Assembly (NCBI RefSeq): GCF_000787775.1
Contig: NZ_BBPM01000002.1
Span: forward strand, 213,044 to 277,043
Direction: 5' to 3'
From: Streptacidiphilus carbonis
Lineage (GTDB): Bacteria > Actinomycetota > Actinomycetes > Streptomycetales > Streptomycetaceae
DNA length: 64,000 nt
Shown here: piece by piece, positions 1 through 64,000 of the stretch
Numbering within the stretch: position 1 is the first letter of the stretch
Layout of the letters: the number at the start of each line of letters is the position of its first letter
Made by a program: the position numbers and the translations under genes
Notes under the pieces: model-generated
What the model saw: only the letters and a program-made list of their open reading frames with translations
Databases searched by the model: none
What the model was told of the DNA's origin: nothing

Positions 1-2098
1 GGCCGGGGCCGACGCCGAGCGGATCAGGGCCGAGGCAGCCGAGGCCGCGGCGCAGGGCGAGCGGGAGCGCGGCGAGCTGCTGGGCGCGGCCCAGGCGGAC
101 GCCGAGCGGATGCGGGCCGAGGCCGCCGCCGAGGGCGAGGGCGTGCGGTCCGCCGCCGAGTCCGAGGCCCGGCGGCAGGCCGAGGAGATCGACCGGTTGC
201 GCGCCGAGGTCGCCGAGGCGGCCGCGCAGGGCGAGGCCGAACGGGCCGAACTGCTCGGCTCCGCACGGGCGGAGGCGGAACGGCTGCGGGCCGAGGCGGT
301 TGAGGCTGCGGCGCGGGGCGAGGCCGAGCGGGCCGAACTGCTGGGCTCCGCACGGGCGGAGGCGGAGCGGCTGCGGATCGAGGCGGTTGAGGCTGCGGCG
401 CGGAACGAGGCCGAACGGGCCGAACTGCTGGGCGCCGCGCAGGCGGAGGCGGAGCGGCTGCGGATCGAGGCGGTTGAGGCTGCGGCAGCGGGCGAGGCCG
501 AGCGGGCCGAACTGCTGGCGGCGGCCCGGGATGAGGCCGGACAGCTGAAGGCGGAGATCGCCGAGCTCGGCGCGCGGGCCGAGCGGGAGCGGGCCGAGCT
601 GCGCGAGGACGTCGAGCGGGAGGCCCAGCAGGTACGGGAGTTGGCGACCACCGAGGCCGCCCGAGTGCGGGCCGAGGCCGAGCAGGTCGCCGCCGCGGCG
701 GTCGCGGCCGCCGAGGACGAGGCGGCCCAGGTACGGCAGTCCGTGGCCGGGATGTACGAGGCCGCGGAGAACCAGACCACACAGCTGCGCGCCACCGCCG
801 AGCGGGAGGCCGCCGAGCTGCGTGAGAGCACCGCGGCGGCAGCGGAGGAGACCCGCGAGCAGGCCGCGGCCGAGGCCGCGCAGATCCGCGAACTGGCCGC
901 CCAGGAGGGCGCGCAGGTGCGCGCCGAGGCGGCGGCCGAGCTGGCCCGGGCGCAGGCCGACGCCGCAGAGCTGCGCGCCGAGGCGGAAGCGGTCAGGGCG
1001 GCGGGACTGGCCGAGGCGGCGCGGCTCGTCGAAGAGGCACAGGCCCTGGCGGAGTCGGTCACCGGCGACGCCGAGACCGCGGCGCTTGCGACCACCGCCG
1101 CCGCCGAGGAGCAGGCCGACGCCATGGTCTCGGCCGCCCGCAAGGAGGCCGAGCGGTTGGCCGCCGAGGGCGCGGCCGAGGGCGCGGCGCTGGTCGAGCG
1201 GGCCCGCGCCGACGCGGACGTGATGCTGGTGGAGGCCCGCAGGGACGCCACCGCCATACGGGAGCGCGCCGAGGAGCTGCGGGACCGCACCGACGCCGAG
1301 ACCACCGCGTTGCACGAGCGGGCCCGCAAGGAGTCCGCCGAGGCCATGAAGGCCGCCGGTGAACGCGTGGACAAGCTGGTGGCCGCGGCCACCGAGCAGG
1401 TCGACGACGCCCAGCAGCGGGCCGCCAAGGCCCTCGCCGAGGCGCAGGCTCGGGCGGCCAAGCTGGTCACCGACGCCGAGGAGAAGGCCGGAGAGCTTGT
1501 CGCCGCCGCCGAGCGGGAGGCTGCGGAGACGCAGTCCGAAGCGTCGACGGAGGCGAGCAAGGTCCGCCTGGCAGCCGTCCGCAAGGCGGAGGCGCTGTTG
1601 AAGGAGGCGGAGCAGAAGCTCAGCGGGTCCACCGCCACGGCGGAGGCCCGCGAAGCCGAGGCCGCGGAGCACCTGGCCACGGCCAGGACCGAGGCGGAGC
1701 AGTTGCGTGCCGCTGCCGCCGAGGCCGCGGAGCGGATCCGCAAGGAAGCCGTCCAGGCCGCGCAGGAGGAGATCGCCCGGGCCCGCGAGGAGTCCGAGCA
1801 GCTCACCGACGAGGCGCTGGCGGAGGCCCAGCGGATCACCGACGAGGGCCGTCGTGAACTCGACGAGCTCGTCAACCGCAGGAAGGACATCAACACCGAG
1901 ATCGCTCGGGTGCAGGATGTCCTGCAGGCCCTGGAGTCCTTCGAGGCTCCGTCAGGGTCCGGGGCGGGCAAGAACAACGGGGGCGGTACCAACGGGTCCG
2001 ACGGGGGCGGTCGGGGCGGCAGGGGCAGTTCCCCGGCGGGAGTCGGCGCGGGTTCCACCCGGGCCGGCGGAAGCCCGTCTGGGGGACAAGCGCAGTGA
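1..2098 (+). CDS. scy: Scy-type coiled-coil polarity protein, C-terminal part
   Basis: The reading frame is open to the left edge of the window, so the true start lies outside; the first internal ATG is at 110. At least 698 codons remain. The product is almost entirely Ala/Glu/Arg-rich heptad and hendecad coiled coil, ending in a Gly/Ser/Asn-rich disordered tail of about 50 residues. Scy is the large Streptomyces scaffold that marks new growing hyphal tips and recruits DivIVA and FilP. The call rests on composition, length and the filP gene directly downstream, which is the known Streptomyces pair. A 29-residue unit is tandemly repeated near the left edge. It could be another long apical coiled-coil protein, but the neighbour makes Scy by far the best reading. 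Confidence 0.85.
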   Translation, partial: AGADAERIRAEAAEAAAQGERERGELLGAAQADAERMRAEAAAEGEGVRSAAESEARRQAEEIDRLRAEVAEAAAQGEAERAELLGSARAEAERLRAEAVEAAARGEAERAELLGSARAEAERLRIEAVEAAARNEAERAELLGAAQAEAERLRIEAVEAAAAGEAERAELLAAARDEAGQLKAEIAELGARAERERAELREDVEREAQQVRELATTEAARVRAEAEQVAAAAVAAAEDEAAQVRQSVAGMYEAAENQTTQLRATAEREAAELRESTAAAAEETREQAAAEAAQIRELAAQEGAQVRAEAAAELARAQADAAELRAEAEAVRAAGLAEAARLVEEAQALAESVTGDAETAALATTAAAEEQADAMVSAARKEAERLAAEGAAEGAALVERARADADVMLVEARRDATAIRERAEELRDRTDAETTALHERARKESAEAMKAAGERVDKLVAAATEQVDDAQQRAAKALAEAQARAAKLVTDAEEKAGELVAAAEREAAETQSEASTEASKVRLAAVRKAEALLKEAEQKLSGSTATAEAREAEAAEHLATARTEAEQLRAAAAEAAERIRKEAVQAAQEEIARAREESEQLTDEALAEAQRITDEGRRELDELVNRRKDINTEIARVQDVLQALESFEAPSGSGAGKNNGGGTNGSDGGGRGGRGSSPAGVGAGSTRAGGSPSGGQAQ
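230..577 (+). repeat. 87-bp tandem repeats inside scy
   Basis: Four successive 87-bp units begin at 230, 317, 404 and 491. Units 1-3 are nearly identical and unit 4 diverges after about 50 bp. Each encodes 29 residues of the pattern xEAERAELLGxAxAEAERLR plus a linker. 29 equals two hendecads plus one heptad, so the unit keeps coiled-coil phase while changing supercoil. Confidence 0.85.
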
Positions 2099-2228
2099 CG
2101 CCGCACCACTCGATTGAGCGGACATTCTCCACTCTTCATGGGCTTTCAGCCGATGACACTCCGAATCCGTGCCAGGATTCGCCTATTCACCTCACACCTC
2201 ACCGGGCATACGACAGGAACTCCACCCC

Positions 2229-3164
2229 ATGAGCGATCCACACTCTCCGCACGGCTTCGACACCGTGCGCCGCGGGTACGAGCGTGCTCAGGTCGACGAG
2301 CGCATCAGCAAGCTGGTCGCAGACCGGGACAGCGCCCTCGCCCGCATCACCGCCCTCGAGAAGCGGATCGAGGAACTCCACCTCGAAACGCAGAACGCGC
2401 AGGCCCAGGTCACCGACTCGGAGCCGTCGTACGCGGGTCTCGGCGCACGCGTCGAGAAGATCCTGCGCCTGGCCGAGGAGGAGGCGAAGGACCTGCGCGA
2501 GGAGGCCCGTCGCGCCGCCGAGCAGCACCGCGAGCTCGCCGAGGCCGCCGCGCAGCAGGTCCGCAGCGAGGCCGAGACCTACGCCAAGGACCGCAAGGCC
2601 AAGGCCGAGGACGAGGGCCAGCGCATCGTCGACAAGGCGAAGAGCGACTCGACCCAACTCCGTGCCGAGGCCACCAAGGACGCGCAGAACAAGCGCGAGG
2701 AGGCCGACGCCCTCTTCGAGGAGACCCGCGCCAAGGCGGCCCAGGCCGCCGCGGACTTCGAGACCAACCTGGCCAAGCGTCGCGAGCAGTCCGAGCGCGA
2801 TCTGGCGGCCCGTCAGGCCAAGGCCGAGAAGCGCCTCGCGGAGATCGAGCACCGCGCCGAGCAGCTCCGCCTGGAGGCGGAGAAGCTGCGGACGGACGCC
2901 GAGCGCCGCGCGCGCCAGACGGTCGAGACGGCCCAGCGCCAGTCCGAGGACATCGTCGCGGACGCCAACGCCAAGGCCGACCGTATCCGCAGCGAGTCCG
3001 AGCGCGAGCTGGCCGCCCTGACGAACCGTCGGGACAGCATCAACGCCCAGCTCACCAATGTCCGCGAGATGCTCGCCACCCTCACGGGTGCGGCCGTCGC
3101 CGCGGCGACCCTGCCCGAGGACGACTCGCTGACCCGCGGGGTGCCCGCGCAGCAGTCGCGCTGA
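2229..3164 (+). CDS. filP: FilP intermediate-filament-like cytoskeletal protein
   Basis: 311 residues, the usual FilP length. The N-terminus MSDPHSPHGFDTVRRGYERA is the conserved FilP opening, so I use the ATG at 2229 rather than the in-frame ATG at 2169. A weak RBS-like purine stretch precedes it. The rest is continuous coiled coil ending in the conserved region around MLATLTG and a short tail. FilP assembles into networks behind the hyphal tip, interacts with Scy and DivIVA, and gives hyphae stiffness. It lies 130 bp after scy on the same strand and is followed by a strong hairpin terminator. Confidence 0.95.
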   Translation: MSDPHSPHGFDTVRRGYERAQVDERISKLVADRDSALARITALEKRIEELHLETQNAQAQVTDSEPSYAGLGARVEKILRLAEEEAKDLREEARRAAEQHRELAEAAAQQVRSEAETYAKDRKAKAEDEGQRIVDKAKSDSTQLRAEATKDAQNKREEADALFEETRAKAAQAAADFETNLAKRREQSERDLAARQAKAEKRLAEIEHRAEQLRLEAEKLRTDAERRARQTVETAQRQSEDIVADANAKADRIRSESERELAALTNRRDSINAQLTNVREMLATLTGAAVAAATLPEDDSLTRGVPAQQSR

Positions 3165-3173
3165 CCCTCTCCG

Positions 3174-3221
3174 CGAAGGCCCGGTCCGCCCGCTTTCCTG
3201 GGGGTGCGGACCGGGCCTTCG
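3174..3221 (+). terminator. Hairpin terminator after filP
   Basis: A perfect 16-bp stem (3174-3189 with 3206-3221) and a 16-nt loop sit 9 bp after the filP stop. The next gene converges from the right, so it may act in both directions. Confidence 0.8.
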
Positions 3222-3268
3222 TCTGCGGACCGTAGCCGGCTGGTCGCGCAGCCATGCACAGCCCGCGG

Positions 3269-4069
3269 CTACTCCCCCTCCACCCGGGCCAGCAGCCCCC
3301 GTACCGCCCAGTTGAAGGCGTCCGGCGACTCGATCGCCGAGAGGTGCCCGACCGCCGGGAGGACCGTCAGGACCACGTCGGGCAGCACCGCGGCCATCGC
3401 CTCGGCGTCGCCCGGCGGGGTGATCGCGTCCTCCTCCCCGACCACGACCAGCGCCGGCACCCGGACTTCGGCCAGGACGTCCAGCGAGTCCGGGCGGGAC
3501 GCCATCGCCCGCTGGGCCCAGGCCACCGCCTCGGGCGAGGCCTCCTCGACCATGGCCTGCACCCGCTCGGCCAGCCGGGGCCGCTCCTGCACCGACGTGG
3601 CGCCGAGCAGCGGCGACGGCACCTGCTCGTCCACCAGCAGCCGCACGCTGTCCCTGGCGAGCACCGCGGCCGCGATCCGCTCGCGGTTGGCCCGGGCCTG
3701 GTCGGTGTCCGCGGTGGCCTTGGTGTCGGCCAGCAGCAGCCCGGACAGCCGGTCCGGGTGGCGGCGGGCCAGCGCCATGGCGACATAGCCGCCCATCGAC
3801 AGGCCGCCGACCACCGCCCGCTCGATCCCGGCGCGGTCCAGCAGCAGCGCCACGTCGTCGGCCAGCAGGTCGAGCGAGGGCTCGTCCTCGCCCAGCTCGG
3901 TACCGCCGAAGCCGCGCAGGTCCACGGCGAGCACCCGGGCCCCGGAGCCGTCGGCCCCGGGCAACTCGTCCAACTGGTCCCGCCACATCCGGGAGGACAG
4001 CGGAAAGGCGTGCAGCAGCACGAGCGGAGTGCCGTGGCCGGCCTCACGTACGGAGATGCGATCGGTCAT
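3269..4069 (-). CDS. Alpha/beta hydrolase
   Basis: 266 residues, a complete single-domain alpha/beta hydrolase. The oxyanion HAFPLS motif is near residue 20, the nucleophile elbow GLSMGG holds Ser91, and the catalytic His is in VGHLS near residue 242. An acidic residue is available after strand 6. No signal peptide or lid insertion is evident, so it is cytoplasmic. The substrate cannot be told; 3-oxoadipate enol-lactonase-like and esterase families share this plan. It converges on filP and is divergent from the ABC transporter genes. Confidence 0.85.
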   Translation of the reverse strand: MTDRISVREAGHGTPLVLLHAFPLSSRMWRDQLDELPGADGSGARVLAVDLRGFGGTELGEDEPSLDLLADDVALLLDRAGIERAVVGGLSMGGYVAMALARRHPDRLSGLLLADTKATADTDQARANRERIAAAVLARDSVRLLVDEQVPSPLLGATSVQERPRLAERVQAMVEEASPEAVAWAQRAMASRPDSLDVLAEVRVPALVVVGEEDAITPPGDAEAMAAVLPDVVLTVLPAVGHLSAIESPDAFNWAVRGLLARVEGE

Positions 4070-4197
4070 GCCAGCAGCCTATGCGGGTACGCCGCCGATG
4101 CCCGGGAGCGACCGGTCGGCCCTATCATTCAGCATCTTTGTCCTGATTGTCCTAGTCTGACGCACAGTGACCACGGCGGGCGGAGTGAGGAGCAGGG

Positions 4198-5235
4198 ATG
4201 ATCGAGGTCCACCAGCTGACCAAGCGGTACGGGAGCACGCTGGCCGTGGACGGTCTCAGCTTCCAGGTCCCGCGGGGTGTGGTCACCGGGTTCCTCGGCC
4301 CCAACGGCGCCGGCAAGTCCACCACCATGCGGATGATGCTGGACCTGGACCGCCCCACCAGCGGCAGCGTCACCATCGACGGTCGGGCCTACCACCAGCT
4401 CCACCAGCCGCTGAAGCACATCGGCGCCCTGCTGGAGGCCAAGGCGGTGCACCCGGGCCGGACGGCGTACAACCACCTGCTGTGGCTCGCCAGGAGCAAC
4501 CGGATCCCGGCCGGACGGGTGGACGAGGTGCTGGGCCTGGTGGGCCTGCGCGAGGTCGCCAAGCGGAAGTCCGGCGGGTTCTCGCTGGGCATGGGCCAGC
4601 GGCTGGGCATCGCCGCCGCGCTGCTCGGGGACCCGAAGATCCTGATGTTCGACGAGCCGGTCAACGGCCTCGACCCCGAGGGCATCCTCTGGGTCCGCAA
4701 CCTGATGAAGTCGCTCGCCCAGGAGGGCCGCACGGTCTTCGTCTCCTCGCACCTGATGAGCGAGATGGCACTGACGGCGGATCACCTGGTGGTCATCGGC
4801 CAGGGCCGGCTGCTCGCCAACCTGTCGATGAACGACTTCATCGACCAGAACTCGCACGGTTTCGTCCGGGTCCGCACCCCGCAGCCGGAGGCGCTGCTGG
4901 ACGCGCTGGCGATGGCGCGGATCAGCACCAGGCCCCTGGCCGAGGGCGGCTTCGAGGTCATCGACGGCAACCCGGCCCAGATCGGCGACCTGGCCCGGGA
5001 CCACGGCATCTCACTGCACGAACTCAGCCCCCAGCGGGCGTCGCTGGAGGAGGCCTTCATGCAGATGACCGCGGACTCGGTGGAGTACCGGACCGGCGAC
5101 ATCCACCCGAGCGCCGACGGGACCGCCCCCCCGCCACCCGAGGACGCCGGGGTTGCGCGCACCGGGGCCGCCGACAGCGGCGGCTGGGGCGCGCAGTGGA
5201 ACCGGACCAGCGGCAAGCGCCGGAAGGAGAGCTGA
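4198..5235 (+). CDS. ABC transporter ATP-binding protein (ABC-2 type exporter)
   Basis: 345 residues. The nucleotide-binding domain fills residues 1-220 with Walker A GPNGAGKST, a signature variant SLGMGQ and Walker B ILMFDEPVNGLD. The remaining C-terminal part is a poorly conserved regulatory tail ending in a Pro/Gly-rich stretch. This is the CcmA/DrrA-like class that pairs with ABC-2 permeases. An RBS (gaggagcaggg) precedes the ATG. The permease starts 1 bp after the stop, so the two are translationally coupled. The exported substrate is unknown. Confidence 0.93.
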   Translation: MIEVHQLTKRYGSTLAVDGLSFQVPRGVVTGFLGPNGAGKSTTMRMMLDLDRPTSGSVTIDGRAYHQLHQPLKHIGALLEAKAVHPGRTAYNHLLWLARSNRIPAGRVDEVLGLVGLREVAKRKSGGFSLGMGQRLGIAAALLGDPKILMFDEPVNGLDPEGILWVRNLMKSLAQEGRTVFVSSHLMSEMALTADHLVVIGQGRLLANLSMNDFIDQNSHGFVRVRTPQPEALLDALAMARISTRPLAEGGFEVIDGNPAQIGDLARDHGISLHELSPQRASLEEAFMQMTADSVEYRTGDIHPSADGTAPPPPEDAGVARTGAADSGGWGAQWNRTSGKRRKES

Positions 5236-5236
5236 G

Positions 5237-6004
5237 ATGGGCGACTTCAGCGCGGTGCTGTTCTCCGAATGGACCAAGGTCAGGACGGTCAGGTCCACCT
5301 GGATCACCCTGCTGGTGGCCTTCGTGGTGACGGTGGGCCTGGGTGCGGTGATCTCCGCGGTCACCAACAGCCAGTGGAACAGCATGTCGGACCGGGACCG
5401 GCTGACCTTCGACGCCACCTCCACCAGCTTCTCCGGCATCTACCTGGGCCAGTTGGCGGTGATCGTCTTCGCGGTGCTGGTGGTCGGCAACGAGTACAGC
5501 AGCGGAATGATCAGGGCCACCCTGGCCGCCGTGCCCCAGCGGATCACCCTGCTGCTCGCCAAGACGGTGGTGGTGCTGGTGCTGGTGCTGCCGGTGGCCC
5601 TGGTGACCTGCTTCGTCACCTTCTTCCTGGGCCAGGCCTTGCTCGGCGACCACGGCACCTCGATCGGGTCCACCCATGTGCTGCGCGCGGTCGTCGGGGC
5701 CGCCCTCTACATGACCTTCATCGCCCTGCTGTCCCTGGGCGTGGGCTTCATGCTCCGCAAGCCCGTACTCTCGCTGGGCCTGCTGATGCCCTTCTTCTTC
5801 CTGATCTCGCCGATCCTGTCCAACGTCCCCAAGGTCAAGACGGTCGCCCACTACTTCCCTGACATCGCGGGCACCCAGATGGCCCGCGTGGTCGGCGACA
5901 ACTCGGTCCCCTACGGCCCCACCGCCGGCCTCTTCATCTGCCTGGCCTGGGTGGCCGCCTGCCTCGTCGGCGGGTACGCGCTGCTCAAAAGGCGGGACGC
6001 GTAG
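5237..6004 (+). CDS. ABC-2 type permease
   Basis: 255 residues with about six membrane segments, the first near residues 20-40 after an amphipathic N-terminus (MGDFSAVLFSEWTKVRTVRS), which is typical of ABC-2 permeases. I use the ATG at 5237 because an aaggag RBS lies just upstream, inside the end of the ATPase gene; the longer frame from 5153 overlaps that gene and adds low-complexity sequence. It forms the membrane half of an exporter with the preceding ATPase. The substrate is not predictable. Confidence 0.9.
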   Translation: MGDFSAVLFSEWTKVRTVRSTWITLLVAFVVTVGLGAVISAVTNSQWNSMSDRDRLTFDATSTSFSGIYLGQLAVIVFAVLVVGNEYSSGMIRATLAAVPQRITLLLAKTVVVLVLVLPVALVTCFVTFFLGQALLGDHGTSIGSTHVLRAVVGAALYMTFIALLSLGVGFMLRKPVLSLGLLMPFFFLISPILSNVPKVKTVAHYFPDIAGTQMARVVGDNSVPYGPTAGLFICLAWVAACLVGGYALLKRRDA

Positions 6005-6032
6005 GACGGAGTACGGGTCTGCGACCGACCCG

Positions 6033-6090
6033 CCGTGGGCACGTTGCACTGTCCGGGGGCGCGGGGAACTGCGCGACAAGCAGCCCACGG
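6033..6090. repeat. Half copy of the core palindromic repeat (copy A)
   Basis: This carries only the right half (ggggcgcggggaactgcgcg) of the repeat seen complete at 14346, 16420, 32199 and 37252. It is enclosed by an 8-bp stem (6033-6040 with 6083-6090). It sits between convergent genes, where a bidirectional terminator would be expected. Confidence 0.6.
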
Positions 6091-6118
6091 TCCGCAGCCG
6101 GGAACCCCCCGGCACCGC

Positions 6119-6457
6119 CTAGTACCGCGGGGCGTTCCGCCCCCGCTGCACCGCCGCCCCGCGGCGCTCCCGGGCGTTCCAGCAGGCCCGGTGCCAGTGC
6201 CGGCGGTCGTCCACCCCGGCCGTCCCGCTCACGGAGGACAGCGGCCACACCACCAGGTGCCCCACCCCCGGCGGGATCTCCTGGTCGCAGCCGGGACACC
6301 GGTAGGACTTCCCGCTGTCCCCGGCCACCGGACGGACCTGCCAGTCCTCGCCGCCGTAGCTGTCGGTCTGGCCCAGGGTCCAGCCCAGCCCGCCGTAGCC
6401 GCCCGAACGCGGTTCCGACTGCTCACTCCTCCGGGGGCGGCTTCGGCGCGGTGACAC
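6119..6457 (-). CDS. Conserved actinomycete protein with CPGC/HWHRACW zinc-site motifs
   Basis: 112 residues from a GTG at 6457 that follows an agggag RBS; a longer frame from 6583 has no conserved upstream sequence. The N-terminus is basic and disordered. The C-terminal half has YRCPGCDQEIPPGV followed by HWHRACW, a spacing that looks like a small zinc-binding site (Cys, Cys, His, Cys). Homologues of this type are common in Streptomyces beside the ABC-2 pair and have been labelled ATP/GTP-binding without good reason. Function is unknown. Confidence 0.75.
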   Translation of the reverse strand: MSPRRSRPRRSEQSEPRSGGYGGLGWTLGQTDSYGGEDWQVRPVAGDSGKSYRCPGCDQEIPPGVGHLVVWPLSSVSGTAGVDDRRHWHRACWNARERRGAAVQRGRNAPRY

Positions 6458-6696
6458 GGGACTCCCTGGGTAGACGGGGCATGCTGGAACCCGTAGCGGG
6501 GACCGGCGAATCCAACGATAGCGTCCCGGATTCCCCTTTAGCACAAGATCGCCCGTAGATCCAGGGTGCGACCCCAATTCCACCCGTTATCGGGCTCCCG
6601 GGCCCGAATCCGTGTGCCAGCGGCACATGACATGAGTTACTCCAGAGGGAGATGCGGGACCGAAGTTCCCCGCGGGACCTAGGAGTTGAATCCCTC

Positions 6697-7956
6697 ATGC
6701 CCAGCAGGACCAGAACCGTCCGCACCGCCGTGACCAGGAACGCTGTCGCTCCTGACGTCGCCGCGCCCGCCCTCGGGCCCAGGCTGCGGCTGCCGCGCCA
6801 GCGCACCGTCCCCGCCGCGGTCCGCAGCGGGCCGGGGCCGATCCGTACCGGCGCCTTCCTGCTCGCGGCGCAGTTCCCCGGCCAGGGCCACGCCGAGGCA
6901 CTGGACCGGGCGGTCTCGGCCGCCGTCGCCGCCGAGCACGCCGGGCTGGACGGCGTCTGGCTGGCCGAGCACCACTTCGTGCCCTACGGCGTCTGCCCCT
7001 CGGCCACCACGCTCGCCGCGCTGCTGCTCGGCCGCACCCGCAGGATCCGGGTCGGCACCGCCGTCAGCGTGCTGCCGACCCAGCACCCGGTGGCGCTGGG
7101 CGAGCAGGCCGCACTGCTGCACCTCACCTCCGGCGGCCGGTTCACCCTCGGCGTGGGCCGCGGCGGACCCTGGGTGGACCTGGACGTCTTCGGCGCCGGT
7201 GCGGAGGCCTACGAGAGCGGCTTCACCGAGTCGCTGGACCTGCTGCTGCGGTGGCTGCGCTCGGCCAGGGTGGGCGCCTCCGGGCCCCGCTACAGCTTCC
7301 CCGAGGTGGCCGTGGTGCCCAGGGCCACCGAGCAGCCGCTGCCGCTCCCGTCCGTCGGCAGCGCTCGCGGCCCGGAGTACGCGGGCGCCCGCCCGGAGCA
7401 CACGGACGCGCGCCCCGGCGCGGCCGGCCAGGGCCCGCCGGTGACGGTGGCCTGCACCTCGATGGGCACGGTCCGGCTGGCCGCCGAGCGCGGCCTGCCG
7501 ATGCTGCTGGGGATGCACTCCGGCGACGAGGACAAGGCCGCCATGGTCGCCGCCTACCGGACCGCGGCCCGCGAGGCCGGGCGGACCCCGGAGCAGATCG
7601 AGCGGATCGAGGCCGAGCACATGGCGGCAGGTGTGGCCCAGATCGAGGACAGCGGCGCGGAGGCACGCCGGGTGCTGCTCAAGTCGATGCCCGGCTGGCT
7701 GCACTACGGCCTGTCCGCGCACCGCACCGTGGACGGCCGGGAGCGGCGGATGCGCGACCCGCACGAGTACACCGAGCTGCTCTGCGACCTGCACGCGGTG
7801 GGCACGCCCAAGCTCTGCGCCGACCGGCTGGCGGCCACCGCCGAGCGGACCGGGGTGCGGCGCTTCGCCCTGCTGGTGGAGGGCTCCGGCGACCGGGAGT
7901 TGACGCTGCGCAACGTGGAACGGCTGGGCTCAGAGGTCCTGCCGCTGCTGGCCTGA
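6697..7956 (+). CDS. LLM-class flavin-dependent oxidoreductase
   Basis: 419 residues from the ATG at 6697, preceded by aggag at 6681; an earlier ATG at 6652 lacks an RBS. The luciferase-like TIM-barrel core starts near residue 50 (IRTGAFLLAAQFPG). It contains GLDGVWLAEHHF, the usual substrate/flavin pocket region, and RIRVGTAVSVLPTQHPV. Members use FMNH2 or F420 to oxidise or monooxygenate small molecules. The substrate is unknown. The Arg-rich N-terminal extension of about 50 residues is longer than usual. It stands alone, with a terminator downstream. Confidence 0.85.
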   Translation: MPSRTRTVRTAVTRNAVAPDVAAPALGPRLRLPRQRTVPAAVRSGPGPIRTGAFLLAAQFPGQGHAEALDRAVSAAVAAEHAGLDGVWLAEHHFVPYGVCPSATTLAALLLGRTRRIRVGTAVSVLPTQHPVALGEQAALLHLTSGGRFTLGVGRGGPWVDLDVFGAGAEAYESGFTESLDLLLRWLRSARVGASGPRYSFPEVAVVPRATEQPLPLPSVGSARGPEYAGARPEHTDARPGAAGQGPPVTVACTSMGTVRLAAERGLPMLLGMHSGDEDKAAMVAAYRTAAREAGRTPEQIERIEAEHMAAGVAQIEDSGAEARRVLLKSMPGWLHYGLSAHRTVDGRERRMRDPHEYTELLCDLHAVGTPKLCADRLAATAERTGVRRFALLVEGSGDRELTLRNVERLGSEVLPLLA

Positions 7957-7993
7957 CGGGAGGGCCCGCAGTGAACCGGGCCGAGACAGCGCG

Positions 7994-8027
7994 GGTCCGC
8001 CGACACCGGGGGGTGCGTCGGCGGACC
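7994..8027. terminator. Bidirectional hairpin between convergent genes
   Basis: An 11-bp stem (7994-8004 with 8017-8027) lies between the oxidoreductase stop and the convergent SCO5389-type gene. Confidence 0.7.
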
Positions 8028-8045
8028 GGATGGTCGCGTTGCGGC

Positions 8046-8438
8046 TCAGCAGTCCCTGAGTTCCTCGGACTGGTTGAGCAGTTGCGCGCGCACGGAGGTG
8101 AAAAGGGCGTACCGGGCCTCCGACCCAGGGCCGGGCGGGAACACCGCGACCCGGTGGCAGTTCTGGAACGCCAGGCGGACACCGAAGTGCCGCTCCAGCG
8201 ATCCCCGGATCGCATCACTCGCCATCGCGCGGAGCAGCTGGCCACGTGCCTGCTCCGAGGGTGGCGGGACCTGGTTGTCGGCGAACTCGCTGCCGTCGAC
8301 CTTCTGCTGGGCGACCAGCGAACTGATCAGTGCCCAGGCGTAGGGCAGGGAGTTACGGACGCAGTCGACGAATTCCCTCTCGTCGACCTCGCCTCGCTCG
8401 GCCTTCTCGAGCAGGGCCGGTGAGACGTCGAGCGACAT
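8046..8438 (-). CDS. SCO5389-family conserved protein
   Basis: 130 residues starting MSLDVSPALLEKAERGEVDE at the ATG at 8438, with an agaggag RBS just upstream; the frame continues upstream to 8708 but without conserved sequence. It is a small soluble, mostly helical protein conserved across Streptomyces next to nucS. It has C-terminal FQNCHRVAVFP and LRDC motifs. No enzymatic motif is visible and its function is unknown. It is divergent from nucS with a 504-bp gap. Confidence 0.88.
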   Translation of the reverse strand: MSLDVSPALLEKAERGEVDEREFVDCVRNSLPYAWALISSLVAQQKVDGSEFADNQVPPPSEQARGQLLRAMASDAIRGSLERHFGVRLAFQNCHRVAVFPPGPGSEARYALFTSVRAQLLNQSEELRDC

Positions 8439-8942
8439 GGGTTCTCCTCTCGCGGACCTCGTGGGCCGGACGGCTCCCGAGGTGGTGCCACAGCGCGGGG
8501 GCGCTGCTGTGCGAAGGTGCTGTGCCATGGTGCTGTGCCGTTGGTACTGGTTGCCGGCGACGGGCACGCACCGGACCGGGAGGGCACCCGGCCCTGGTGC
8601 GTACACATCTGTGTGTCCAACTCCTGTGCCCTGGTTGTCCAGAGAGCAGAGGGAGACGTACAGAACAGGTTCGCAGGGAAAGTTCGCGCAGGGGGCGGAA
8701 CCATACATTCCGGCCCTAGTCCGGCCAGATCCCTACCATCGAGACAGGTCGGTGCGATCGTCCATCCCATCCCCCCTCTCCGTCACGCCCCGTGACTCAC
8801 CGTAGGGCACCGTGTGCGCACGCACCATATGCGCAGCCCGTTGTATGTCCAGAACGCGGGGACGGGTACTCTCCGTTCTGAAGGATCACTGTCTGCTGAC
8901 CGAATCGCTTCGAATGGCTCCGGTGGGCTAGCGTGGTCGGCC
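8439..8942. other. 504-bp intergenic region between divergent genes
   Basis: No supported gene. It holds a short tandem duplication (ggtgctgtgcc at 8516 and 8529) near the SCO5389-type start. A TAGCGT hexamer at 8929-8934 ends 8 bp before the nucS ATG; as a -10 box it would give a leaderless nucS transcript. The matching -35 is weak, so this is only a suggestion. Confidence 0.4.
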
Positions 8943-9602
8943 ATGCGTCTCGTGATTGCCCGCTGTTCCGTCGACTACGCGGGACGGCTCACCGCCCACC
9001 TGCCCTCCGCCCCCCGGCTCATCCTGGTGAAATCCGACGGCAGCGTCGCGATCCACTCCGATGACCGCGCCTACAAGCCGCTCAACTGGATGTCACCGCC
9101 CTGCACCCTCAAGGAGGAGGACGGCCGGTGGACCGTGGAGAACAAGGCCGGGGAGAAGCTCATCATCACCCTGGAGGAGGTCCTGCTGGACTCCTCGCAC
9201 GAGTTGGGCGTGGACCCCGGCCTGATCAAGGACGGCGTGGAGGCGCACCTCCAGGAGCTGCTGGCGGACCGGATGGAGGTGCTCGGCGCCGGCTGGAAGC
9301 TGATCCGCCGTGAGTACCCGACCGCCATCGGCCCGGTGGACATCCTGTGCCGCGACGACGAGGGCGTCACCGTCGCGGTGGAGATCAAGCGCCGCGGCGA
9401 GATCGACGGTGTGGAGCAGCTCACCCGCTACCTGGAACTGCTGAACCGCGACCCGCTGCTGGCGCCGGTGAAGGGCGTCTTCGCCGCGCAGCAGATCAAG
9501 CCGCAGGCCCGGGTGCTGGCCGCGGACCGCGGCATCCACTGCGTGGTCCTGGACTACGACGGGCTGCGCGGCATCGAGGACGACAAGCTCAAGCTGTTCT
9601 AG
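8943..9602 (+). CDS. nucS: NucS/EndoMS mismatch-specific endonuclease
   Basis: 219 residues from the ATG at 8943 ([16 protein letters not shown]), the conserved start; the frame extends upstream without homology. The N-terminal DNA-binding/dimerisation domain is followed by a RecB-like nuclease core with Asp133 (GPVDIL) and the E-x-K pair Glu147/Lys149 (VAVEIKR). The C-terminus ends DDKLKLF, the kind of short hydrophobic motif that binds the beta clamp. NucS replaces MutSL in actinobacteria by cutting both strands at mismatches. There is no visible RBS, which fits a leaderless message. Confidence 0.95.
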
Positions 9603-9653
9603 GAGTCCGACCTGGGAGTCCCCGCCGGGGAGTCACCGCCAAGGAGTCCCCGC

Positions 9654-12170
9654 CTAGGAGACCGAGGGGGACGCGCCCTGCTCCACCATGGTGCTGGCCG
9701 CGGACATCCCCGAGCTGCCCGAGGCCGAGGCACTGGCCGAGGCGCTCGGGGAGGTGGAAGAACTGCTCGACGGCGAACTGCTGGACGACGTCGACGGACT
9801 GGGCGGGGTGCTCGGGCTCAGCGTCGGGCTCGGCGAGTGGCCGCTCGGCCTGGAGCTGACCGGGGCGCTCGGGGAGGTGCCGCTCTGCCCCGAACTGCCG
9901 CCGGTCGACCCCGATCCGGCGCTCGGGCTCTGCGAACCGGCCCCGGTGGGGCCCGACGTCGCACTGCCCGAGGCCGACGCGGACGCCGAGCCGGAAGCGG
10001 AGGCCGAGGCGCTCGCGGAGGCGGAGGCACCGGCCGACGGCGCCCCGCCCGGGTCGGCCGACCCGGTGCTCAGCGGCGGTGCGTCCGTGGCTGCCGGATC
10101 CAGCGAACCTACACTGGCGCCGGTCTGCTGGAAGGCCCCGATCCCGTAGGCCGCGGCCGCCCCCAGACCGCCCATCAGCACCACGGCGGCCGCGGCCAGC
10201 ACGATCTGACGCCGGGACAGCGAGTGGTCGGCCAACGTGCGCCGCTGCACCTGGCGCAGCAGCGCGGGCCGGGAGAACGGGAGTACCCGGCGCAGGCCGG
10301 TCAGGCCGGCGCTGCCGCGACCGCTCACTGCCACCATGCGGCGGCCCTGACGGGCCGCCTGGCTGTCCAACTGGCGCAGGGCGGCCCGACCCGCCGCCGT
10401 TCCCCTGGCGTCGCCCAGAGCGCCGCGCAGGGCCACCGAGGCCTCCAGTTCGGCGCGCGCCCGGTCGTGGGCGCCGACGCACAGCGCCAGCACCCCGAGT
10501 TCGTGGTGGAACCAGGCCTCCTCGGCCACCGCGGCGGTCTGCCGCGCCGACTCCAGGCCGAAGCGCAGCGCGCGTTCCCACGCCCCCCAGCGCAGTGCCA
10601 GCGCGAAGGCCGGCGCGCAGGCCCGGGCCAGCAGCACGACCTGGCGGTGCCGGCCGGCATCGCGGTCGGCGTGCATGGTGGCCAGCAGCACCTCGGCCTC
10701 GTCGGCGATCTGCTGCTCCGTCACCGAGGCGTGCCCGGTCCACCAGGTGAAGTGCTGGGCCGCGGCCCGCAGGGCGGTCTCGACCGGCCATTCGGCGGCG
10801 ACCGGTCCGGCGACGCCCTCGACCAGCCGGTGGTGGACGCCGGTCGGGGTGGCGAGTCCGGCCTCGACCAGTTCCTCCAGCGCCGCCTCACCGTGGCCGA
10901 CGTCGATCAGCGCGGGCAGGTGCGGTGCGCTGGGACAGACCCCGCCGAGCCCGGCCGCCAGCAGCAGGGTGCGCCGGGCGCCGGAGCTGAGCCCGCGTGC
11001 GATCCGCAGCGCCGGAGCGGCGCTCTCGGCCACGGAGGGCAGCGGCACCGGATCAGGAAGCGCCTCCCCGGACCCGCCCGCCACAGGGCCGCCGTCGGCG
11101 CCGCCGTGCTGCCGCAGGTAGGCCTCGAAGCTGCCGGGCATCAGCTGCGGCGCGGCTCCTGAGCCGTCCTCCTCGGGGGCGAACGCCGCCATCGCCTCGA
11201 TGGCCGCCTCGCGGTGCCGCAGCAGCGCGGCGGCCTGGACGAAGCGCAGCGGCAGGCCCTCGGACTCGAACCAGAGGTCGACGGCCCAGGCGCGCTCGGT
11301 GTCGTCCAGGGTGCGCCCGGCCAGCCGGGCGAGCAGGGCCAGCGAGGACTGCCGGGACAGCCCGGGGAGCCGGTTGTCCTCCAGCCGCCGGTTCTCGCCG
11401 GCGCCGTCGGAGACCGGGCCGGCCGCCGCCGGGGTGGAGCCGATCAGGAAGGAGCTCTCCGGCGCGGCCGCGATCAGCTCCTCCAGCGCCTCGCCGCCGA
11501 ACTCGACGTCGTCGATGACCACGATGGCGCACAGGTCGCGCATGATCTCGGGCGCGAGGGCGCGTCCCGGCCGGTAGCCCGGGGCGTCGTAGGCGGCCGC
11601 GAACAGGTCCTGGAGCAGGTCGGCCGGGGTGCGGTAGCAGCCGCTGAGCCGGACCACGCCGGCCGGGGCCAGTCCGGAGCAGGCGGCGGCGACCGCGTCC
11701 AGGATGGCCGTGCGGCCCGATCCCGGCGCGCCGACCAGCCGGACCGAGCGGCCTTCGAGCAGCTGCCCGCGCAGCCGCTCGCACAGGGCGTCCCGCTCCA
11801 GCAGGCCGCTGACGGTCCGGGGGCGGAGGGTGGCGTCCACGGGGGCCGGCACGGCCTGGGGGCGCCGGTCCGGCGGGCAGTCCGCGGCGCTGCTGCCGTC
11901 CGGCGCGTTCACGTCCAGGCGCAGCTCGCCGGACACCACGGTGCCCGCCCGCCTGCTGCCGTCGGCGCCGGCCTCGGCGGAACCGCCCACGGGGGTGGCC
12001 GGTTCCAGTTCCTTGGTGTGGGCGACCCTGGCCAGCTCGGTGGAGGCGGCGCCGGCGTACGGGGCAGCCGGGTCGGCCGCGGGTATGAAGGCGATCGTCG
12101 GGGACTCGGTGTCGTGCGAGGGGCGCCCGTCCTGGTCCGCGCCACCGCCCACCTGGTGTGGGTTCATCAT
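9654..12170 (-). CDS. STAND/AAA-type ATPase with a membrane anchor and Ser-rich tail
   Basis: 838 residues. A disordered N-terminus of about 120 residues is followed by a P-loop NTPase domain with Walker A GAPGSGRT (147-154) and Walker B IVVIDDVEF. A helical repeat-like region reminiscent of LuxR-family/NB-ARC ATPase sensors comes next. One hydrophobic segment (LAAAAVVLMGGLGAAAAYG, about residue 660-680) precedes a tail of about 155 residues made almost only of Ser, Ala, Gly, Pro and Thr. The likely topology is a cytosolic ATPase anchored by one helix with a wall-spanning or extracellular tail. It lies among conserved Streptomyces genes. Function is unknown. Confidence 0.75.
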   Translation of the reverse strand: MMNPHQVGGGADQDGRPSHDTESPTIAFIPAADPAAPYAGAASTELARVAHTKELEPATPVGGSAEAGADGSRRAGTVVSGELRLDVNAPDGSSAADCPPDRRPQAVPAPVDATLRPRTVSGLLERDALCERLRGQLLEGRSVRLVGAPGSGRTAILDAVAAACSGLAPAGVVRLSGCYRTPADLLQDLFAAAYDAPGYRPGRALAPEIMRDLCAIVVIDDVEFGGEALEELIAAAPESSFLIGSTPAAAGPVSDGAGENRRLEDNRLPGLSRQSSLALLARLAGRTLDDTERAWAVDLWFESEGLPLRFVQAAALLRHREAAIEAMAAFAPEEDGSGAAPQLMPGSFEAYLRQHGGADGGPVAGGSGEALPDPVPLPSVAESAAPALRIARGLSSGARRTLLLAAGLGGVCPSAPHLPALIDVGHGEAALEELVEAGLATPTGVHHRLVEGVAGPVAAEWPVETALRAAAQHFTWWTGHASVTEQQIADEAEVLLATMHADRDAGRHRQVVLLARACAPAFALALRWGAWERALRFGLESARQTAAVAEEAWFHHELGVLALCVGAHDRARAELEASVALRGALGDARGTAAGRAALRQLDSQAARQGRRMVAVSGRGSAGLTGLRRVLPFSRPALLRQVQRRTLADHSLSRRQIVLAAAAVVLMGGLGAAAAYGIGAFQQTGASVGSLDPAATDAPPLSTGSADPGGAPSAGASASASASASASGSASASASGSATSGPTGAGSQSPSAGSGSTGGSSGQSGTSPSAPVSSRPSGHSPSPTLSPSTPPSPSTSSSSSPSSSSSTSPSASASASASGSSGMSAASTMVEQGASPSVS

Positions 12171-12356
12171 CCTCTTTCGCTCCGAGCCGTCCCGGCCCGG
12201 GCCCTACACGTGTCCCAATGAGCTCACCGGTCCCCGGACTTTCGCACACTCTGTCGCAGCGGTACACGCCGGGGCGAGAGTCTGCAGGACACCGTTATCC
12301 GAAATTCATACTGCACGGCTGAAAGTCACCGGCAGTGCGGACTGTGCGGCGGGGAG

Positions 12357-12698
12357 CTACTGGGCCGAGGAGACGGCCGGCTCGGCGGCGAAGGCCTCGG
12401 GGACGTATCCCTCGATGGCGAGGATGCGGTGCAGCCGGGTCGCCACCAGCAGCCGCTGCAGCTGCGCCGGCACCCCGCGCAGGACCAGCCGGCGACCGCC
12501 GCGGCCGGCCCTGCGGTGGGTGCCCATGATCACACCGAGCCCGGTGGCGTCCCAGGACTCCAGTCGGGAGAGGTCCAGGACCAGATCGCCGAGCCCGTAG
12601 TCGACGGCCTGGTGCAGCACCGAGCGCGCGTCGGCCGCGGAGCGCACATCGAGGCGTCCCTCGATGGCCAGCAGGGTATGGTCACCCCTGATCCGCAT
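12357..12698 (-). CDS. STAS-domain anti-sigma factor antagonist-like protein
   Basis: 113 residues from the ATG at 12698, preceded by a strong ggaggag RBS; an upstream ATG at 12737 is less likely. It is a single STAS domain: LLAIEGRLDV, LVLDLSRLESWDATGLGVIMG and a C-terminal helix. The phosphoacceptor loop, DSSG in SpoIIAA, reads DATG here, so only a Thr could be phosphorylated. Such proteins release sigma factors from anti-sigma kinases. No kinase or sigma gene is adjacent. Confidence 0.88.
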   Translation of the reverse strand: MRIRGDHTLLAIEGRLDVRSAADARSVLHQAVDYGLGDLVLDLSRLESWDATGLGVIMGTHRRAGRGGRRLVLRGVPAQLQRLLVATRLHRILAIEGYVPEAFAAEPAVSSAQ

Positions 12699-12914
12699 AC
12701 GTGCTCCTCCGTGGCGTTGAACTGATGCTTCTCTCATCTGACGCGGAACCAGGTGCCAGGGTTGCTGGCCACGGCGAAATCTGATGCGAATTCACTCCTT
12801 CGGGTGAGGACTTCCCTTCCCGAAGCGGAACTGCGCACGATTATCGTCCAGCGCGTCCAGCTGCACAGCACCAGGTGAGGAAGCTCACCCGGCGCTCACC
12901 CGGCCCTTGCGATC

Positions 12915-13769
12915 TCAGTCCTGGTAACCGTAGAAGCCGCGCCCGCTCTTGCGGCCGAGATCCCCCGCGGTGACCATCCGGGCCATGATCTCCGGCGGTG
13001 CGAACTTCTCGTCCTGGGTCTCGGTGTAGATGTTCCTGGTGGCGTGCAGCAGGATGTCCACCCCGGTCAGGTCGGCGGTCTGCAGCGGGCCCATGGCGTG
13101 GCCGAAGCCGAGCCGGCAGGCGGCGTCGATGTCCTCCGCGGTGGCGACGCCGGACTCGTAGAGCCTGGCCGCCTCCACCACCAGCGCCGAGATCAGCCGG
13201 GTGGTGACGAAGCCGGCCACGTCGCGGTTGACCACCACACAGGTCTTGCCCACGCCCTCCGCGAACTCCCGTGCCGCGGCGAGCGTCTCGTCGCTGGTCT
13301 TGTAGCCGCGGACCAGCTCGCAGAGCTGCATCATCGGCACGGGCGAGAAGAAGTGGGTGCCCACCACGGACTCCGGACGCTCCGTCGCGGCGGCGATCCG
13401 GGTGATCGGGATGGCCGAGGTGTTGGACGCCAGCACCGCACCGGGCCGGGCGATCCGGTCCAGCGCCGCGAACAGCTCCTGCTTGACCTCCAACTGCTCG
13501 AACACCGCCTCCACCACCAGGTCGGCGGAGCCCACCGCGTCCAGGTCGGTGGTGGTGCTGATCCGCGCCAGCGCGGCCCCGGCGTCCTCCTCGGAGAGCT
13601 TCCCCTTGGCGGTGAAGCGCTGGTAGGAGGACTTGATGCCGTCCAGCCCCCGGGTCAGCGCGGCGTCGGTGACGTCCCGGAGCACGACCTCGTACCCCGC
13701 CTGCGCGGCGACCTGGGCGATGCCGGAGCCCATCAGGCCGGCTCCGATGACGGCGATCTGCTTGGCCAC
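12915..13769 (-). CDS. 3-hydroxybutyryl-CoA dehydrogenase
   Basis: 284 residues, the standard length, from a GTG at 13769 with a gaagga RBS; longer frames exist but begin in non-conserved sequence. The N-terminus has the Rossmann motif VIGAGLMGSGIAQ for NAD(P). SNTSAIPIT, GTHFFSPVPMMQLCE (catalytic His) and the C-terminal dimerisation domain ending RKSGRGFYGY follow. It reduces acetoacetyl-CoA or oxidises 3-hydroxybutyryl-CoA, serving butyryl-CoA/PHB or extender-unit supply. It is monocistronic. Confidence 0.95.
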   Translation of the reverse strand: MAKQIAVIGAGLMGSGIAQVAAQAGYEVVLRDVTDAALTRGLDGIKSSYQRFTAKGKLSEEDAGAALARISTTTDLDAVGSADLVVEAVFEQLEVKQELFAALDRIARPGAVLASNTSAIPITRIAAATERPESVVGTHFFSPVPMMQLCELVRGYKTSDETLAAAREFAEGVGKTCVVVNRDVAGFVTTRLISALVVEAARLYESGVATAEDIDAACRLGFGHAMGPLQTADLTGVDILLHATRNIYTETQDEKFAPPEIMARMVTAGDLGRKSGRGFYGYQD

Positions 13770-13966
13770 TGTGGTGTCCTTCGGTAGATCTCTGCGTTCG
13801 ACGGCGCCGAGGGTGACGGGGCCGTGGGCTGAATCTAACGGCACCGACCCGCACCCGGCGACGGTGCAACGCCCTCCAGTGGCGAAGCTCACCAGTCCGC
13901 TGGCACGCCGGGACGCGGCGGAGCCATACTGGCAGCAGCTACTCGGGGCGGACCGGGAGGGTCACC

Positions 13967-14317
13967 ATGGGCGGAATGGATCCCGTCGTCCAACTGGCCG
14001 TCCCCGTCGTGCTGCTGGTGGTCCTGGTGCTGCTGCTGCGCTGGACCTGGACCCCGCGCAGGGGGCGGTCGCTGGTGGCCCGCACCCCCCGACGCGGCGA
14101 CCCGGGCGAGTACGGTCTGCTGGTCCCGGTCGCCGCCCCGGCGGACGCCGCCGAGAGCGTGCGGCTGACCGCCGTCCTGGAGTCGGCGGGCATCCGCTGC
14201 ACGGTGGTGGACACCACCCAGGGCCCGCGGCTGATGGTCTGGCCCGACTCGGCCGCCAGCGCCCGGCGGCTGCTGCGTGAGCCGCAGAAGGACGGCGGCG
14301 GGCCGGCGGGGTGCTGA
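13967..14317 (+). CDS. Small membrane-anchored protein with a DUF2007-like domain
   Basis: 116 residues with one N-terminal membrane helix (VVQLAVPVVLLVVLVLLLRW). A basic stretch and a compact cytosolic domain follow, containing VRLTAVLESAGIRCTVVDTT and RLMVWPDSAASARRLL. That arrangement resembles the DUF2007 putative signal-transducing fold. A gggagg RBS precedes the ATG at 13967. Function is unknown. It converges on murA across repeat copy B. Confidence 0.7.
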   Translation: MGGMDPVVQLAVPVVLLVVLVLLLRWTWTPRRGRSLVARTPRRGDPGEYGLLVPVAAPADAAESVRLTAVLESAGIRCTVVDTTQGPRLMVWPDSAASARRLLREPQKDGGGPAGC

Positions 14318-14345
14318 CCGTTCCCGGTTGCGGCGTGCGGTGGGC

Positions 14346-14428
14346 TGGTCGCGCAGTTCCCCGCGCCCCTGGACGTTTGCAACCGGGCCACTTGCAGCCC
14401 GCTGGGGGCGCGGGGAACTGCGCGACCA
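14346..14428. repeat. Core palindromic intergenic repeat, copy B
   Basis: Two 24-bp inverted arms (14346-14369 with 14405-14428) read tggtcgcgcagttccccgcg and its complement around a 35-nt spacer. It lies exactly between convergent genes and can fold into a long bidirectional terminator-like hairpin. Confidence 0.9.
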
Positions 14429-14449
14429 ACCAGGCACATGCCGCAGCAG

Positions 14450-15784
14450 TCAGAACGCGGCCGAGTCCGGATCCGCCTCGCGGGTCACCTCGGCGCCGAG
14501 CCCGTTCAACTGCTCCACCAGGCCGGCGTAGCCGCGGTCGATGTGGTGTATCTCGGTGACCAGGGTCACCCCCTCGGCGACCAGCCCGGCCAGCACCAGG
14601 CCCACACCGGCCCGTACGTCGGTCGCCTGCACCGGCGCCCCGGAGAGCCGGGGGACGCCGCGGAGCACCGCGTGGTGCCCGTCCGTGCGCACCTGTGCGC
14701 CGAGCCGGGCCAGCTCCTGCAGGAAGACGAACCGCGCCTCGAAGATGTTCTCGGTGATCATCGCGACGCCCTCGGCCACCGCGTTCAGCGCCGCGAACTG
14801 CGGCTGCAGGTCGGTGGCGAAGCCCGGGTACGGCAGGGTGACCACGTCCACCGCGCTGGGCCGACGGTCCATCACCACCCGGAACCCGTCCGGCATGTCG
14901 ACGACCTCGGCACCGCAGGCGGTGATCTTGTCCAGGGCGATCCGCAGGTGCTCGGCGCGGGCGTGCTCGACGGTGATGTCGCCCTGCGTCATCGCGGCAG
15001 CCACCGCGAAGGTCCCGGCGACGATCCGGTCCGGGACGGTCTCGTAGGTCACCGGGGACAGGCTCGGGACGCCCTGCACCTCGATGGTGGAGCTGCCCGC
15101 GCCGCCGATCTTGGCGCCCATCGCCTGCAGCATCAGGCAGAGGTCGACGATCTCCGGTTCACGCGCCGCGTTGTCGATGACCGTGGCGCCCTCCGCGAGC
15201 ACCGCCGCCATCAGGATGTTCTCGGTCGCCCCGACACTGGGGAAGTCCAGCTCGACGGTGGCACCGGTGAGGCCGTCCGGCGCGGAGGCCACCAGGAAGC
15301 CGTGCTCGTTGGTGATCACGGCGCCCAGCCTGGTGAGCCCGTCGATGTGCATGTCCAGCCCGCGCGACCCGATGGCGTCCCCGCCGGGCCGGGCCACCCG
15401 CACCTGTCCGCAGCGGGCCAGCAGCGGCCCCAGGACCGCGATCGAGGCCCGCATCCGGCGCACCAGGTCGTAGTCGGCCTCGTGCCCGGGCTCGGCCGGC
15501 ACGTCGATGACCGCAGTGCCGGAATGCTGCGACACCCCGGGGGACGACCCCCGAACCCCCGAGGACCCGGGCTCTGTCGACCACTCCAGGGTCACCGTGC
15601 AGCCCATCCGCCGCAGCAGCTCCGCCATGATCTCCACGTCGAGGATCCGCGGCAGGTTCTCCAGCCGGGTCTCCCCCCGCGCCAGCAGCGCGGCGGCCAT
15701 CAGCTTCAGCGCACTGTTCTTGGCCCCGGGCACCCGCACCCGGCCCACCAGCCTCGCGCCGCCCACCACTCGCAACCGTTCCAT
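14450..15784 (-). CDS. murA: UDP-N-acetylglucosamine 1-carboxyvinyltransferase
   Basis: 444 residues, an EPSP-synthase-fold enzyme that transfers enolpyruvate from PEP to UDP-GlcNAc, the first committed step of peptidoglycan synthesis. The conserved Lys22-Asn23 (GAKNSALK) is present. The residue equivalent to the fosfomycin-target Cys115 of E. coli is Asp136 (PGGDAIGSR), a change known to give intrinsic fosfomycin resistance in mycobacteria. Residues about 69-91 form a Ser/Gly-rich insertion coded by a palindromic repeat. The frame is intact. Other Streptomyces genomes carry two MurA paralogues, so this may be one of two. Confidence 0.95.
15523..15560. repeat. Palindromic repeat inserted in the murA coding frame
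   Basis: The minus strand reads ggttcgggggtcgtcccccg followed by a conserved gcagca stretch. The same kind of sequence occurs at 30518-30550 between prfA and prmC. It lies within the murA insertion (codons about 69-91) and keeps the frame. Confidence 0.7.
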
Positions 15785-15811
15785 CCCGGCATCGTACGGG
15801 GGGACAGCGGC

Positions 15812-16384
15812 CTAACGGTTCTCCCCCGGCACCCAGAGCACGTCCCCGACTGCCTTGTTGGCGGTCCGGGCCAGGATGAACAGCAGGTCGGAGAGCCGGT
15901 TCAGGTAAGTCGCGGCAAGCGGGTTGATGCTGTCGCCGTGCGCCTCGATCGCCGCCCAGGTGCTGCGTTCCGCACGGCGGACCACGGTGCAGGCGACGTG
16001 CAGGTAGGCGGCACCGGGGGTGCCGCCGGGGAGGATGAAGCTGCGGAGCTTCTCCAGTTCCTCGTTGAACCGGTCGCAGTCCTGTTCAAGGCGGTCGATA
16101 TAACTCTGCAAAACCCTCAGCGGGGGATATTTCGGGTCCTCGACCACAGGGGTGCAGAGGTCGGCGCCGACGTCGAACAGATCGTTCTGAACCCGCGTCA
16201 GCACCGCCGTGACCTCGTCGGTCAGGCCACCGCAGGCGAGGGCCACCCCGATGGCGGCGTTGGCCTCGTTGCTGTCCGCGTACGCGGAGATCCGCGGATC
16301 CGTCTTGGCAGTCCGGCTCATGTCGCCGAGGGCGGTGGTCCCGTCGTCGCCGGTGCGGGTGTAGATACGCGTGAGGTTGACCAT
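15812..16384 (-). CDS. Cob(I)alamin adenosyltransferase, PduO type
   Basis: 190 residues from the ATG at 16384 (MVNLTRIYTRTGDDGTT), the usual family start. The N-terminal TGDDGTT ATP-binding loop is complete, as are RVQNDLFDVGADL and the C-terminal helix motif with RAERS and NRLSDLLFILAR. It adenosylates corrinoid to make coenzyme B12, needed for methylmalonyl-CoA mutase and ribonucleotide reductase. It follows murA on the same strand with a 27-bp gap. Confidence 0.95.
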   Translation of the reverse strand: MVNLTRIYTRTGDDGTTALGDMSRTAKTDPRISAYADSNEANAAIGVALACGGLTDEVTAVLTRVQNDLFDVGADLCTPVVEDPKYPPLRVLQSYIDRLEQDCDRFNEELEKLRSFILPGGTPGAAYLHVACTVVRRAERSTWAAIEAHGDSINPLAATYLNRLSDLLFILARTANKAVGDVLWVPGENR

Positions 16385-16419
16385 AGGTCGGAGCGTATCG
16401 CGCACCTCAGTGCGTGGCT

Positions 16420-16500
16420 TGTCGCGCAGTTCCCCGCGCCCCTGGGGGCTGCAACTGGCTCAGTTGCAATTGGTTAGGGGCGCGGGGAACTGCGCGAACA
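16420..16500. repeat. Core palindromic intergenic repeat, copy C
   Basis: The left arm tgtcgcgcagttccccgcgc (from 16420) and its complement (16476-16500) flank a spacer of about 32 nt. It lies between the adenosyltransferase start and the DUF2550 gene stop. Confidence 0.9.
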
Positions 16501-16526
16501 GAAACCATGCACAGACCTGCACCCGC

Positions 16527-17051
16527 TCAGGCGACGTTGACCCGCTGCCCGGGAGGCGCCGCTTCCAGCCACGCGAGGAACCCCGTCAGGGCGTCCTCGC
16601 TCATCGCCAGCTCCAGCGGCTCCCCCGCGTGCCGGCACACCAGCACGACGGCCCCGGAAAGCAGCGCCAGCTCCTCCTGCCCGACGGGGGTCCGCCGGTG
16701 CAGCACCTCGATCCGGGACCGCTGCAGCACCCGCCGCGGCCGGGGCGAGTAGCTGAAGACCCGGAACCACTCCACCGAGTCCCGGTTGTACCGCGCGATC
16801 CCGAACAGCCAGCCCTTCCCGCCGTTGTCCGCGGCCGAGCCGGACGGGTCCGGGGCGGAGCCCGAGGGAAGCGGCGCGTCCGGCGAGACGTCCGGCACCG
16901 GGACGGCGTCCAGCACCGGCACCCGCAACCGAGCCGAGCAGTCGAACGTCCCGCCGACCCGCTGGATCAGCCGCCGCCGCATGGCGAACGCGCCCAGGCC
17001 GAGCAGGGCGGCCAGCAGCACCGCCACGACGATCACCACAACGAGGACCAC
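16527..17051 (-). CDS. DUF2550 membrane-anchored protein
   Basis: 174 residues from a GTG at 17051 that follows gggagg at the right distance. One N-terminal membrane helix precedes RRRLIQRVGGTFDCS, the DUF2550 signature. The cytosolic domain includes WLFGIARYNRDSVEWFRVFS and ends in VNVA. The family is actinobacterial and nearly always directly downstream of atpC, as here. Function is unknown. An inserted Pro/Ser-rich loop near residue 60-85 is longer than usual. Confidence 0.88.
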   Translation of the reverse strand: MVLVVVIVVAVLLAALLGLGAFAMRRRLIQRVGGTFDCSARLRVPVLDAVPVPDVSPDAPLPSGSAPDPSGSAADNGGKGWLFGIARYNRDSVEWFRVFSYSPRPRRVLQRSRIEVLHRRTPVGQEELALLSGAVVLVCRHAGEPLELAMSEDALTGFLAWLEAAPPGQRVNVA

Positions 17052-17169
17052 GCCCTGCCACCTCCCTCGCCTGCCGGCCCACAATCCATGCCGTGCCTAG
17101 TCAACGCCCGTTCCGTCCCAGGAGTAACTCTCGTTCTCCCGTACGACGGTCGGCCAAGCAGATACAGCA

Positions 17170-17198
17170 GTCCCGGGGTCACTCGCGTGCCCCGGGAC
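17170..17198. terminator. Hairpin between atpC and the DUF2550 gene
   Basis: A perfect 9-bp G/C stem (17170-17178 with 17190-17198) lies 19 bp beyond the atpC stop on the minus strand. Confidence 0.65.
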
Positions 17199-17216
17199 CG
17201 GTCGTGCAATCGGCGC

Positions 17217-17588
17217 CTAGCGGCCGGACGCCGCCCGCAGCCGGACCTCGGCGCGGCGCGCGGCGCCGGCCTCCGTCTCGGCCTTGGCCGCCGCCAGCGC
17301 CCGCTCGGCGCGCTCGACGTCGATGTCCTCGGCGAGCTCGGCCACCTCGGCGAGCACCGACAGCTTGTTGTCCGCGAAGGACAGGAAGCCGCCGTGCACC
17401 GCCGCGACGACGGTGGTGCCGTCCGCCTGGCGGATGGTCACCGGGTCGGACTCCAGCACGCCCAGCACGGGCTGGTGCCCGGCCTGGATGCCGATGTCAC
17501 CGGACTTGGTACGGGCAAGGACGATCGTGGCCTCGCCCGACCAGACCTTGCGGTCGGCCGCGACCAGCTCGACGTGCAGCTCAGCCAC
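17217..17588 (-). CDS. atpC: ATP synthase epsilon subunit
   Basis: 123 residues. The beta-sandwich domain (MAELHVELVAADRKVWSGEA, the GILANHTP-equivalent GIQAGHQPVL) and a short C-terminal helical part rich in Ala/Glu/Arg are present. It forms the F1 central stalk with gamma and regulates ATP hydrolysis. It is last of the atp genes, 166 bp after atpD, an unusually long gap that contains two hairpins. Confidence 0.96.
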   Translation of the reverse strand: MAELHVELVAADRKVWSGEATIVLARTKSGDIGIQAGHQPVLGVLESDPVTIRQADGTTVVAAVHGGFLSFADNKLSVLAEVAELAEDIDVERAERALAAAKAETEAGAARRAEVRLRAASGR

Positions 17589-17648
17589 AGTGGGCTCCTC
17601 GGTCTTGATGCCCGTGCCGTGAAGCCCGGGTTGCGGAAAGAATAACGG

Positions 17649-17727
17649 TCCAGCCGATCAAGAGTGCAATCGGGGGCTGGACTGCAGGGTAAGAACGGAG
17701 GGGCGGTCCCGTACGGGGCCGCCCCTC
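17649..17727 (-). promoter_or_regulatory. Two tandem hairpins in the atpD-atpC spacer
   Basis: One stem pairs gtccagcc (17649-17656) with ggctggac (17675-17682). The second pairs gaggggcgg (17698-17706) with ccgcccctc (17719-17727). The second lies directly after the atpD stop and could attenuate transcription or protect the upstream message, lowering epsilon output. This is inference from structure only. Confidence 0.55.
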
Positions 17728-17754
17728 AGCACCTGCCAGGCCGACCAGGAAGGA

Positions 17755-20114
<2,360 letters not shown>

Positions 20115-20142
20115 GGGTCGTTACCGTCCTTTCCGTCTCTCG

Positions 20143-21717
20143 TCAGGCCGAGTCGCCGAGGAGCGCGCCCTGGGAGGTGGTGAACTCCTTCTTGAACGAG
20201 GTGATGGCCTCGGTCAGGGAGGTGATCGTGCCGTCCTCGAGCTTGCTGGTCTCGACGATCGTGGTCAGGACGCCCTTGTGCTCGCGGCGCAGGAAGTCCA
20301 GGAACTCACGCTCGAACTTGCGGATGTCCTCGACCGGGACCTCGTCCAGCTGACCGGTGGTGCCGGCCCAGATGGAGACGACCTGCTCCTCGATCGGGAA
20401 CGGCTGGTACTGACCCTGCTTCAGCAGCTCGACCAGGCGGGAGCCGCGCTCCAGCTGGGCCTTGGACGCCGCGTCCAGGTCGGAACCGAAGGCGGCGAAC
20501 GCCTCCAGCTCGCGGTACTGGGCCAGGTCCAGACGCAGGCGTCCGGCGACCGACTTCATGGCCTTGATCTGGGCCGAGCCACCGACGCGGGAGACCGAGA
20601 TACCGACGTTCACGGCCGGGCGGATGCCGGCGTTGAACAGGTCGGACTCCAGGAAGCACTGGCCGTCGGTGATCGAGATCACGTTGGTGGGGATGTACGC
20701 CGAGACGTCGTTGGCCTTGGTCTCGATGATCGGCAGACCGGTCATCGAGCCCGCGCCCAGCTCGTCCGACAGCTTGGCGCAACGCTCCAGCAGACGGGAG
20801 TGCAGGTAGAAGACGTCACCCGGGTAGGCCTCGCGCCCCGGCGGGCGGCGCAGCAGCAGGGAGACGGCGCGGTAGGCCTCGGCCTGCTTCGACAGGTCGT
20901 CGAAGATGATGAGGACGTGCTTGCCGTCGTACATCCACTCCTGGCCGATGGCCGAACCGGTGTACGGGGCGAGGTACTTGAAGCCGGCCGGGTCGGACGC
21001 CGGGGCAGCCACGATGGTGGTGTACTCCAGCGCGCCCGCCTCCTCCAGCGCACCGCGCACGGAGGCGATGGTGGAGCCCTTCTGGCCGATGGCGACGTAG
21101 ATGCAGCGGACCTGCTTCTTCGGGTCGCCCGAGCGCCAGTTGTCGCGCTGGTTGATGATCGTGTCGATCGCCACCGCGGTCTTGCCGGTCTGGCGGTCGC
21201 CGATGATCAGCTGGCGCTGGCCGCGGCCGATCGGGGTCATCGCGTCGATGGCCTTGATGCCGGTCTGCATCGGCTCGTGCACCGACTTGCGGACCATGAC
21301 GCCGGGGGCCTGCAGCTCCAGGGCGCGGCGGCCGCTGGAGGCGATCTCGCCGAGGCCGTCGATCGGCTGGCCCAGCGGGTCCACGACGCGGCCGAGGTAG
21401 CCCTCGCCCACGGGGACCGAGAGGACCTCGCCGGTACGGCGGACCGTCTGGCCTTCCTCGATTGCGCTGAACTCGCCGAGGACGACGACACCGATCTCGC
21501 GGGTGTCGAGGTTCAGTGCGAGGCCGAGGGTACCGTCCTCGAACTTCAGCAGTTCGTTCGCCATGACCGAGGGCAGGCCCTCGACTCGGGCGATACCGTC
21601 AGCCGTGTAGACGACCGTGCCGACCTCTTCACGCGAGGCGGCGTCCGGCTGGTACGACTGGACGAAGTTGTCCAGCGCGTCCCGGATCTCCTCCGGCCGG
21701 ATCGTGAGCTCCGCCAT
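20143..21717 (-). CDS. atpA: ATP synthase alpha subunit
   Basis: 524 residues from the ATG at 21717 ([20 protein letters not shown]); the frame runs on to 21846 without conserved sequence. It contains the P-loop GDRQTGKT, the [11 protein letters not shown] region and the C-terminal helical domain. Alpha binds non-catalytic nucleotides and the delta/b stator. The start fits homologues, and the tail is typical for actinobacteria. Confidence 0.98.
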
Positions 21718-21857
21718 CTGGGTTCCCTGCTCTCCTAGTTGCGATCCTCGGCCCGCCCGTGGAGGGCCGCAAGTATTCGACTCTCGGCCAGCTGTGTGGA
21801 CTGACCGCTTCTTACCGACCGAGGGTCGGATGCTGCATGGGCACAAGCCCGCTGTGC

Positions 21858-22673
21858 TTAACCCGCCAGGCCCTGCCGCGCGCCGTCGAGACGGCTCGCG
21901 ATGGTGCCTTCGATGATCTCGTCGCCGATCTGGATCCGAACGCCGCCGAGGACCGAGGGGTCCACGTCGATGTTCAGGTGCACCTGGCGTCCGACCATCC
22001 GCGCCAGCGAGGCGCCGAGGCGCTCCTTCTGGACGTCGGACAGCGGCACGGCCGCGGTGACCAGGGCGACCACGCGCTCCCGCCGACTGGCAGCGAGCCG
22101 GGAGTACTCCTCCAGGCCGCCTTCCAGGCTACGTCCACGCGGCTGGCTGACCAGAGCGCCGACCAGCTGCACGGTCTCGGCCTTGGCCTTGCCGTCCAGC
22201 AGCCGCTTGACCAGTCCCGTCTTGGCGGGCCCGTCCACGGCGCTGTCGGTGAGCGCGGCACGCAGCTCGGGGCTGCTCGCGACGACCCGGCCGAACCGGA
22301 ACAGCTCGTCCTCGACCTCGTCCAGCGCGCCGGCCTTGTCGGCGGCGATGATCTCGGTGAAGGCGGCCAGCTGCTCGATGCCGTCGACCAGGTCCCGTGA
22401 GGAGGCCCAGCGCGACCGCACCATGCCGGAGACCAGGTCGAGCGTCTCCGCACCGACCTTGCCGCCGAGCAGCGCGGTGACCAGGTCGGCCTTGCGCTGA
22501 CCGGAGGTCGCCGGGTCGGTCAGGGTCCGGCGCAGCCCGACCTCGCGGTCCAGCAGCCCGGTCACGGCCAGCAGGTCCGCACCGAGCGCCTTCAGGTCGA
22601 CCGACGCGCTGTCGGTCAGGGCCTCCAGGCGCTCACGGGCTGCGGCGTTCGACTGACGCGTGGCGTTGCTCAC
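21858..22673 (-). CDS. atpH: ATP synthase delta subunit
   Basis: 271 residues, the longer delta form found in actinobacteria. It begins with a GTG at 22673 overlapping the atpF TGA by 4 bp, so it is translationally coupled. The helical N-terminal domain and the C-terminal region with [17 protein letters not shown]-type sequence are present. It links the b stalk to the top of alpha3beta3. Confidence 0.96.
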
Positions 22674-23218
22674 TTGGCACCCGCAGACTCACTGGCCTTC
22701 GCATCGAGCTCGTCGAGGAAGCGGTCGATGATACGGCTCTGCCGTGCGGAGTCCTCCAGGGACTCGCCGACGACCCGGCCGGCCAGGTCGGTCGCGATGC
22801 GGCCGACGTCCTGGCGCAGTGCCGTCGTCACCTGGCGGCGGTCCGCGTCGATCTGGGCGTGACCGGCGGTGATGATGGCCTCGCGCTGGCGCTGGCCCTC
22901 TTCCTTCATCTCCGCGATGATCACAGCACCCTGCTCACGGGCGTGCTCGGTGATCCGAGCGGCCTCGTGACGGGCCTCCGCGAGCTGGGCCTTGTACTCC
23001 TCCAGCGTGCGGTTGGCCTCCGCCTGCGCCTTCTCCGCCCGCTCCAGGCCACCCTCGATCGCGTCGTGCCGCTCGTCCAGAGTCTTCTGGATGTTGGGCA
23101 GAAGCTTCTTGCCGAGGACGCCGAAGACGATGAAGAAGCAGAGCAGGCCGATGATCAGTTCCGCGGTGTCGGGGATCAGCGGGTTCTGCGCCGCCCCCTC
23201 CGCCATGAACTTCAGCAT
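22670..23218 (-). CDS. atpF: ATP synthase b subunit
   Basis: 182 residues. A single membrane helix near residues 20-38 (LIIGLLCFFIVFGVLGKKL) is followed by a long charged coiled coil for the peripheral stalk. Two possible ATG starts lie four codons apart (MLKFM); the first is used here. It overlaps atpH by 4 bp and follows atpE by 40 bp. Confidence 0.96.
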   Translation of the reverse strand: MLKFMAEGAAQNPLIPDTAELIIGLLCFFIVFGVLGKKLLPNIQKTLDERHDAIEGGLERAEKAQAEANRTLEEYKAQLAEARHEAARITEHAREQGAVIIAEMKEEGQRQREAIITAGHAQIDADRRQVTTALRQDVGRIATDLAGRVVGESLEDSARQSRIIDRFLDELDAKASESAGAK

Positions 23219-23258
23219 GTCTGAACCTTTCGTCGAGTGTGGCTACTGGCTGGTCGGC

Positions 23259-24385
<1,127 letters not shown>

Positions 24386-24600
24386 CCGTGACTCCTTCGT
24401 CGTGACGCATAAGAACTGCAACCTTGTGTGTCGGCGCGGCCTTCATGGCCACGGGTCGGCACGGGGACGTGGGGTTGGTGGTGCGGTCGACTCGGGATCC
24501 GAGGACCGGGCACCGCCGGGATCTGCACCGTTGCTACAGCTGCCGACCGGATGCGATTCCGGACGATAGCAGATCGGGATGAAGCGTCTTTAGCCCGCCC

Positions 24601-25035
24601 TTATGCCCCATCTCGGGACTTCGCCTTCACCGGGACCGAGGGCTCCGGGTCGACGTAGAGCGTTTTGGACCTCACCGTGTGCAGGACCTGGCCGCCGACC
24701 CAGGCGAGTGCGGTGACCAGCAGGGTGACGGCGAAGGCCTTGCCGTTGAACAGGGTGGTGTGCTTGAAGACCACGATGAAGACCCCGACCAGCAGGATCT
24801 GCACCGCGTAGACCAGCAGGCCGGCCGACATGACCAACTGCGGCTTGTCCTGGGTGATCCGCATCAGGGCCCAGAAGCCCGCTCCGAAGAAGACCAGGAC
24901 CACAGCCAGGCCTACGAGTGCGCCGATCAGACCCTTCTCGCCGGCGAGGACGGTACTGAGCACAGCGGCGACAACCCACACGGGAGCGGCCAGTACGGCC
25001 GATCCACGCAGGATCTTGGCGTCGTTGGACAGCAT
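24601..25035 (-). CDS. atpI: AtpI-type small membrane protein
   Basis: 144 residues from the ATG at 25035 (MLSNDAKILRGSA) with a ggag RBS; the frame extends to 25104. Four predicted membrane helices are seen. It sits at the head of the atp cluster where AtpI is expected, although sequence conservation in this family is low. AtpI helps c-ring assembly or magnesium supply in some bacteria. The identification is mostly by position and topology. Confidence 0.85.
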   Translation of the reverse strand: MLSNDAKILRGSAVLAAPVWVVAAVLSTVLAGEKGLIGALVGLAVVLVFFGAGFWALMRITQDKPQLVMSAGLLVYAVQILLVGVFIVVFKHTTLFNGKAFAVTLLVTALAWVGGQVLHTVRSKTLYVDPEPSVPVKAKSRDGA

Positions 25036-25171
25036 CGTCTTCAACTCCGGCGCAATGAAAGGGAAAGGGCGATCAAGGAAGGCGGAGACCGAGCACTGGA
25101 TCACAGACCCGCGAGGCGGGTCGCGACCGAACGACCTTCTCCCATAAGGTCCTTCGGCTCTTCTCCTGATG

Positions 25172-25188
25172 TCGTGAACGGTATCACA
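25172..25188 (-). promoter_or_regulatory. Possible Crp-like dyad upstream of atpI
   Basis: The + strand reads gtgaacggtatcac within the 218-bp upstream region of the atp cluster. It has the GTG-N8-CAC spacing of Crp-family sites but departs from the best Streptomyces consensus at one position. The call is weak. Confidence 0.25.
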
Positions 25189-25253
25189 AGCTATTTGGTG
25201 AGGTCTTTACCCTAGAGCTGTGCTCCGTGCCACATCTGCCTCACCCGTAGGGA

Positions 25254-26597
25254 CTAACGTCCGTTTCGTCCGGATGCGCCCGAATGACGTCCGGCGGCGT
25301 GCGCCCCTGTGCCGATCTTGCGAAGCAGCTCTTCGTCCTCGTGGGACAGGGAATCGGCGGCGGCGTCGGCCGGCCCTCCGACCGCCCCGGTAAGAACTTC
25401 CCTTACCTTTGCCTCGTCCTCCGCCGCATGGCGGTAGCGCGGCGGGAGGAAGCGCTCCGCCATCCGGGGAGCGCGCGGCTTGAAGCGGGGCATCAGCAGC
25501 ACGACGATCCCCAGCAGGCAGGCCGCCATGGCGATCTCGGCCAGCAGCAGCGGCGTCCGGTTCACCGAGAAGGCCACCGTGCCGAAGGCGAACAGCCCGG
25601 CCCAGAAGTACATGATCAGCACGGCCCGGGTGTGCGAGTGCCCGATGTCCAGCAGTCGGTGGTGCAGATGCTGCCGGTCGGCGGCGAACGGCGACTTGCC
25701 GGCCCAGGTGCGGCGGACCACCGCGAGCACCAGATCGGCCAGCGGGATCGCGATCACCGTCAGCGGCAGCAGCAGCGGGATGTAGATGGGCACCATGCTG
25801 TGCACGGCCTGGGTCTGCGAGCTGTAGGTCTTGTCCGTCATCAGCGCCGCCGGGTCCACCCTGCCGGTCAGCGAGATCATCGACACCGACAGCAGCAGGC
25901 CCAGCAGCAGCGCGCCGGAGTCGCCCATGAAGATCCGCGCCGGGTGCAGGTTGTGCGGCAGGAAGCCCAGGCACATCCCGACCAGGATCGCGCTGAACAG
26001 CGTGGCCGGCAGCGCGTCCGCGATCCCGTAGCCGTAGGACAGCCGGTACGAGTAGACGAAGAAGGCCAGCGCCGCGATGCAGACCATGCCGGCCGCCAGC
26101 CCGTCCAGGCCGTCGATGAAGTTCACCGCGTTGACACTGATCACCACCAGCGCCACCGCCAGCACGGTGCCCAGCGTCTGCGGCGGGATCCAGGTGCCCA
26201 CGCCGGGGATCGGCAGCCAGAGCACGGTGACGCCCTGGTAGACCATCACGCCCGCGGCGACCATCTGGCCGCCGAGCTTCACCAGCGCGTCCACGCCCCA
26301 CTTGTCGTCCAGCACCCCGATGATCCACATGATCGCGGCACCGGACAGCAGCGCACGCACGTCGCTGCTGCCGCTGAAGATGCTGGACAGGGTGGTGAGG
26401 TGGGAGGCGACCAGCAGCCCCGCGCACAGGCCGCCGAACATGGCGATGCCGCCGAGCCTCGGCGTCGGCTCCTTGTGCACGTCCCGGTCGCGGATCTCCG
26501 GCATCGCTCCGGCGATGATCGCGAACTTCCGCACCGGGCCGGTGAGCAGATAGGTGACCGCGGTGGCGACGCACAGCGTCAGCAGGAACTCACGCAC
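25254..26597 (-). CDS. WecA/TagO-like undecaprenyl-phosphate sugar-1-phosphate transferase
   Basis: 447 residues from a GTG at 26597 with a ggaggg RBS (VREFLLTLCVATAVTYLLTG); the longer frame to 26678 starts in non-conserved sequence. It has about ten or eleven membrane helices. Polyprenyl-phosphate transferase motifs are DVHKEPTPRLGG, the catalytic Asp pair in GVLDDKW, NAVNFIDGLDGLA and the HLHHRLLDIGHSH loop. It starts lipid-linked glycopolymer (teichoic acid or arabinogalactan-like) synthesis. The disordered C-terminus of about 70 residues is longer than in homologues I recall. It lies upstream of atpI, its usual Streptomyces position. Confidence 0.93.
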   Translation of the reverse strand: MREFLLTLCVATAVTYLLTGPVRKFAIIAGAMPEIRDRDVHKEPTPRLGGIAMFGGLCAGLLVASHLTTLSSIFSGSSDVRALLSGAAIMWIIGVLDDKWGVDALVKLGGQMVAAGVMVYQGVTVLWLPIPGVGTWIPPQTLGTVLAVALVVISVNAVNFIDGLDGLAAGMVCIAALAFFVYSYRLSYGYGIADALPATLFSAILVGMCLGFLPHNLHPARIFMGDSGALLLGLLLSVSMISLTGRVDPAALMTDKTYSSQTQAVHSMVPIYIPLLLPLTVIAIPLADLVLAVVRRTWAGKSPFAADRQHLHHRLLDIGHSHTRAVLIMYFWAGLFAFGTVAFSVNRTPLLLAEIAMAACLLGIVVLLMPRFKPRAPRMAERFLPPRYRHAAEDEAKVREVLTGAVGGPADAAADSLSHEDEELLRKIGTGAHAAGRHSGASGRNGR

Positions 26598-26749
26598 CAG
26601 CGCCCTCCAGAATTGCGGTCGGCACCCCCGTGACAACGGCTGAGCATAGCGGCCGAGTCTGGTGGTTTGGGTGTGCATGATGGAGCGTCACAGCGCACCA
26701 CCTTATTGATGGGGACGCCCGCAACCATCATTGCGGTTTTGTCTACAGA

Positions 26750-28018
26750 TCAATTCACTGATGATTCACGGACCGCGGCGTCGACCGGATAGCGCTGTGC
26801 GAGTCCGCGTACCCGCTCCGCCACCTCCTCAGCGCCGTCAGCGCCCCTCGCGCCTTTTGCCCCTTTCGCGTCCGCCGGCCGCAGCACCCGGCCCAGCAGC
26901 TCGGCCAGCTCGGTCATCTGCTCGGGCCCCATCCCCCTGGTGGTCACCGCGGCGGTCCCCAGCCGGATCCCGCAGGCCTCGGCCGGCGGCACCTCGTGGA
27001 ACGGCACCGCGCACCGCCCGATCAGCAGCCCCACCGCCTCGCAGCGGCGCTCGGCCTCCCGTCCGCTCAGCCCCAGGCCCCTGGCGTCGGCGGTGACCAG
27101 GTGGGTGTCGGTGCCCCCGGTCAGCAGCCGCAGCCCGGACGCGGCCAGCCCCTCGCCCAGGGCCCGGGCGTTGGCCACCGTCCGGGCCGTGTAGTCCGCG
27201 AACTCGGGCTCCGCCGCCCGGCCGAGCACCAGCGCCTTGGCCGCGATCTGGTTCATCGCCGGACCGCCCTGGGTGAACGGGAACACCGCCCGGTCCACCC
27301 GCTCGGCCAGCTCGTCCCGGCACAGCAGCAGCCCGCCCCTGGGCCCGCCGAGCACCTTGTGGGTCACCCCGCAGACCACGTCGGCACAGGGGACCGGCGA
27401 TGTGATGGCACCGCCCGCGACCAGGCCGATGGTCTGCGCGGCGGCGGCCACCAGGTAGGCGCCGACCTCGTCCGCGATGGCCCGGAAGGCCGGCCAGTCC
27501 ACGTCCCGCGGATAGGAGATCGACCCCGCCACGATCGCCTTCGGCCGTACCGCCCTGGCCAGGTCGCGGACCTGGTCCAGGTCGATCAGGCCGTCGTCCT
27601 CGCGCACCCCGTACCCGGAGAAGTCGAACCACCGCCCGGAGAAGTTGGCCGCGGAGCCGTTCGACAGGTGCCCGCCGTGCGCCAGCGACATCGCCAGCAC
27701 CGCGTCGCCGGGCCGCAGCAGCGCCGCATAGGCGGCGAGCACGGCCCCGGTGCCCGAGAGCGGCTGGACATTGGCGTGTTCGGCGCCGAACAGCGCCTTG
27801 GCCCGCTCGACGGCCAGGGTCTCCACGGCGTCGGCCTGCTCGCAGCCGGTGTGGTGGCGCCGACCCGGATACCCCTCGGCGTACTTGTCCGCGAAGACCG
27901 AGCCCAGCAGCTCGCGGACCTCGGGAGCGGAGTGGTTCTCCCCCGCCAGCAGTCCGATCTGATCCGCGCGCCTGGTCCGCTCGGCCGCAAGGATGGCCGC
28001 TAGGGCGGGATCGGACAT
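26750..28018 (-). CDS. Serine hydroxymethyltransferase-like PLP enzyme (diverged)
   Basis: 422 residues from the ATG at 28018 with a ggag RBS. The SHMT fold is clear: YAEGYPGRRHHTGCEQAD, PLSGTGA and the PLP lysine Lys221 in THKVLGGPRGG. Yet two usual cofactor-site residues are altered. The Asp that holds the PLP ring nitrogen and the stacked His (motif VDMAHxAGLV) are replaced, giving AAAAQTIGLV at residues 191-200, that is Ala192 and Gln195. SENxxS is also changed to AGENHS. It may be a serine/threonine aldolase-like paralogue or a poor SHMT. A main glyA presumably lies elsewhere. Confidence 0.85.
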   Translation of the reverse strand: MSDPALAAILAAERTRRADQIGLLAGENHSAPEVRELLGSVFADKYAEGYPGRRHHTGCEQADAVETLAVERAKALFGAEHANVQPLSGTGAVLAAYAALLRPGDAVLAMSLAHGGHLSNGSAANFSGRWFDFSGYGVREDDGLIDLDQVRDLARAVRPKAIVAGSISYPRDVDWPAFRAIADEVGAYLVAAAAQTIGLVAGGAITSPVPCADVVCGVTHKVLGGPRGGLLLCRDELAERVDRAVFPFTQGGPAMNQIAAKALVLGRAAEPEFADYTARTVANARALGEGLAASGLRLLTGGTDTHLVTADARGLGLSGREAERRCEAVGLLIGRCAVPFHEVPPAEACGIRLGTAAVTTRGMGPEQMTELAELLGRVLRPADAKGAKGARGADGAEEVAERVRGLAQRYPVDAAVRESSVN

Positions 28019-28129
28019 GGCTGCACACTCCCTCAACGGTGCGAACAGTCTCACTGTAGGGCGGGGTGCGCGGTTGCGCCCTCGGGACTGCGCCGCGCCG
28101 GTGCGCTGCGGAATCGTTCCGGCAGCCGG

Positions 28130-28888
28130 TCAGACGGTCACCCGGGCCACGCCGGTCAGGGCCGTCACGATCGGGTCCAGGGCGTCGAAGATCTCCTCGC
28201 CGCAGTTGCGGAACATCCCCAGCGGCGCGCCGTAGGGGTCGTCCACCTCGTCCGCCTCCGGGGTCGCCGCCAGCAGCCAGCCGCGCAGCGCGGCCGCGGC
28301 GCGGACCAGCACCCTGGCCCGCTCCGCCACCTCGGCCGGGGACTCGGCGGCCTCCGGCAGGGTGGCCGGGTCTATCGCCTTCACCAGCCGGGTGAACTCC
28401 TTGAGGGTGAAGGTGCGCAGCCCGGCCGCGTGCCCCATGGAGATGACCTGGGCCCGGTGGTCCCGGGTGGCGGTCAGCACCAGGTCGGCGCCGATCACAT
28501 GCTCGTCCAGCAGCTCCCGGCCGACGAAGCCGCCGGTGTCGGCGCCGTACTCGACCAGCACCTCGGCCGCGTTGGACTCCATCGGCGCGCCCTCGTGGCC
28601 CCAGGTTCCGGCGCTCTCCACCAGGATGTCGCCGGCCCGGGCGCCGAGCCGGTCGGTCAGCTCGTGCCGGGTCAGCCGCTCGGCGATCGGCGAGCGGCAG
28701 ACATTGCCGGTGCAGACATAGAGGATCTTGAAGGCCCCGTGCCGGGGCTCCGCGCCGCCGTAGTAGGGCCGCGGCACCGGTCGCCCCGACCGGGCGCCCA
28801 AGGGCATGCCGACACGCACCGCGGTCCCCCGCAGGGACCCGGCGCCGACCTGGTCGGCCCTGGAGTCGGCCGATCGGACATCGGTCAA
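28130..28888 (-). CDS. Low-molecular-weight protein-tyrosine phosphatase
   Basis: 252 residues. The P-loop CTGNVCRSP has the nucleophile Cys59 and Arg65. The general acid is in VDDPYGAP near the C-terminus. The N-terminal extension of about 50 disordered residues is unusual for this 150-residue family. A TTG at 28888 overlaps the Sua5 stop (TTGA) and has a ggagg RBS seven bases upstream, so I prefer it to the ATG at 28807. It may act on tyrosine kinases of polysaccharide export. The gene is coupled to the Sua5 gene. Confidence 0.88.
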   Translation of the reverse strand: MTDVRSADSRADQVGAGSLRGTAVRVGMPLGARSGRPVPRPYYGGAEPRHGAFKILYVCTGNVCRSPIAERLTRHELTDRLGARAGDILVESAGTWGHEGAPMESNAAEVLVEYGADTGGFVGRELLDEHVIGADLVLTATRDHRAQVISMGHAAGLRTFTLKEFTRLVKAIDPATLPEAAESPAEVAERARVLVRAAAALRGWLLAATPEADEVDDPYGAPLGMFRNCGEEIFDALDPIVTALTGVARVTV

Positions 28889-29532
28889 CTGCCGGCCTCC
28901 AGGTCCGGTACCACCTCGCGGAGCTGGGCCGCGGAGATCGCGCCCTCCCGCAGCAGTACCGGGGTCTTCCCGGTGACGTCGACGATCGAGGACGCGACGG
29001 CGTGGTCGGCCGGCCCGCCGTCCAGGTAGATCGAGACGCTGTCGCCGAGCTGGCGCTGCGCCTCGTCGCAGTCGGCCGGCGGGGTGCCGCCGGTCAGGTT
29101 GGCGCTGGAGACGGCCAGCGGTCCGGTGGTGTTGAGCAGCTCGATGGCCACCGGGTGCAGCGGCATCCGCACCGCGACGCTGCCCCTGGTGTCGCCCAGG
29201 TCCCAGCGCAGCGAGGGCTGGTGCCGGGTGACGATGGTCAGCCCGCCCGGCCAGAAGGCGTCCACCAGCTCCCAGGCCGACTCGGAGAAGTCGCTGACCA
29301 GGCCGTGCAGCGTGGTCGGCGAGCCGACCAGCACGGGGGTGGGCATATTGCGGCCGCGGCCCTTGGCGGCCAGCAGGTCGGCGACGGCCTCCGGCTTGAA
29401 GGCGTCCGCGCCGATGCCGTACAGGGTGTCCGTGGGAAGCACGACCAGCTCACCGCGCCTGATCGCGGACGCGGCCTCACGCAGACCGGCGGCGCGGTCG
29501 CTCGGATCGGCACAGTCGTAGCGGCGGCTCAT
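28885..29532 (-). CDS. L-threonylcarbamoyladenylate synthase (Sua5/YwlC/TsaC family)
   Basis: 215 residues, a single YrdC-type domain without the Sua5 C-terminal extension. Conserved motifs are VLPTDTLYGIGADAF, KGRGRNMPTPVLV, WPGGLTIV and SSANLTGG. It makes threonylcarbamoyl-AMP for the t6A37 modification of ANN-decoding tRNAs. It follows prmC by 67 bp, the conserved prfA-prmC-sua5 order. Confidence 0.95.
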   Translation of the reverse strand: MSRRYDCADPSDRAAGLREAASAIRRGELVVLPTDTLYGIGADAFKPEAVADLLAAKGRGRNMPTPVLVGSPTTLHGLVSDFSESAWELVDAFWPGGLTIVTRHQPSLRWDLGDTRGSVAVRMPLHPVAIELLNTTGPLAVSSANLTGGTPPADCDEAQRQLGDSVSIYLDGGPADHAVASSIVDVTGKTPVLLREGAISAAQLREVVPDLEAGS

Positions 29533-29599
29533 CGGTGCAGGCCCCTTCCCTGGGACGGTGAAGACGTGGCTTTGGCGGTAGCAGTCGTGGTGGAAGTGG

Positions 29600-30466
29600 T
29601 CACAGGGCGGCCCTGCGCGCGGTGGCGAAACGGGGGCGGTTGTTGAGGTCGCGGTGGTCCGCCGCGTCCGTCCAGCCGGACTCCTCGCGGAAGATCCACG
29701 GCACCAGACCGCCCTGGGTGTCGGCGTGCTCGATCACCACGACGCCCCCGGGCCGCAGCAGCCGGGCCGCGACCTTCTCGATGCCCCTGATGGTGTCCAG
29801 GCCGTCCTCGCCGGAGAACAGCGCCAGCTGCGGGTCGTGGTCGCGGGCCTCGGGCGCCACGTACTCCCACTCGGTCAGCGGGATGTAGGGCGGATTGCTG
29901 ATCACCAGGTCGAAGCGGCCGTGCAGCTCGGACTGGTCCTCGAAGGCCCGGGTGGCGTCGCCCCGTACCAGGCTGATCCGGGCCGCGTCCGGGCTGGCGT
30001 CGACATTGCGGCGGGCCCAGGCGTAGGCCTCGTCCGACAGCTCGACGGCGTGCACCCTGCTCCGCGGCACCTCCTGGGCCAGTGCCAGCGCGATGGCCCC
30101 CGAGCCCGTGCACAGGTCGACCACCAGCGGCTCGGCCACGTCCATCGAGCGCAGCGCGTCTATGGCCCACCCGACCACCGACTCGGTCTCCGGCCTGGGC
30201 ACGAAGACGCCCGGCCCGACCTGCAGCTCCAGATACCGGAAGAAGGCCCGGCCGGTGATGTGCTGCAGCGGCTCGCGCGCCTCGCGCCGGGAGATGACCT
30301 CCCAGTAGCGGGCGTCGAAGTCGCCGTCGGCGACGGTGTGCAGTTCCCCGCGTTTGACCTCGTGGACGTACGCGGCCAGCTCCTCGGCGTCGAACCGCGG
30401 CGAGGGCACGCCCGCGGCGGCCAATCGCTGGGTGGCCTGGGCCACCTCGGCGAGCAGCAGGTTCAC
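29600..30466 (-). CDS. prmC: Peptide chain release factor N5-glutamine methyltransferase
   Basis: 288 residues from a GTG at 30466 with aggaggag RBS. The N-terminal helical domain is followed by a SAM-binding VDLCTGSGAIALALA and the catalytic NPPY (191-194). PrmC methylates the Gln of the GGQ motif in release factors, and its substrate gene prfA lies directly upstream. The start codon overlaps the stop of a 29-codon ORF, suggesting coupling. Confidence 0.96.
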   Translation of the reverse strand: MNLLLAEVAQATQRLAAAGVPSPRFDAEELAAYVHEVKRGELHTVADGDFDARYWEVISRREAREPLQHITGRAFFRYLELQVGPGVFVPRPETESVVGWAIDALRSMDVAEPLVVDLCTGSGAIALALAQEVPRSRVHAVELSDEAYAWARRNVDASPDAARISLVRGDATRAFEDQSELHGRFDLVISNPPYIPLTEWEYVAPEARDHDPQLALFSGEDGLDTIRGIEKVAARLLRPGGVVVIEHADTQGGLVPWIFREESGWTDAADHRDLNNRPRFATARRAAL

Positions 30467-30552
30467 CGGCTCCTCCTCGAAGAGTCCATGGAGCCGGCCC
30501 CCGCCACCGTGCGTGCGGGTTCGGGGGGTCGCTCCCCGAAATGCTGGAGCAC
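30463..30552 (-). CDS. Possible 29-residue peptide coupled to prmC
   Basis: A GTG at 30552 has an aggaggag RBS and opens a 29-codon frame (starts VLQHFGERPPEP). Its TGA overlaps the prmC GTG by four bases. The RBS-start sequence is a 14-bp direct copy of the one in front of prmC (30464-30477 and 30550-30563). It contains a palindrome of the kind seen in murA. It may be a translated leader or only repeat-derived spacer; the coding claim is tentative. Confidence 0.4.
   Translation of the reverse strand: MLQHFGERPPEPARTVAGAGSMDSSRRSR
30518..30550. repeat. Palindromic repeat between prfA and prmC
   Basis: It reads ggttcggggggtcgctcccc then gaaatgctggagc, related to the murA insertion repeat at 15523. 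The ttcgggg/ccccgaa arms can form a hairpin. Confidence 0.55.
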
Positions 30553-30589
30553 CGGCTCCTCCTGTCAGGGGAAGGGAGATGGGGCGGGG

Positions 30590-31669
30590 TCAGCCGTTCT
30601 GGGCCGCGGCTTCGAGCCTCGCCGCCGCGTCGGCGTCGACCGCCGACTGGATCAGCGGGTCGAGCTCGCCGCCGAGCACCTGGTCCAAGTTGTACGCCTT
30701 GAAGCCGGTGCGGTGGTCCGAGATGCGGTTCTCGGGGAAGTTGTAGGTGCGGATGCGCTCCGAGCGGTCCACCGTGCGGACCTGGCTGCGGCGCGCGTCG
30801 CTGGCCTCCTGGTCGGCCTCCTCCTGGGCTGCCGCCAGGACCCGGGAGCGCAGGATGCGCATGGCCGCCTCCTTGTTCTGGAGCTGGCTCTTCTGGTTCT
30901 GGCAGGAGGCGACGATACCGGTGGGGAGGTGGGTGATCCGTACCGCCGAGTCGGTGGTGTTCACCGACTGGCCGCCCGGACCGGACGAGCGGTACACGTC
31001 GATGCGCAGGTCGTTGGCGTTGATCTCGATCTCTACGTCCTCCGCCTCGGGCGTGACCAGCACGCCGGCGGCGGAGGTGTGGATCCGGCCCTGCGACTCG
31101 GTCGCGGGCACCCGCTGCACCCGGTGCACGCCGCCCTCGTACTTCAGCCGGGCCCAGACGCCCTGGCCCGGCTCGGCGCCGGCCCGCGCCTTCACGGCCA
31201 CCTGGACGTCCTTGTAGCCGCCGAGGTCGGACTCGTTGGAGTCGATGATCTCGGTCTTCCAGCCCACCTTCTCGGCGTAGCGCAGGTACATCCGCAGCAG
31301 GTCGCCGGCGAACAGCGCCGACTCCTCGCCGCCCTCGCCCGCCTTGACCTCCAGCAGGACGTCCTTGTCGTCGTTGGGGTCGCGCGGCACCAGCAGCAGC
31401 CGCAGCTGCTCGGTCAGCTCCTCGCGGCGCTGCTCCAGCTGCTTGATCTCGGCGTAGAAGTCCGGGTCGTCGTCGGCGAGCTCGCGGGCGGTCTCGATGT
31501 CCTCGCCGGTCTGCCGCCACTGCCGGTAGGTGCCGGTGATCGGGGTGAGCTCGGCGTAGCGCTTGGAGAGGCGGCGTGCCTCGCCCTGGTCCGCGTGGAC
31601 CGCCGGATCGGCCAGCCGCTCCTCGAGAACCGCGTGCTCGCTCAGGAGCTCCTCGACTGCCTCGAACAT
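30590..31669 (-). CDS. prfA: Peptide chain release factor 1
   Basis: 359 residues from the ATG at 31669 (MFEAVEELL). The stop-codon recognition PAT tripeptide (188-190 in RVPATES), marking RF1 (UAA/UAG), and the catalytic GGQ (232-234) are both present, and the coiled-coil N-terminus is intact. It releases nascent chains at the ribosome. It heads the prfA-prmC-sua5 group. Confidence 0.98.
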
Positions 31670-31740
31670 GGGGCTGCGCCTTCTTCCGACGTACGTGACG
31701 ACACTGTGGATGGGGTGGATCAACGCTGACTCAACGCGAA

Positions 31741-31789
31741 CGGCGCCGACCGGGTGCCTCCGTTGCGGGAGGGCATCCGGTCGGCGCCG
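31741..31789 (-). terminator. Terminator after rpmE
   Basis: A 13-bp perfect outer stem (31741-31753 with 31777-31789) is extended by further pairing inside. It lies directly after the rpmE stop on the minus strand. Confidence 0.8.
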
Positions 31790-31797
31790 ACAGGTCG

Positions 31798-32022
31798 CTA
31801 GCCCTGCTTGGCGGCGTGCTTCTTGCCGAAGCGGGCCTCGAAGCGGGCCACGCGGCCACCCGTGTCCATGAGCTTCTGCTTGCCGGTGTAGAAGGGGTGG
31901 CAGTTGGAGCAGACCTCGGCGCGGATGACGCCGGCTGCCTCGGTGCTGCGGGTGGTGAACTCGTTGCCACAGGTGCAGGTGACCTGGGTGACCACGTAGG
32001 TCGGGTGGATCTCGGGCTTCAA
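31798..32022 (-). CDS. rpmE: 50S ribosomal protein L31, zinc form
   Basis: 74 residues with the C-x-C and C-x2-C pairs (VTCTCGNEF and EVCSNC), so it is the zinc-binding C+ paralogue rather than the C-minus form induced by zinc starvation. The typical C-terminus HAAKQG follows. It binds the ribosome at the intersubunit bridge. It is flanked by hairpins on both sides. Confidence 0.97.
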
Positions 32023-32198
32023 GGGGTGCTCCTAGGTTCGGGAGGGCTCCGGGTCGGGCAGCGGGCTGCCGTCCGTGAACCGGGACCGACGTACCAGTCT
32101 GCCAGCACTGGCCGCATCTCCCAAAACCGGGGACGGGCAGCGGGTATTCCTGATAGGCGCGGGGGCCCTCTCTGGGATCTTCGCTGCGGGTCTCGGGT

Positions 32199-32297
32199 GG
32201 CTGGTTGCGCAGTTCCCCGCGCCCCTCAGGCAGGTGCTACTGACCCACAGCGGTTCAGTCGCAGCCCCCAGGGGCGCGGGGAGCTGCGCGGCCGGCC
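32199..32297. repeat. Core palindromic intergenic repeat, copy D
   Basis: The left arm ggttgcgcagttccccgcgc (within 32199-32226) and its complement (32270-32297, one G/A variant) lie between rpmE and the LCP gene. Confidence 0.88.
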
Positions 32298-32320
32298 ATG
32301 CGGAAGCAGCGGCCGAAGGA

Positions 32321-33409
32321 CTAACCCGCCGCCGAGGCCGACGCCGAGGCGGTGGTGGAGGTCGCCGGGTCCGCGCTCTGCAGCGCCGTGACCGACTGCG
32401 GCACCGCCGCGTCGTTCTTCAGCGCCGTCCACAGCTCGGTGGCCTCCGGCTCCAGCGCCACCACCCGGTTGGCGTCGGCGGGCGCCCTGGTGTTGGGCAT
32501 GGTCACCGCGGTGATGTCGGACGACTTGATGGACTTCATGCTCTCGGCGAAGGAGATCAGCGAGGCGACCGAGCCCAGGTCGCTGTCGGTGGTGACGGCG
32601 CCGGTCGCGGTGGAGGCCAGGCTGTAGAGCTTGGTCGGGCTGGTCAGCAGCCCCAGCTGCTGCACCTGGTCCGCTATCGACTTCACCATCTGCTGCTGCA
32701 GTTCGATCCGGCCCAGGTCGCTGCCGTCGCCGATGCCGTGCCGGGTCCGGACGAACGCCAGGGCCTGGTCCCCGCTCAGCTTGTGGGTGCCGGCCGCGAG
32801 GTGCAGATGGCTGTCCGAGTCGTTGATGTCGACCGTGGTGGTGACGGTGACCCCGCCGAGCGCGTCGATGAGCTTGGCGAAGCCCTCGAAGTCGAGCTCG
32901 ATGTAGTGGTCCATCCGCAGCCCGGTCATCGACTCGACCGTCTTCACCGCACAGGTCGCGCCGCCGACCTCGTAGGCGGTGTTGAACATCACGCTGCTCG
33001 CCCCCGCCCTGGTACCGCAGGTGGGCCGGGTCACCAGGGTGTCCCTGGGGATGCTGACCACGGTGGCGTGCGTGTGCGCCTCGTTGACGTGGAGCACCAT
33101 CGCGGTGTCGGAGCGGGCCGTGCCGTCGTCGGTGCCGCCGCCCAGCGTGCTGTTGCCGCCGGAGCGCGAGTCCGAGCCCAGGACCAGGATGTCCATGGCC
33201 CCGGTGCTGCTCATGGCAGGCCGGTCGGTGCCGAGCGCGCCGTTGATGTCCACCGTCTTGATGTTGCTGTTGAGCTTCCAGTAGAGGTAGCCGCCCGTAC
33301 CGCCGCAGATCACCAGCACGGCCGCGACGGCCCAGGCCAGCAGGGTGAGGACCCGCCTTCGGGAGCGCGGGAGCTTGTGCTGCGGCGTTTCGTGCGACTT
33401 GTCCTCCAT
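32321..33409 (-). CDS. LytR-CpsA-Psr (LCP) family glycopolymer ligase
   Basis: 362 residues. A basic cytosolic N-terminus (residues 1-20) and one membrane helix (about 20-44) precede the extracellular LCP domain. Its motifs are DILVLGSDSR, SDTAMVLHV, SIPRDTLV and LAFVRTRHGIGDGSDLGR. The Asp and Arg residues bind the polyprenyl pyrophosphate lipid. These enzymes attach teichoic-acid-like polymers to peptidoglycan, a function related to the WecA-like gene in this window. The Ser/Ala-rich C-terminal tail is disordered. Confidence 0.94.
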   Translation of the reverse strand: MEDKSHETPQHKLPRSRRRVLTLLAWAVAAVLVICGGTGGYLYWKLNSNIKTVDINGALGTDRPAMSSTGAMDILVLGSDSRSGGNSTLGGGTDDGTARSDTAMVLHVNEAHTHATVVSIPRDTLVTRPTCGTRAGASSVMFNTAYEVGGATCAVKTVESMTGLRMDHYIELDFEGFAKLIDALGGVTVTTTVDINDSDSHLHLAAGTHKLSGDQALAFVRTRHGIGDGSDLGRIELQQQMVKSIADQVQQLGLLTSPTKLYSLASTATGAVTTDSDLGSVASLISFAESMKSIKSSDITAVTMPNTRAPADANRVVALEPEATELWTALKNDAAVPQSVTALQSADPATSTTASASASAAG

Positions 33410-33452
33410 GTCCCAAACAGTAAGCGCCGAGTCTGAGAAGCACTCTCACAAA

Positions 33453-33490
33453 ATGCCGCCGCCCCGGGTACTGACCCGGGGCGGCGGCAT
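33453..33490 (-). terminator. Strong terminator after rho
   Basis: A perfect 17-bp stem (33453-33469 with 33474-33490), a 4-nt loop and a short T tract on the minus strand follow the rho stop. Confidence 0.9.
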
Positions 33491-33522
33491 GTGGGCGGGC
33501 GGACGGCGTCCGGCCGGAGCGG

Positions 33523-35658
33523 TCAGTCCTGACCCGGCGTCGTCTTGGCGATCTGCATCAGGAACTCGGCGTTGCTCTTGGTCTGCTTCATCTTGTCCAG
33601 GAGCAGCTCGATGGCCTGCTGCGAGTCCAGCGCGTGCAGCACCCGGCGGAGCTTCCAGGTGATCGCCAGCTCCTCCGAGCCGAGCAGGATCTCTTCCTTG
33701 CGGGTGCTGGACGCGTCGACGTCCACCGCCGGGAAGATCCGCTTGTCGGCGAGCTTGCGGTCGAGCTTGAGCTCCATGTTGCCGGTGCCCTTGAACTCCT
33801 CGAAGATCACATCGTCCATCCGCGAGCCGGTGTCGACCAGCGCGGTGGCGATGATGGTCAGCGAGCCGCCGTTCTCGATGTTGCGCGCGGCGCCGAAGAA
33901 CTTCTTCGGCGGGTAGAGCGCGGTCGAGTCGACACCACCGGACAGGATGCGTCCGGAGGTCGGGGCCGCCAGGTTGTAGGCGCGTCCCAGACGGGTGATG
34001 GAGTCCAGCAGCACGACCACGTCGTGGCCCAGCTCCACCAGCCGCTTGGCCCGCTCGATGGCCAGCTCGGCGACGGTGGTGTGGTCCTCGGCCGGCCGGT
34101 CGAAGGTCGAGGAGATGACCTCGCCCTTGACCGAGCGCTGCATGTCGGTGACCTCTTCCGGACGCTCGTCGACCAGGACGACCATCAGGTGGCACTCGGG
34201 GTTGTTGTGGGTGATCGCGTTGGCGATCGCCTGCATGATCATCGTCTTGCCGGTCTTCGGCTGGGCGACGATCAGACCGCGCTGGCCCTTGCCGATCGGG
34301 GCCACCAGGTCGATGATCCGGGTGGTCAGCACGCCCGGGTCGGTCTCCAGGCGGAGCCGCTCCTGCGGGTACAGCGGAGTGAGCTTGTTGAACTCCGGAC
34401 GGTTGCGGCCGTTGTCGGGCTCGCTGCCGTTCACCGAGTCCAGGCGGACCAGCGCGTTGAACTTCTCGCGGCGCTCGCCGTCCTTGGGCTGGCGCACCGC
34501 GCCGGTGATCGCGTCGCCCTTCCGCAGGCCGTTCTTGCGGACCTGGGCCAGCGACACATAGACGTCATTGGGACCGGACAGGTAGCCCGAGGTCCGGACG
34601 AAGGCGTAGTTGTCCAGGATGTCCAGGATGCCCGCGACCGGGATCAGCACGTCGTCATCGTTGACCTGCGGCTCGGCCGGGCCCTCGAAGCCGTCGCGGC
34701 GGTTGCGGCGGTTGCGGTCGCGGTAGCGCCCGCGGCGGCGGCCGCCGCCGAACTCGTCGTCCTCGGGGAAGTTGCCCTGGTTGTTCTGGCCCTGGTTCTG
34801 CCCCTGGCCCTGCTGGCGGCCCTGGCCCTGGCCGTCCTGGCCCTGGTTGCCGCCGCGGTCGCGGTCCCGGCGGTTGCGGCGCTCGCTGCGGTCGTTGCCG
34901 CCGCTGCGGTCGTTGCCACGGTCGTTGCCGCGGTCGCGGCGGCCCTCGCCGCCCTCCGACTCGGCGGCGGGAGCGGCGCCGTCCTGCTGGCCCTGCTGAC
35001 CGCGCTCGCGGCGCTCCCGACGGTCCCGGCGGCCCTCCCGGCCGTCTGAGCCGTCGCCACGGCCCTGCTCGGGCTGCTCCTGGGTCTGGCGCTCGCGCAC
35101 CTCGGTCGCGACCGACGCGGGGGCGGCGACCGGCTCCGCAGCGGCCGGCGCCTCCTCCGGTGCACCCGTGAGCGAGGTGACCGGAGCGGTGGCACGGCGG
35201 CTGCGGCGCGGGGCGCGCTCCGCGGGGGCGCTGTCGCCCGCGGTCTGGACCGGGATGTCGATCTGCTGCTGCTCGGCCACGGTGCTGTCGACGGCGCGCT
35301 CGGCCGCGCGGGAGCGGGCGGTGCGGCGCGCGGGGGCAGCCGGGGCCTCCTCGACGGCGGGGGCGGCAGCGGTCGCCTTCGCGGCGCGGGTGGCGCGCTT
35401 CGCGGGGGGTGCCTCCGAAGAGGCGGCGAGCAGCGGGTCCCCGCCGCTCTTGGCCTTGATCGCGTCGATCAGGTCGCTCTTGCGCATACGGCCGGTGCCG
35501 CTGATGCCAAGGCCGGTGGCGAGCTGCTGGAGCTCGGCGAGCACCATGGCGTTGAGCCCGGTGCCCGTGGTCCGACGGCGCTTCGGCGCGGGGGCCGCAG
35601 TGGCGTCCGACGCGTCAGCGTCCGGGCGCACGCCCATCAGATCGGTGGTGTCGCTCAC
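33523..35658 (-). CDS. rho: Transcription termination factor Rho with actinobacterial insertion
   Basis: 711 residues from a GTG at 35658 ([12 protein letters not shown]) with a gaagga RBS; the frame opens further upstream without homology. An N-terminal Rho_N domain ([20 protein letters not shown]) is followed by about 250 residues of Ala/Pro, then Arg/Asp/Gly and Asn/Gln/Gly-rich disordered insertion. The OSB-fold RNA-binding domain (FVRTSGYL) and ATPase domain with P-loop QPKTGKT and R-loop follow. Extended Rho of this type is known in Streptomyces, Micrococcus and mycobacteria and alters RNA binding and bicyclomycin response. It terminates unstructured transcripts. Confidence 0.97.
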
Positions 35659-36218
35659 GAAGGGTCCTTCCCTGGAGCGGACGTCGGCCTGTCTGGCTCG
35701 GCGACCGGTTGTGCTGTCCGTCGCTGCGCTCGTTTTCGCAGTGGCGGGGCGGTGGTCCGCCGGATGGCGGGTCATACGGACGTGCGGTGTCCCACGTGGC
35801 GAAGCACACCGCGCTTCCCGGGCCCCCGTCGCGTGTCACGACATTCCCTGCCCCGGTCTGCAGGATTCGGCACGGCTGCGCGGAATCTGCAGGCCATGTG
35901 CGTCTCATGCGGGACTGGGGCACCGACACGGCTTCGGGATGCGGTCACACTTGCGCAGGCAGGCTGCGTACGCGCTGTGGCGGGCTCCCGGAGAATTGCT
36001 GCCCCGGAACGGTCACTCCGCGGAACGGAGAGGACCGGGATCGGGACGCGGCGCACCGGGCCCCGTAGGGCGCCTGGTGCAGACATGAGATTAACACTAC
36101 TGGACCCAACAAACATTCCCCCACTGTGTGTCTGTCAATCGTGTCCCCTGTCTCACCCCTCGGTACACCCCCGACCGGCCCGAAATCCGCCGGAAGAGGC
36201 CCCATTGCACGGGCGCGC
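35659..36218 (-). promoter_or_regulatory. 560-bp rho upstream region
   Basis: No supported gene. The only AT-rich patch is at about 36086-36140, near the thrB stop. On the minus strand it has a TTGACA at 36138-36133 but no convincing -10 at standard spacing. A start there would give rho a leader of about 400 nt, which would suit Rho autoregulation as known in other bacteria. Promoter placement is inference. Confidence 0.35.
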
Positions 36219-37139
36219 TCAGCCGGTGAGGGGCAGTACGCAGGCTCCTTCGAGATCCAGGGCCAATCGGTGGGCGGCCCACTCGGGACCCGCCTCGCCG
36301 AGGGCCTTCTCGGCGGTGGCCTCGTCGGTCAGGGCCAGCACGGTGGGTCCGGCACCCGAGATGACCGCGGCCACCCCCTGGGAGCGCAGCACGGCCACCA
36401 GGGTGGCGCTGGCCGGCATCGCCGGGGTGCGGTAGTCCTGGTGCAGCCGGTCCTCGGTGGCGGGCAGCAGCAGTTCGGGGCGGTGCGTGACCGCCTCCAC
36501 CAGCAGCGCGGCGCGGCCGACGTTGGCGGCGGCGTCGGCGTGCGGCACGGTCGCCGGCAGCAGCCCCCGGGCGACCTCGGTGAGCACCGGGTCCGACGGG
36601 ACGAACACCAGCGGGACGACGTCCGGCGAGGGCGCCAGGGTGATCGCCCGGGCCTCGTCACCGGCCTCGGTCCAGGCGATGGTGAAGCCGCCGAGGATGC
36701 AGGCGGCGACGTTGTCGGGATGGCCCTCGATCTCCGAGGCGAGCGCGAGAACCGCTGCGTCGTCCATGAGTTCGGGTCCGCCGACGGTGACCGCGCGGGC
36801 GGCGGTGATGCCCGCGACGATGGCGGCCGAGGAGGAGCCGAGGCCGCGGCCGTGCGGTATCCGGTTGGCGCAGACGACCTCCAGCCCGCGGGGCTGGCCG
36901 CCGAGGCGGTCGAAGGCGGCACGCATCGAGCGGACCACGAGGTGGCGTTCGTCACGGGCAAGGGTGTCGGCGCCCTCGCCGGCGATGTCGACGTGCAGGC
37001 CGCTGTCGGCGACCCGCACCACGACGTCGTCGTAGAGGCCCAGCGCGAGGCCGAACGCGTCGAACCCCGGCCCCAGGTTGGCACTGGTGGCGGGGACCCG
37101 GACGCGGGTCGCCGCTGCGCGGAAAGCGGGGGCTGGCAT
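36219..37139 (-). CDS. thrB: Homoserine kinase
   Basis: 306 residues from the ATG at 37139 with an aggag RBS; a longer frame to 37205 exists. GHMP-kinase motifs are present: VPATSANLGPGFDAFG, the ATP loop GRGLGSSSAAIVAG and a C-terminal VISGAGPTVLAL. It phosphorylates homoserine for threonine synthase. Upstream is thrC, from which it is separated by 255 bp holding repeat copy E. Confidence 0.97.
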   Translation of the reverse strand: MPAPAFRAAATRVRVPATSANLGPGFDAFGLALGLYDDVVVRVADSGLHVDIAGEGADTLARDERHLVVRSMRAAFDRLGGQPRGLEVVCANRIPHGRGLGSSSAAIVAGITAARAVTVGGPELMDDAAVLALASEIEGHPDNVAACILGGFTIAWTEAGDEARAITLAPSPDVVPLVFVPSDPVLTEVARGLLPATVPHADAAANVGRAALLVEAVTHRPELLLPATEDRLHQDYRTPAMPASATLVAVLRSQGVAAVISGAGPTVLALTDEATAEKALGEAGPEWAAHRLALDLEGACVLPLTG

Positions 37140-37251
37140 CGCTGTCGCTCCTGGAAGGTTCTCGCCTGGGGCGGGGAGCCTCCAGCGTATCGAAGATGCG
37201 TTCACCGTTGGTACCGGGACGGGCCGCGTCGCGGGTGAACGTCACCTTGGG

Positions 37252-37340
37252 GTTGCTGTTCGCGCGGTTCCCCGCGCCCCTTGGAAGACAGGCGACGCCC
37301 GCGCTGCTTTCAGGGGCGCGGGGAACTGCGCGAACAACCA
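37252..37340. repeat. Core palindromic intergenic repeat, copy E
   Basis: The left arm gttcgcgcggttccccgcgc (within 37252-37281) and its complement (37312-37340) split thrC from thrB. Confidence 0.88.
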
Positions 37341-37394
37341 CAGCGGACCTGCAACTCCCCACAGACCGCAACACCGCGCCCCGAGTGGCAGCTG

Positions 37395-38480
37395 TCAGAG
37401 CAACCCGAGCCGCTCCGCGGCAGCCGTGGCGTCGATCGGAATGGTGATCGGCTGCGGCGCGCCCGCAACGGCCCAGTCGGGGTCCTTGAGCCCGTTCCCG
37501 GTGACCGTGCAGACGATCCTCTGCCCGCGGTCGACCAGCCCCTGGTCGGCCGCGTGGAGCAGCCCCGCGACACTCGCTGCCGAGGCCGGCTCCACAAACA
37601 CGCCTTCCTTCGCGGCCAACAGCCGGTAAGCGGAAAGAATCTGACGGTCCGTGACCTTGTCGATGAGGCCACCGGACTCGTCCCGCGCGGCCAGTGCGAA
37701 GTCCCAGGAGGCCGGATTGCCGATCCGGATCGCGGTGGCGATCGTCTGCGGCTTGAGGACGGGGGCCCCGTCCACGATCGGCGCCGAGCCGGAGGCCTGG
37801 AACCCCCACATTCGGGGAGACCGAGACGAGATCCCGTCCTTGGCGTACTCCTGGTAGCCCTTCCAGTAGGCGGTGATGTTGCCCGCGTTGCCGACCGGCA
37901 GGACATGGATGTCGGGCGCGTCGCCCAGCATGTCGACGATCTCGAAGGCCGCGGTCTTCTGCCCCTCGATGCGGGCCGGGTTAACCGAGTTGACCAGCGC
38001 GACCGGGTACTTGTCGGAGAGGTCGCGGGCCAGCGTCAGGCAGTCGTCGAAGTTGCCGTCCACCTGGAGGATCTTCGCGCCGTGGACCAGGGCCTGACCC
38101 ATCTTCCCCAGCGCGATCTTGCCCTGCGGCACCAGCACCGCGCAGACCATCCCGGCGCGCACCGCGTACGCCGCGGCCGAGGCCGAGGTGTTGCCGGTGG
38201 AGGCGCAGATGACGGCCTGCGCGCCCTCCTCCGCGGCCCTGGAGATGGCCATGGTCATCCCGCGGTCCTTGAAGGAGCCGGTCGGGTTGGCGCCCTCGAC
38301 CTTGAGGTAGACCTCGCAGCCGGTGCGCTCGGACAGCAGCTGGGCCGGGACCAGGGGCGTGCCGCCCTCCAGCAGGGTGACGACGGGCGTGGCGTCCGTG
38401 ACCGGGAGCCGGTCGCGGTACTCGTTGATGAGGCCACGCCACTGGTGGGTACGGGCGCTGGTGACTGCGCTGTTTCGCAT
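37395..38480 (-). CDS. thrC: Threonine synthase
   Basis: 361 residues, the short bacterial form. The PLP lysine is Lys71 in [10 protein letters not shown], with the phosphate-binding [11 protein letters not shown] and [14 protein letters not shown] motifs. It makes threonine from O-phosphohomoserine. It begins 6 bp after the hom stop, so these two are clearly one unit. Confidence 0.97.
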
Positions 38481-38486
38481 AGTGGG

Positions 38487-39779
38487 TTACTCCCCTTCGA
38501 CACGCATGATGCTGGCCACGCCGCGGACGTTGTCCAGAGTGCGCAGTTCGGAGACCGTAGCGGACAGCGCGGCGTCGGTGGCGCGGTGGGTCACTACGAC
38601 CAGTGAGGCGTCGCCCTCCCGGCCCTGCTGGCGGACGGTGTCGATGGACACGCCGTGCTCGGCGAAGACGGTGGCGACCTGGGCGAGGACGCCTGCTTTG
38701 TCGGCGACGTCGAGGCTGACGTGGTAGCGGGTGACCACGTCGTCCATGGGGTTCACGGTGAGCTGAGCGTACGCCGATTCGCCGGGGCCGGTGGCCCCGC
38801 CCAGTTTGTTGCGGCAGACGGCGACCAGGTCGCCGAGGACCGCGCTGGCGGTCGGCGCGCCGCCGGCGCCGGGGCCGTAGAACATCAACTGCCCTGCGGC
38901 GTCCGCCTCGACGAAGACGGCGTTGTAGGCGCCGCGGACGTTGGCGAGCGGATGGGCGAGCGGGATCATCGCCGGGTGCACCCGGGCGGTGACGGACTCG
39001 GTCCCGTCCGCCGAGACGCCGCGCTCGCAGATGGCGAGCAGCTTGACCACGCAGTTCATCGCCTTGGCGCTGGCGATGTCGGCGGCGGTGACCTCGGTGA
39101 TGCCCTCGCGGAAGACGTCGGCGGCGGTGACCCGGGTGTGGAAGGCGATGCCGGCCAGGATCGCGGCCTTGGCGGCGGCGTCGAAGCCCTCGACGTCGGC
39201 GGTGGGGTCGGCCTCGGCATAGCCCAGCGCGGTGGCCTCCTCCAGCGCCTCGGAGTAGCCGGCGCCGGTGGAGTCCATCTTGTCGAGGATGAAGTTGGTG
39301 GTGCCGTTGACGATGCCGAGCACCCGGTTGACCTTGTCGCCGGCCAGCGACTCGCGCAGCGGGCGGACCAGCGGGATGGCCGCGGCCACCGCCGCCTCGT
39401 AGTACAGGTCGACGCCGGCCTTGGCGGCCGCGCCGTGCAGGGCGGCCCCGTCGGCCGCGAGCAGGGCCTTGTTGGCGCTGACGACCGAGGCGCCGCTGTC
39501 GAAGGCGCTGAGGATCAGCGTGCGGGCCGGCTCGATCCCGCCGATGACCTCGATCACCACGTCGATGTCGCCGCGTTTCACCAGTTCGGCGGCGTCCGTG
39601 GTGATCAGGTGCTCGGGGATGCCGGGCCGGGGCCGGTTGGCCCGGCGCACGGCGACCCCGGCGAGCTCCACCGGGGCCCCGATACGGGCGGCGAGGTCGG
39701 CGGCGTGCGTCGTCATGATGCGGGCCACTTCGGTGCCTACTACTCCACAACCGAGGAGCGCTACCTTCAGTGTGCGCAT
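38487..39779 (-). CDS. hom: Homoserine dehydrogenase
   Basis: 430 residues from the ATG at 39779 (MRTLKVALLGCGVVGTEVAR); the frame continues upstream without homology. The NAD(P)-binding Rossmann domain, the substrate motif TTNFILDKM and the catalytic region AYAEADPTADVEGFDAAAK are present. A C-terminal ACT domain (YHVSLDVADKAGVLAQVATV) gives threonine feedback control. It commits aspartate semialdehyde to threonine/methionine. Confidence 0.97.
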   Translation of the reverse strand: MRTLKVALLGCGVVGTEVARIMTTHAADLAARIGAPVELAGVAVRRANRPRPGIPEHLITTDAAELVKRGDIDVVIEVIGGIEPARTLILSAFDSGASVVSANKALLAADGAALHGAAAKAGVDLYYEAAVAAAIPLVRPLRESLAGDKVNRVLGIVNGTTNFILDKMDSTGAGYSEALEEATALGYAEADPTADVEGFDAAAKAAILAGIAFHTRVTAADVFREGITEVTAADIASAKAMNCVVKLLAICERGVSADGTESVTARVHPAMIPLAHPLANVRGAYNAVFVEADAAGQLMFYGPGAGGAPTASAVLGDLVAVCRNKLGGATGPGESAYAQLTVNPMDDVVTRYHVSLDVADKAGVLAQVATVFAEHGVSIDTVRQQGREGDASLVVVTHRATDAALSATVSELRTLDNVRGVASIMRVEGE

Positions 39780-39943
39780 CGTCCGACTCCGCTCTGCTGA
39801 TGATCTCTGGTGAGTGTGGTCTCTTGGGTGGTGCTGCCTGCTGGTGCTGGCTGGTGTCGCAGGGGTGCCTGTCCCCACCGACAAGTCTCAGGGACAGAAC
39901 CGATAAATCTTCGGCCGTTCCATAGTCTGAGACCGGGATTTCA

Positions 39944-41335
39944 TCAGCCGATATCGAGGCGCAGCAGATCCTCCTCCGTCTCCCGGCGGACGATCACCCG
40001 GGAACGGCCGTCGGCCACGGCCACCACCGGGGGCTTGAGGGCGTGGTTGTAGTTGCTGGCCATGGACCGGCAGTAGGCGCCGGTGGCCGGGACCGCGATG
40101 AGGTCGCCCGGGGCCAGGTCGGCGGGCAGGAAGGCGTCCCGGACGATGATGTCGCCGGACTCGCAGTGCTTGCCGACCACCCGGCTGAGCATCGGCTCGG
40201 CGGTGGAGGCCCGGGAGACCAGCGCCACGCTGTACTCGGCGTCGTAGAGCGCGGTGCGGATGTTGTCCGACATGCCGCCGTCGACGCTGACGTAGGTACG
40301 CAGGCCGTCCAGCGGCTTGACCGTGCCGACCTCGTAGAGCGTGAACGCGGTGGGGCCGACGATGGCGCGGCCGGGCTCGACCGAGATCCGCGGCGGTGTG
40401 AGATCCGCCGCAGCGCACTCGCGCCGGACGATCTCGGTGAGCGACCCGGCGATCTCGGCGGGCTCGCGGGGGTCGTCGTCGCTGGTGTAGGCGATGCCCA
40501 GACCGCCGCCGAGGTCGATCTCGGGCAGCTCGACGCCGTGCTCGGCCTTGATCTCGGCCAGCAGGCCGACCACCCGGCGGGCGGCGACCTCGAAGCCGGC
40601 CGTGTCGAAGATCTGCGAACCGATGTGCGAGTGGATGCCGCGGAGCTCCAGTCCGTCCAGCGTCAGCGCACGGCGCACCGCCTCGGCGGCGTGGCCGCCG
40701 GAGAGCGAGAGGCCGAACTTCTGGTCCTCGTGGGCGGTTGCGATGAACTCGTGGGTGTGCGCCTCGACGCCGACGGTGACCCGGATCAGGATCTGCTGGC
40801 GCACACCCTGCTGCTGTGCGATCCAGGACAGCCGGACCAGTTCGTCGTAGGAGTCCACCACGATGTGGCCGACCCCGGACTTCACCGCGTACTCCAGCTC
40901 GGCCTTGGACTTGTTGTTGCCGTGGAAGGCGATCCGCTCGGCCGGCATCCCCGCGGACAGCGCGACCGTGAGCTCGCCGCCGCTGCACACGTCCACGTTC
41001 AGGCCCTCTTCGTGCAGCCAGCGGACCACGGCGCGGGAGAGGAACGCCTTGCCGGCGTAGTAGACGTCGGCGCCGGTCCCGAAGGCTTCGCGCCAGGCGC
41101 GGCAGCGGGCCCGGAAGTCCTGCTCGTCCATGACGTAGGCGGGGGTGCCGAACTGCTCGGCGAGATCCCGCACGTCGATACCGCCGACGGTGACCGAGCC
41201 GGCGTCGGTGCGGCGCACCGTGGCGGACCAGACCTTGGGGTCGAGCAGGTTCAGGTCGGCCGGGGGCGCGGTGAAGTGACCCTCCGGCAGGACGTCCCCG
41301 TGGCGCGGGCCGGCGGGGTGGGCGGAGCGGCTCAT
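39944..41335 (-). CDS. lysA: Diaminopimelate decarboxylase
   Basis: 463 residues, fold III PLP enzyme. The Schiff-base lysine is Lys96 ([10 protein letters not shown]). The alanine-racemase-like barrel with [25 protein letters not shown] and the C-terminal [10 protein letters not shown] (active-site Cys across the dimer) are complete. It makes L-lysine from meso-DAP. It lies between argS and hom in the conserved actinobacterial order, with a terminator between argS and lysA. Confidence 0.97.
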
Positions 41336-41371
41336 GTCTTCTGTCTCCGGGGGTCCGGGTGATCTACGGTG

Positions 41372-41400
41372 AGGGGCGCGGGGGTTGATCCCGCGCCCCT
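41372..41400 (-). terminator. Hairpin between argS and lysA
   Basis: A perfect 11-bp stem (41372-41382 with 41390-41400) lies 8 bp beyond the argS stop on the minus strand. No T tract follows. Confidence 0.7.
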
Positions 41401-41408
41401 CCCCTGAC

Positions 41409-43070
41409 TCACATGCGTTCGGGGGCTGAGACGCCCAGCAGGGTCAGGCCGTTGGCGATCACCGTTCGGGTGGCCTCGACCAGCCAGAGGCGGGCGCGGT
41501 TCAGGTCGGTGACCTCGTCGTCACCGAAGGGCAGGACCCGGCACTTGTCGTTGAACCGGTGGTAGGAACCGGCCAACTCCTCCAAGTAGCGGGCGACGTG
41601 GTGGGGCTGGCGGAGCTCGCTCGCCTTGGCCACGATCCGAGGGAACTCGGCCAGTTGGCCCAGGAGTTCCTTCTCGGCCTCGTGGGCGAGCAGTTCCGGT
41701 TTGAAGCCCTCGGCCGGTCCCTTGTCGAAGCCGAGCCCGGCGGCGTTGCGCTCGATCGAGCACATCCGGGAGTGCGCGTACTGCACGTAGTACACGTGGT
41801 TCTCGTTCGAGGTGCTGGTGAGCACGTCGATGTCGAGGGTGATGGTGGAGTCGGAGGGCGAGCGCGACAGGGTGTAGCGCGCGGCGTCCACGCCGATCCA
41901 CTCGACGACGTCGTCGATGGTGATGATGTTGCCCGCACGCTTGGACATGCGGACTTCCTGGCCGTCCTTCAGCATCTTCACGAACTGTCCGATGAGGACC
42001 TCGATGTTGACGGTCGGGTCGTCACCGGCGCAGGCGGCGATGGCCTTGAGCCGGTTGACGTAGCCGTGGTGGTCGGCGCCCAGCATGTAGACGTTGACGT
42101 CGAAGCCGCGGTCCCGCTTGCTGAGGTAGTACGCCGAGTCGGAGGCGAAGTAGGTGGTCTCGCCGTCCGCCTTGATCAGGACGCGGTCCTTGTCGTCGCC
42201 GAAGTCGGTGGTGCGCAGCCAGGTCGCACCGTCCTGGTCGAAGACGTGGCCCTGCTCGCGCAGCCGCTCCACCGCCTTCTCCACCGCGCCGGAGTCGTGC
42301 AGCGACTTCTCGGAGAACCAGACGTCGAAGTGGACGCCGAACTCCTCCATCGACCGCTGGATCTCGGCGATCATCAGCCGCAGGCCCTCGGCGCGGAACC
42401 GGGCGAGCTGCTCGGCCTCGGGGAGGTCGAGGATGCCCGGGTTGGCGTCGACGATGTCGGCGGCGATGTCGTTGATGTACTCGCCGACATAGCCGTCGTC
42501 GGGGACCGGCCGGCCGTTGGCCGCGGCCAGCAGCGAGCCGCCGAACTTGGAGATCTGCACGCCGGCGTCGTTGATGTAGTACTCGGTGGTGACCTCCGCG
42601 CCGGACGCGCGCAGCACCCGGCCGAGGGAGTCGCCGAGGGCGGCCCAGCGCACGCCGCCGATGTGGATCGGGCCGGTCGGGTTCGCGGACACGAACTCCA
42701 GGTTGATCCGGCGGCCCGCGAAGGAGTCGTTGCGGCCGTAGTCGGCCCCGGCCGCGACGATGGCCCGGGCCAGCTCGCCCTGGGTGGCGGCGTCCAGGGT
42801 GATGTTCATGAAGCCCGGCCCGGCGATGTCGACTCCTGCGACCCCGGGCAGCGTTCGCAGGCGTGCGGCGACCAGCTCGGCCACCTGGCGCGGCGGCTGT
42901 CCGGCCGCCTTCGCCAGCTGGAGGGCCACGTTGGTGGCGTAGTCGCCGTGGTCCCTGTTCTTGGGCCGCTCGACGGTCACCGTTTCGGGCACGGCGACGG
43001 TCAGCTCGCCCGCCTCTACGGCGGCACGAACCGCGGACTGGACTGCCTGGGAAAGCTCTGCGGGTGTCAC
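41409..43070 (-). CDS. argS: Arginyl-tRNA synthetase
   Basis: 553 residues from the GTG at 43070 ([10 protein letters not shown]), the region where related proteins begin; an in-frame ATG at 43109 would add 13 residues and neither start has a strong RBS. Class I synthetase features are the HIGH-like PTGPIHIGG, a KMSKS-like RMSKRAGN and the C-terminal anticodon-binding domain ending [10 protein letters not shown]. The N-terminal Add1 tRNA-binding domain is present. It sits upstream of lysA as in other actinobacteria. Confidence 0.93.
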
Positions 43071-43146
43071 AGGGGCAAGCGTAGGCGAGAAGGGCCCGTC
43101 GACCTTCATCGCTTTTGCGGTGCGAGACGGAGTGAGCCGGATTTGT

Positions 43147-43557
43147 TCACTCTGAGCGAAATTCCGACCCCGATGCTGCCGACCGCGCCTCCGCCAGCCG
43201 CCGTACCAGCGCGATCAGTTCCATCGGCTCGAAGGGCTTGCCCAGGTACGCGTCCACCCCGACCGACTCCCCGCGCTCCAGATCCAGCTGGGTGCACGCG
43301 CTGACGATGGCGATCGGCAGCCCGCTGGTCGCCGGATCGGCCCGCAGCCGGGCCGCCGTCCGCAGCCCGTCCAGCCGGGGCATGACGACATCGAGGGTGA
43401 TGACATCGGGCTGGACCGCGTGGACGATGTCCAGACACTCGGCACCGTCGGCCGCGGTCACCACCTCGAACCCCTCGAGTTCAAGGTTGACCCTGATCAG
43501 ATGGCGGATCACCTCGCTGTCATCCACCACGAGGACCCGTCCCGACGAAGCGGACAC
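43147..43557 (-). CDS. Stand-alone response-regulator receiver
   Basis: 136 residues from the GTG at 43557 (VSASSGRVLVVDD), chosen by family start; no good RBS is seen and the frame continues upstream in low-complexity sequence. A complete receiver: acidic Asp12-Asp13, phosphoacceptor Asp56 (VITLDVVMP), Ser86 and Lys107 (GKPFEP). There is no output domain and no kinase nearby. It probably signals by protein interaction, a CheY-like mode. Homologues occupy the same position in Streptomyces. Confidence 0.88.
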   Translation of the reverse strand: MSASSGRVLVVDDSEVIRHLIRVNLELEGFEVVTAADGAECLDIVHAVQPDVITLDVVMPRLDGLRTAARLRADPATSGLPIAIVSACTQLDLERGESVGVDAYLGKPFEPMELIALVRRLAEARSAASGSEFRSE

Positions 43558-43794
43558 ATCACTCAGGGTAGGCGGACGGGTGACTCCCCGTCCCCGCTTT
43601 CCCGCATCCCGCCGCCCCGGGCCGCGGCGTCGCCCGCTCCGACCCCGGCCCCGGACCCGCCCCGAAGCCGTCCCGGACGCGCCCCCGGACCCGCCCGGGC
43701 ACCGCCTCCGCCCCCTCCTGACGCCACGACCGGAAAACCCGTGCACGAGCACCACGGCCGGGCTGGTAATGTTCTGCACGTCGCAAGACAGTGC

Positions 43795-43866
43795 GCCCCC
43801 GTAGCTCAGGGGATAGAGCACCGCCCTCCGGAGGCGGGTGCGTAGGTTCGAATCCTACCGGGGGCA
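43795..43866 (+). tRNA. tRNA-Arg (anticodon CCG)
   Basis: 72 nt without encoded CCA. The acceptor GCCCCCG pairs with CGGGGGC, the D stem is GCTC/GAGC, and the anticodon stem CCGCC/GGCGG encloses CTCCGGA with CCG in the middle. The T arm gtagg/cctac encloses TTCGAAT. It decodes CGG. The 3' acceptor strand is the integration site of the adjoining element and was rebuilt by element sequence. Its antisense is read as the last codons of the integrase frame. Confidence 0.97.
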
Positions 43867-45827
43867 CTCCGTGCATCCATCCGCGGTTCGCCGCGATGGG
43901 CACGTGTGCCGTCAGCAGTGCCTGCGGGCGTGGATAGTTTACTGTCCACGCCCGTTTTGCATGCGGTTTCGGAGTGGTTCAGGGGTGGTGCGCCGATGGT
44001 CTGTGCGACCTCCAGTGCTACGGTGCGCTGGGCCTCGATGGCGGCAGCGCGGAGGGTGACCTGGAGGTGCAGGTCTTCGCGGGCGCGGCTGTAGCGCAGT
44101 TCCAGGTTGAAGGCGTCGAACAGGCGGCGCTGCTCGGCGTCGGGGAGCCGGGTCACGTCGAGAGCCAGGTGCGGGAGTGCGTCCAGCAGGGCCTCGTCGG
44201 CGGCGAGGGTCGTGGCGGGGGTGGCGGCCAGCTCGGCCAGGCGGGACCGGTGGGTCTTCAGCTTCCTGCCCAGGGCGGCGTGTTCGGCGCGGATGGCGTC
44301 GCGGAACTGCCGCTCGGCGTCCTCATCGTCATCGCTGTCGCCGCCGGTTCCACCGGCGAGTGACTGGATCAGGCGCTGTTGGCGGCGTTCCAGGTCCTCG
44401 GCGGCTTTCACGAGCCGGGCGCGCTCGGCCTCTCGTGCTTCCTGTTCCGCACCGCCGGGCGCGGCCTGGAGCCGGCCGGCCAGGTGGAAGCGGCGGTCGG
44501 GTCCGAAGACCCGGTCTGCGAACAAGTCGGCGATATGCGGCATCAGCCGCTCCTCACGGACCATCATCATCCGTGGGTGGGCGTCGTACCAGGGCCGGTC
44601 GGAGTGCCGCTTGGGGTCCTTCGAGCAGGCGTAGTACGGGACACCGTGGTGGGTCACGCCCCACATCCGCCGCCCGCACAGGTCGCAGAACACGTAGCCG
44701 CGCAGCGGGTAGACGTGCTTGGTCAGCTTGTGCGGGTTCGGTTCGGCGCTGCCGCGCGAGCCGGTGCGGGTGCCCAGGATCTGGGCGACGGCGTCGAACA
44801 GTTCCTTGGTGACCAGCGGTTCGTGGGTGGGCCGGGGCGACCAGACCCACTCGCTCGGGTCGACGTTCTTGCCGCCGTGCTTGGTCGAGCGCCGGTTCCA
44901 GACCTGGTAGCCGGTGTACTTAGGGTTGCGCAGGATCTCGCGTACCGCGCCGCCGGTCCAGCACCCCACTGCCGCGCCGGCGCGGGTGGGCTGCGGGATC
45001 GGGTTCGCGGCCAGGTCCGCGTTCAGCCGGGCCGCGATCGAGTCGTAGCCGAGTTTCTCCAGCGCGCGGAGCTGGTAGATCCGGGTGACGACCGGTCCGC
45101 GCTCCGGGTCGGGGATCAGCCGGTGCTTCGTCCCGCCCTCCGCGCGGCGCGCGGGGACCGGGTGGGCGACCTTCTCCGCCCGGTAGCCGTAGGGCGGCTT
45201 GCCGGTGTTCCAGCCCTGCTGGGTGTGCTCCACGAAGCCGTCCCAGGACAGTTCCAGCATCTGCAGCACGTACCACTCGGCGACGGCCTGCTTCACGCGG
45301 CGGGTCAGCGTCGGGGTGGCCTTCTTCGCCTTCGCGCCGGTGGAGATCGGCTCGTCCGCCGCGCACAGGGCCACCCCGGCCTGCTCCAGCTCGTACTCGA
45401 CCTTCGTTCCGAAGTACGTGCGCCGGGCGACCCGCTCGATGGACTCGCAGATCACCGCGGCGAAGCGGCGGTCCGGGCGCTGGGCCTCGGCGAGCAGGTC
45501 GGCGATGCCGCCGTCGCGCGGGACGGGGATGTCGAAGCGGGTGTGGGCCTGGGAGTGCCCGCGCTGGGCCAGGTCCTTGCGGCCGGACTCGACGTCGTAG
45601 AAGTGCGCGACGATCACCCACCCCTGCGGCAGGGCCTTGCGGGCATTGGCCAGTTGGCGGGGCAGGGACAGCGTCGGGTCCTGGCTGTCCTCGGTCGACG
45701 TGCGGCCCAGCCACGCCACCGGGACCGCGACCGGGATCCGGTCCGCGTCCGGGAGCCGCTGTTCCGCCCAGGGCCGTCCCGGCACCGGACTGCCCCAGGT
45801 CCGTCCACTCGATGCAGTGTCAGTCAT
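43806..45827 (-). CDS. Large serine recombinase (integrase)
   Basis: 673 residues. The resolvase catalytic domain has Ser44 in WLGRTSTEDSQD and conserved arginines. The recombinase domain has GKPPYGYRAEK and EILRNPKYTGYQVWNRR. A zinc ribbon (VFCDLCGRRMWG...YYAC) and a coiled coil around residues 465-560 follow. The frame runs through the att site into the antisense strand of tRNA-Arg and stops inside it, so the last 16 residues (RIRTYAPASGGRCSIP) come from host tRNA. Joined to the other junction, the frame would instead run 30 codons beyond the crossover to a TGA at 61518-61520. It integrates and excises the element. Confidence 0.93.
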   Translation of the reverse strand: MTDTASSGRTWGSPVPGRPWAEQRLPDADRIPVAVPVAWLGRTSTEDSQDPTLSLPRQLANARKALPQGWVIVAHFYDVESGRKDLAQRGHSQAHTRFDIPVPRDGGIADLLAEAQRPDRRFAAVICESIERVARRTYFGTKVEYELEQAGVALCAADEPISTGAKAKKATPTLTRRVKQAVAEWYVLQMLELSWDGFVEHTQQGWNTGKPPYGYRAEKVAHPVPARRAEGGTKHRLIPDPERGPVVTRIYQLRALEKLGYDSIAARLNADLAANPIPQPTRAGAAVGCWTGGAVREILRNPKYTGYQVWNRRSTKHGGKNVDPSEWVWSPRPTHEPLVTKELFDAVAQILGTRTGSRGSAEPNPHKLTKHVYPLRGYVFCDLCGRRMWGVTHHGVPYYACSKDPKRHSDRPWYDAHPRMMMVREERLMPHIADLFADRVFGPDRRFHLAGRLQAAPGGAEQEAREAERARLVKAAEDLERRQQRLIQSLAGGTGGDSDDDEDAERQFRDAIRAEHAALGRKLKTHRSRLAELAATPATTLAADEALLDALPHLALDVTRLPDAEQRRLFDAFNLELRYSRAREDLHLQVTLRAAAIEAQRTVALEVAQTIGAPPLNHSETACKTGVDSKLSTPAGTADGTRAHRGEPRMDARSAPGRIRTYAPASGGRCSIP
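43858..43885. other. attL junction in the tRNA-Arg 3' end
   Basis: A 12-bp identity (ccgggggcactc, 43858-43869) with the right junction is followed at 43871-43885 by gtgcatccatccgcg. This is an inverted match (13 of 15) of 61586-61600 at the other end. Joining the two halves gives an attP with symmetric arms around the crossover. Confidence 0.8.
43925..43958 (+). terminator. Element-borne intrinsic terminator after tRNA-Arg
   Basis: A perfect 10-bp stem (43925-43934 with 43945-43954) followed by TTTT on the plus strand lies 59 bp beyond the tRNA. It is embedded antisense in the 3' end of the integrase gene and probably ends tRNA transcription in the integrated state. Confidence 0.75.
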
Positions 45828-45864
45828 GCCCGCTCCTGCCTCTCGCTCGGTGCGGCCCGGCAGC

Positions 45865-46149
45865 TCACGCGCCCCCGGCAGGCGGGTCCTGCTCCCGCTC
45901 CGGGTTGGCGTGCAGCCACTCCAGTGCCGCGCGGATCGCCGCGTCCTGCCGCTCCTGCAGGGCCTCGCCCTCCGGGCCGTCCACGGCGATGTACTCGACG
46001 GTCACCCGCAGCGGCCGGACAGCCGGCACCACCGCCGACCGCATGCGGCGGCGTGCCGGTCGACCAGGAACGGAACGGGATCCCCGTCCATCCACCCGTG
46101 GTCCGCCGACATCTTCAAGCGGTTCGGGGAAGTCCTCATCGATCGTCAT
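45865..46149 (-). CDS. Small hypothetical protein between int and the relaxation gene
   Basis: 94 residues from the ATG at 46149 (MTIDEDFPEPLEDV), overlapping the end of the upstream gene by 14 bp, so probably coupled. It is acidic at the N-terminus, with a region RPLRVTVEYIAVDGPEGEAL and a helix containing AIRAALEWLHANPE. No known domain is recognised. The position next to the integrase suggests an excision or regulatory role, which is a guess. Confidence 0.6.
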   Translation of the reverse strand: MTIDEDFPEPLEDVGGPRVDGRGSRSVPGRPARRRMRSAVVPAVRPLRVTVEYIAVDGPEGEALQERQDAAIRAALEWLHANPEREQDPPAGGA

Positions 46150-47089
46150 CGAAGCCCTCCGGTTCGACGGGGACGCGGCTGCGCCGGTCGACGGTGTATG
46201 CGGACCGGGCCGGCGGCAGGCCCGCGAGGGTGAACCGCGCAGGGGTCCCGCCGCTGATGCCCGCGGCTGCGACCGGCAGCCACACCGCCTCCCCCGGATC
46301 CGCTCCCGGGGCCAGCACCCCGGTGGCCACCGACAGGCCCGCCGCCAGCGCCGCGGGGCGCAGGTGCGTGCGGGCGTTGCGCTCACGCTGCTCGCTGAGG
46401 AAGCAGAACAGCACCCAGGGCTCCGGCCACGGGACCGTTTCGTCCTGGTCTCCGTGTTGCTGGCGCCAGTGGTCGTCCCGCAGGCTCTGGAAGAAGCGGT
46501 ATTCGGACAGCTTCTCGCTCAGCCGCTTCAACTGCTCGGTGCCGCGGTCGTACTCCAGGAAGAACGCCGTCTGCCCGCCGCCCTCGCGCCACCAGCCCCA
46601 ACTGTCGGGGCGGAAGCTGCGGTAGAGGTCCCCCAGATCCCGAAGCGTCCGCTCCCCCTGCCACGCCACCAACCCCTCCCCCACCACGTTGAGCCGGGAC
46701 GCCCTGGCGTGCAGCGCGCAGTAGAAGTCGTTGACGCCCAAGGAATGCGCCAGCTTCGGCTCCGACACTAGCGCCAGCGCCTGATCGCTCCTGGCACGCC
46801 GCAGGATCTTCGCCACCTCCTCCGGCGTACGATCCGGATCCTCGGCCGCAACGACCGCCGCGCCCAGCGGCGCGAGCACGTAGTGCATCGGGGCCGAGCC
46901 GAGCTCGCGGCGCGGCTGGAAGCAGTCCAGCACCTTCAAACCGACGAGCACCTTCATCCGGTGCCGCGCACTAATCGGACTCGTGAACTCCAGCGCCGCG
47001 ATCTGCCACGTCGTCAGCACCCGCAACTCCGCCAGCAGCACGAGCAGCCGACGGTCACGGGCAGTCAGATGCCGGGAGACCGAACGCAT
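46136..47089 (-). CDS. Replication-relaxation family protein
   Basis: 317 residues from the ATG at 47089 (MRSVSRHLTARDRRLLVLLA). The winged-helix N-terminus (LRVLTTWQIAALEF...ARHRMKVLVGLKVL) and the middle HSLGVNDFYCAL and FFLEYDRGTEQLKRL segments match the Replic_Relax family. That family is found on actinomycete plasmids and integrative elements, where it is linked to replication initiation. The exact biochemical role is unknown. It supports the mobile-element call. Confidence 0.8.
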   Translation of the reverse strand: MRSVSRHLTARDRRLLVLLAELRVLTTWQIAALEFTSPISARHRMKVLVGLKVLDCFQPRRELGSAPMHYVLAPLGAAVVAAEDPDRTPEEVAKILRRARSDQALALVSEPKLAHSLGVNDFYCALHARASRLNVVGEGLVAWQGERTLRDLGDLYRSFRPDSWGWWREGGGQTAFFLEYDRGTEQLKRLSEKLSEYRFFQSLRDDHWRQQHGDQDETVPWPEPWVLFCFLSEQRERNARTHLRPAALAAGLSVATGVLAPGADPGEAVWLPVAAAGISGGTPARFTLAGLPPARSAYTVDRRSRVPVEPEGFDDDR

Positions 47090-47565
47090 GGCCTGGAACG
47101 GAAGACGGACAGGAGCCGTATGGTCACCAGGCACGGGACACCGCCGCCCGCCGCCCGCGCACACCTATCGAGTGGGAACAGACCCCCTCACACGATAGGT
47201 CGCCGACACCACCGTCCACCCCAACACGGCCCTGACCAGGCATTACAGTGCTGGCAGGGGCGGACGGTGAAAGCGTCCGCGCCATCGTCCACCACACTTG
47301 CCGCCAGAGCGTCCGACCCGAACGACACCGTGAAGCAATCAGGAGAGCACCACCCACCCACACGCCTCGCTCTCAGCCGCCACGAGCGACGATTCGCCCC
47401 TCACCAGCAGGAAGACCCCGCACGGGCCCCTCCCAAACCACCTCCCGCATAGGTCATATCGTCAGCCCGCCTGGACGGGCTGACGCAGAAGGATGATCCA
47501 ACCGCTCACCGTTCCGCCGCCGGACTGCCATCCTGGGAGGGGACGGCGACAGGGAGTTGGGGCTC
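47090..47565. promoter_or_regulatory. 476-bp divergent spacer with two inverted repeats
   Basis: No supported gene. It has a perfect 8-bp dyad acctatcg/cgataggt (47162-47169, 47192-47199) near the minus-strand start, a plausible operator. A 10-bp hairpin (47460-47469 with 47476-47485) lies about 80 bp before the NUDIX start. Confidence 0.5.
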
Positions 47566-48099
47566 ATGCGGTGGCAGATCCATGGCGAGCGGCAGATCTA
47601 CAGCAACCCGTGGGTCAACCTCTGGCTGGTCGACGTCCAGCAGCCCGACGGCCGCCGCTGGGAGCACCACGTCGTGCGGATGCGGCACCTGGCTGTCGCT
47701 GCGGTGGTCGACGACCGCAAGCGCGTGCTGATGATGTGGCGGCACCGCTTCATCACCGACACCTGGGGCTGGGAACTGCCCATGGGCCTGATCGAGGCCG
47801 ACGAGACCCCCGAGCACGCCGCCGCTCGCGAGGTCGAGGAGGAGACCGGGTGGCGGGTGCATGCGATGAAACCGCTGATCTACGCTCAACCTGCGAACGG
47901 CATCACCGACTCCGAGCACTACGTCTTCCGCGCCGACGGGGCGACCTACATCGCCCCACCGACCGAGGTGAACGAGTCCGACCGCATCGAGTGGATCCCC
48001 CTCAACGAGATCCGGGCCATGATCGACCGCCGCGAGATCGTCAGCAGCGGCACCCTCGTCGGCCTCCTCTACCTCCTCCTGGACCAGGCCACCACATAG
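47566..48099 (+). CDS. NUDIX hydrolase
   Basis: 177 residues from the ATG at 47566, placed nine bases after agggag; a TTG at 47557 is possible. A complete NUDIX box runs from Gly74 to Trp96 (GLIEADETPEHAAAREVEEETGW minus its last residues), with the metal-binding REVEEE part at 88-93. The family hydrolyses nucleoside diphosphates linked to another group. The length and WELPMGLIE context resemble ADP-ribose/sugar pyrophosphatases. The product is cytosolic. Its role in the element is unknown. Confidence 0.9.
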   Translation: MRWQIHGERQIYSNPWVNLWLVDVQQPDGRRWEHHVVRMRHLAVAAVVDDRKRVLMMWRHRFITDTWGWELPMGLIEADETPEHAAAREVEEETGWRVHAMKPLIYAQPANGITDSEHYVFRADGATYIAPPTEVNESDRIEWIPLNEIRAMIDRREIVSSGTLVGLLYLLLDQATT

Positions 48100-48115
48100 C
48101 CCCCGGCCGCCGCCG

Positions 48116-49426
48116 TCAGCCGAACGCCGCCCGCATCCGCGCCTCGAACGCCACCACCGGGGCCGCACCGGCATACGGCGCGAGTCGGCGGTGGAAGTCC
48201 CGCACATGGCCGGCCACGCGCGGGGAGTCGATCGCGCTGGCCAGGTCCAGCGCAAGCGTCGCGCTGTCGCACGCCTGGTCCAGCTTCCCCTGCTGGAACT
48301 GGGCGCTGGCCAGCCAGAAGGCATGGAACGCCCGGCCGCGCTGCTGCTCCGCGCGCTCACGCCGCAGCCCCTCAGCGATCAACGGCTCCGCCCGCGGCGC
48401 CTCACCGAGGCGCGCCAGAGCGATACCGGTGTCCACCAGCAGTTTCGTCTCGTCGAAGTACCGCACCCACGCCGGAGCCTCCTCCGCCTGCCGGGCACGG
48501 CTGAAGGCGGAGTTCGCCCGTCCGATCGCGTCGTGGCAGGCAGCTGCGTCCCTCAGCGCGGCATGCGCGAACGCCTCCCGTATCTGCAGCATCGCCATGA
48601 CCAGCGGCGACTCCACGCCCCGGCGAACCGTGTCCTGTGCGGCGCAGGCCAGCGCAACCGCCTGCGTCGCCGCGCCCTCGTACGTCGCCTGCAAGCTCAT
48701 GCACGACAGCACGTTCGCGGTGAACGAGCGGTCCTCCAGTGCCCGCGCCGTGGCCAGGGCCTGCCGAAAGTAGATCCGTGCGGTACTGAACTGCCGGGCG
48801 TCGAAGTACGCCCATGCCGCGAGGCGTGCCAACTCCGCCGCCAGCACCCGCAGGTCACGCAGCAACGCCTCGGAGCACGAGCCGCCCATCAGGTCTGTGA
48901 CGTAGCGCAAGTGTCCGACCACCGCCGGGCGCAGCGACGCCCCGCCGTGCCGGTCATCGCGCTGCCAGTAGTCCTGGACCGAGGACTCCAAGGCCACCAG
49001 CGTCGAGCGGGTGATCTGCCCGTCCGCCAACGCCAACACGTCCGCCAACCCCGCATCGGCACCCTCGCCCCCCTCTCCCACCTCCGCCGCCGCGGGCGCT
49101 TCCGCCTCCCGCACTCGCACCTCGGCCGTCACGGGAATCTCCCACGGCCGGTGCGCCAGCCCCAGCAGCGCTCCAGGGATGCGCAGTCCGTCCGCCACCC
49201 TCTCGATGACCTCGATATGGGCCAGTCTCCGCCGTCCCGCCATCACCTCCCCCACCCGACTCGGTGTCAGTTCGCACAGCCGCGCGATCCGCGAGGGGTA
49301 CACCCCGGCCCGCGCCTGAACCATCCGAAAGATCCGCCCGAAGTCCCGATCCCGGCAAGCCGACCGAAACCCCGCCTCCGCCACAAGCTCCGCCGGTAAC
49401 CCGCCCCACTCGCCCGTCCCCGCCAC
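48116..49426 (-). CDS. HTH regulator with helical-repeat (TPR-like) domain
   Basis: 436 residues from the GTG at 49426 (VAGTGEWGGLPAELV), which follows an agggagg RBS; the frame opens further at 49471. A lambda-type helix-turn-helix lies near residues 35-85 (IARLCELTPSRVGEVMAGRRRL). A long helical domain with TPR-like pairs (RIYFRQALATARALEDRSF, RAFHAFWLASAQFQQGKLDQA) follows. This architecture is common in Streptomyces regulators of development and secondary metabolism. It is divergent from the ATPase gene, so the pair may be linked. The target is unknown. Confidence 0.82.
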   Translation of the reverse strand: MAGTGEWGGLPAELVAEAGFRSACRDRDFGRIFRMVQARAGVYPSRIARLCELTPSRVGEVMAGRRRLAHIEVIERVADGLRIPGALLGLAHRPWEIPVTAEVRVREAEAPAAAEVGEGGEGADAGLADVLALADGQITRSTLVALESSVQDYWQRDDRHGGASLRPAVVGHLRYVTDLMGGSCSEALLRDLRVLAAELARLAAWAYFDARQFSTARIYFRQALATARALEDRSFTANVLSCMSLQATYEGAATQAVALACAAQDTVRRGVESPLVMAMLQIREAFAHAALRDAAACHDAIGRANSAFSRARQAEEAPAWVRYFDETKLLVDTGIALARLGEAPRAEPLIAEGLRRERAEQQRGRAFHAFWLASAQFQQGKLDQACDSATLALDLASAIDSPRVAGHVRDFHRRLAPYAGAAPVVAFEARMRAAFG

Positions 49427-49597
49427 CGGTCGCCACCTCCCTGGCACCACGCCGACCACGGCTCCGAACACCGCCCACGAACGACATTACCCACGTTGGG
49501 TAACCACCATGGCCTGAATCCGTCACCCCGCCGCACAGCACGATCGACACGCGGACCACCGCCAGCCACACCCCGCAGCTACGGAAGGGACCTCCAC

Positions 49598-50041
49598 ATG
49601 CCCAGCACGGCCGCCGCACCTGACCAGGTCACCCACCTGACCTGGCAGATGCAGTTCACCTCCCACATCCAGTCCGTCAGCCTGGTCCGCAAGCAGGTCC
49701 GACGCACCCTGGACACCTGGAACATCCCCGAGGACGACACCACCACCGCGATCCTCATCTCCAGCGAACTGGCCACCAATGCAGTCCGCCACGGCCACAT
49801 CCACGGTCACCTCTTCGAAGTCGGGCTCGCCCTCACCCCCGGCGACCTGCTCATCGAAGTCTCCGACGCCAACCGAACCCCACCCAACTGGGCCACCCCG
49901 CTCACCGACGACCACGAGCACGGCCGGGGCCTCCACCTGGTCGCCGACCTCACCAACGGACGACTGAGCCACCAAGAACGCCACCCAGTCGGCAAAACCG
50001 TCCGCGCATACGTACACCTGACAACAGGACGAGAGAAGTAG
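49598..50041 (+). CDS. ATP-binding anti-sigma-type protein (HATPase_c_2)
   Basis: 147 residues from the ATG at 49598 with a ggaaggga RBS. The GHKL ATP site shows the N box SSELATNAVRHG (Asn61), G1 LIEVSDAN and G2 HGRGL. There is no phosphoacceptor His, so it is the RsbW-like serine kinase class that controls sigma factors or antagonists in Streptomyces. It is divergent from the HTH gene. Partners are unknown. Confidence 0.9.
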   Translation: MPSTAAAPDQVTHLTWQMQFTSHIQSVSLVRKQVRRTLDTWNIPEDDTTTAILISSELATNAVRHGHIHGHLFEVGLALTPGDLLIEVSDANRTPPNWATPLTDDHEHGRGLHLVADLTNGRLSHQERHPVGKTVRAYVHLTTGREK

Positions 50042-50783
50042 AGTCGACACCGACACCAGCGTCACCCACAGCCGCAGACTCCTCCCGGCCGAAACCCTGG
50101 CTGATCACGGGGCATCGCCGCCGACCGCACCGACGACGCGGTCACCATCACCAGCGGACTCACCACCAACGCCGAATGCGCAACCTTGCGCACCAACCGC
50201 GACATTCTGGTCGACTCATCCGGAACGCCTACCTGCGCTTACGAGGCATTCGACACCAAGGCTCGCGATCCCGCACGGTACCGTCCCGCCAACGACGTCT
50301 TCGCTGTGCCGGCTCGGTCAGTTGCGCACCAGCGGGGCGGCGACTCGTCCGGGGCTTCGCGGAATCCATAGGGTCGCCCCCGACGGCCTCCTGGCCCTGG
50401 GGACTGCAGAAGATGGCGGCGGGTGTGAGACCAGGGCGAGACCGGCGGCGAAGATGCCGTAGACCAGGTGCTTGGTGTTCTCGATGGCCTCCCCGTAGAG
50501 GGCGCGGCGAACTGCACCACCATCACGCCGACCGTGCAGACCATGACCGCCACCAGGGCCTTGCGCACCGGATTGCGCCGCGTCCTGCGGTACCAGAAGA
50601 TCCCGAACACGCCCAGGTCCAGCACGCCGGGCAGCAGGGTCGGGAAGGTCGTCTTCGCCGGGCTCGCACTCCTCCGAGACCGGCCCTGAGGCGAGAACCG
50701 CACCAGCGCCCAGCCACTCCCAAGGTGGACGAAGAGGACCATGGACCCTACGTGTGTCAGTGGGGTCAGATAGCCTCAGTCCT
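50042..50783. other. 742-bp degenerate spacer before hsdM
   Basis: No intact gene. Plus-strand codons from about 50150 to 50300 read like part of a protein (TLRTNRDILVDSSGTPTCA) without a start. The right part holds a broken minus-strand membrane gene. A TAGCCT hexamer at 50771-50776 could be the -10 for a leaderless hsdM transcript. It looks like a scar of earlier gene loss. Confidence 0.4.
50410..50742 (-). pseudogene. Frameshifted remnant of a small membrane protein
   Basis: The minus-strand frame from 50742 encodes FWYRRTRRNPVRKALVAVMV and a membrane helix, then loses sense at about 50495. The next frame continues with LYGEAIENTKHLVYGIFAAG, a second helix. A single base indel would join them. 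I do not recognise the family. Confidence 0.4.
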
Positions 50784-52334
50784 GTGATTACAGGTGAGCT
50801 GAAGAGCAAGATCGACCGACTGTGGGACTCCTTCTGGTCAGGAGGGATCTCCAACCCGCTGGAGGTCATCGAGCAGATCACTTACCTGATGTTCATCCGC
50901 CGCCTGGACGGGATCCAGACCACCAAGGAGAACAAGGCCAACCGACTCGGCAGGCCGGTCGAGAGTCCGATCTACACCTTCGCCTCGGAGGCGGAGGGAA
51001 CCAAGGACACTCACCATCTCCGCTGGTCACGGTTCACCGGCCTCGGCGACCCCGGGGCGATGCTCGACGTGGTTCGCGAAGGCGTCTTCCCCTGGCTGCG
51101 GACCCTCGGCGGCGAGGATTCCACCTACTCGCACCACATGAAGGACGCCCGCTTCACCATTTCCACCCCGAGCCTGCTGGCCAAGGCCGTCGACATGCTC
51201 GACGGCATCCCCCTGGACGAACGCGACGTCAAGGGCGACCTGTACGAGTACATGCTCAGCAAGATCGCCACGGCCGGCCAGAACGGGCAGTTCCGCACTC
51301 CGCGCCACATCATCCAGCTGATCGTGGAGATGATGGCGCCCCGGCCCATGGACGAGATCTGCGACCCGGCGTGCGGCACCGCCGGGTACCTCGTCGCGGC
51401 AGCGGAGTACGTGGAACGCACGCACGCTGAGGCGATGCTCGGGCCGGAGCAGCGGCAGCACTTCAACGAGAGCATGTTCCACGGCTTCGACTTCGACAGC
51501 ACGATGCTCCGCATCGGCAGCATGAACATGCTGATGCACGGCGTCGAGAACCCCGACATCCGCTACCGCGACTCCCTGGCCGAAGGCACAGCGGGCGAGG
51601 AGGAGCGGTACTCGATGATCCTGGCCAACCCGCCGTTCGCCGGCAGCCTGGACTACGAAGCCACTGCGAAGAACCTGCAGGCGGTCGTCAAGACCAAGAA
51701 GACCGAACTGCTCTTCCTGGCACTGTTCCTGCGGCTGCTCAAGCCTGGCGGGCGGGCGGCGGTCATCGTCCCGGACGGGGTGCTGTTCGGCGCCAGCAAG
51801 GCCCACACGGAACTGCGGAAGCTCCTCGTCGAAGGGCACAAGCTGGACGCGGTGGTGAAGCTGCCGGGCGGGGTGTTCAAGCCGTACGCCGGGGTCTCGA
51901 CCGCGATCCTGTTCTTCACCAAGACCAACAGCGGCGGCACGGACAACGTGTGGTTCTACGAGGTCACGGCGGACGGCTGGAGCCTGGACGACAAGCGGCA
52001 GCCACTGCTGGCCGAGGACAAGCTCGGCCCGGTGCCGAGTGAGGCCCCGAGCGGGGACGCTGGTGAGCACGCGAAGAACAACCTGCCGGATGTGCTGGAC
52101 CGCTGGAAGCGGCGGAACGGCAGCGAGCAGAAGCGGGAGCGGACGGAACAGAGTTTCTGCGTACCGAAGGCCGACATTGCGGCACAGGGGTACGACCTCA
52201 GCCTGAACCGGTACAAGGAGATCGTGCACGAGGAAGTCGAGCACCGGGCGCCGGGGGACATTCTGGACGAGCTGGCTCGGATTGAAGCAGAAATTCAGCA
52301 GGGGATGAGCGAATTGAAGGGGATGCTGGGATGA
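50784..52334 (+). CDS. hsdM: Type I restriction-modification DNA methyltransferase subunit
   Basis: 516 residues from the GTG at 50784 (VITGELKSKIDRLWDSFWSG), the conserved family start; the frame extends to 50754. The N-terminal HsdM_N helical domain is followed by motif I DPACGTAGYL (194-203) and the adenine-MTase motif NPPF (282-285). With HsdS it methylates N6-adenine in a bipartite target. Its stop overlaps the hsdS start (ATGA). Confidence 0.96.
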   Translation: MITGELKSKIDRLWDSFWSGGISNPLEVIEQITYLMFIRRLDGIQTTKENKANRLGRPVESPIYTFASEAEGTKDTHHLRWSRFTGLGDPGAMLDVVREGVFPWLRTLGGEDSTYSHHMKDARFTISTPSLLAKAVDMLDGIPLDERDVKGDLYEYMLSKIATAGQNGQFRTPRHIIQLIVEMMAPRPMDEICDPACGTAGYLVAAAEYVERTHAEAMLGPEQRQHFNESMFHGFDFDSTMLRIGSMNMLMHGVENPDIRYRDSLAEGTAGEEERYSMILANPPFAGSLDYEATAKNLQAVVKTKKTELLFLALFLRLLKPGGRAAVIVPDGVLFGASKAHTELRKLLVEGHKLDAVVKLPGGVFKPYAGVSTAILFFTKTNSGGTDNVWFYEVTADGWSLDDKRQPLLAEDKLGPVPSEAPSGDAGEHAKNNLPDVLDRWKRRNGSEQKRERTEQSFCVPKADIAAQGYDLSLNRYKEIVHEEVEHRAPGDILDELARIEAEIQQGMSELKGMLG

Positions 52335-53500
52335 GCAAGTTTCCCCTAACTAAACTGGGCATGGCGGCGACGATCGAGCGCATTGCCATTCAACCTTCCG
52401 AAATCGATGACACTACGCCGTATATTGCTCTCGAAAATATCCAGCGCGGCGGAAAAATCATCAACGTCGAATCCGCCGGCGCTGCCGAGATTGCCAGCGC
52501 TAAATTCAGATTCACGGATAAGCAAGTTCTCTTTGGGAAATTGCGTCCTTACTTGGCAAAAATCTCACGCCCTACATTCAGCGGAGTTTGCAGCACTGAC
52601 ATTCTTCCAATTTCACCGGGGCCCGATCTCGACAAAGACTACCTGTGCCACTTTCTCTCCCTCCCAAGTACGGTGGCCCTTGCCGCATCCCGCTCTACTG
52701 GCGCAAATCTCCCACGCCTGGCACCAAAAGAGCTGGCAAGCATCGAAATCCCTCTTCCTTCCATCGCAGAGCAGCGTCGCATCGCCCAGGTGCTGGATAG
52801 CGTGGATGCGCTGCGCGCCAAGCGCCGCGAGGCCATCGCCCTCCTCGACGACCTCGCCCAGTCAATCTTCCTGGACATGTTCGGCGATCCTGCTAAAAAT
52901 CTCAAGGGCTGGCCAATGCACCCCTTGGGGGATCTCGGCAGCTTGGACCGTGGCGTATCAAAGCATCGTCCACGCAATGACCCAAAACTACTAGGGGGAG
53001 ATCATCCACTAATTCAAACCGGCGACGTTGCGTCATCACATGGATATATCACGGATTTCACCAGCACCTATTCAGATTTCGGACTGGCTCAAAGTCGACT
53101 CTGGCCGACCGGAACTCTATGCATCACCATTGCTGCAAATATTGCCAAAACTGGCATTCTCAAATTTGACGCCTGCTTCCCCGATAGCATCGTCGGATTT
53201 TCTGCCGATTCCTCTACCGCTGAATACGTGCAGACATGGCTGTCATTCCTGCAGAAGAACCTCGAACGAATGGCCCCCGAGTCCGCTCAGAAGAATATCA
53301 ATCTCGCCATCCTCAGAGGTCTCAAAATTCCGCACCCGGGAAGCGTTTTGATCGATAGGTTTGCGGCGCGCCTGCAGGAAATCTCAGCTCTCAAGGGATC
53401 ACAAACCGCATCTCTCGGCGAGCTCGACTCCCTCTTCGCCTCCCTCCAGCACCGCGCCTTCCGCGGCGAGCTCTGGAACGCCCCAGTCCCCAGCGCCTGA
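52331..53500 (+). CDS. hsdS: Type I restriction-modification specificity subunit
   Basis: 389 residues with two target-recognition domains and two helical spacers (SIAEQRRIAQVLDSVDALRAKRREA near 150, and the C-terminal SLGELDSLFASLQHRAFRGEL). Base composition is patchy. The TRD stretches (about 52340-52760 and 52900-53390) are far more AT-rich and use unusual codons, while the spacers and the end match the GC-rich neighbours. This is the classic sign of TRD exchange. Overlaps hsdM by 4 bp. Confidence 0.94.
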   Translation: MSKFPLTKLGMAATIERIAIQPSEIDDTTPYIALENIQRGGKIINVESAGAAEIASAKFRFTDKQVLFGKLRPYLAKISRPTFSGVCSTDILPISPGPDLDKDYLCHFLSLPSTVALAASRSTGANLPRLAPKELASIEIPLPSIAEQRRIAQVLDSVDALRAKRREAIALLDDLAQSIFLDMFGDPAKNLKGWPMHPLGDLGSLDRGVSKHRPRNDPKLLGGDHPLIQTGDVASSHGYITDFTSTYSDFGLAQSRLWPTGTLCITIAANIAKTGILKFDACFPDSIVGFSADSSTAEYVQTWLSFLQKNLERMAPESAQKNINLAILRGLKIPHPGSVLIDRFAARLQEISALKGSQTASLGELDSLFASLQHRAFRGELWNAPVPSA

Positions 53501-53548
53501 CCCGCCCCGTGCCACCCACCCCGTCCGCACCAGGAAAGGGCACCACCC

Positions 53549-56500
53549 ATGAGCAACTTCGCGTTCCTCAAGGCCGAGTGGCCCGACCTGCACGCTGAGG
53601 CGACCCACGCCGAGCGTCTCGCCCACGCGGACCCCCGCGCGTCGTGCTTCTACGCCCGCCGGTCCCTGGAGATCGCGCTGACCTGGCTCTACCAGGCCGA
53701 CAGCACGCTCCAGCTCCCCTACAAGGAGGACCTGGCCGCGATGATCGCCGAGCCGACCCTCCTCAAGGCCGCCGGTCCGGCGATCCGCACCAAAATGGAT
53801 GTGATCCGGCGTCAGGGCAACGTCGCCGTCCACCGCAAAACCGGCGTAACGGCCAACGACGCCGTCCGCGTGATCAGCGAGCTGTTCCATGTCATGTACT
53901 GGCTCGCCCGCACCTACTCCCTCCACGAGGCCGACACCCCCACCCCCGGGCTGGCCTTCGACCCGGCTGCCGTCCCCCGCCCGCTCTCCCCCACGACCCG
54001 CATCGCCAAGCAGGCCGAGCTCAAGGCGCAGGCCGCGAAGTACGCCGAGCAGGACGCCGCCCTGATCGCCGAGCGCAACAAGAACGCGAACCTCGACGCC
54101 GAGCTGAAGGCCCTGCGCGCCCAGATCAAGACCGCCAAGGCCGCGAACGCGTCCAAGCCCGACACCCACGACTACAACGAGGCCGAAACCCGCGACCTCA
54201 TCATCGATCTGCTCCTCAAAGAGGCAGGCTGGACCCTCGAACAGCCCCAGGACCGCGAGTACCCGGTCACCGGCATGCCGACCACAGCCTCCCCCTCCGG
54301 AACCGGCAAGGTGGACTACGTCCTGTGGGGCGACGACGGCAAGCCCCTCGCCCTGGTCGAAGCCAAGCGCGCGACCCGCGACGCCACCGCCGGCCAGCAC
54401 CAGGCGAAGCTCTACGCCGACTGCCTGACCGCGCAGTTCGGCCAGCGCCCCGTCATCTTCTACACCAACGGCTACGAGACCTACCTCTGGGACGACAGCA
54501 CCTACCCGCCCCGCTTCGTCCAGGGCTTCTACACCAAGGACGAACTCCGCCTGCTGATCCAGCGCCGCTCCAGTCGCCGCAGACTGGCCAAGCTGCCGGT
54601 GAACGACGAGATCGCCGGACGGCACTACCAGACCCACGCCATACGCCGCATCGCCGAAACCTTCGAGCAGGATGCCGCCCGCCAGGCCCTGCTGGTCATG
54701 GCGACCGGCTCCGGCAAGACCCGTACGGTCATCGCCCTTACCGACCTGATGTTCCGGGCCAACTGGGCCAAGCGCGTCCTGTTCCTGGCCGACCGCACTG
54801 CCCTGGTCGCCCAGGCCACCAACGCCTTCAAGAAGCACCTGCCGAACTCACCGGTCGTCAACCTGCTGAACGCCGACAAGGACCTCGAAGCCCGGGTCTT
54901 CGTCTCCACCTACCAGACCCTGATGAACCGCATCAACGAGATCGACGCCAACGGCCTGCGCCGTTTCGGTCCCGGCTACTTCGACCTGATCGTCGTCGAC
55001 GAGGCGCACCGCTCGATCTACCAGAAGTACGGCGCGATCTTCGACTACTTCGACGCCCTCCTGGTCGGCCTCACCGCCACCCCCAAGGACGAGATCGACC
55101 GAAACACCTACCGCCGCTTCAACCTGGAAGACGGCATCCCCACCGACGTCTACAGCCTGGAGACCGCCGTCTCCGAGGGCTACCTGGTCGCCCCGCAGGC
55201 CGTCAACGTCCCCCTGAAGTTCCAGCGCGGCGGCATAAAGTACGCCGACCTCTCCGAGGAGGACAAGGAGCGCTGGGACGAGCTGGAGTGGAGCGAGGAC
55301 GGCGACGTCCCCGACGAGGTCAGCACCGAAGAGCTCAACAAGTACCTCTTCAACGCAGACACCGTCGACAAGGCCCTGATGACGCTGATGACCGAGGGCC
55401 TCAAGGTCGCCGGCGGAGACCGCCTGGGCAAGACCATCATCTTCGCCAAGAACATCGACCACGCCGAGTTCATCGCCAAGCGCTTCGACGCCAACTACCC
55501 GGAGTTCAAGGGCGAATTCGCGCAGGTGATCGTCAGCGGGAAGGACTACGCCCAGTCCCTCATCGAGCAGTTCTCCGACCCCGCCAAGGCCCCGCACATC
55601 GCCATCTCCGTCGACATGCTCGACACCGGCATCGACGTCCCCGAGGTCGTCAACCTGGTCTTCTTCAAGCTCGTCCGCTCCAAGACCAAGTTCTGGCAGA
55701 TGATCGGCCGCGGCACCCGTCTCTCTCCCGACCTCTTCGGCCCCAACCGCGACAAGACCGGCTTCCTGGTCTTCGACCTGTGCCAGAACATCGAGTTCTT
55801 CAACCAGGACCTCATGCCGCCCGAGGGCAAGGTCGGCCCTTCCCTCGGCCAGCGCCTCTTCGAGCGCCGCGCGGACCTCATCCTGGCCCTGGACGACCAG
55901 CACCCGACCTCGCCGCAGCCCGCCGACGCCGACGCCGACGCCGACGACAGCGACCCGTCCGACGGCACCAAGAGCGACACCGGACTGCGCCGCGACCTGG
56001 CCCACCGCCTCCACGACGAGGTCGTCGGGATGAACCCCGAAAACTTCCTGGTCCGCCAGCACCGCCGCCAGTACGACACCTACGCAGCCTTCGACAGCTG
56101 GCTCACTCTCACCCCCGAAGCCCATGCCGAGGTCGTCGACCACCTCGCCGGACTCCCGACCAGCTTCCGCGACCAGGACAGCAGCGAGGAAGCCAAGCGC
56201 TTCGACCTGCTCTCCCTCCGCCTCCAGCTCGCCCTGATCAACGCCGACCCCGGCTACGCCCGGCTCCAGGGCCAGGTCCAGCAAATCGCCTCACTCCTCC
56301 TGGACCAGACGACCATCCCCGCCATCGCAGCCCAGCAGCTACTGCTCGACGAGCTCGCCGGCGACGAATGGTGGCAGGACGTCACCCTGCCCATGCTGGA
56401 AACCATGCGCCGCCGCATCCGCAGCCTGGTCAAGCTGATCGTGAAGACCAAGCGCGAGATCGTCTTCACCGACTTCGAGGACGAACTCGGCGAGATCGCC

Positions 56501-57019
56501 GCCGCCTCCCTGCGCGGCATGGAGATCGGCGCCGACCGCACCCGCTTCGAGCAGAAGATGCGGATCTTCCTGCGCACCCACGAGAACGACCTGGCGGTCC
56601 AGAAGATCCGCCGCAACCGTCAGATCACCGCCACCGACCTGACTCAGCTGGAGCAGATCTTCCTGGAGGCCGGCATCGGCACCGAGGCCGACATCGACCA
56701 CGCCCGAACAGGATCCGGCGGCATGGGCCTGTTCCTGCGTTCTCTCACCGGCCTGGACCGCGCGGACGCCGCCCACGCGTTCAGCAAGTTCCAGGAGGGC
56801 AAGACCCTCACCTCCCCTCAGCTCCGCTTCGTCAACCACGTGATCGACTACCTCGCCCGCAACGGCACCATAGAAATCGAAGCCCTCTACGAGTCCCCTT
56901 TCAACTCACTCGCCCCAGGCGGCCCCGAAGGCATCTTCCCCGGAGCCGACGTCGACGCGATCGTCACCGTCATCCACGGCATCCGCGCGACAGCCGTAGC
57001 CGCCGAGCAAGCGTCTTGA
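53549..57019 (+). CDS. hsdR: Type I restriction endonuclease subunit (EcoEI-like) with DUF4145 N-terminus
   Basis: 1156 residues. An N-terminal DUF4145-like helical domain (about 20-125) and a coiled-coil linker precede the HSDR_N nuclease with Asp256 and Glu271-x-Lys273 (LALVEAKRA). The SF2 motor has Walker A ATGSGKT (385-391), DEAH (484-487) and SLTATP-like GLTATP. The C-terminal EcoEI_R_C-type helical region binds the methylase. It translocates DNA and cleaves unmodified DNA. It follows hsdS by 48 bp. Confidence 0.95.
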   Translation: MSNFAFLKAEWPDLHAEATHAERLAHADPRASCFYARRSLEIALTWLYQADSTLQLPYKEDLAAMIAEPTLLKAAGPAIRTKMDVIRRQGNVAVHRKTGVTANDAVRVISELFHVMYWLARTYSLHEADTPTPGLAFDPAAVPRPLSPTTRIAKQAELKAQAAKYAEQDAALIAERNKNANLDAELKALRAQIKTAKAANASKPDTHDYNEAETRDLIIDLLLKEAGWTLEQPQDREYPVTGMPTTASPSGTGKVDYVLWGDDGKPLALVEAKRATRDATAGQHQAKLYADCLTAQFGQRPVIFYTNGYETYLWDDSTYPPRFVQGFYTKDELRLLIQRRSSRRRLAKLPVNDEIAGRHYQTHAIRRIAETFEQDAARQALLVMATGSGKTRTVIALTDLMFRANWAKRVLFLADRTALVAQATNAFKKHLPNSPVVNLLNADKDLEARVFVSTYQTLMNRINEIDANGLRRFGPGYFDLIVVDEAHRSIYQKYGAIFDYFDALLVGLTATPKDEIDRNTYRRFNLEDGIPTDVYSLETAVSEGYLVAPQAVNVPLKFQRGGIKYADLSEEDKERWDELEWSEDGDVPDEVSTEELNKYLFNADTVDKALMTLMTEGLKVAGGDRLGKTIIFAKNIDHAEFIAKRFDANYPEFKGEFAQVIVSGKDYAQSLIEQFSDPAKAPHIAISVDMLDTGIDVPEVVNLVFFKLVRSKTKFWQMIGRGTRLSPDLFGPNRDKTGFLVFDLCQNIEFFNQDLMPPEGKVGPSLGQRLFERRADLILALDDQHPTSPQPADADADADDSDPSDGTKSDTGLRRDLAHRLHDEVVGMNPENFLVRQHRRQYDTYAAFDSWLTLTPEAHAEVVDHLAGLPTSFRDQDSSEEAKRFDLLSLRLQLALINADPGYARLQGQVQQIASLLLDQTTIPAIAAQQLLLDELAGDEWWQDVTLPMLETMRRRIRSLVKLIVKTKREIVFTDFEDELGEIAAASLRGMEIGADRTRFEQKMRIFLRTHENDLAVQKIRRNRQITATDLTQLEQIFLEAGIGTEADIDHARTGSGGMGLFLRSLTGLDRADAAHAFSKFQEGKTLTSPQLRFVNHVIDYLARNGTIEIEALYESPFNSLAPGGPEGIFPGADVDAIVTVIHGIRATAVAAEQAS

Positions 57020-57114
57020 ACTGTCCTCTACACGCTCCCATCACCCTTTCGGGTGGCCTGTCCGGACCGCCCGGCTGACTTAAGACCAACCTGGTAGACA
57101 TATCTCTGGCTACC

Positions 57115-57142
57115 TTGAATCAGCGCTGTAAACTAGATTCAA
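57115..57142. promoter_or_regulatory. Dyad operator candidate at the XRE-ImmA gene
   Basis: Inverted arms TTGAATC (57115-57121) and GATTCAA (57136-57142) lie just before the aaaggaggt RBS, with a CAGCGCTG palindrome (57121-57128) overlapping the left arm. It fits an operator for self-repression by the encoded XRE domain. Confidence 0.6.
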
Positions 57143-57155
57143 AAGGAGGTGCTAC

Positions 57156-58361
57156 GTGGATCTCGTGCTTGTGGGGGAGCGGATCCGCCAAGAGCGCGAG
57201 CGTGCCGGCTACAACCAGCGACAGCTCGCCGAGCGCTCCATGCTCTCCCAGCCCACCCTGAACCGCATCGAACTCGGCACACGTGCCAGAGTCACCCTGG
57301 TCGAAATCGACCGCATCGCATCCGCCCTCGACATCCCGGTACGGCTTCTCACCAGTGGGAACCCGCTGCGGGACCGTGTCCAGATCGCCGCCAGGACCAA
57401 TGATCTCGTCCCTGCCGACCGCGACGCCGCCATCCGGCATGTCCTGGAAGTCCTCGAACTGGACGCCCGACTCGACGCCGCCGGGTTGACCTCCAAGCGG
57501 CAACGACGCCGACCCGTCGGCGTCACCATTCCCGACGAGTCACTGCCGATGGAGAAGCAGGCCAAAGAGCTTGCTGCTCAGGTACGAGCCGATCTCGGCT
57601 TGGGCAGCGCCCCAATCTCCGACATCGACGAGCTGATCGAGCGATTCACCGGAGTGGACACCGCCGTGCTGAAGCTGCCAAGCAGCAGGGACGGCTTCAC
57701 CGCCACCGACCCAGAACTCAACACCACCCTCATCGTCGTACGCACCTGCAACGTTCCCGAACGGCAACGCTTCAGCTTCGCCCATGAGCTGGGCCACCTC
57801 CTTTGGGGTGACGGCGCGAAGGTCCACCAGTTGGAGGACCGGCGCTCACTGGGCGAGCGCCGAAGCGACAGCTTTGCCCGCCATCTACTCGCTCCTCAAG
57901 AGGGCGTCGAGGCTTGGCTGGCCGACGAGGGCGCCAGAGCCGACAGCGAGGTGGACGAGCGGACAGCAGCACTACTCGCCCGCTACTTCCGAGTCAGCTT
58001 CCAAGTCGCCCTGATCCAACTGTCCGAGCTGGGGCTGATCACAGATGCCCAGAAATCCAAGCTACTTGGACCGACGGGCACCGACCTCGCACAGCGCTAC
58101 GGCTGGGGACCCGCCTATGAACAGGAGCAAGAGTCAGCTGAGGTGATCCGACCACCACGGCGCATCTTGGAGCGTGCGGTAGAGGCGTATCGTCAAAACC
58201 TCATCGGCGTCAAAGCCCTGGCTATGCTTGAGGGGCGCAAGGCCGAGGAGGCCCGATCCGCACTGGAAGAAGCCGGGATCGTCCCGTCTTCACCAGTCAC
58301 CGGGCGGGCCGACCTGTCGCGCTTGATCGCTCGTGGGCGGAAGCAGCGCGACGCCGGTTAG
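57156..58361 (+). CDS. XRE regulator fused to ImmA/IrrE metallopeptidase
   Basis: 401 residues from the GTG at 57156 with a textbook aaaggaggt RBS. An XRE HTH occupies residues 8-60 (QRQLAERSMLSQPTLNRIEL). A linker precedes the ImmA/IrrE domain with zinc motif HELGH (210-214) and a downstream Glu-rich helix. The C-terminal part of about 100 residues is helical. ImmA-type peptidases cleave repressors or antitoxins in response to a signal. It starts 136 bp after hsdR and precedes a PIN-like gene by 17 bp, which suggests a toxin-regulation pair. Confidence 0.9.
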   Translation: MDLVLVGERIRQERERAGYNQRQLAERSMLSQPTLNRIELGTRARVTLVEIDRIASALDIPVRLLTSGNPLRDRVQIAARTNDLVPADRDAAIRHVLEVLELDARLDAAGLTSKRQRRRPVGVTIPDESLPMEKQAKELAAQVRADLGLGSAPISDIDELIERFTGVDTAVLKLPSSRDGFTATDPELNTTLIVVRTCNVPERQRFSFAHELGHLLWGDGAKVHQLEDRRSLGERRSDSFARHLLAPQEGVEAWLADEGARADSEVDERTAALLARYFRVSFQVALIQLSELGLITDAQKSKLLGPTGTDLAQRYGWGPAYEQEQESAEVIRPPRRILERAVEAYRQNLIGVKALAMLEGRKAEEARSALEEAGIVPSSPVTGRADLSRLIARGRKQRDAG

Positions 58362-58378
58362 CGTCGCTGGGGGAACCG

Positions 58379-59053
58379 TTGAAGGGTGAGGGCTTGCCTG
58401 AGGAGCGCAGTGAAGCAGTCGACGAGGACGCTTCACCTCAACGTGAGCCGCTGTGCATTCTCGACGCGGTCATCTGCGTCCACTTCGTAGGCGCGAACCT
58501 CCATCGCCTGCTGATCGACGTACTCCGCCAGGCCGACCTCAGGCTCCTGGTCCCCCAGGAGGTCTGCGACGAGATCTCCGGCAAGGACAAGAAGTTCCCG
58601 GGGGTCGGCCTGCGGTGGAACCGGCTCGCGAAGAGCCGGTACATCCAGGTCCTTCCGCAGCTCGAGGCCGTTTCTGCCCCGGCCCGCGCGGTCGAGGTCT
58701 TCGAAGAGGTCCGTGAGCGTCAGTTTGAGGACGCCTACCGCGACCCCCGAGACCTGGGCGAAGCCGTAGTGGTCGCCCACGGGGTGCACCAGCGCGACCT
58801 GGGGAACGACGTCTGGCTGGCCATCGACGACCAAGGCGGCCGAGCCATCGCTGCCGCCCGCGGCCTCCAACTCCTCTCCATCGAGGATGTCCTGACGATG
58901 GCCGTGGCCTTCGGCAAGTTCGATACCGAAGGCGACCTGAAGGACGTCTACGGGAAGCTCCGCAAGTATGGCGAGGGGTTGGTCCCGTACAACCGGACTG
59001 ACCTGGCGATAGTGCACAAGGAGTGGAAGGAACAGTCGAAGACGCAGCAGTGA
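58379..59053 (+). CDS. PIN-domain-like nuclease, candidate toxin
   Basis: 224 residues from a TTG at 58379 (no ATG or GTG is available before the conserved core; a TTG at 58394 is also possible). PIN-type acidic residues are Asp29 (LCILDAVICV), Glu128 (DLGEAVVVAHG) and Asp150/Asp151 (LAIDDQGGRA), with helical sequence between. PIN proteins cut RNA. It follows the XRE-ImmA gene by 17 bp on the same strand, as in DUF4411-type ImmA/PIN pairs, although this protein is longer and not obviously that family. Confidence 0.75.
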   Translation: MKGEGLPEERSEAVDEDASPQREPLCILDAVICVHFVGANLHRLLIDVLRQADLRLLVPQEVCDEISGKDKKFPGVGLRWNRLAKSRYIQVLPQLEAVSAPARAVEVFEEVRERQFEDAYRDPRDLGEAVVVAHGVHQRDLGNDVWLAIDDQGGRAIAAARGLQLLSIEDVLTMAVAFGKFDTEGDLKDVYGKLRKYGEGLVPYNRTDLAIVHKEWKEQSKTQQ

Positions 59054-59338
59054 GTCGGCGCTGCCATTCAGGTCAGCCCCTGCTTAGCCGCAGAGCCCAG
59101 CACTACCGCGTTACCCACCGCGCCCCGGCCTCTGGGCAACGACCAGCGCACTCGCCCAGGGCCTCCAGTAGACGCGGGACCCACTGGGCTGACGCCCCCC
59201 ATCACAAGTGACTCGTGGCGAGCGATCGGGCCATGCCCGTGCGGCTGGCGCGGCTTGGTTGTCAGTGCTGCATGCAAGACTCGCTTCATGGGGCGCACTA
59301 CGAAACTGTGCCCCCGCACGCGCCAGAGAAGAGACGAA
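59054..59338. other. Spacer before the CBASS-like operon
   Basis: 285 bp with no supported gene and no clear promoter. In-frame alternative starts for the next gene are at 59255 (TTG) and 59288 (ATG). Confidence 0.5.
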
Positions 59339-60349
59339 GTGACCTATCTGTACGACCAGTTCGGCGAAGTACTGTCGATGATCAACCTCGACCCCGACGT
59401 TCTTGCGGCTTCTCGCGACCGGCTGCGGCTCGCTCGAGAGTCGGCTGAGCTACACCCGGAAGGGCGGAAGTCATTCTCCTCCGGATCCATCCAGACGCAC
59501 ACCCATATCCAACCGCATGCGAATGCAGTCAGCGACGGCGATGGCGGCATCATCTTGGATCGGGTGAAGCATCCTTCTCTGGGGCCAGACGGAGACGGCG
59601 AGACTCCTCAGGAGATCACTGACGCTCTCGTTTCCTTCGTGGGCCCAGAGATTCGCAAGGTGCACCCGAATGCCCGGGTCTACAAGTCCAAGCGGGGCCT
59701 CAAGATCCATTTCGGCAGTCCGGTCAACGACACTGACGTCACAGTCGACCTCATCGTCGCCCTCGAACGGCGTAGTGCCCGCGGCCTGTGGATCCCCAAC
59801 CTCAAGACGGACGAATGGGAGCCTTCCGACCCCATCGGGCACGCGGACCTGCTCAACGCTGCCCCCGACGCCCTCCGTCGCATGCGGCGCAAGGTGATTC
59901 GGCTCGTCAAGGCGTGGAACGCCCAGGCGACCACGCCCGGATTCTCCTCGCACAATCTGTCTGTATGGGGCTACGAGTTCGTCGCCGACGGCACGGGGCT
60001 GGTCAAGAATGTCCACTCTGTGCTCTCTCAGGCGGCACAGCGGATCGCGGACGGCGAGCCCACCGCGGATCCGCAGGGCGTGTCGCCCGACATCAATCCG
60101 TTGGTTTCGGATGAGGTGGCCGAGCGGCGCCTGCGAATCGCAGCTCAGAAGCTCCAGGCCGCAATCGATGCCCCCGATGACGTTGATGGCGTCCAGCAGG
60201 TCCTCGAACACCTCTTTCCCAAGACGATAGAGCAGGCCGCCGAGTCCTTCGCTGCCGCCCCGCATGCACGCACCTTCACAACGGCCCAGCTCGGACTCGC
60301 CGGGCCCAGCCAAAGAATCCCGTCGACCCGATCCTGGAAGCAGAGGTAG
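59339..60349 (+). CDS. CD-NTase (cGAS/DncV-like nucleotidyltransferase), CBASS type
   Basis: 336 residues from the GTG at 59339 (VTYLYDQFGEVLSMINLDPD), after a GA-rich stretch that may be the RBS; an ATG at 59288 is possible. A SMODS-type helix is followed by the nucleotidyltransferase motif Gly49-Ser50 and Asp66-x-Asp68 (AVSDGDGGII), with the third metal Asp137 in DVTVDLIVALE. A helical C-terminal half is typical of CD-NTases. It would make a cyclic oligonucleotide on phage infection. The next gene, an E2-like protein, starts 6 bp later. Confidence 0.85.
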   Translation: MTYLYDQFGEVLSMINLDPDVLAASRDRLRLARESAELHPEGRKSFSSGSIQTHTHIQPHANAVSDGDGGIILDRVKHPSLGPDGDGETPQEITDALVSFVGPEIRKVHPNARVYKSKRGLKIHFGSPVNDTDVTVDLIVALERRSARGLWIPNLKTDEWEPSDPIGHADLLNAAPDALRRMRRKVIRLVKAWNAQATTPGFSSHNLSVWGYEFVADGTGLVKNVHSVLSQAAQRIADGEPTADPQGVSPDINPLVSDEVAERRLRIAAQKLQAAIDAPDDVDGVQQVLEHLFPKTIEQAAESFAAAPHARTFTTAQLGLAGPSQRIPSTRSWKQR

Positions 60350-60355
60350 GCAGCG

Positions 60356-60826
60356 GTGCGCAGGAAGCGGCCTATCGCCCGGCCGTGGTTCGCCAGTCCC
60401 ATCGGACGACTGCGGTTCCTCGACGAACTGCAGTCGTCAGGTCTGACCGTACGCGAGACCGATAGGCCGATCCGCTTCGAGGACGGCGTCACCTACGAAG
60501 TGCTACCGCACCTGCGCATCCTCCCCCAACGACGACTTCGGATCGTGTTTACCGCCAGTGCCCCAGATGCAGTACAGGTGTGGGCTACCGGTCCGGATTG
60601 TGCCGCGCACCGCAATTCGGACGGCTCGCTCTGTCTCTGGTACCCGAAGGACTCCGAGCGCCGTAAGTGGACACACCGCAGCGGCGGTAAGAAACTACTG
60701 GGCATCGTCATCCGCCACCTACACTGGGAGGCCGACTTCAACAGGACCGGAGTGTGGCCTGGCCTGGAAGCCCCCCATGGCTATTCCTCTCCTGGACTGG
60801 ATGAGAACGACGATGTCATCAGGTGA
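60356..60826 (+). CDS. E2-like protein of CBASS (short type II style)
   Basis: 156 residues from the GTG at 60356 with an agaggtagg RBS inside the end of the CD-NTase gene. The prokaryotic E2 fold signature is visible: HRNSDGSLCLWYPKD with the candidate catalytic Cys93, then a helix and RTGVWPGLEAPHG. E2-only CBASS operons use such proteins to release or activate the CD-NTase from a conjugated state. There is no E1 or JAB gene here, so it matches the short form. It overlaps the next gene. Confidence 0.82.
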   Translation: MRRKRPIARPWFASPIGRLRFLDELQSSGLTVRETDRPIRFEDGVTYEVLPHLRILPQRRLRIVFTASAPDAVQVWATGPDCAAHRNSDGSLCLWYPKDSERRKWTHRSGGKKLLGIVIRHLHWEADFNRTGVWPGLEAPHGYSSPGLDENDDVIR

Positions 60827-61454
60827 CCTTCTCAAGACGCTCGCACCGTTCACAGCCGTCCTCGCGGCGAGCATCACGGGTTGCGTCGCCATCGGCCAGT
60901 GGTGGGCCAACGGCCGCAGGCAGGAGCGCGACCGGAAACAGGAGACGTTCGCAGCCGCCTTCGAGGCGTGTATTGAGTACGCGGAGATGCCCTATGCGAT
61001 TCGCCGACGGCGCATCGACGTCGCTGCAGAGGAGCGAGTCCGGCTCTCCGAGCAGGTACGTGCCATACAGATCAAGCTCACCCGCTACGAGGCATGGGTG
61101 CGGTTCGAGTCTCCCGAGGTGGGAGAGGCATACCAAACCCTCGTCCGCCGAACTCGGGAAGTGGCGGGGGCCGCTATGAAGGACGCCTGGCTGTCGACGG
61201 GTGCCGACAGCGACCGCGCCATGGTCATCCCCTCCTCCATCGTAGATCTCCGCCCCCTCTCGGCACCGCGCGAGGAGTACATGGCTGCGGCTGAGGGGTA
61301 TCTGCGCCGTCGATACTCCAATCGACTCCGAAGGTCCATCGCGGCCATACGCATGCCTCGCCGACCCGTACCGACCTACGGCTCTACCCCTCTGCCCACG
61401 TTGCCGCCCCCGACCTCTGCCGAAGCCTCGGAGACCAGCGGACGAACCTCCTGA
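60813..61454 (+). CDS. Single-pass membrane protein, candidate CBASS effector
   Basis: 213 residues from the ATG at 60813 (an in-frame ATG at 60801 is also possible); it overlaps the E2 gene by 14 bp. One N-terminal membrane helix (about residues 8-29, TLAPFTAVLAASITGCVAIG) is followed by a charged helical cytosolic part of about 140 residues and a Pro-rich tail. It has no nuclease, phospholipase or SAVED motif. By position it is the effector of the operon, possibly acting on the inner membrane. The family is not recognised. Confidence 0.65.
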   Translation: MSSGDLLKTLAPFTAVLAASITGCVAIGQWWANGRRQERDRKQETFAAAFEACIEYAEMPYAIRRRRIDVAAEERVRLSEQVRAIQIKLTRYEAWVRFESPEVGEAYQTLVRRTREVAGAAMKDAWLSTGADSDRAMVIPSSIVDLRPLSAPREEYMAAAEGYLRRRYSNRLRRSIAAIRMPRRPVPTYGSTPLPTLPPPTSAEASETSGRTS

Positions 61455-61585
61455 CCCTCCACCGGCGCCCTGATCCCCGTCGGCACTGCCAAGGTGGGAG
61501 TCGAGATACCATCGTCATCAGACCTGACTCACGAACTGGCCGACCGTGATCACCAGCAGTTCCCGCGACGCCACACCGGCCCCAA

Positions 61586-61623
61586 CGTGGATGGATCCAC
61601 AGAGCGCCGCGCCGGGGGCACTC
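61586..61623. other. attR junction
   Basis: The arm cgtggatggatccac (61586-61600) mirrors 43871-43885 at 13 of 15 positions. The shared ccgggggcactc lies at 61612-61623. Joining the tRNA side at 43858 to this right side rebuilds an uninterrupted tRNA-Arg followed by a terminator. Confidence 0.8.
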
Positions 61624-61641
61624 GATCGCAGAACGCAGCTA

Positions 61642-61690
61642 AGGCCCAGGTCAGCGGGGGCATCCCGCCGAACTGGGCCTCAGTCTTTTT
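61642..61690 (+). terminator. Intrinsic terminator, likely the original tRNA-Arg terminator
   Basis: Arms aggcccag and ctgggcct (61642-61649 with 61673-61680) plus inner gcggg/cccgc pairing are followed by TTTTT at 61686-61690. In the rebuilt pre-integration locus it falls about 30 bp downstream of the tRNA. Confidence 0.85.
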
Positions 61691-61850
61691 GGATCAGCCG
61701 CTCGGTGATCGTGCGCCATGCGCGCCAGAGGCCTCAGGTTCGCCGCAGTCGGCACGGGCACCATCGTGAACGATGCGGTCGGCCCCCAGCACGGCTACGA
61801 CGTCTTCGCCCCCTCGACACCTTCTGCACCTCTATCAGCCGAGAGAACCG

Positions 61851-61889
61851 AGGCCCAGCCCAGCGAGAACGCATCGCCGGACTGGGCCT
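61851..61889. terminator. Second terminator, downstream of the cellulase gene
   Basis: The same 8-bp arms (aggcccag at 61851, ctgggcct at 61882) with a different loop. It lies 38 bp beyond the cellulase stop (minus strand). Confidence 0.65.
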
Positions 61890-61926
61890 GTTCGTTGTCG
61901 GTGCGGGGACCGGGGTCCGTTGTGGG

Positions 61927-64000
61927 TCAGCTGGGTTCGGTGCCGTAGGCGAGGGTGCCGTTGATGTAGACGGTGACCTTGGGGGCGTCGGCGTAGGAGG
62001 TGTTGGTGCCGTAGCTGTAGTCGTCGGTCTCGGAGAAGTTGGACCAGTCGGTCTTGTTGAAGCGGTTCTGGATCTCGCCGGTGGAGGCGCCCGCGGCGAG
62101 GCTGCCGGCGCCGGTGGTGAAGCCGACCAGGAGGTAGTGGTCGGCGCCGGTCTTGGCGGTGGGCATGGCGACCACCGAGTGGGTGACGTTGCCGGAGCCG
62201 ATGACCGCGTAGTCGACGTTGGTGCTGAAGGTGTTGGCGCCGCCGTCGCTGGTGAACCAGTAGCGCATGGTCACCGTCGACAGGGCCAGCGGGGTGGTGC
62301 CGGTGTTGATCACCTGCAGGCCCGGCTTGATCTGGTTGTCGCCCGGCGAGGAGTCCAGGTTCTTGTACTGCGCCTTGACCGCGCCGGTGGTCACCGTGCC
62401 GGCCGAGGTGGTGCCGGTCACGGTGCTGGACGCGGTCGAGAGGTTGCCCGCGGCGTCCGTCGCCACGACCGAGTAGTTGTACGCCGTGGACGCGCTCAGC
62501 CCGGTGTCGGTGAAGGTGGTGGCCGTGGTGGTGGTGCCGGCCAGCGCGCTGTTCCGGTAGACGTCGTAGCCGGTCACACCGACGTTGTCGGTCGACGCCG
62601 TCCAGGACAGCGAGACGGTGCTGCTGGTCACGCCGGTGACCTTCAGGTTGGTCGGCGCCGAGGGCGGGGTGGTGTCCCCGGTGGTCGTGCCGCCGCCGGC
62701 GACCAGCTCGCCGTAGACCGCGTAGGCCATCGCGATGTCCGCCTGGGCCCAGAAGCGGTGGTACGTGAAGGACGGGGCCGCCCCGCCGCTGAGGTACGTC
62801 TGGACCTTGGCGAAGTCGGGGTCCTTCTTGTACCAGGAGCGGATCGACAGGAAGGTCGCCCCGGGTGCGATCGGATCGCCGTTGGGCATCTTGCCCGACC
62901 AGCCGCTGGGCACGTACACCGTGTCGTTGAAGCGGCTGTAGTCGGTACGGGTCTCCGCGACCGCGATGCCCTTGGTGTCGGAGAAGGTCGCCATCACGTC
63001 CAGCAGGCTCTTGGCGAGCGCGGTGTAGGCGGTGTTGCCGGACTTGACGCCGTAGTAGGTCAGCGCCTTCACGTAGGCCGCGCAGACGCCGACGTCGTTG
63101 CCGAAGTCGGCGACGGTGACGTGCAGCGAGGCGTTGGCGCCCGGACTGCTCGCGCTCCAGGTGTCCGGCTGCCCGGTCCAGTTGAGCGTGGAGGGGATCT
63201 GGAAGTTGGTGGCGGTGACCGTGGTCTGCCCCTTGGCCCAGGCCATCCACTTGTCCAGCACGGTCTTGGCGGTGGCGTTGCCGGTCACGTAGTAGTACTC
63301 GGCCAGCCGCTCCATCGCCCAGGCCTGCATGCCGAACCAGTTGTTGCTGGGCGGGTCGTGGTAGACCGGCTCCCAGTCGTAGGCCATGCCGTAGAAGGTC
63401 GGCGTACCGGCGGGCGGGGTGGCGTAGGCGCCGTTCCAACTGTTGGTGCAGCCGCCGGCGATGGCGCCCTCAGCCGACTGGAGCCACCGGAAGAACTCCA
63501 ACTGCCGTGCCAGGCTGCTGGTCCAGTCGCCCTTGGCGGTCGGCGACAGCGGGGTCAGCGCGGCCACGTTGGACATCGCCCAGGCCGCGATCGGGTTCTG
63601 GTAGCCCTGGTGCGAGGCGCCGTCACCGATCCGCCAGGCCCAGCCGCCGCCGGGCTCCGCACCGCCCCAGGCGTAGTACCAGGCCATCAGGTAGTGCTCG
63701 GAGCTGCGTCCCGAGCCCGCCGCGCAGCCGCTGGGGCTGGTGCAGCCGCCGATCGTCTTGAAGTACTTGTCGAAGAGCGAGTACCGCAGGAAGTCGCCCA
63801 TCTTCGCGGCCTTCGCCGCCGAGGCCGCCACCGATCCCGCCGCGCCCTGGGCCGAGGCCCAGCGGTAGGCCCAGTACGCGGCCTGGACGCTGCGGGCGTC
63901 GGCGTCCGGGGCGTTGGTGTACTTCCACTGGGTGGAGTAGGCGCCGCTCTGCTTCACGAACAGGTCGAGGTAGCCGTTGGTGCCGCCGTACTTCATCAGG
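61927..64000 (-). CDS. GH48 cellulase (processive exoglucanase), C-terminal part
   Basis: The frame is open to the right window edge, so the signal peptide and the N-terminal part of the catalytic domain are missing; about 690 residues are visible. The catalytic-domain part has WEPVYHDPPSNNWFGMQAWA, typical of GH48. A FN3 domain (PSAPTNLKVTGVTSSTVSLS) and a C-terminal cellulose-binding CBM3 (VKAQYKNLDSSPGDNQIKPG to YINGTLAYGTEPS) follow. It is secreted and degrades crystalline cellulose from reducing ends. It is outside the integrated element. Confidence 0.93.
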   Translation of the reverse strand, partial: LMKYGGTNGYLDLFVKQSGAYSTQWKYTNAPDADARSVQAAYWAYRWASAQGAAGSVAASAAKAAKMGDFLRYSLFDKYFKTIGGCTSPSGCAAGSGRSSEHYLMAWYYAWGGAEPGGGWAWRIGDGASHQGYQNPIAAWAMSNVAALTPLSPTAKGDWTSSLARQLEFFRWLQSAEGAIAGGCTNSWNGAYATPPAGTPTFYGMAYDWEPVYHDPPSNNWFGMQAWAMERLAEYYYVTGNATAKTVLDKWMAWAKGQTTVTATNFQIPSTLNWTGQPDTWSASSPGANASLHVTVADFGNDVGVCAAYVKALTYYGVKSGNTAYTALAKSLLDVMATFSDTKGIAVAETRTDYSRFNDTVYVPSGWSGKMPNGDPIAPGATFLSIRSWYKKDPDFAKVQTYLSGGAAPSFTYHRFWAQADIAMAYAVYGELVAGGGTTTGDTTPPSAPTNLKVTGVTSSTVSLSWTASTDNVGVTGYDVYRNSALAGTTTTATTFTDTGLSASTAYNYSVVATDAAGNLSTASSTVTGTTSAGTVTTGAVKAQYKNLDSSPGDNQIKPGLQVINTGTTPLALSTVTMRYWFTSDGGANTFSTNVDYAVIGSGNVTHSVVAMPTAKTGADHYLLVGFTTGAGSLAAGASTGEIQNRFNKTDWSNFSETDDYSYGTNTSYADAPKVTVYINGTLAYGTEPS

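Follow-up and report, generated by a model that had tools for sequence, protein, structure and literature searches.

A serine integrase gene that reads through its own attachment site: probable exchange of the integrase C-terminus on insertion at tRNA-Arg

The integrase gene int in the window (the whole stretch of 64,000 nucleotides that was analysed) ends inside a tRNA gene. This raises the question of whether that end belongs to the enzyme, or whether int has another 3' end, to which it is joined when the element is circular.

The int gene and the ends of the element

The integrated form of int (43806..45827, minus strand) is an open frame that runs from 45827 to the TGA at 43806-43808, and its translation has 673 residues. 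The Pfam domains Resolvase, Recombinase and Zn_ribbon_recom were all found in it above their cut-offs, which places int among the large serine recombinases. The residues R42, S44, Q49, S54 and R57 are invariant across 25 integrase sequences; a serine is expected in an enzyme of this kind. A relative with a solved structure was sought by sequence, and none was found at E 0.01. The AlphaFold2 model of the integrated form (25 sequences) had a mean pLDDT of 67.6 and a pTM of 0.34, and because of this pTM it was used for disorder alone. The protein is predicted to be folded as far as the helix 594-611. Because the pLDDT is below 50 over residues 618-673, the part that is exchanged between the two states probably sits in a flexible tail of the integrated form.

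The target is a tRNA-Arg(ccg) (43795..43867, plus strand; Rfam tRNA, 67.9 bits), whose last 10 bases are derived from the element. The attL core CCGGGGGCACTC (43858..43869) has a second copy at 61612..61623, the attR core. This 12-bp repeat is the sole word of at least 12 bases common to 43780-43960 and the rest of the window, from which 43700-43970 was left out. The integrated element would thus span 43858..61611 (about 17.75 kb), as indicated by the core repeat, an inverted repeat and empty sites elsewhere. After the ends are joined, the attP arm on the int side, CTCCGTGCATCCATCC (43867..43882), forms an inverted repeat with the arm from the element's far end, GGATGGATCCACAGAG (61589..61604). 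The repeat scored 21/30, which was the best among 18,930 far-end positions scored against the int-side arm, and it is formed solely by joining the element ends. The result is an attP of about 50 bp with inverted half-sites, as expected of a large serine recombinase. The symmetry centre, as read by eye, is the CC/GG at 43858-43859; this is the candidate 2-bp crossover, and lies at the T-stem/acceptor boundary of the tRNA.

The element-free flanks (220 nt joined) were matched contiguously in 10 of the 13 other genomes of the same genus, with 82-89% identity; in the remaining three (G003, G009 and G011) the flank match ends at the junction. Since no other position tested gives as good an inverted repeat and the empty site is contiguous in these 10 genomes, attB, attP and the element ends are well supported by the sequence. 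The tRNA is restored on integration, because attP carries the tRNA 3' end. The arginyl-tRNA synthetase gene (41409-43109) adjoins the tRNA-Arg target. ARAGORN also reported an unusually long tRNA-Phe (100 nt) at 2083-2182.

Joining the ends in silico gave a circular form of int with 687 residues. The offset between the core copies, 17,754, is divisible by 3, so the int frame is kept across the joined ends. Residues 1-657 are common to both states. They are followed in the circle by 30 new residues from the circle-only 3' segment (61518..61611, minus strand), and in the integrated form by the 16 residues 658-673. About 20 residues of int are antisense to the tRNA, yet only the last 16 differ between the states, because the last 10 bases of the tRNA are part of the element's own sequence.

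The original prediction held that the int frame crosses the attachment site, and this is confirmed by the translation, the 12-bp core and the conservation of the frame in relatives. Its claims that the last 16 chromosomal residues are antisense tRNA-Arg, and that the circle reads about 30 different residues up to a TGA at 61518-61520, also agree with the translated and joined ends. The doubt it attached to attP can be eased, since the inverted repeat, the core and the empty sites all favour the reconstructed site. Two C-termini, of 687 and 673 residues in total, are therefore supported for the window element, and likewise for its relatives (below). These indicate that int owns a terminal segment that is joined to it solely in the circle.

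A strong hairpin with a short T-run (43924..43960, plus strand, that of the tRNA) lies inside the int frame, and is the probable replacement terminator for the tRNA transcript. The fold of 43915-43970 has a free energy of -34.3 kcal/mol (z -6.8). A hairpin occurs at the same place in the close Streptomyces relatives L003, L004, L005, L011 and L213, and is absent in L010. Across the relatives, a hairpin with a T-run was found in 26 of 83 loci vs 28 of 249 shuffles, in which blocks of two bases were dealt out so that dinucleotides were not strictly preserved; none was found on the int strand. On the attR side, another hairpin with a T-run was seen by eye near 61641-61690, and it is probably the displaced original host terminator. 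Given the element-borne hairpin and the displaced host terminator, the int linker in this group probably doubles as a terminator for the tRNA.

The region 50754-61454 is a defence island, with a type I restriction-modification system (HsdM, S, R), an RmrA-like XRE-peptidase and a CBASS-like set. The latter comprises a cyclase (59255-60349), an E2 (60356-60826) and a 1TM effector (in 60558-61454), and its end adjoins the int 3' segment.

Relatives of the integrase and their circular tails

The genome scan gave 79 loci from the best 80 of 100 confirmed stretches, and whole-genome searches added further loci. A check proposed with the original prediction was to see if the genes of other serine recombinases that integrate in tRNA genes also end there. 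This was borne out: a tRNA T-arm was found at the crossover in 75 of 100 loci (L001-L100, the window's included), and 64 of these 75 have a complete tRNA antisense to int. The complete targets include 34 tRNA-Arg (ccg 14, tct 11, cct 9) and 22 tRNA-Leu (caa 11, taa 10, cag 1); the remainder are Glu (5), Thr (2) and Met (1). No tRNA starting on the int strand was found within 300 nt of these crossovers. Eleven loci (L006, L014, L019, L020, L023, L024, L030, L069, L074, L076 and L086) had no whole tRNA detected beside the integrase; by eye, the tRNA is cut off close to its anticodon loop, which would fit the insertion of a second element into it. The distant serine integrases of L092, L094, L095, L098 and L100 (about 30-33% identity) end inside tRNA-Leu(gag), with an overlap that varies.

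In 81 of 83 loci, the int frame has no stop in the 120 nt that precede the crossover, whereas the other two frames are free of stops there in 33 and 42. These 83 loci contain the crossover and have an identity of at least 35%; for L009, L012, L036 and L083, which are among them, the frame comes from a partial match. The two exceptions are L036 and L083, in which the best int match ends early, probably through a frameshift. Int enters the tRNA in frame A at 48 loci, in frame B at 15 and in frame C at 20, and loci with the same frame group together on the tree. The frame tracks the integrase tree, while the target changes between tRNAs for Arg, Leu, Glu, Met and Thr. In the mainly Pseudonocardiales part of the tree, the frame is constant despite the changing target; L059 departs from its sister L053. 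The departures of L009 and L012 coincide with int matches that break off before the tail.

Circular readings were reconstructed for the elements with a flank and a crossover at hand. From 57 elements examined, 24 attPs were accepted, and a contiguous attP in L034 was added. The 25 attPs comprise 21 of frame A, three of frame B and one of frame C, with the frame of L012 and L036 (best int match ending early) set to that of their clade. In 23 of the 25, the int frame runs on for 27-37 codons after the crossover before it stops; the +1 and +2 frames have a stop in this range in 0 and 1 of 25, respectively. Since the elements and tails are related to one another, neither these counts nor the dN/dS pairs below are independent. 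The exceptions are L012, with a tail of 6 codons, and L064, with one of 20. L032, L039 and L060 were accepted on weaker palindromes (13, 13 and 14 of 30), with a core of 9/9 and tails that resemble the others. Without these three and L034, whose int is out of frame just before its contiguous attP, the stop falls at 27-37 codons in 19 of 21. The L034 attP (G181 C11, about 10705) lies on a contig of 153.7 kb and is immediately preceded by a strong hairpin; it could be part of a free circle or a tandem copy. The other 33 of the 57 elements yielded no acceptable attR within the flanking DNA examined; for example, no convincing attR was found there for L014, L016, L017, L019, L062, L070, L081, L082, L084, L085, L218 and L219. 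The integrated-form tail past the crossover ranges from 10 to 159 residues across the elements measured.

Thirteen frame-A tails (12 reconstructed, and that of L034) share a recognisable peptide, for example GAARTASTRTRTRRELLVSATVDVVRRHRRR in L020. In their aligned core, the peptide identity is 0.55 in frame vs 0.35 and 0.34 out of frame, and codon positions 1, 2 and 3 differ at 0.35, 0.25 and 0.50 per site. The median dN is 0.39 and the median dS is 1.00, with dN<dS in 70 of the 73 usable pairs (78 pairs, 5 without a usable value dropped). The sequences thus show that the circular segment in these 13 relatives is real coding sequence under purifying selection, because it keeps the int frame, a single length range and a conserved protein sequence. 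In a solved LSR complex, a 25-bp half-site is contacted (PMC3783163). The REL core of the tails starts about 13-14 codons from the crossover, beyond such a half-site, and so a DNA-binding site alone does not explain the conservation. Many of the Pseudonocardiales tails are arginine-rich with a strand-like motif. Since the circular C-terminus is conserved in the 13 relatives and the stop position is tightly set, the native enzyme is probably the circular form, whose end the tRNA tail replaces.

The tail of the window is more divergent. The seven Streptomyces-type tails, the window's included, show a common pattern by eye; their dN is about equal to dS, with dN<dS in 12 of 20 usable pairs (21 pairs, 1 dropped) and sites near saturation. 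Among the four closest of them, dN<dS holds in 5 of 6 pairs. An HMM of 22 other tails, which left out the window, L012 and L064, did not place the window's tail among the eight best of 445 element fragments, so that its motif RELLVITVGQF is a match by eye alone. The assignment of the window tail is thus backed by its position, frame and length, and its homology to the other tails is unproven.

Some relatives do not fit. The int frames of L007, of L018 and of the viral contig L141 end about 60 residues short of the expected crossover, and that of L008 ends soon after the conserved domain. These four may be decayed copies, because no tRNA adjoins them; a different arrangement is an alternative for L007, L018 and L141. 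Five loci (L031, L056, L065, L072 and L096) have non-tRNA sequence at, near or beyond the crossover, and these are possible secondary attachment sites. A phage or plasmid that carries this integrase, as a free form, was also sought, and none of the 64 plasmid and 87 phage matching records covers 80% of the query; the viral contigs searched held one relative, L141. A stop-start overlap ahead of a longer reading frame is present in some elements. The idea that the far-end segment is, as a rule, coupled translationally to the following gene was dropped; in the window, the frame overlapping the stop has only 44 codons.

The proposed switch and its alternatives

The sequence shows that attP lies inside the 3' end of int and that integration exchanges the tail that the gene encodes; it is likely, in our judgement, that this exchange switches the enzyme and stabilises the inserted state. 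In the circle, int reads through attP into the terminal segment, which the element carries at its far end. Integration at the candidate crossover, where the T-stem of tRNA-Arg meets the acceptor stem, moves this segment 17.7 kb away, and antisense tRNA codons take its place; both steps can be followed in the sequence. An incoming circle would make full-length Int, and the element would integrate. The Int newly made after integration would be without the circular tail that is conserved in relatives, and might be less active or differently regulated, as in Mx8. The reaction would thus switch its own enzyme and stabilise the inserted state, and excision would restore the original gene. The tail exchange could plausibly affect excision or stability, given that the Mx8 integrase is described as less active after a like exchange in the available text of PMC4701971. 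Reduced or redirected Int activity after integration, stabilising the inserted state, is the most likely form of such an effect. The circular tail may also be dispensable, since residues 618-673 are predicted to be disordered. A stronger proposal is offered tentatively and with some doubt: the circle-only tail might be needed for integration and the antisense-tRNA tail might lock the element, as a control of directionality beyond or instead of the RDF. In the relatives, the circle-only tail contains a strand-like segment and, in many cases, a run of arginines after it.

The exchange might instead be a passive by-product, if attP follows a disordered linker, the frame is open through GC-rich DNA and the tails have no effect on the enzyme. 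The low pLDDT (<50) of residues 618-673, the window tail that the family tail HMM does not recognise, and the stops about 60 residues earlier in L007, L018 and L141 (though none of these is at a tRNA) are consistent with this. However, it is unlikely: the alternative frames are for the most part interrupted by stops (open in 33 and 42 of 83 loci, vs 81 for the int frame), the in-frame stops cluster at 27-37 codons (23 of 25 vs 0 and 1), and purifying selection acts on 13 tails. It is quite unlikely that the tails chiefly set protein stability, as in the BPs repressor, whose degradation tag is removed by integration. None of the 25 circular tails ends in AA, and the arginine-rich Pseudonocardiales tails with their strand-like motif are unlike a tag; on the other side, BPs gp33 was described as losing 33 residues on integration, including an ssrA-like tag (available text of PMC4557955), and the exchanged tails here are of similar length.

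The integrated, tRNA-tailed form could also be the better excision enzyme, so that each reaction would set the enzyme up for the opposite one. In principle the exchange can run backwards, and neither frame is closed, which bears on this idea indirectly. However, that tail is set by the host tRNA and what follows it, and with 10 to 159 residues it is unlikely to be an optimised part; moreover, the opposite was reported for Mx8 in the available text (PMC4701971), and the idea is very improbable. That the conserved far-end segment is a separate small gene, and not the end of int, is extremely improbable: the integrated element does carry int at one end and this segment at the other, but in every subfamily the two are in frame at the crossover, and the common reading begins at the attP arm, where there is no start codon.

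If the proposed exchange of the tail as a switch is true, a large group of actinobacterial serine integrases that target tRNA genes employs its own recombination as a genetic switch. A protein read from an integrated copy in this group would carry a host-encoded tail, without its own end. Serine integrases are standard tools of genome engineering, and the paired natural proteins allow a direct test of whether the C-terminus sets direction.

Comparison with known systems

Integrases that extend across attP are known for Mx8 and SSV, and serine integrases in tRNA genes have been called rare or unknown, according to the available texts (PMC4383910 for both; PMC3218068 for the latter). No tRNA-targeting serine integrase with state-dependent C-termini was found in the literature searched (titles and abstract starts, with subscription papers mostly outside). 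The principle has precedents (Mx8, the rumA ICEs), and in that literature the tRNA-targeting serine version is without a known one.

The actinobacterial AICEs in tRNA-Leu also have a serine integrase at a tRNA, with eight elements described in Mycobacterium (PMC3218068); the likeness lies in the published description, and an overlap of int and att is unmentioned in the available part of that text. The window element contains a Replic_Relax domain; whereas FtsK/TraB, which together with int and rep defines an AICE, was absent among the 20 translated ORFs scanned, a subset of the element's ORFs with some outside the element or in unlikely frames.

In the archaeal SSV-type suicidal integrases, the att site also lies inside the integrase gene, and integration splits the gene (available text of PMC8371274). 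These are tyrosine recombinases cut through the core into two inactive parts; whereas int has serine domains, its catalytic and DNA-binding domains stay whole, and the last residues alone change. The integration-dependent immunity of BPs (PMC4557955) and ORF13 of RSS0 (PMC3816273) were described, in the parts of these texts available, as cases in which the C-terminus of a regulatory protein is changed by integration. The changed gene there is a repressor or regulator and not the integrase; in integration-dependent immunity attP lies in the repressor gene, whereas here it lies in int.

The Int/IntX of Mx8 is closer, since its attP is inside int and integration replaces the C-terminus, as is found for the window int. 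Its 112-residue end was reported to be replaced by 13 residues on integration, giving a less active form (available text of PMC4701971); the exchange was also described as modifying the specificity of the integrase rather than inactivating the enzyme (available text of PMC6070905). However, these sources concern a tyrosine recombinase of single phages (Mx8, Mx9); whereas large serine recombinases of many actinobacterial elements are involved here, with a shorter exchange.

The streptococcal rumA ICEs are also alike: a large serine integrase whose gene contains the att site, and which changes in length and C-terminus, was noted there in 2016, with the same functional suggestion (available text of PMC4701971). 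Their target is a protein gene whose 3' part is also swapped, and the conservation of the circular tail is not described in the available text; whereas in the elements studied here the target tRNA is restored, and the integrated tail is antisense tRNA.
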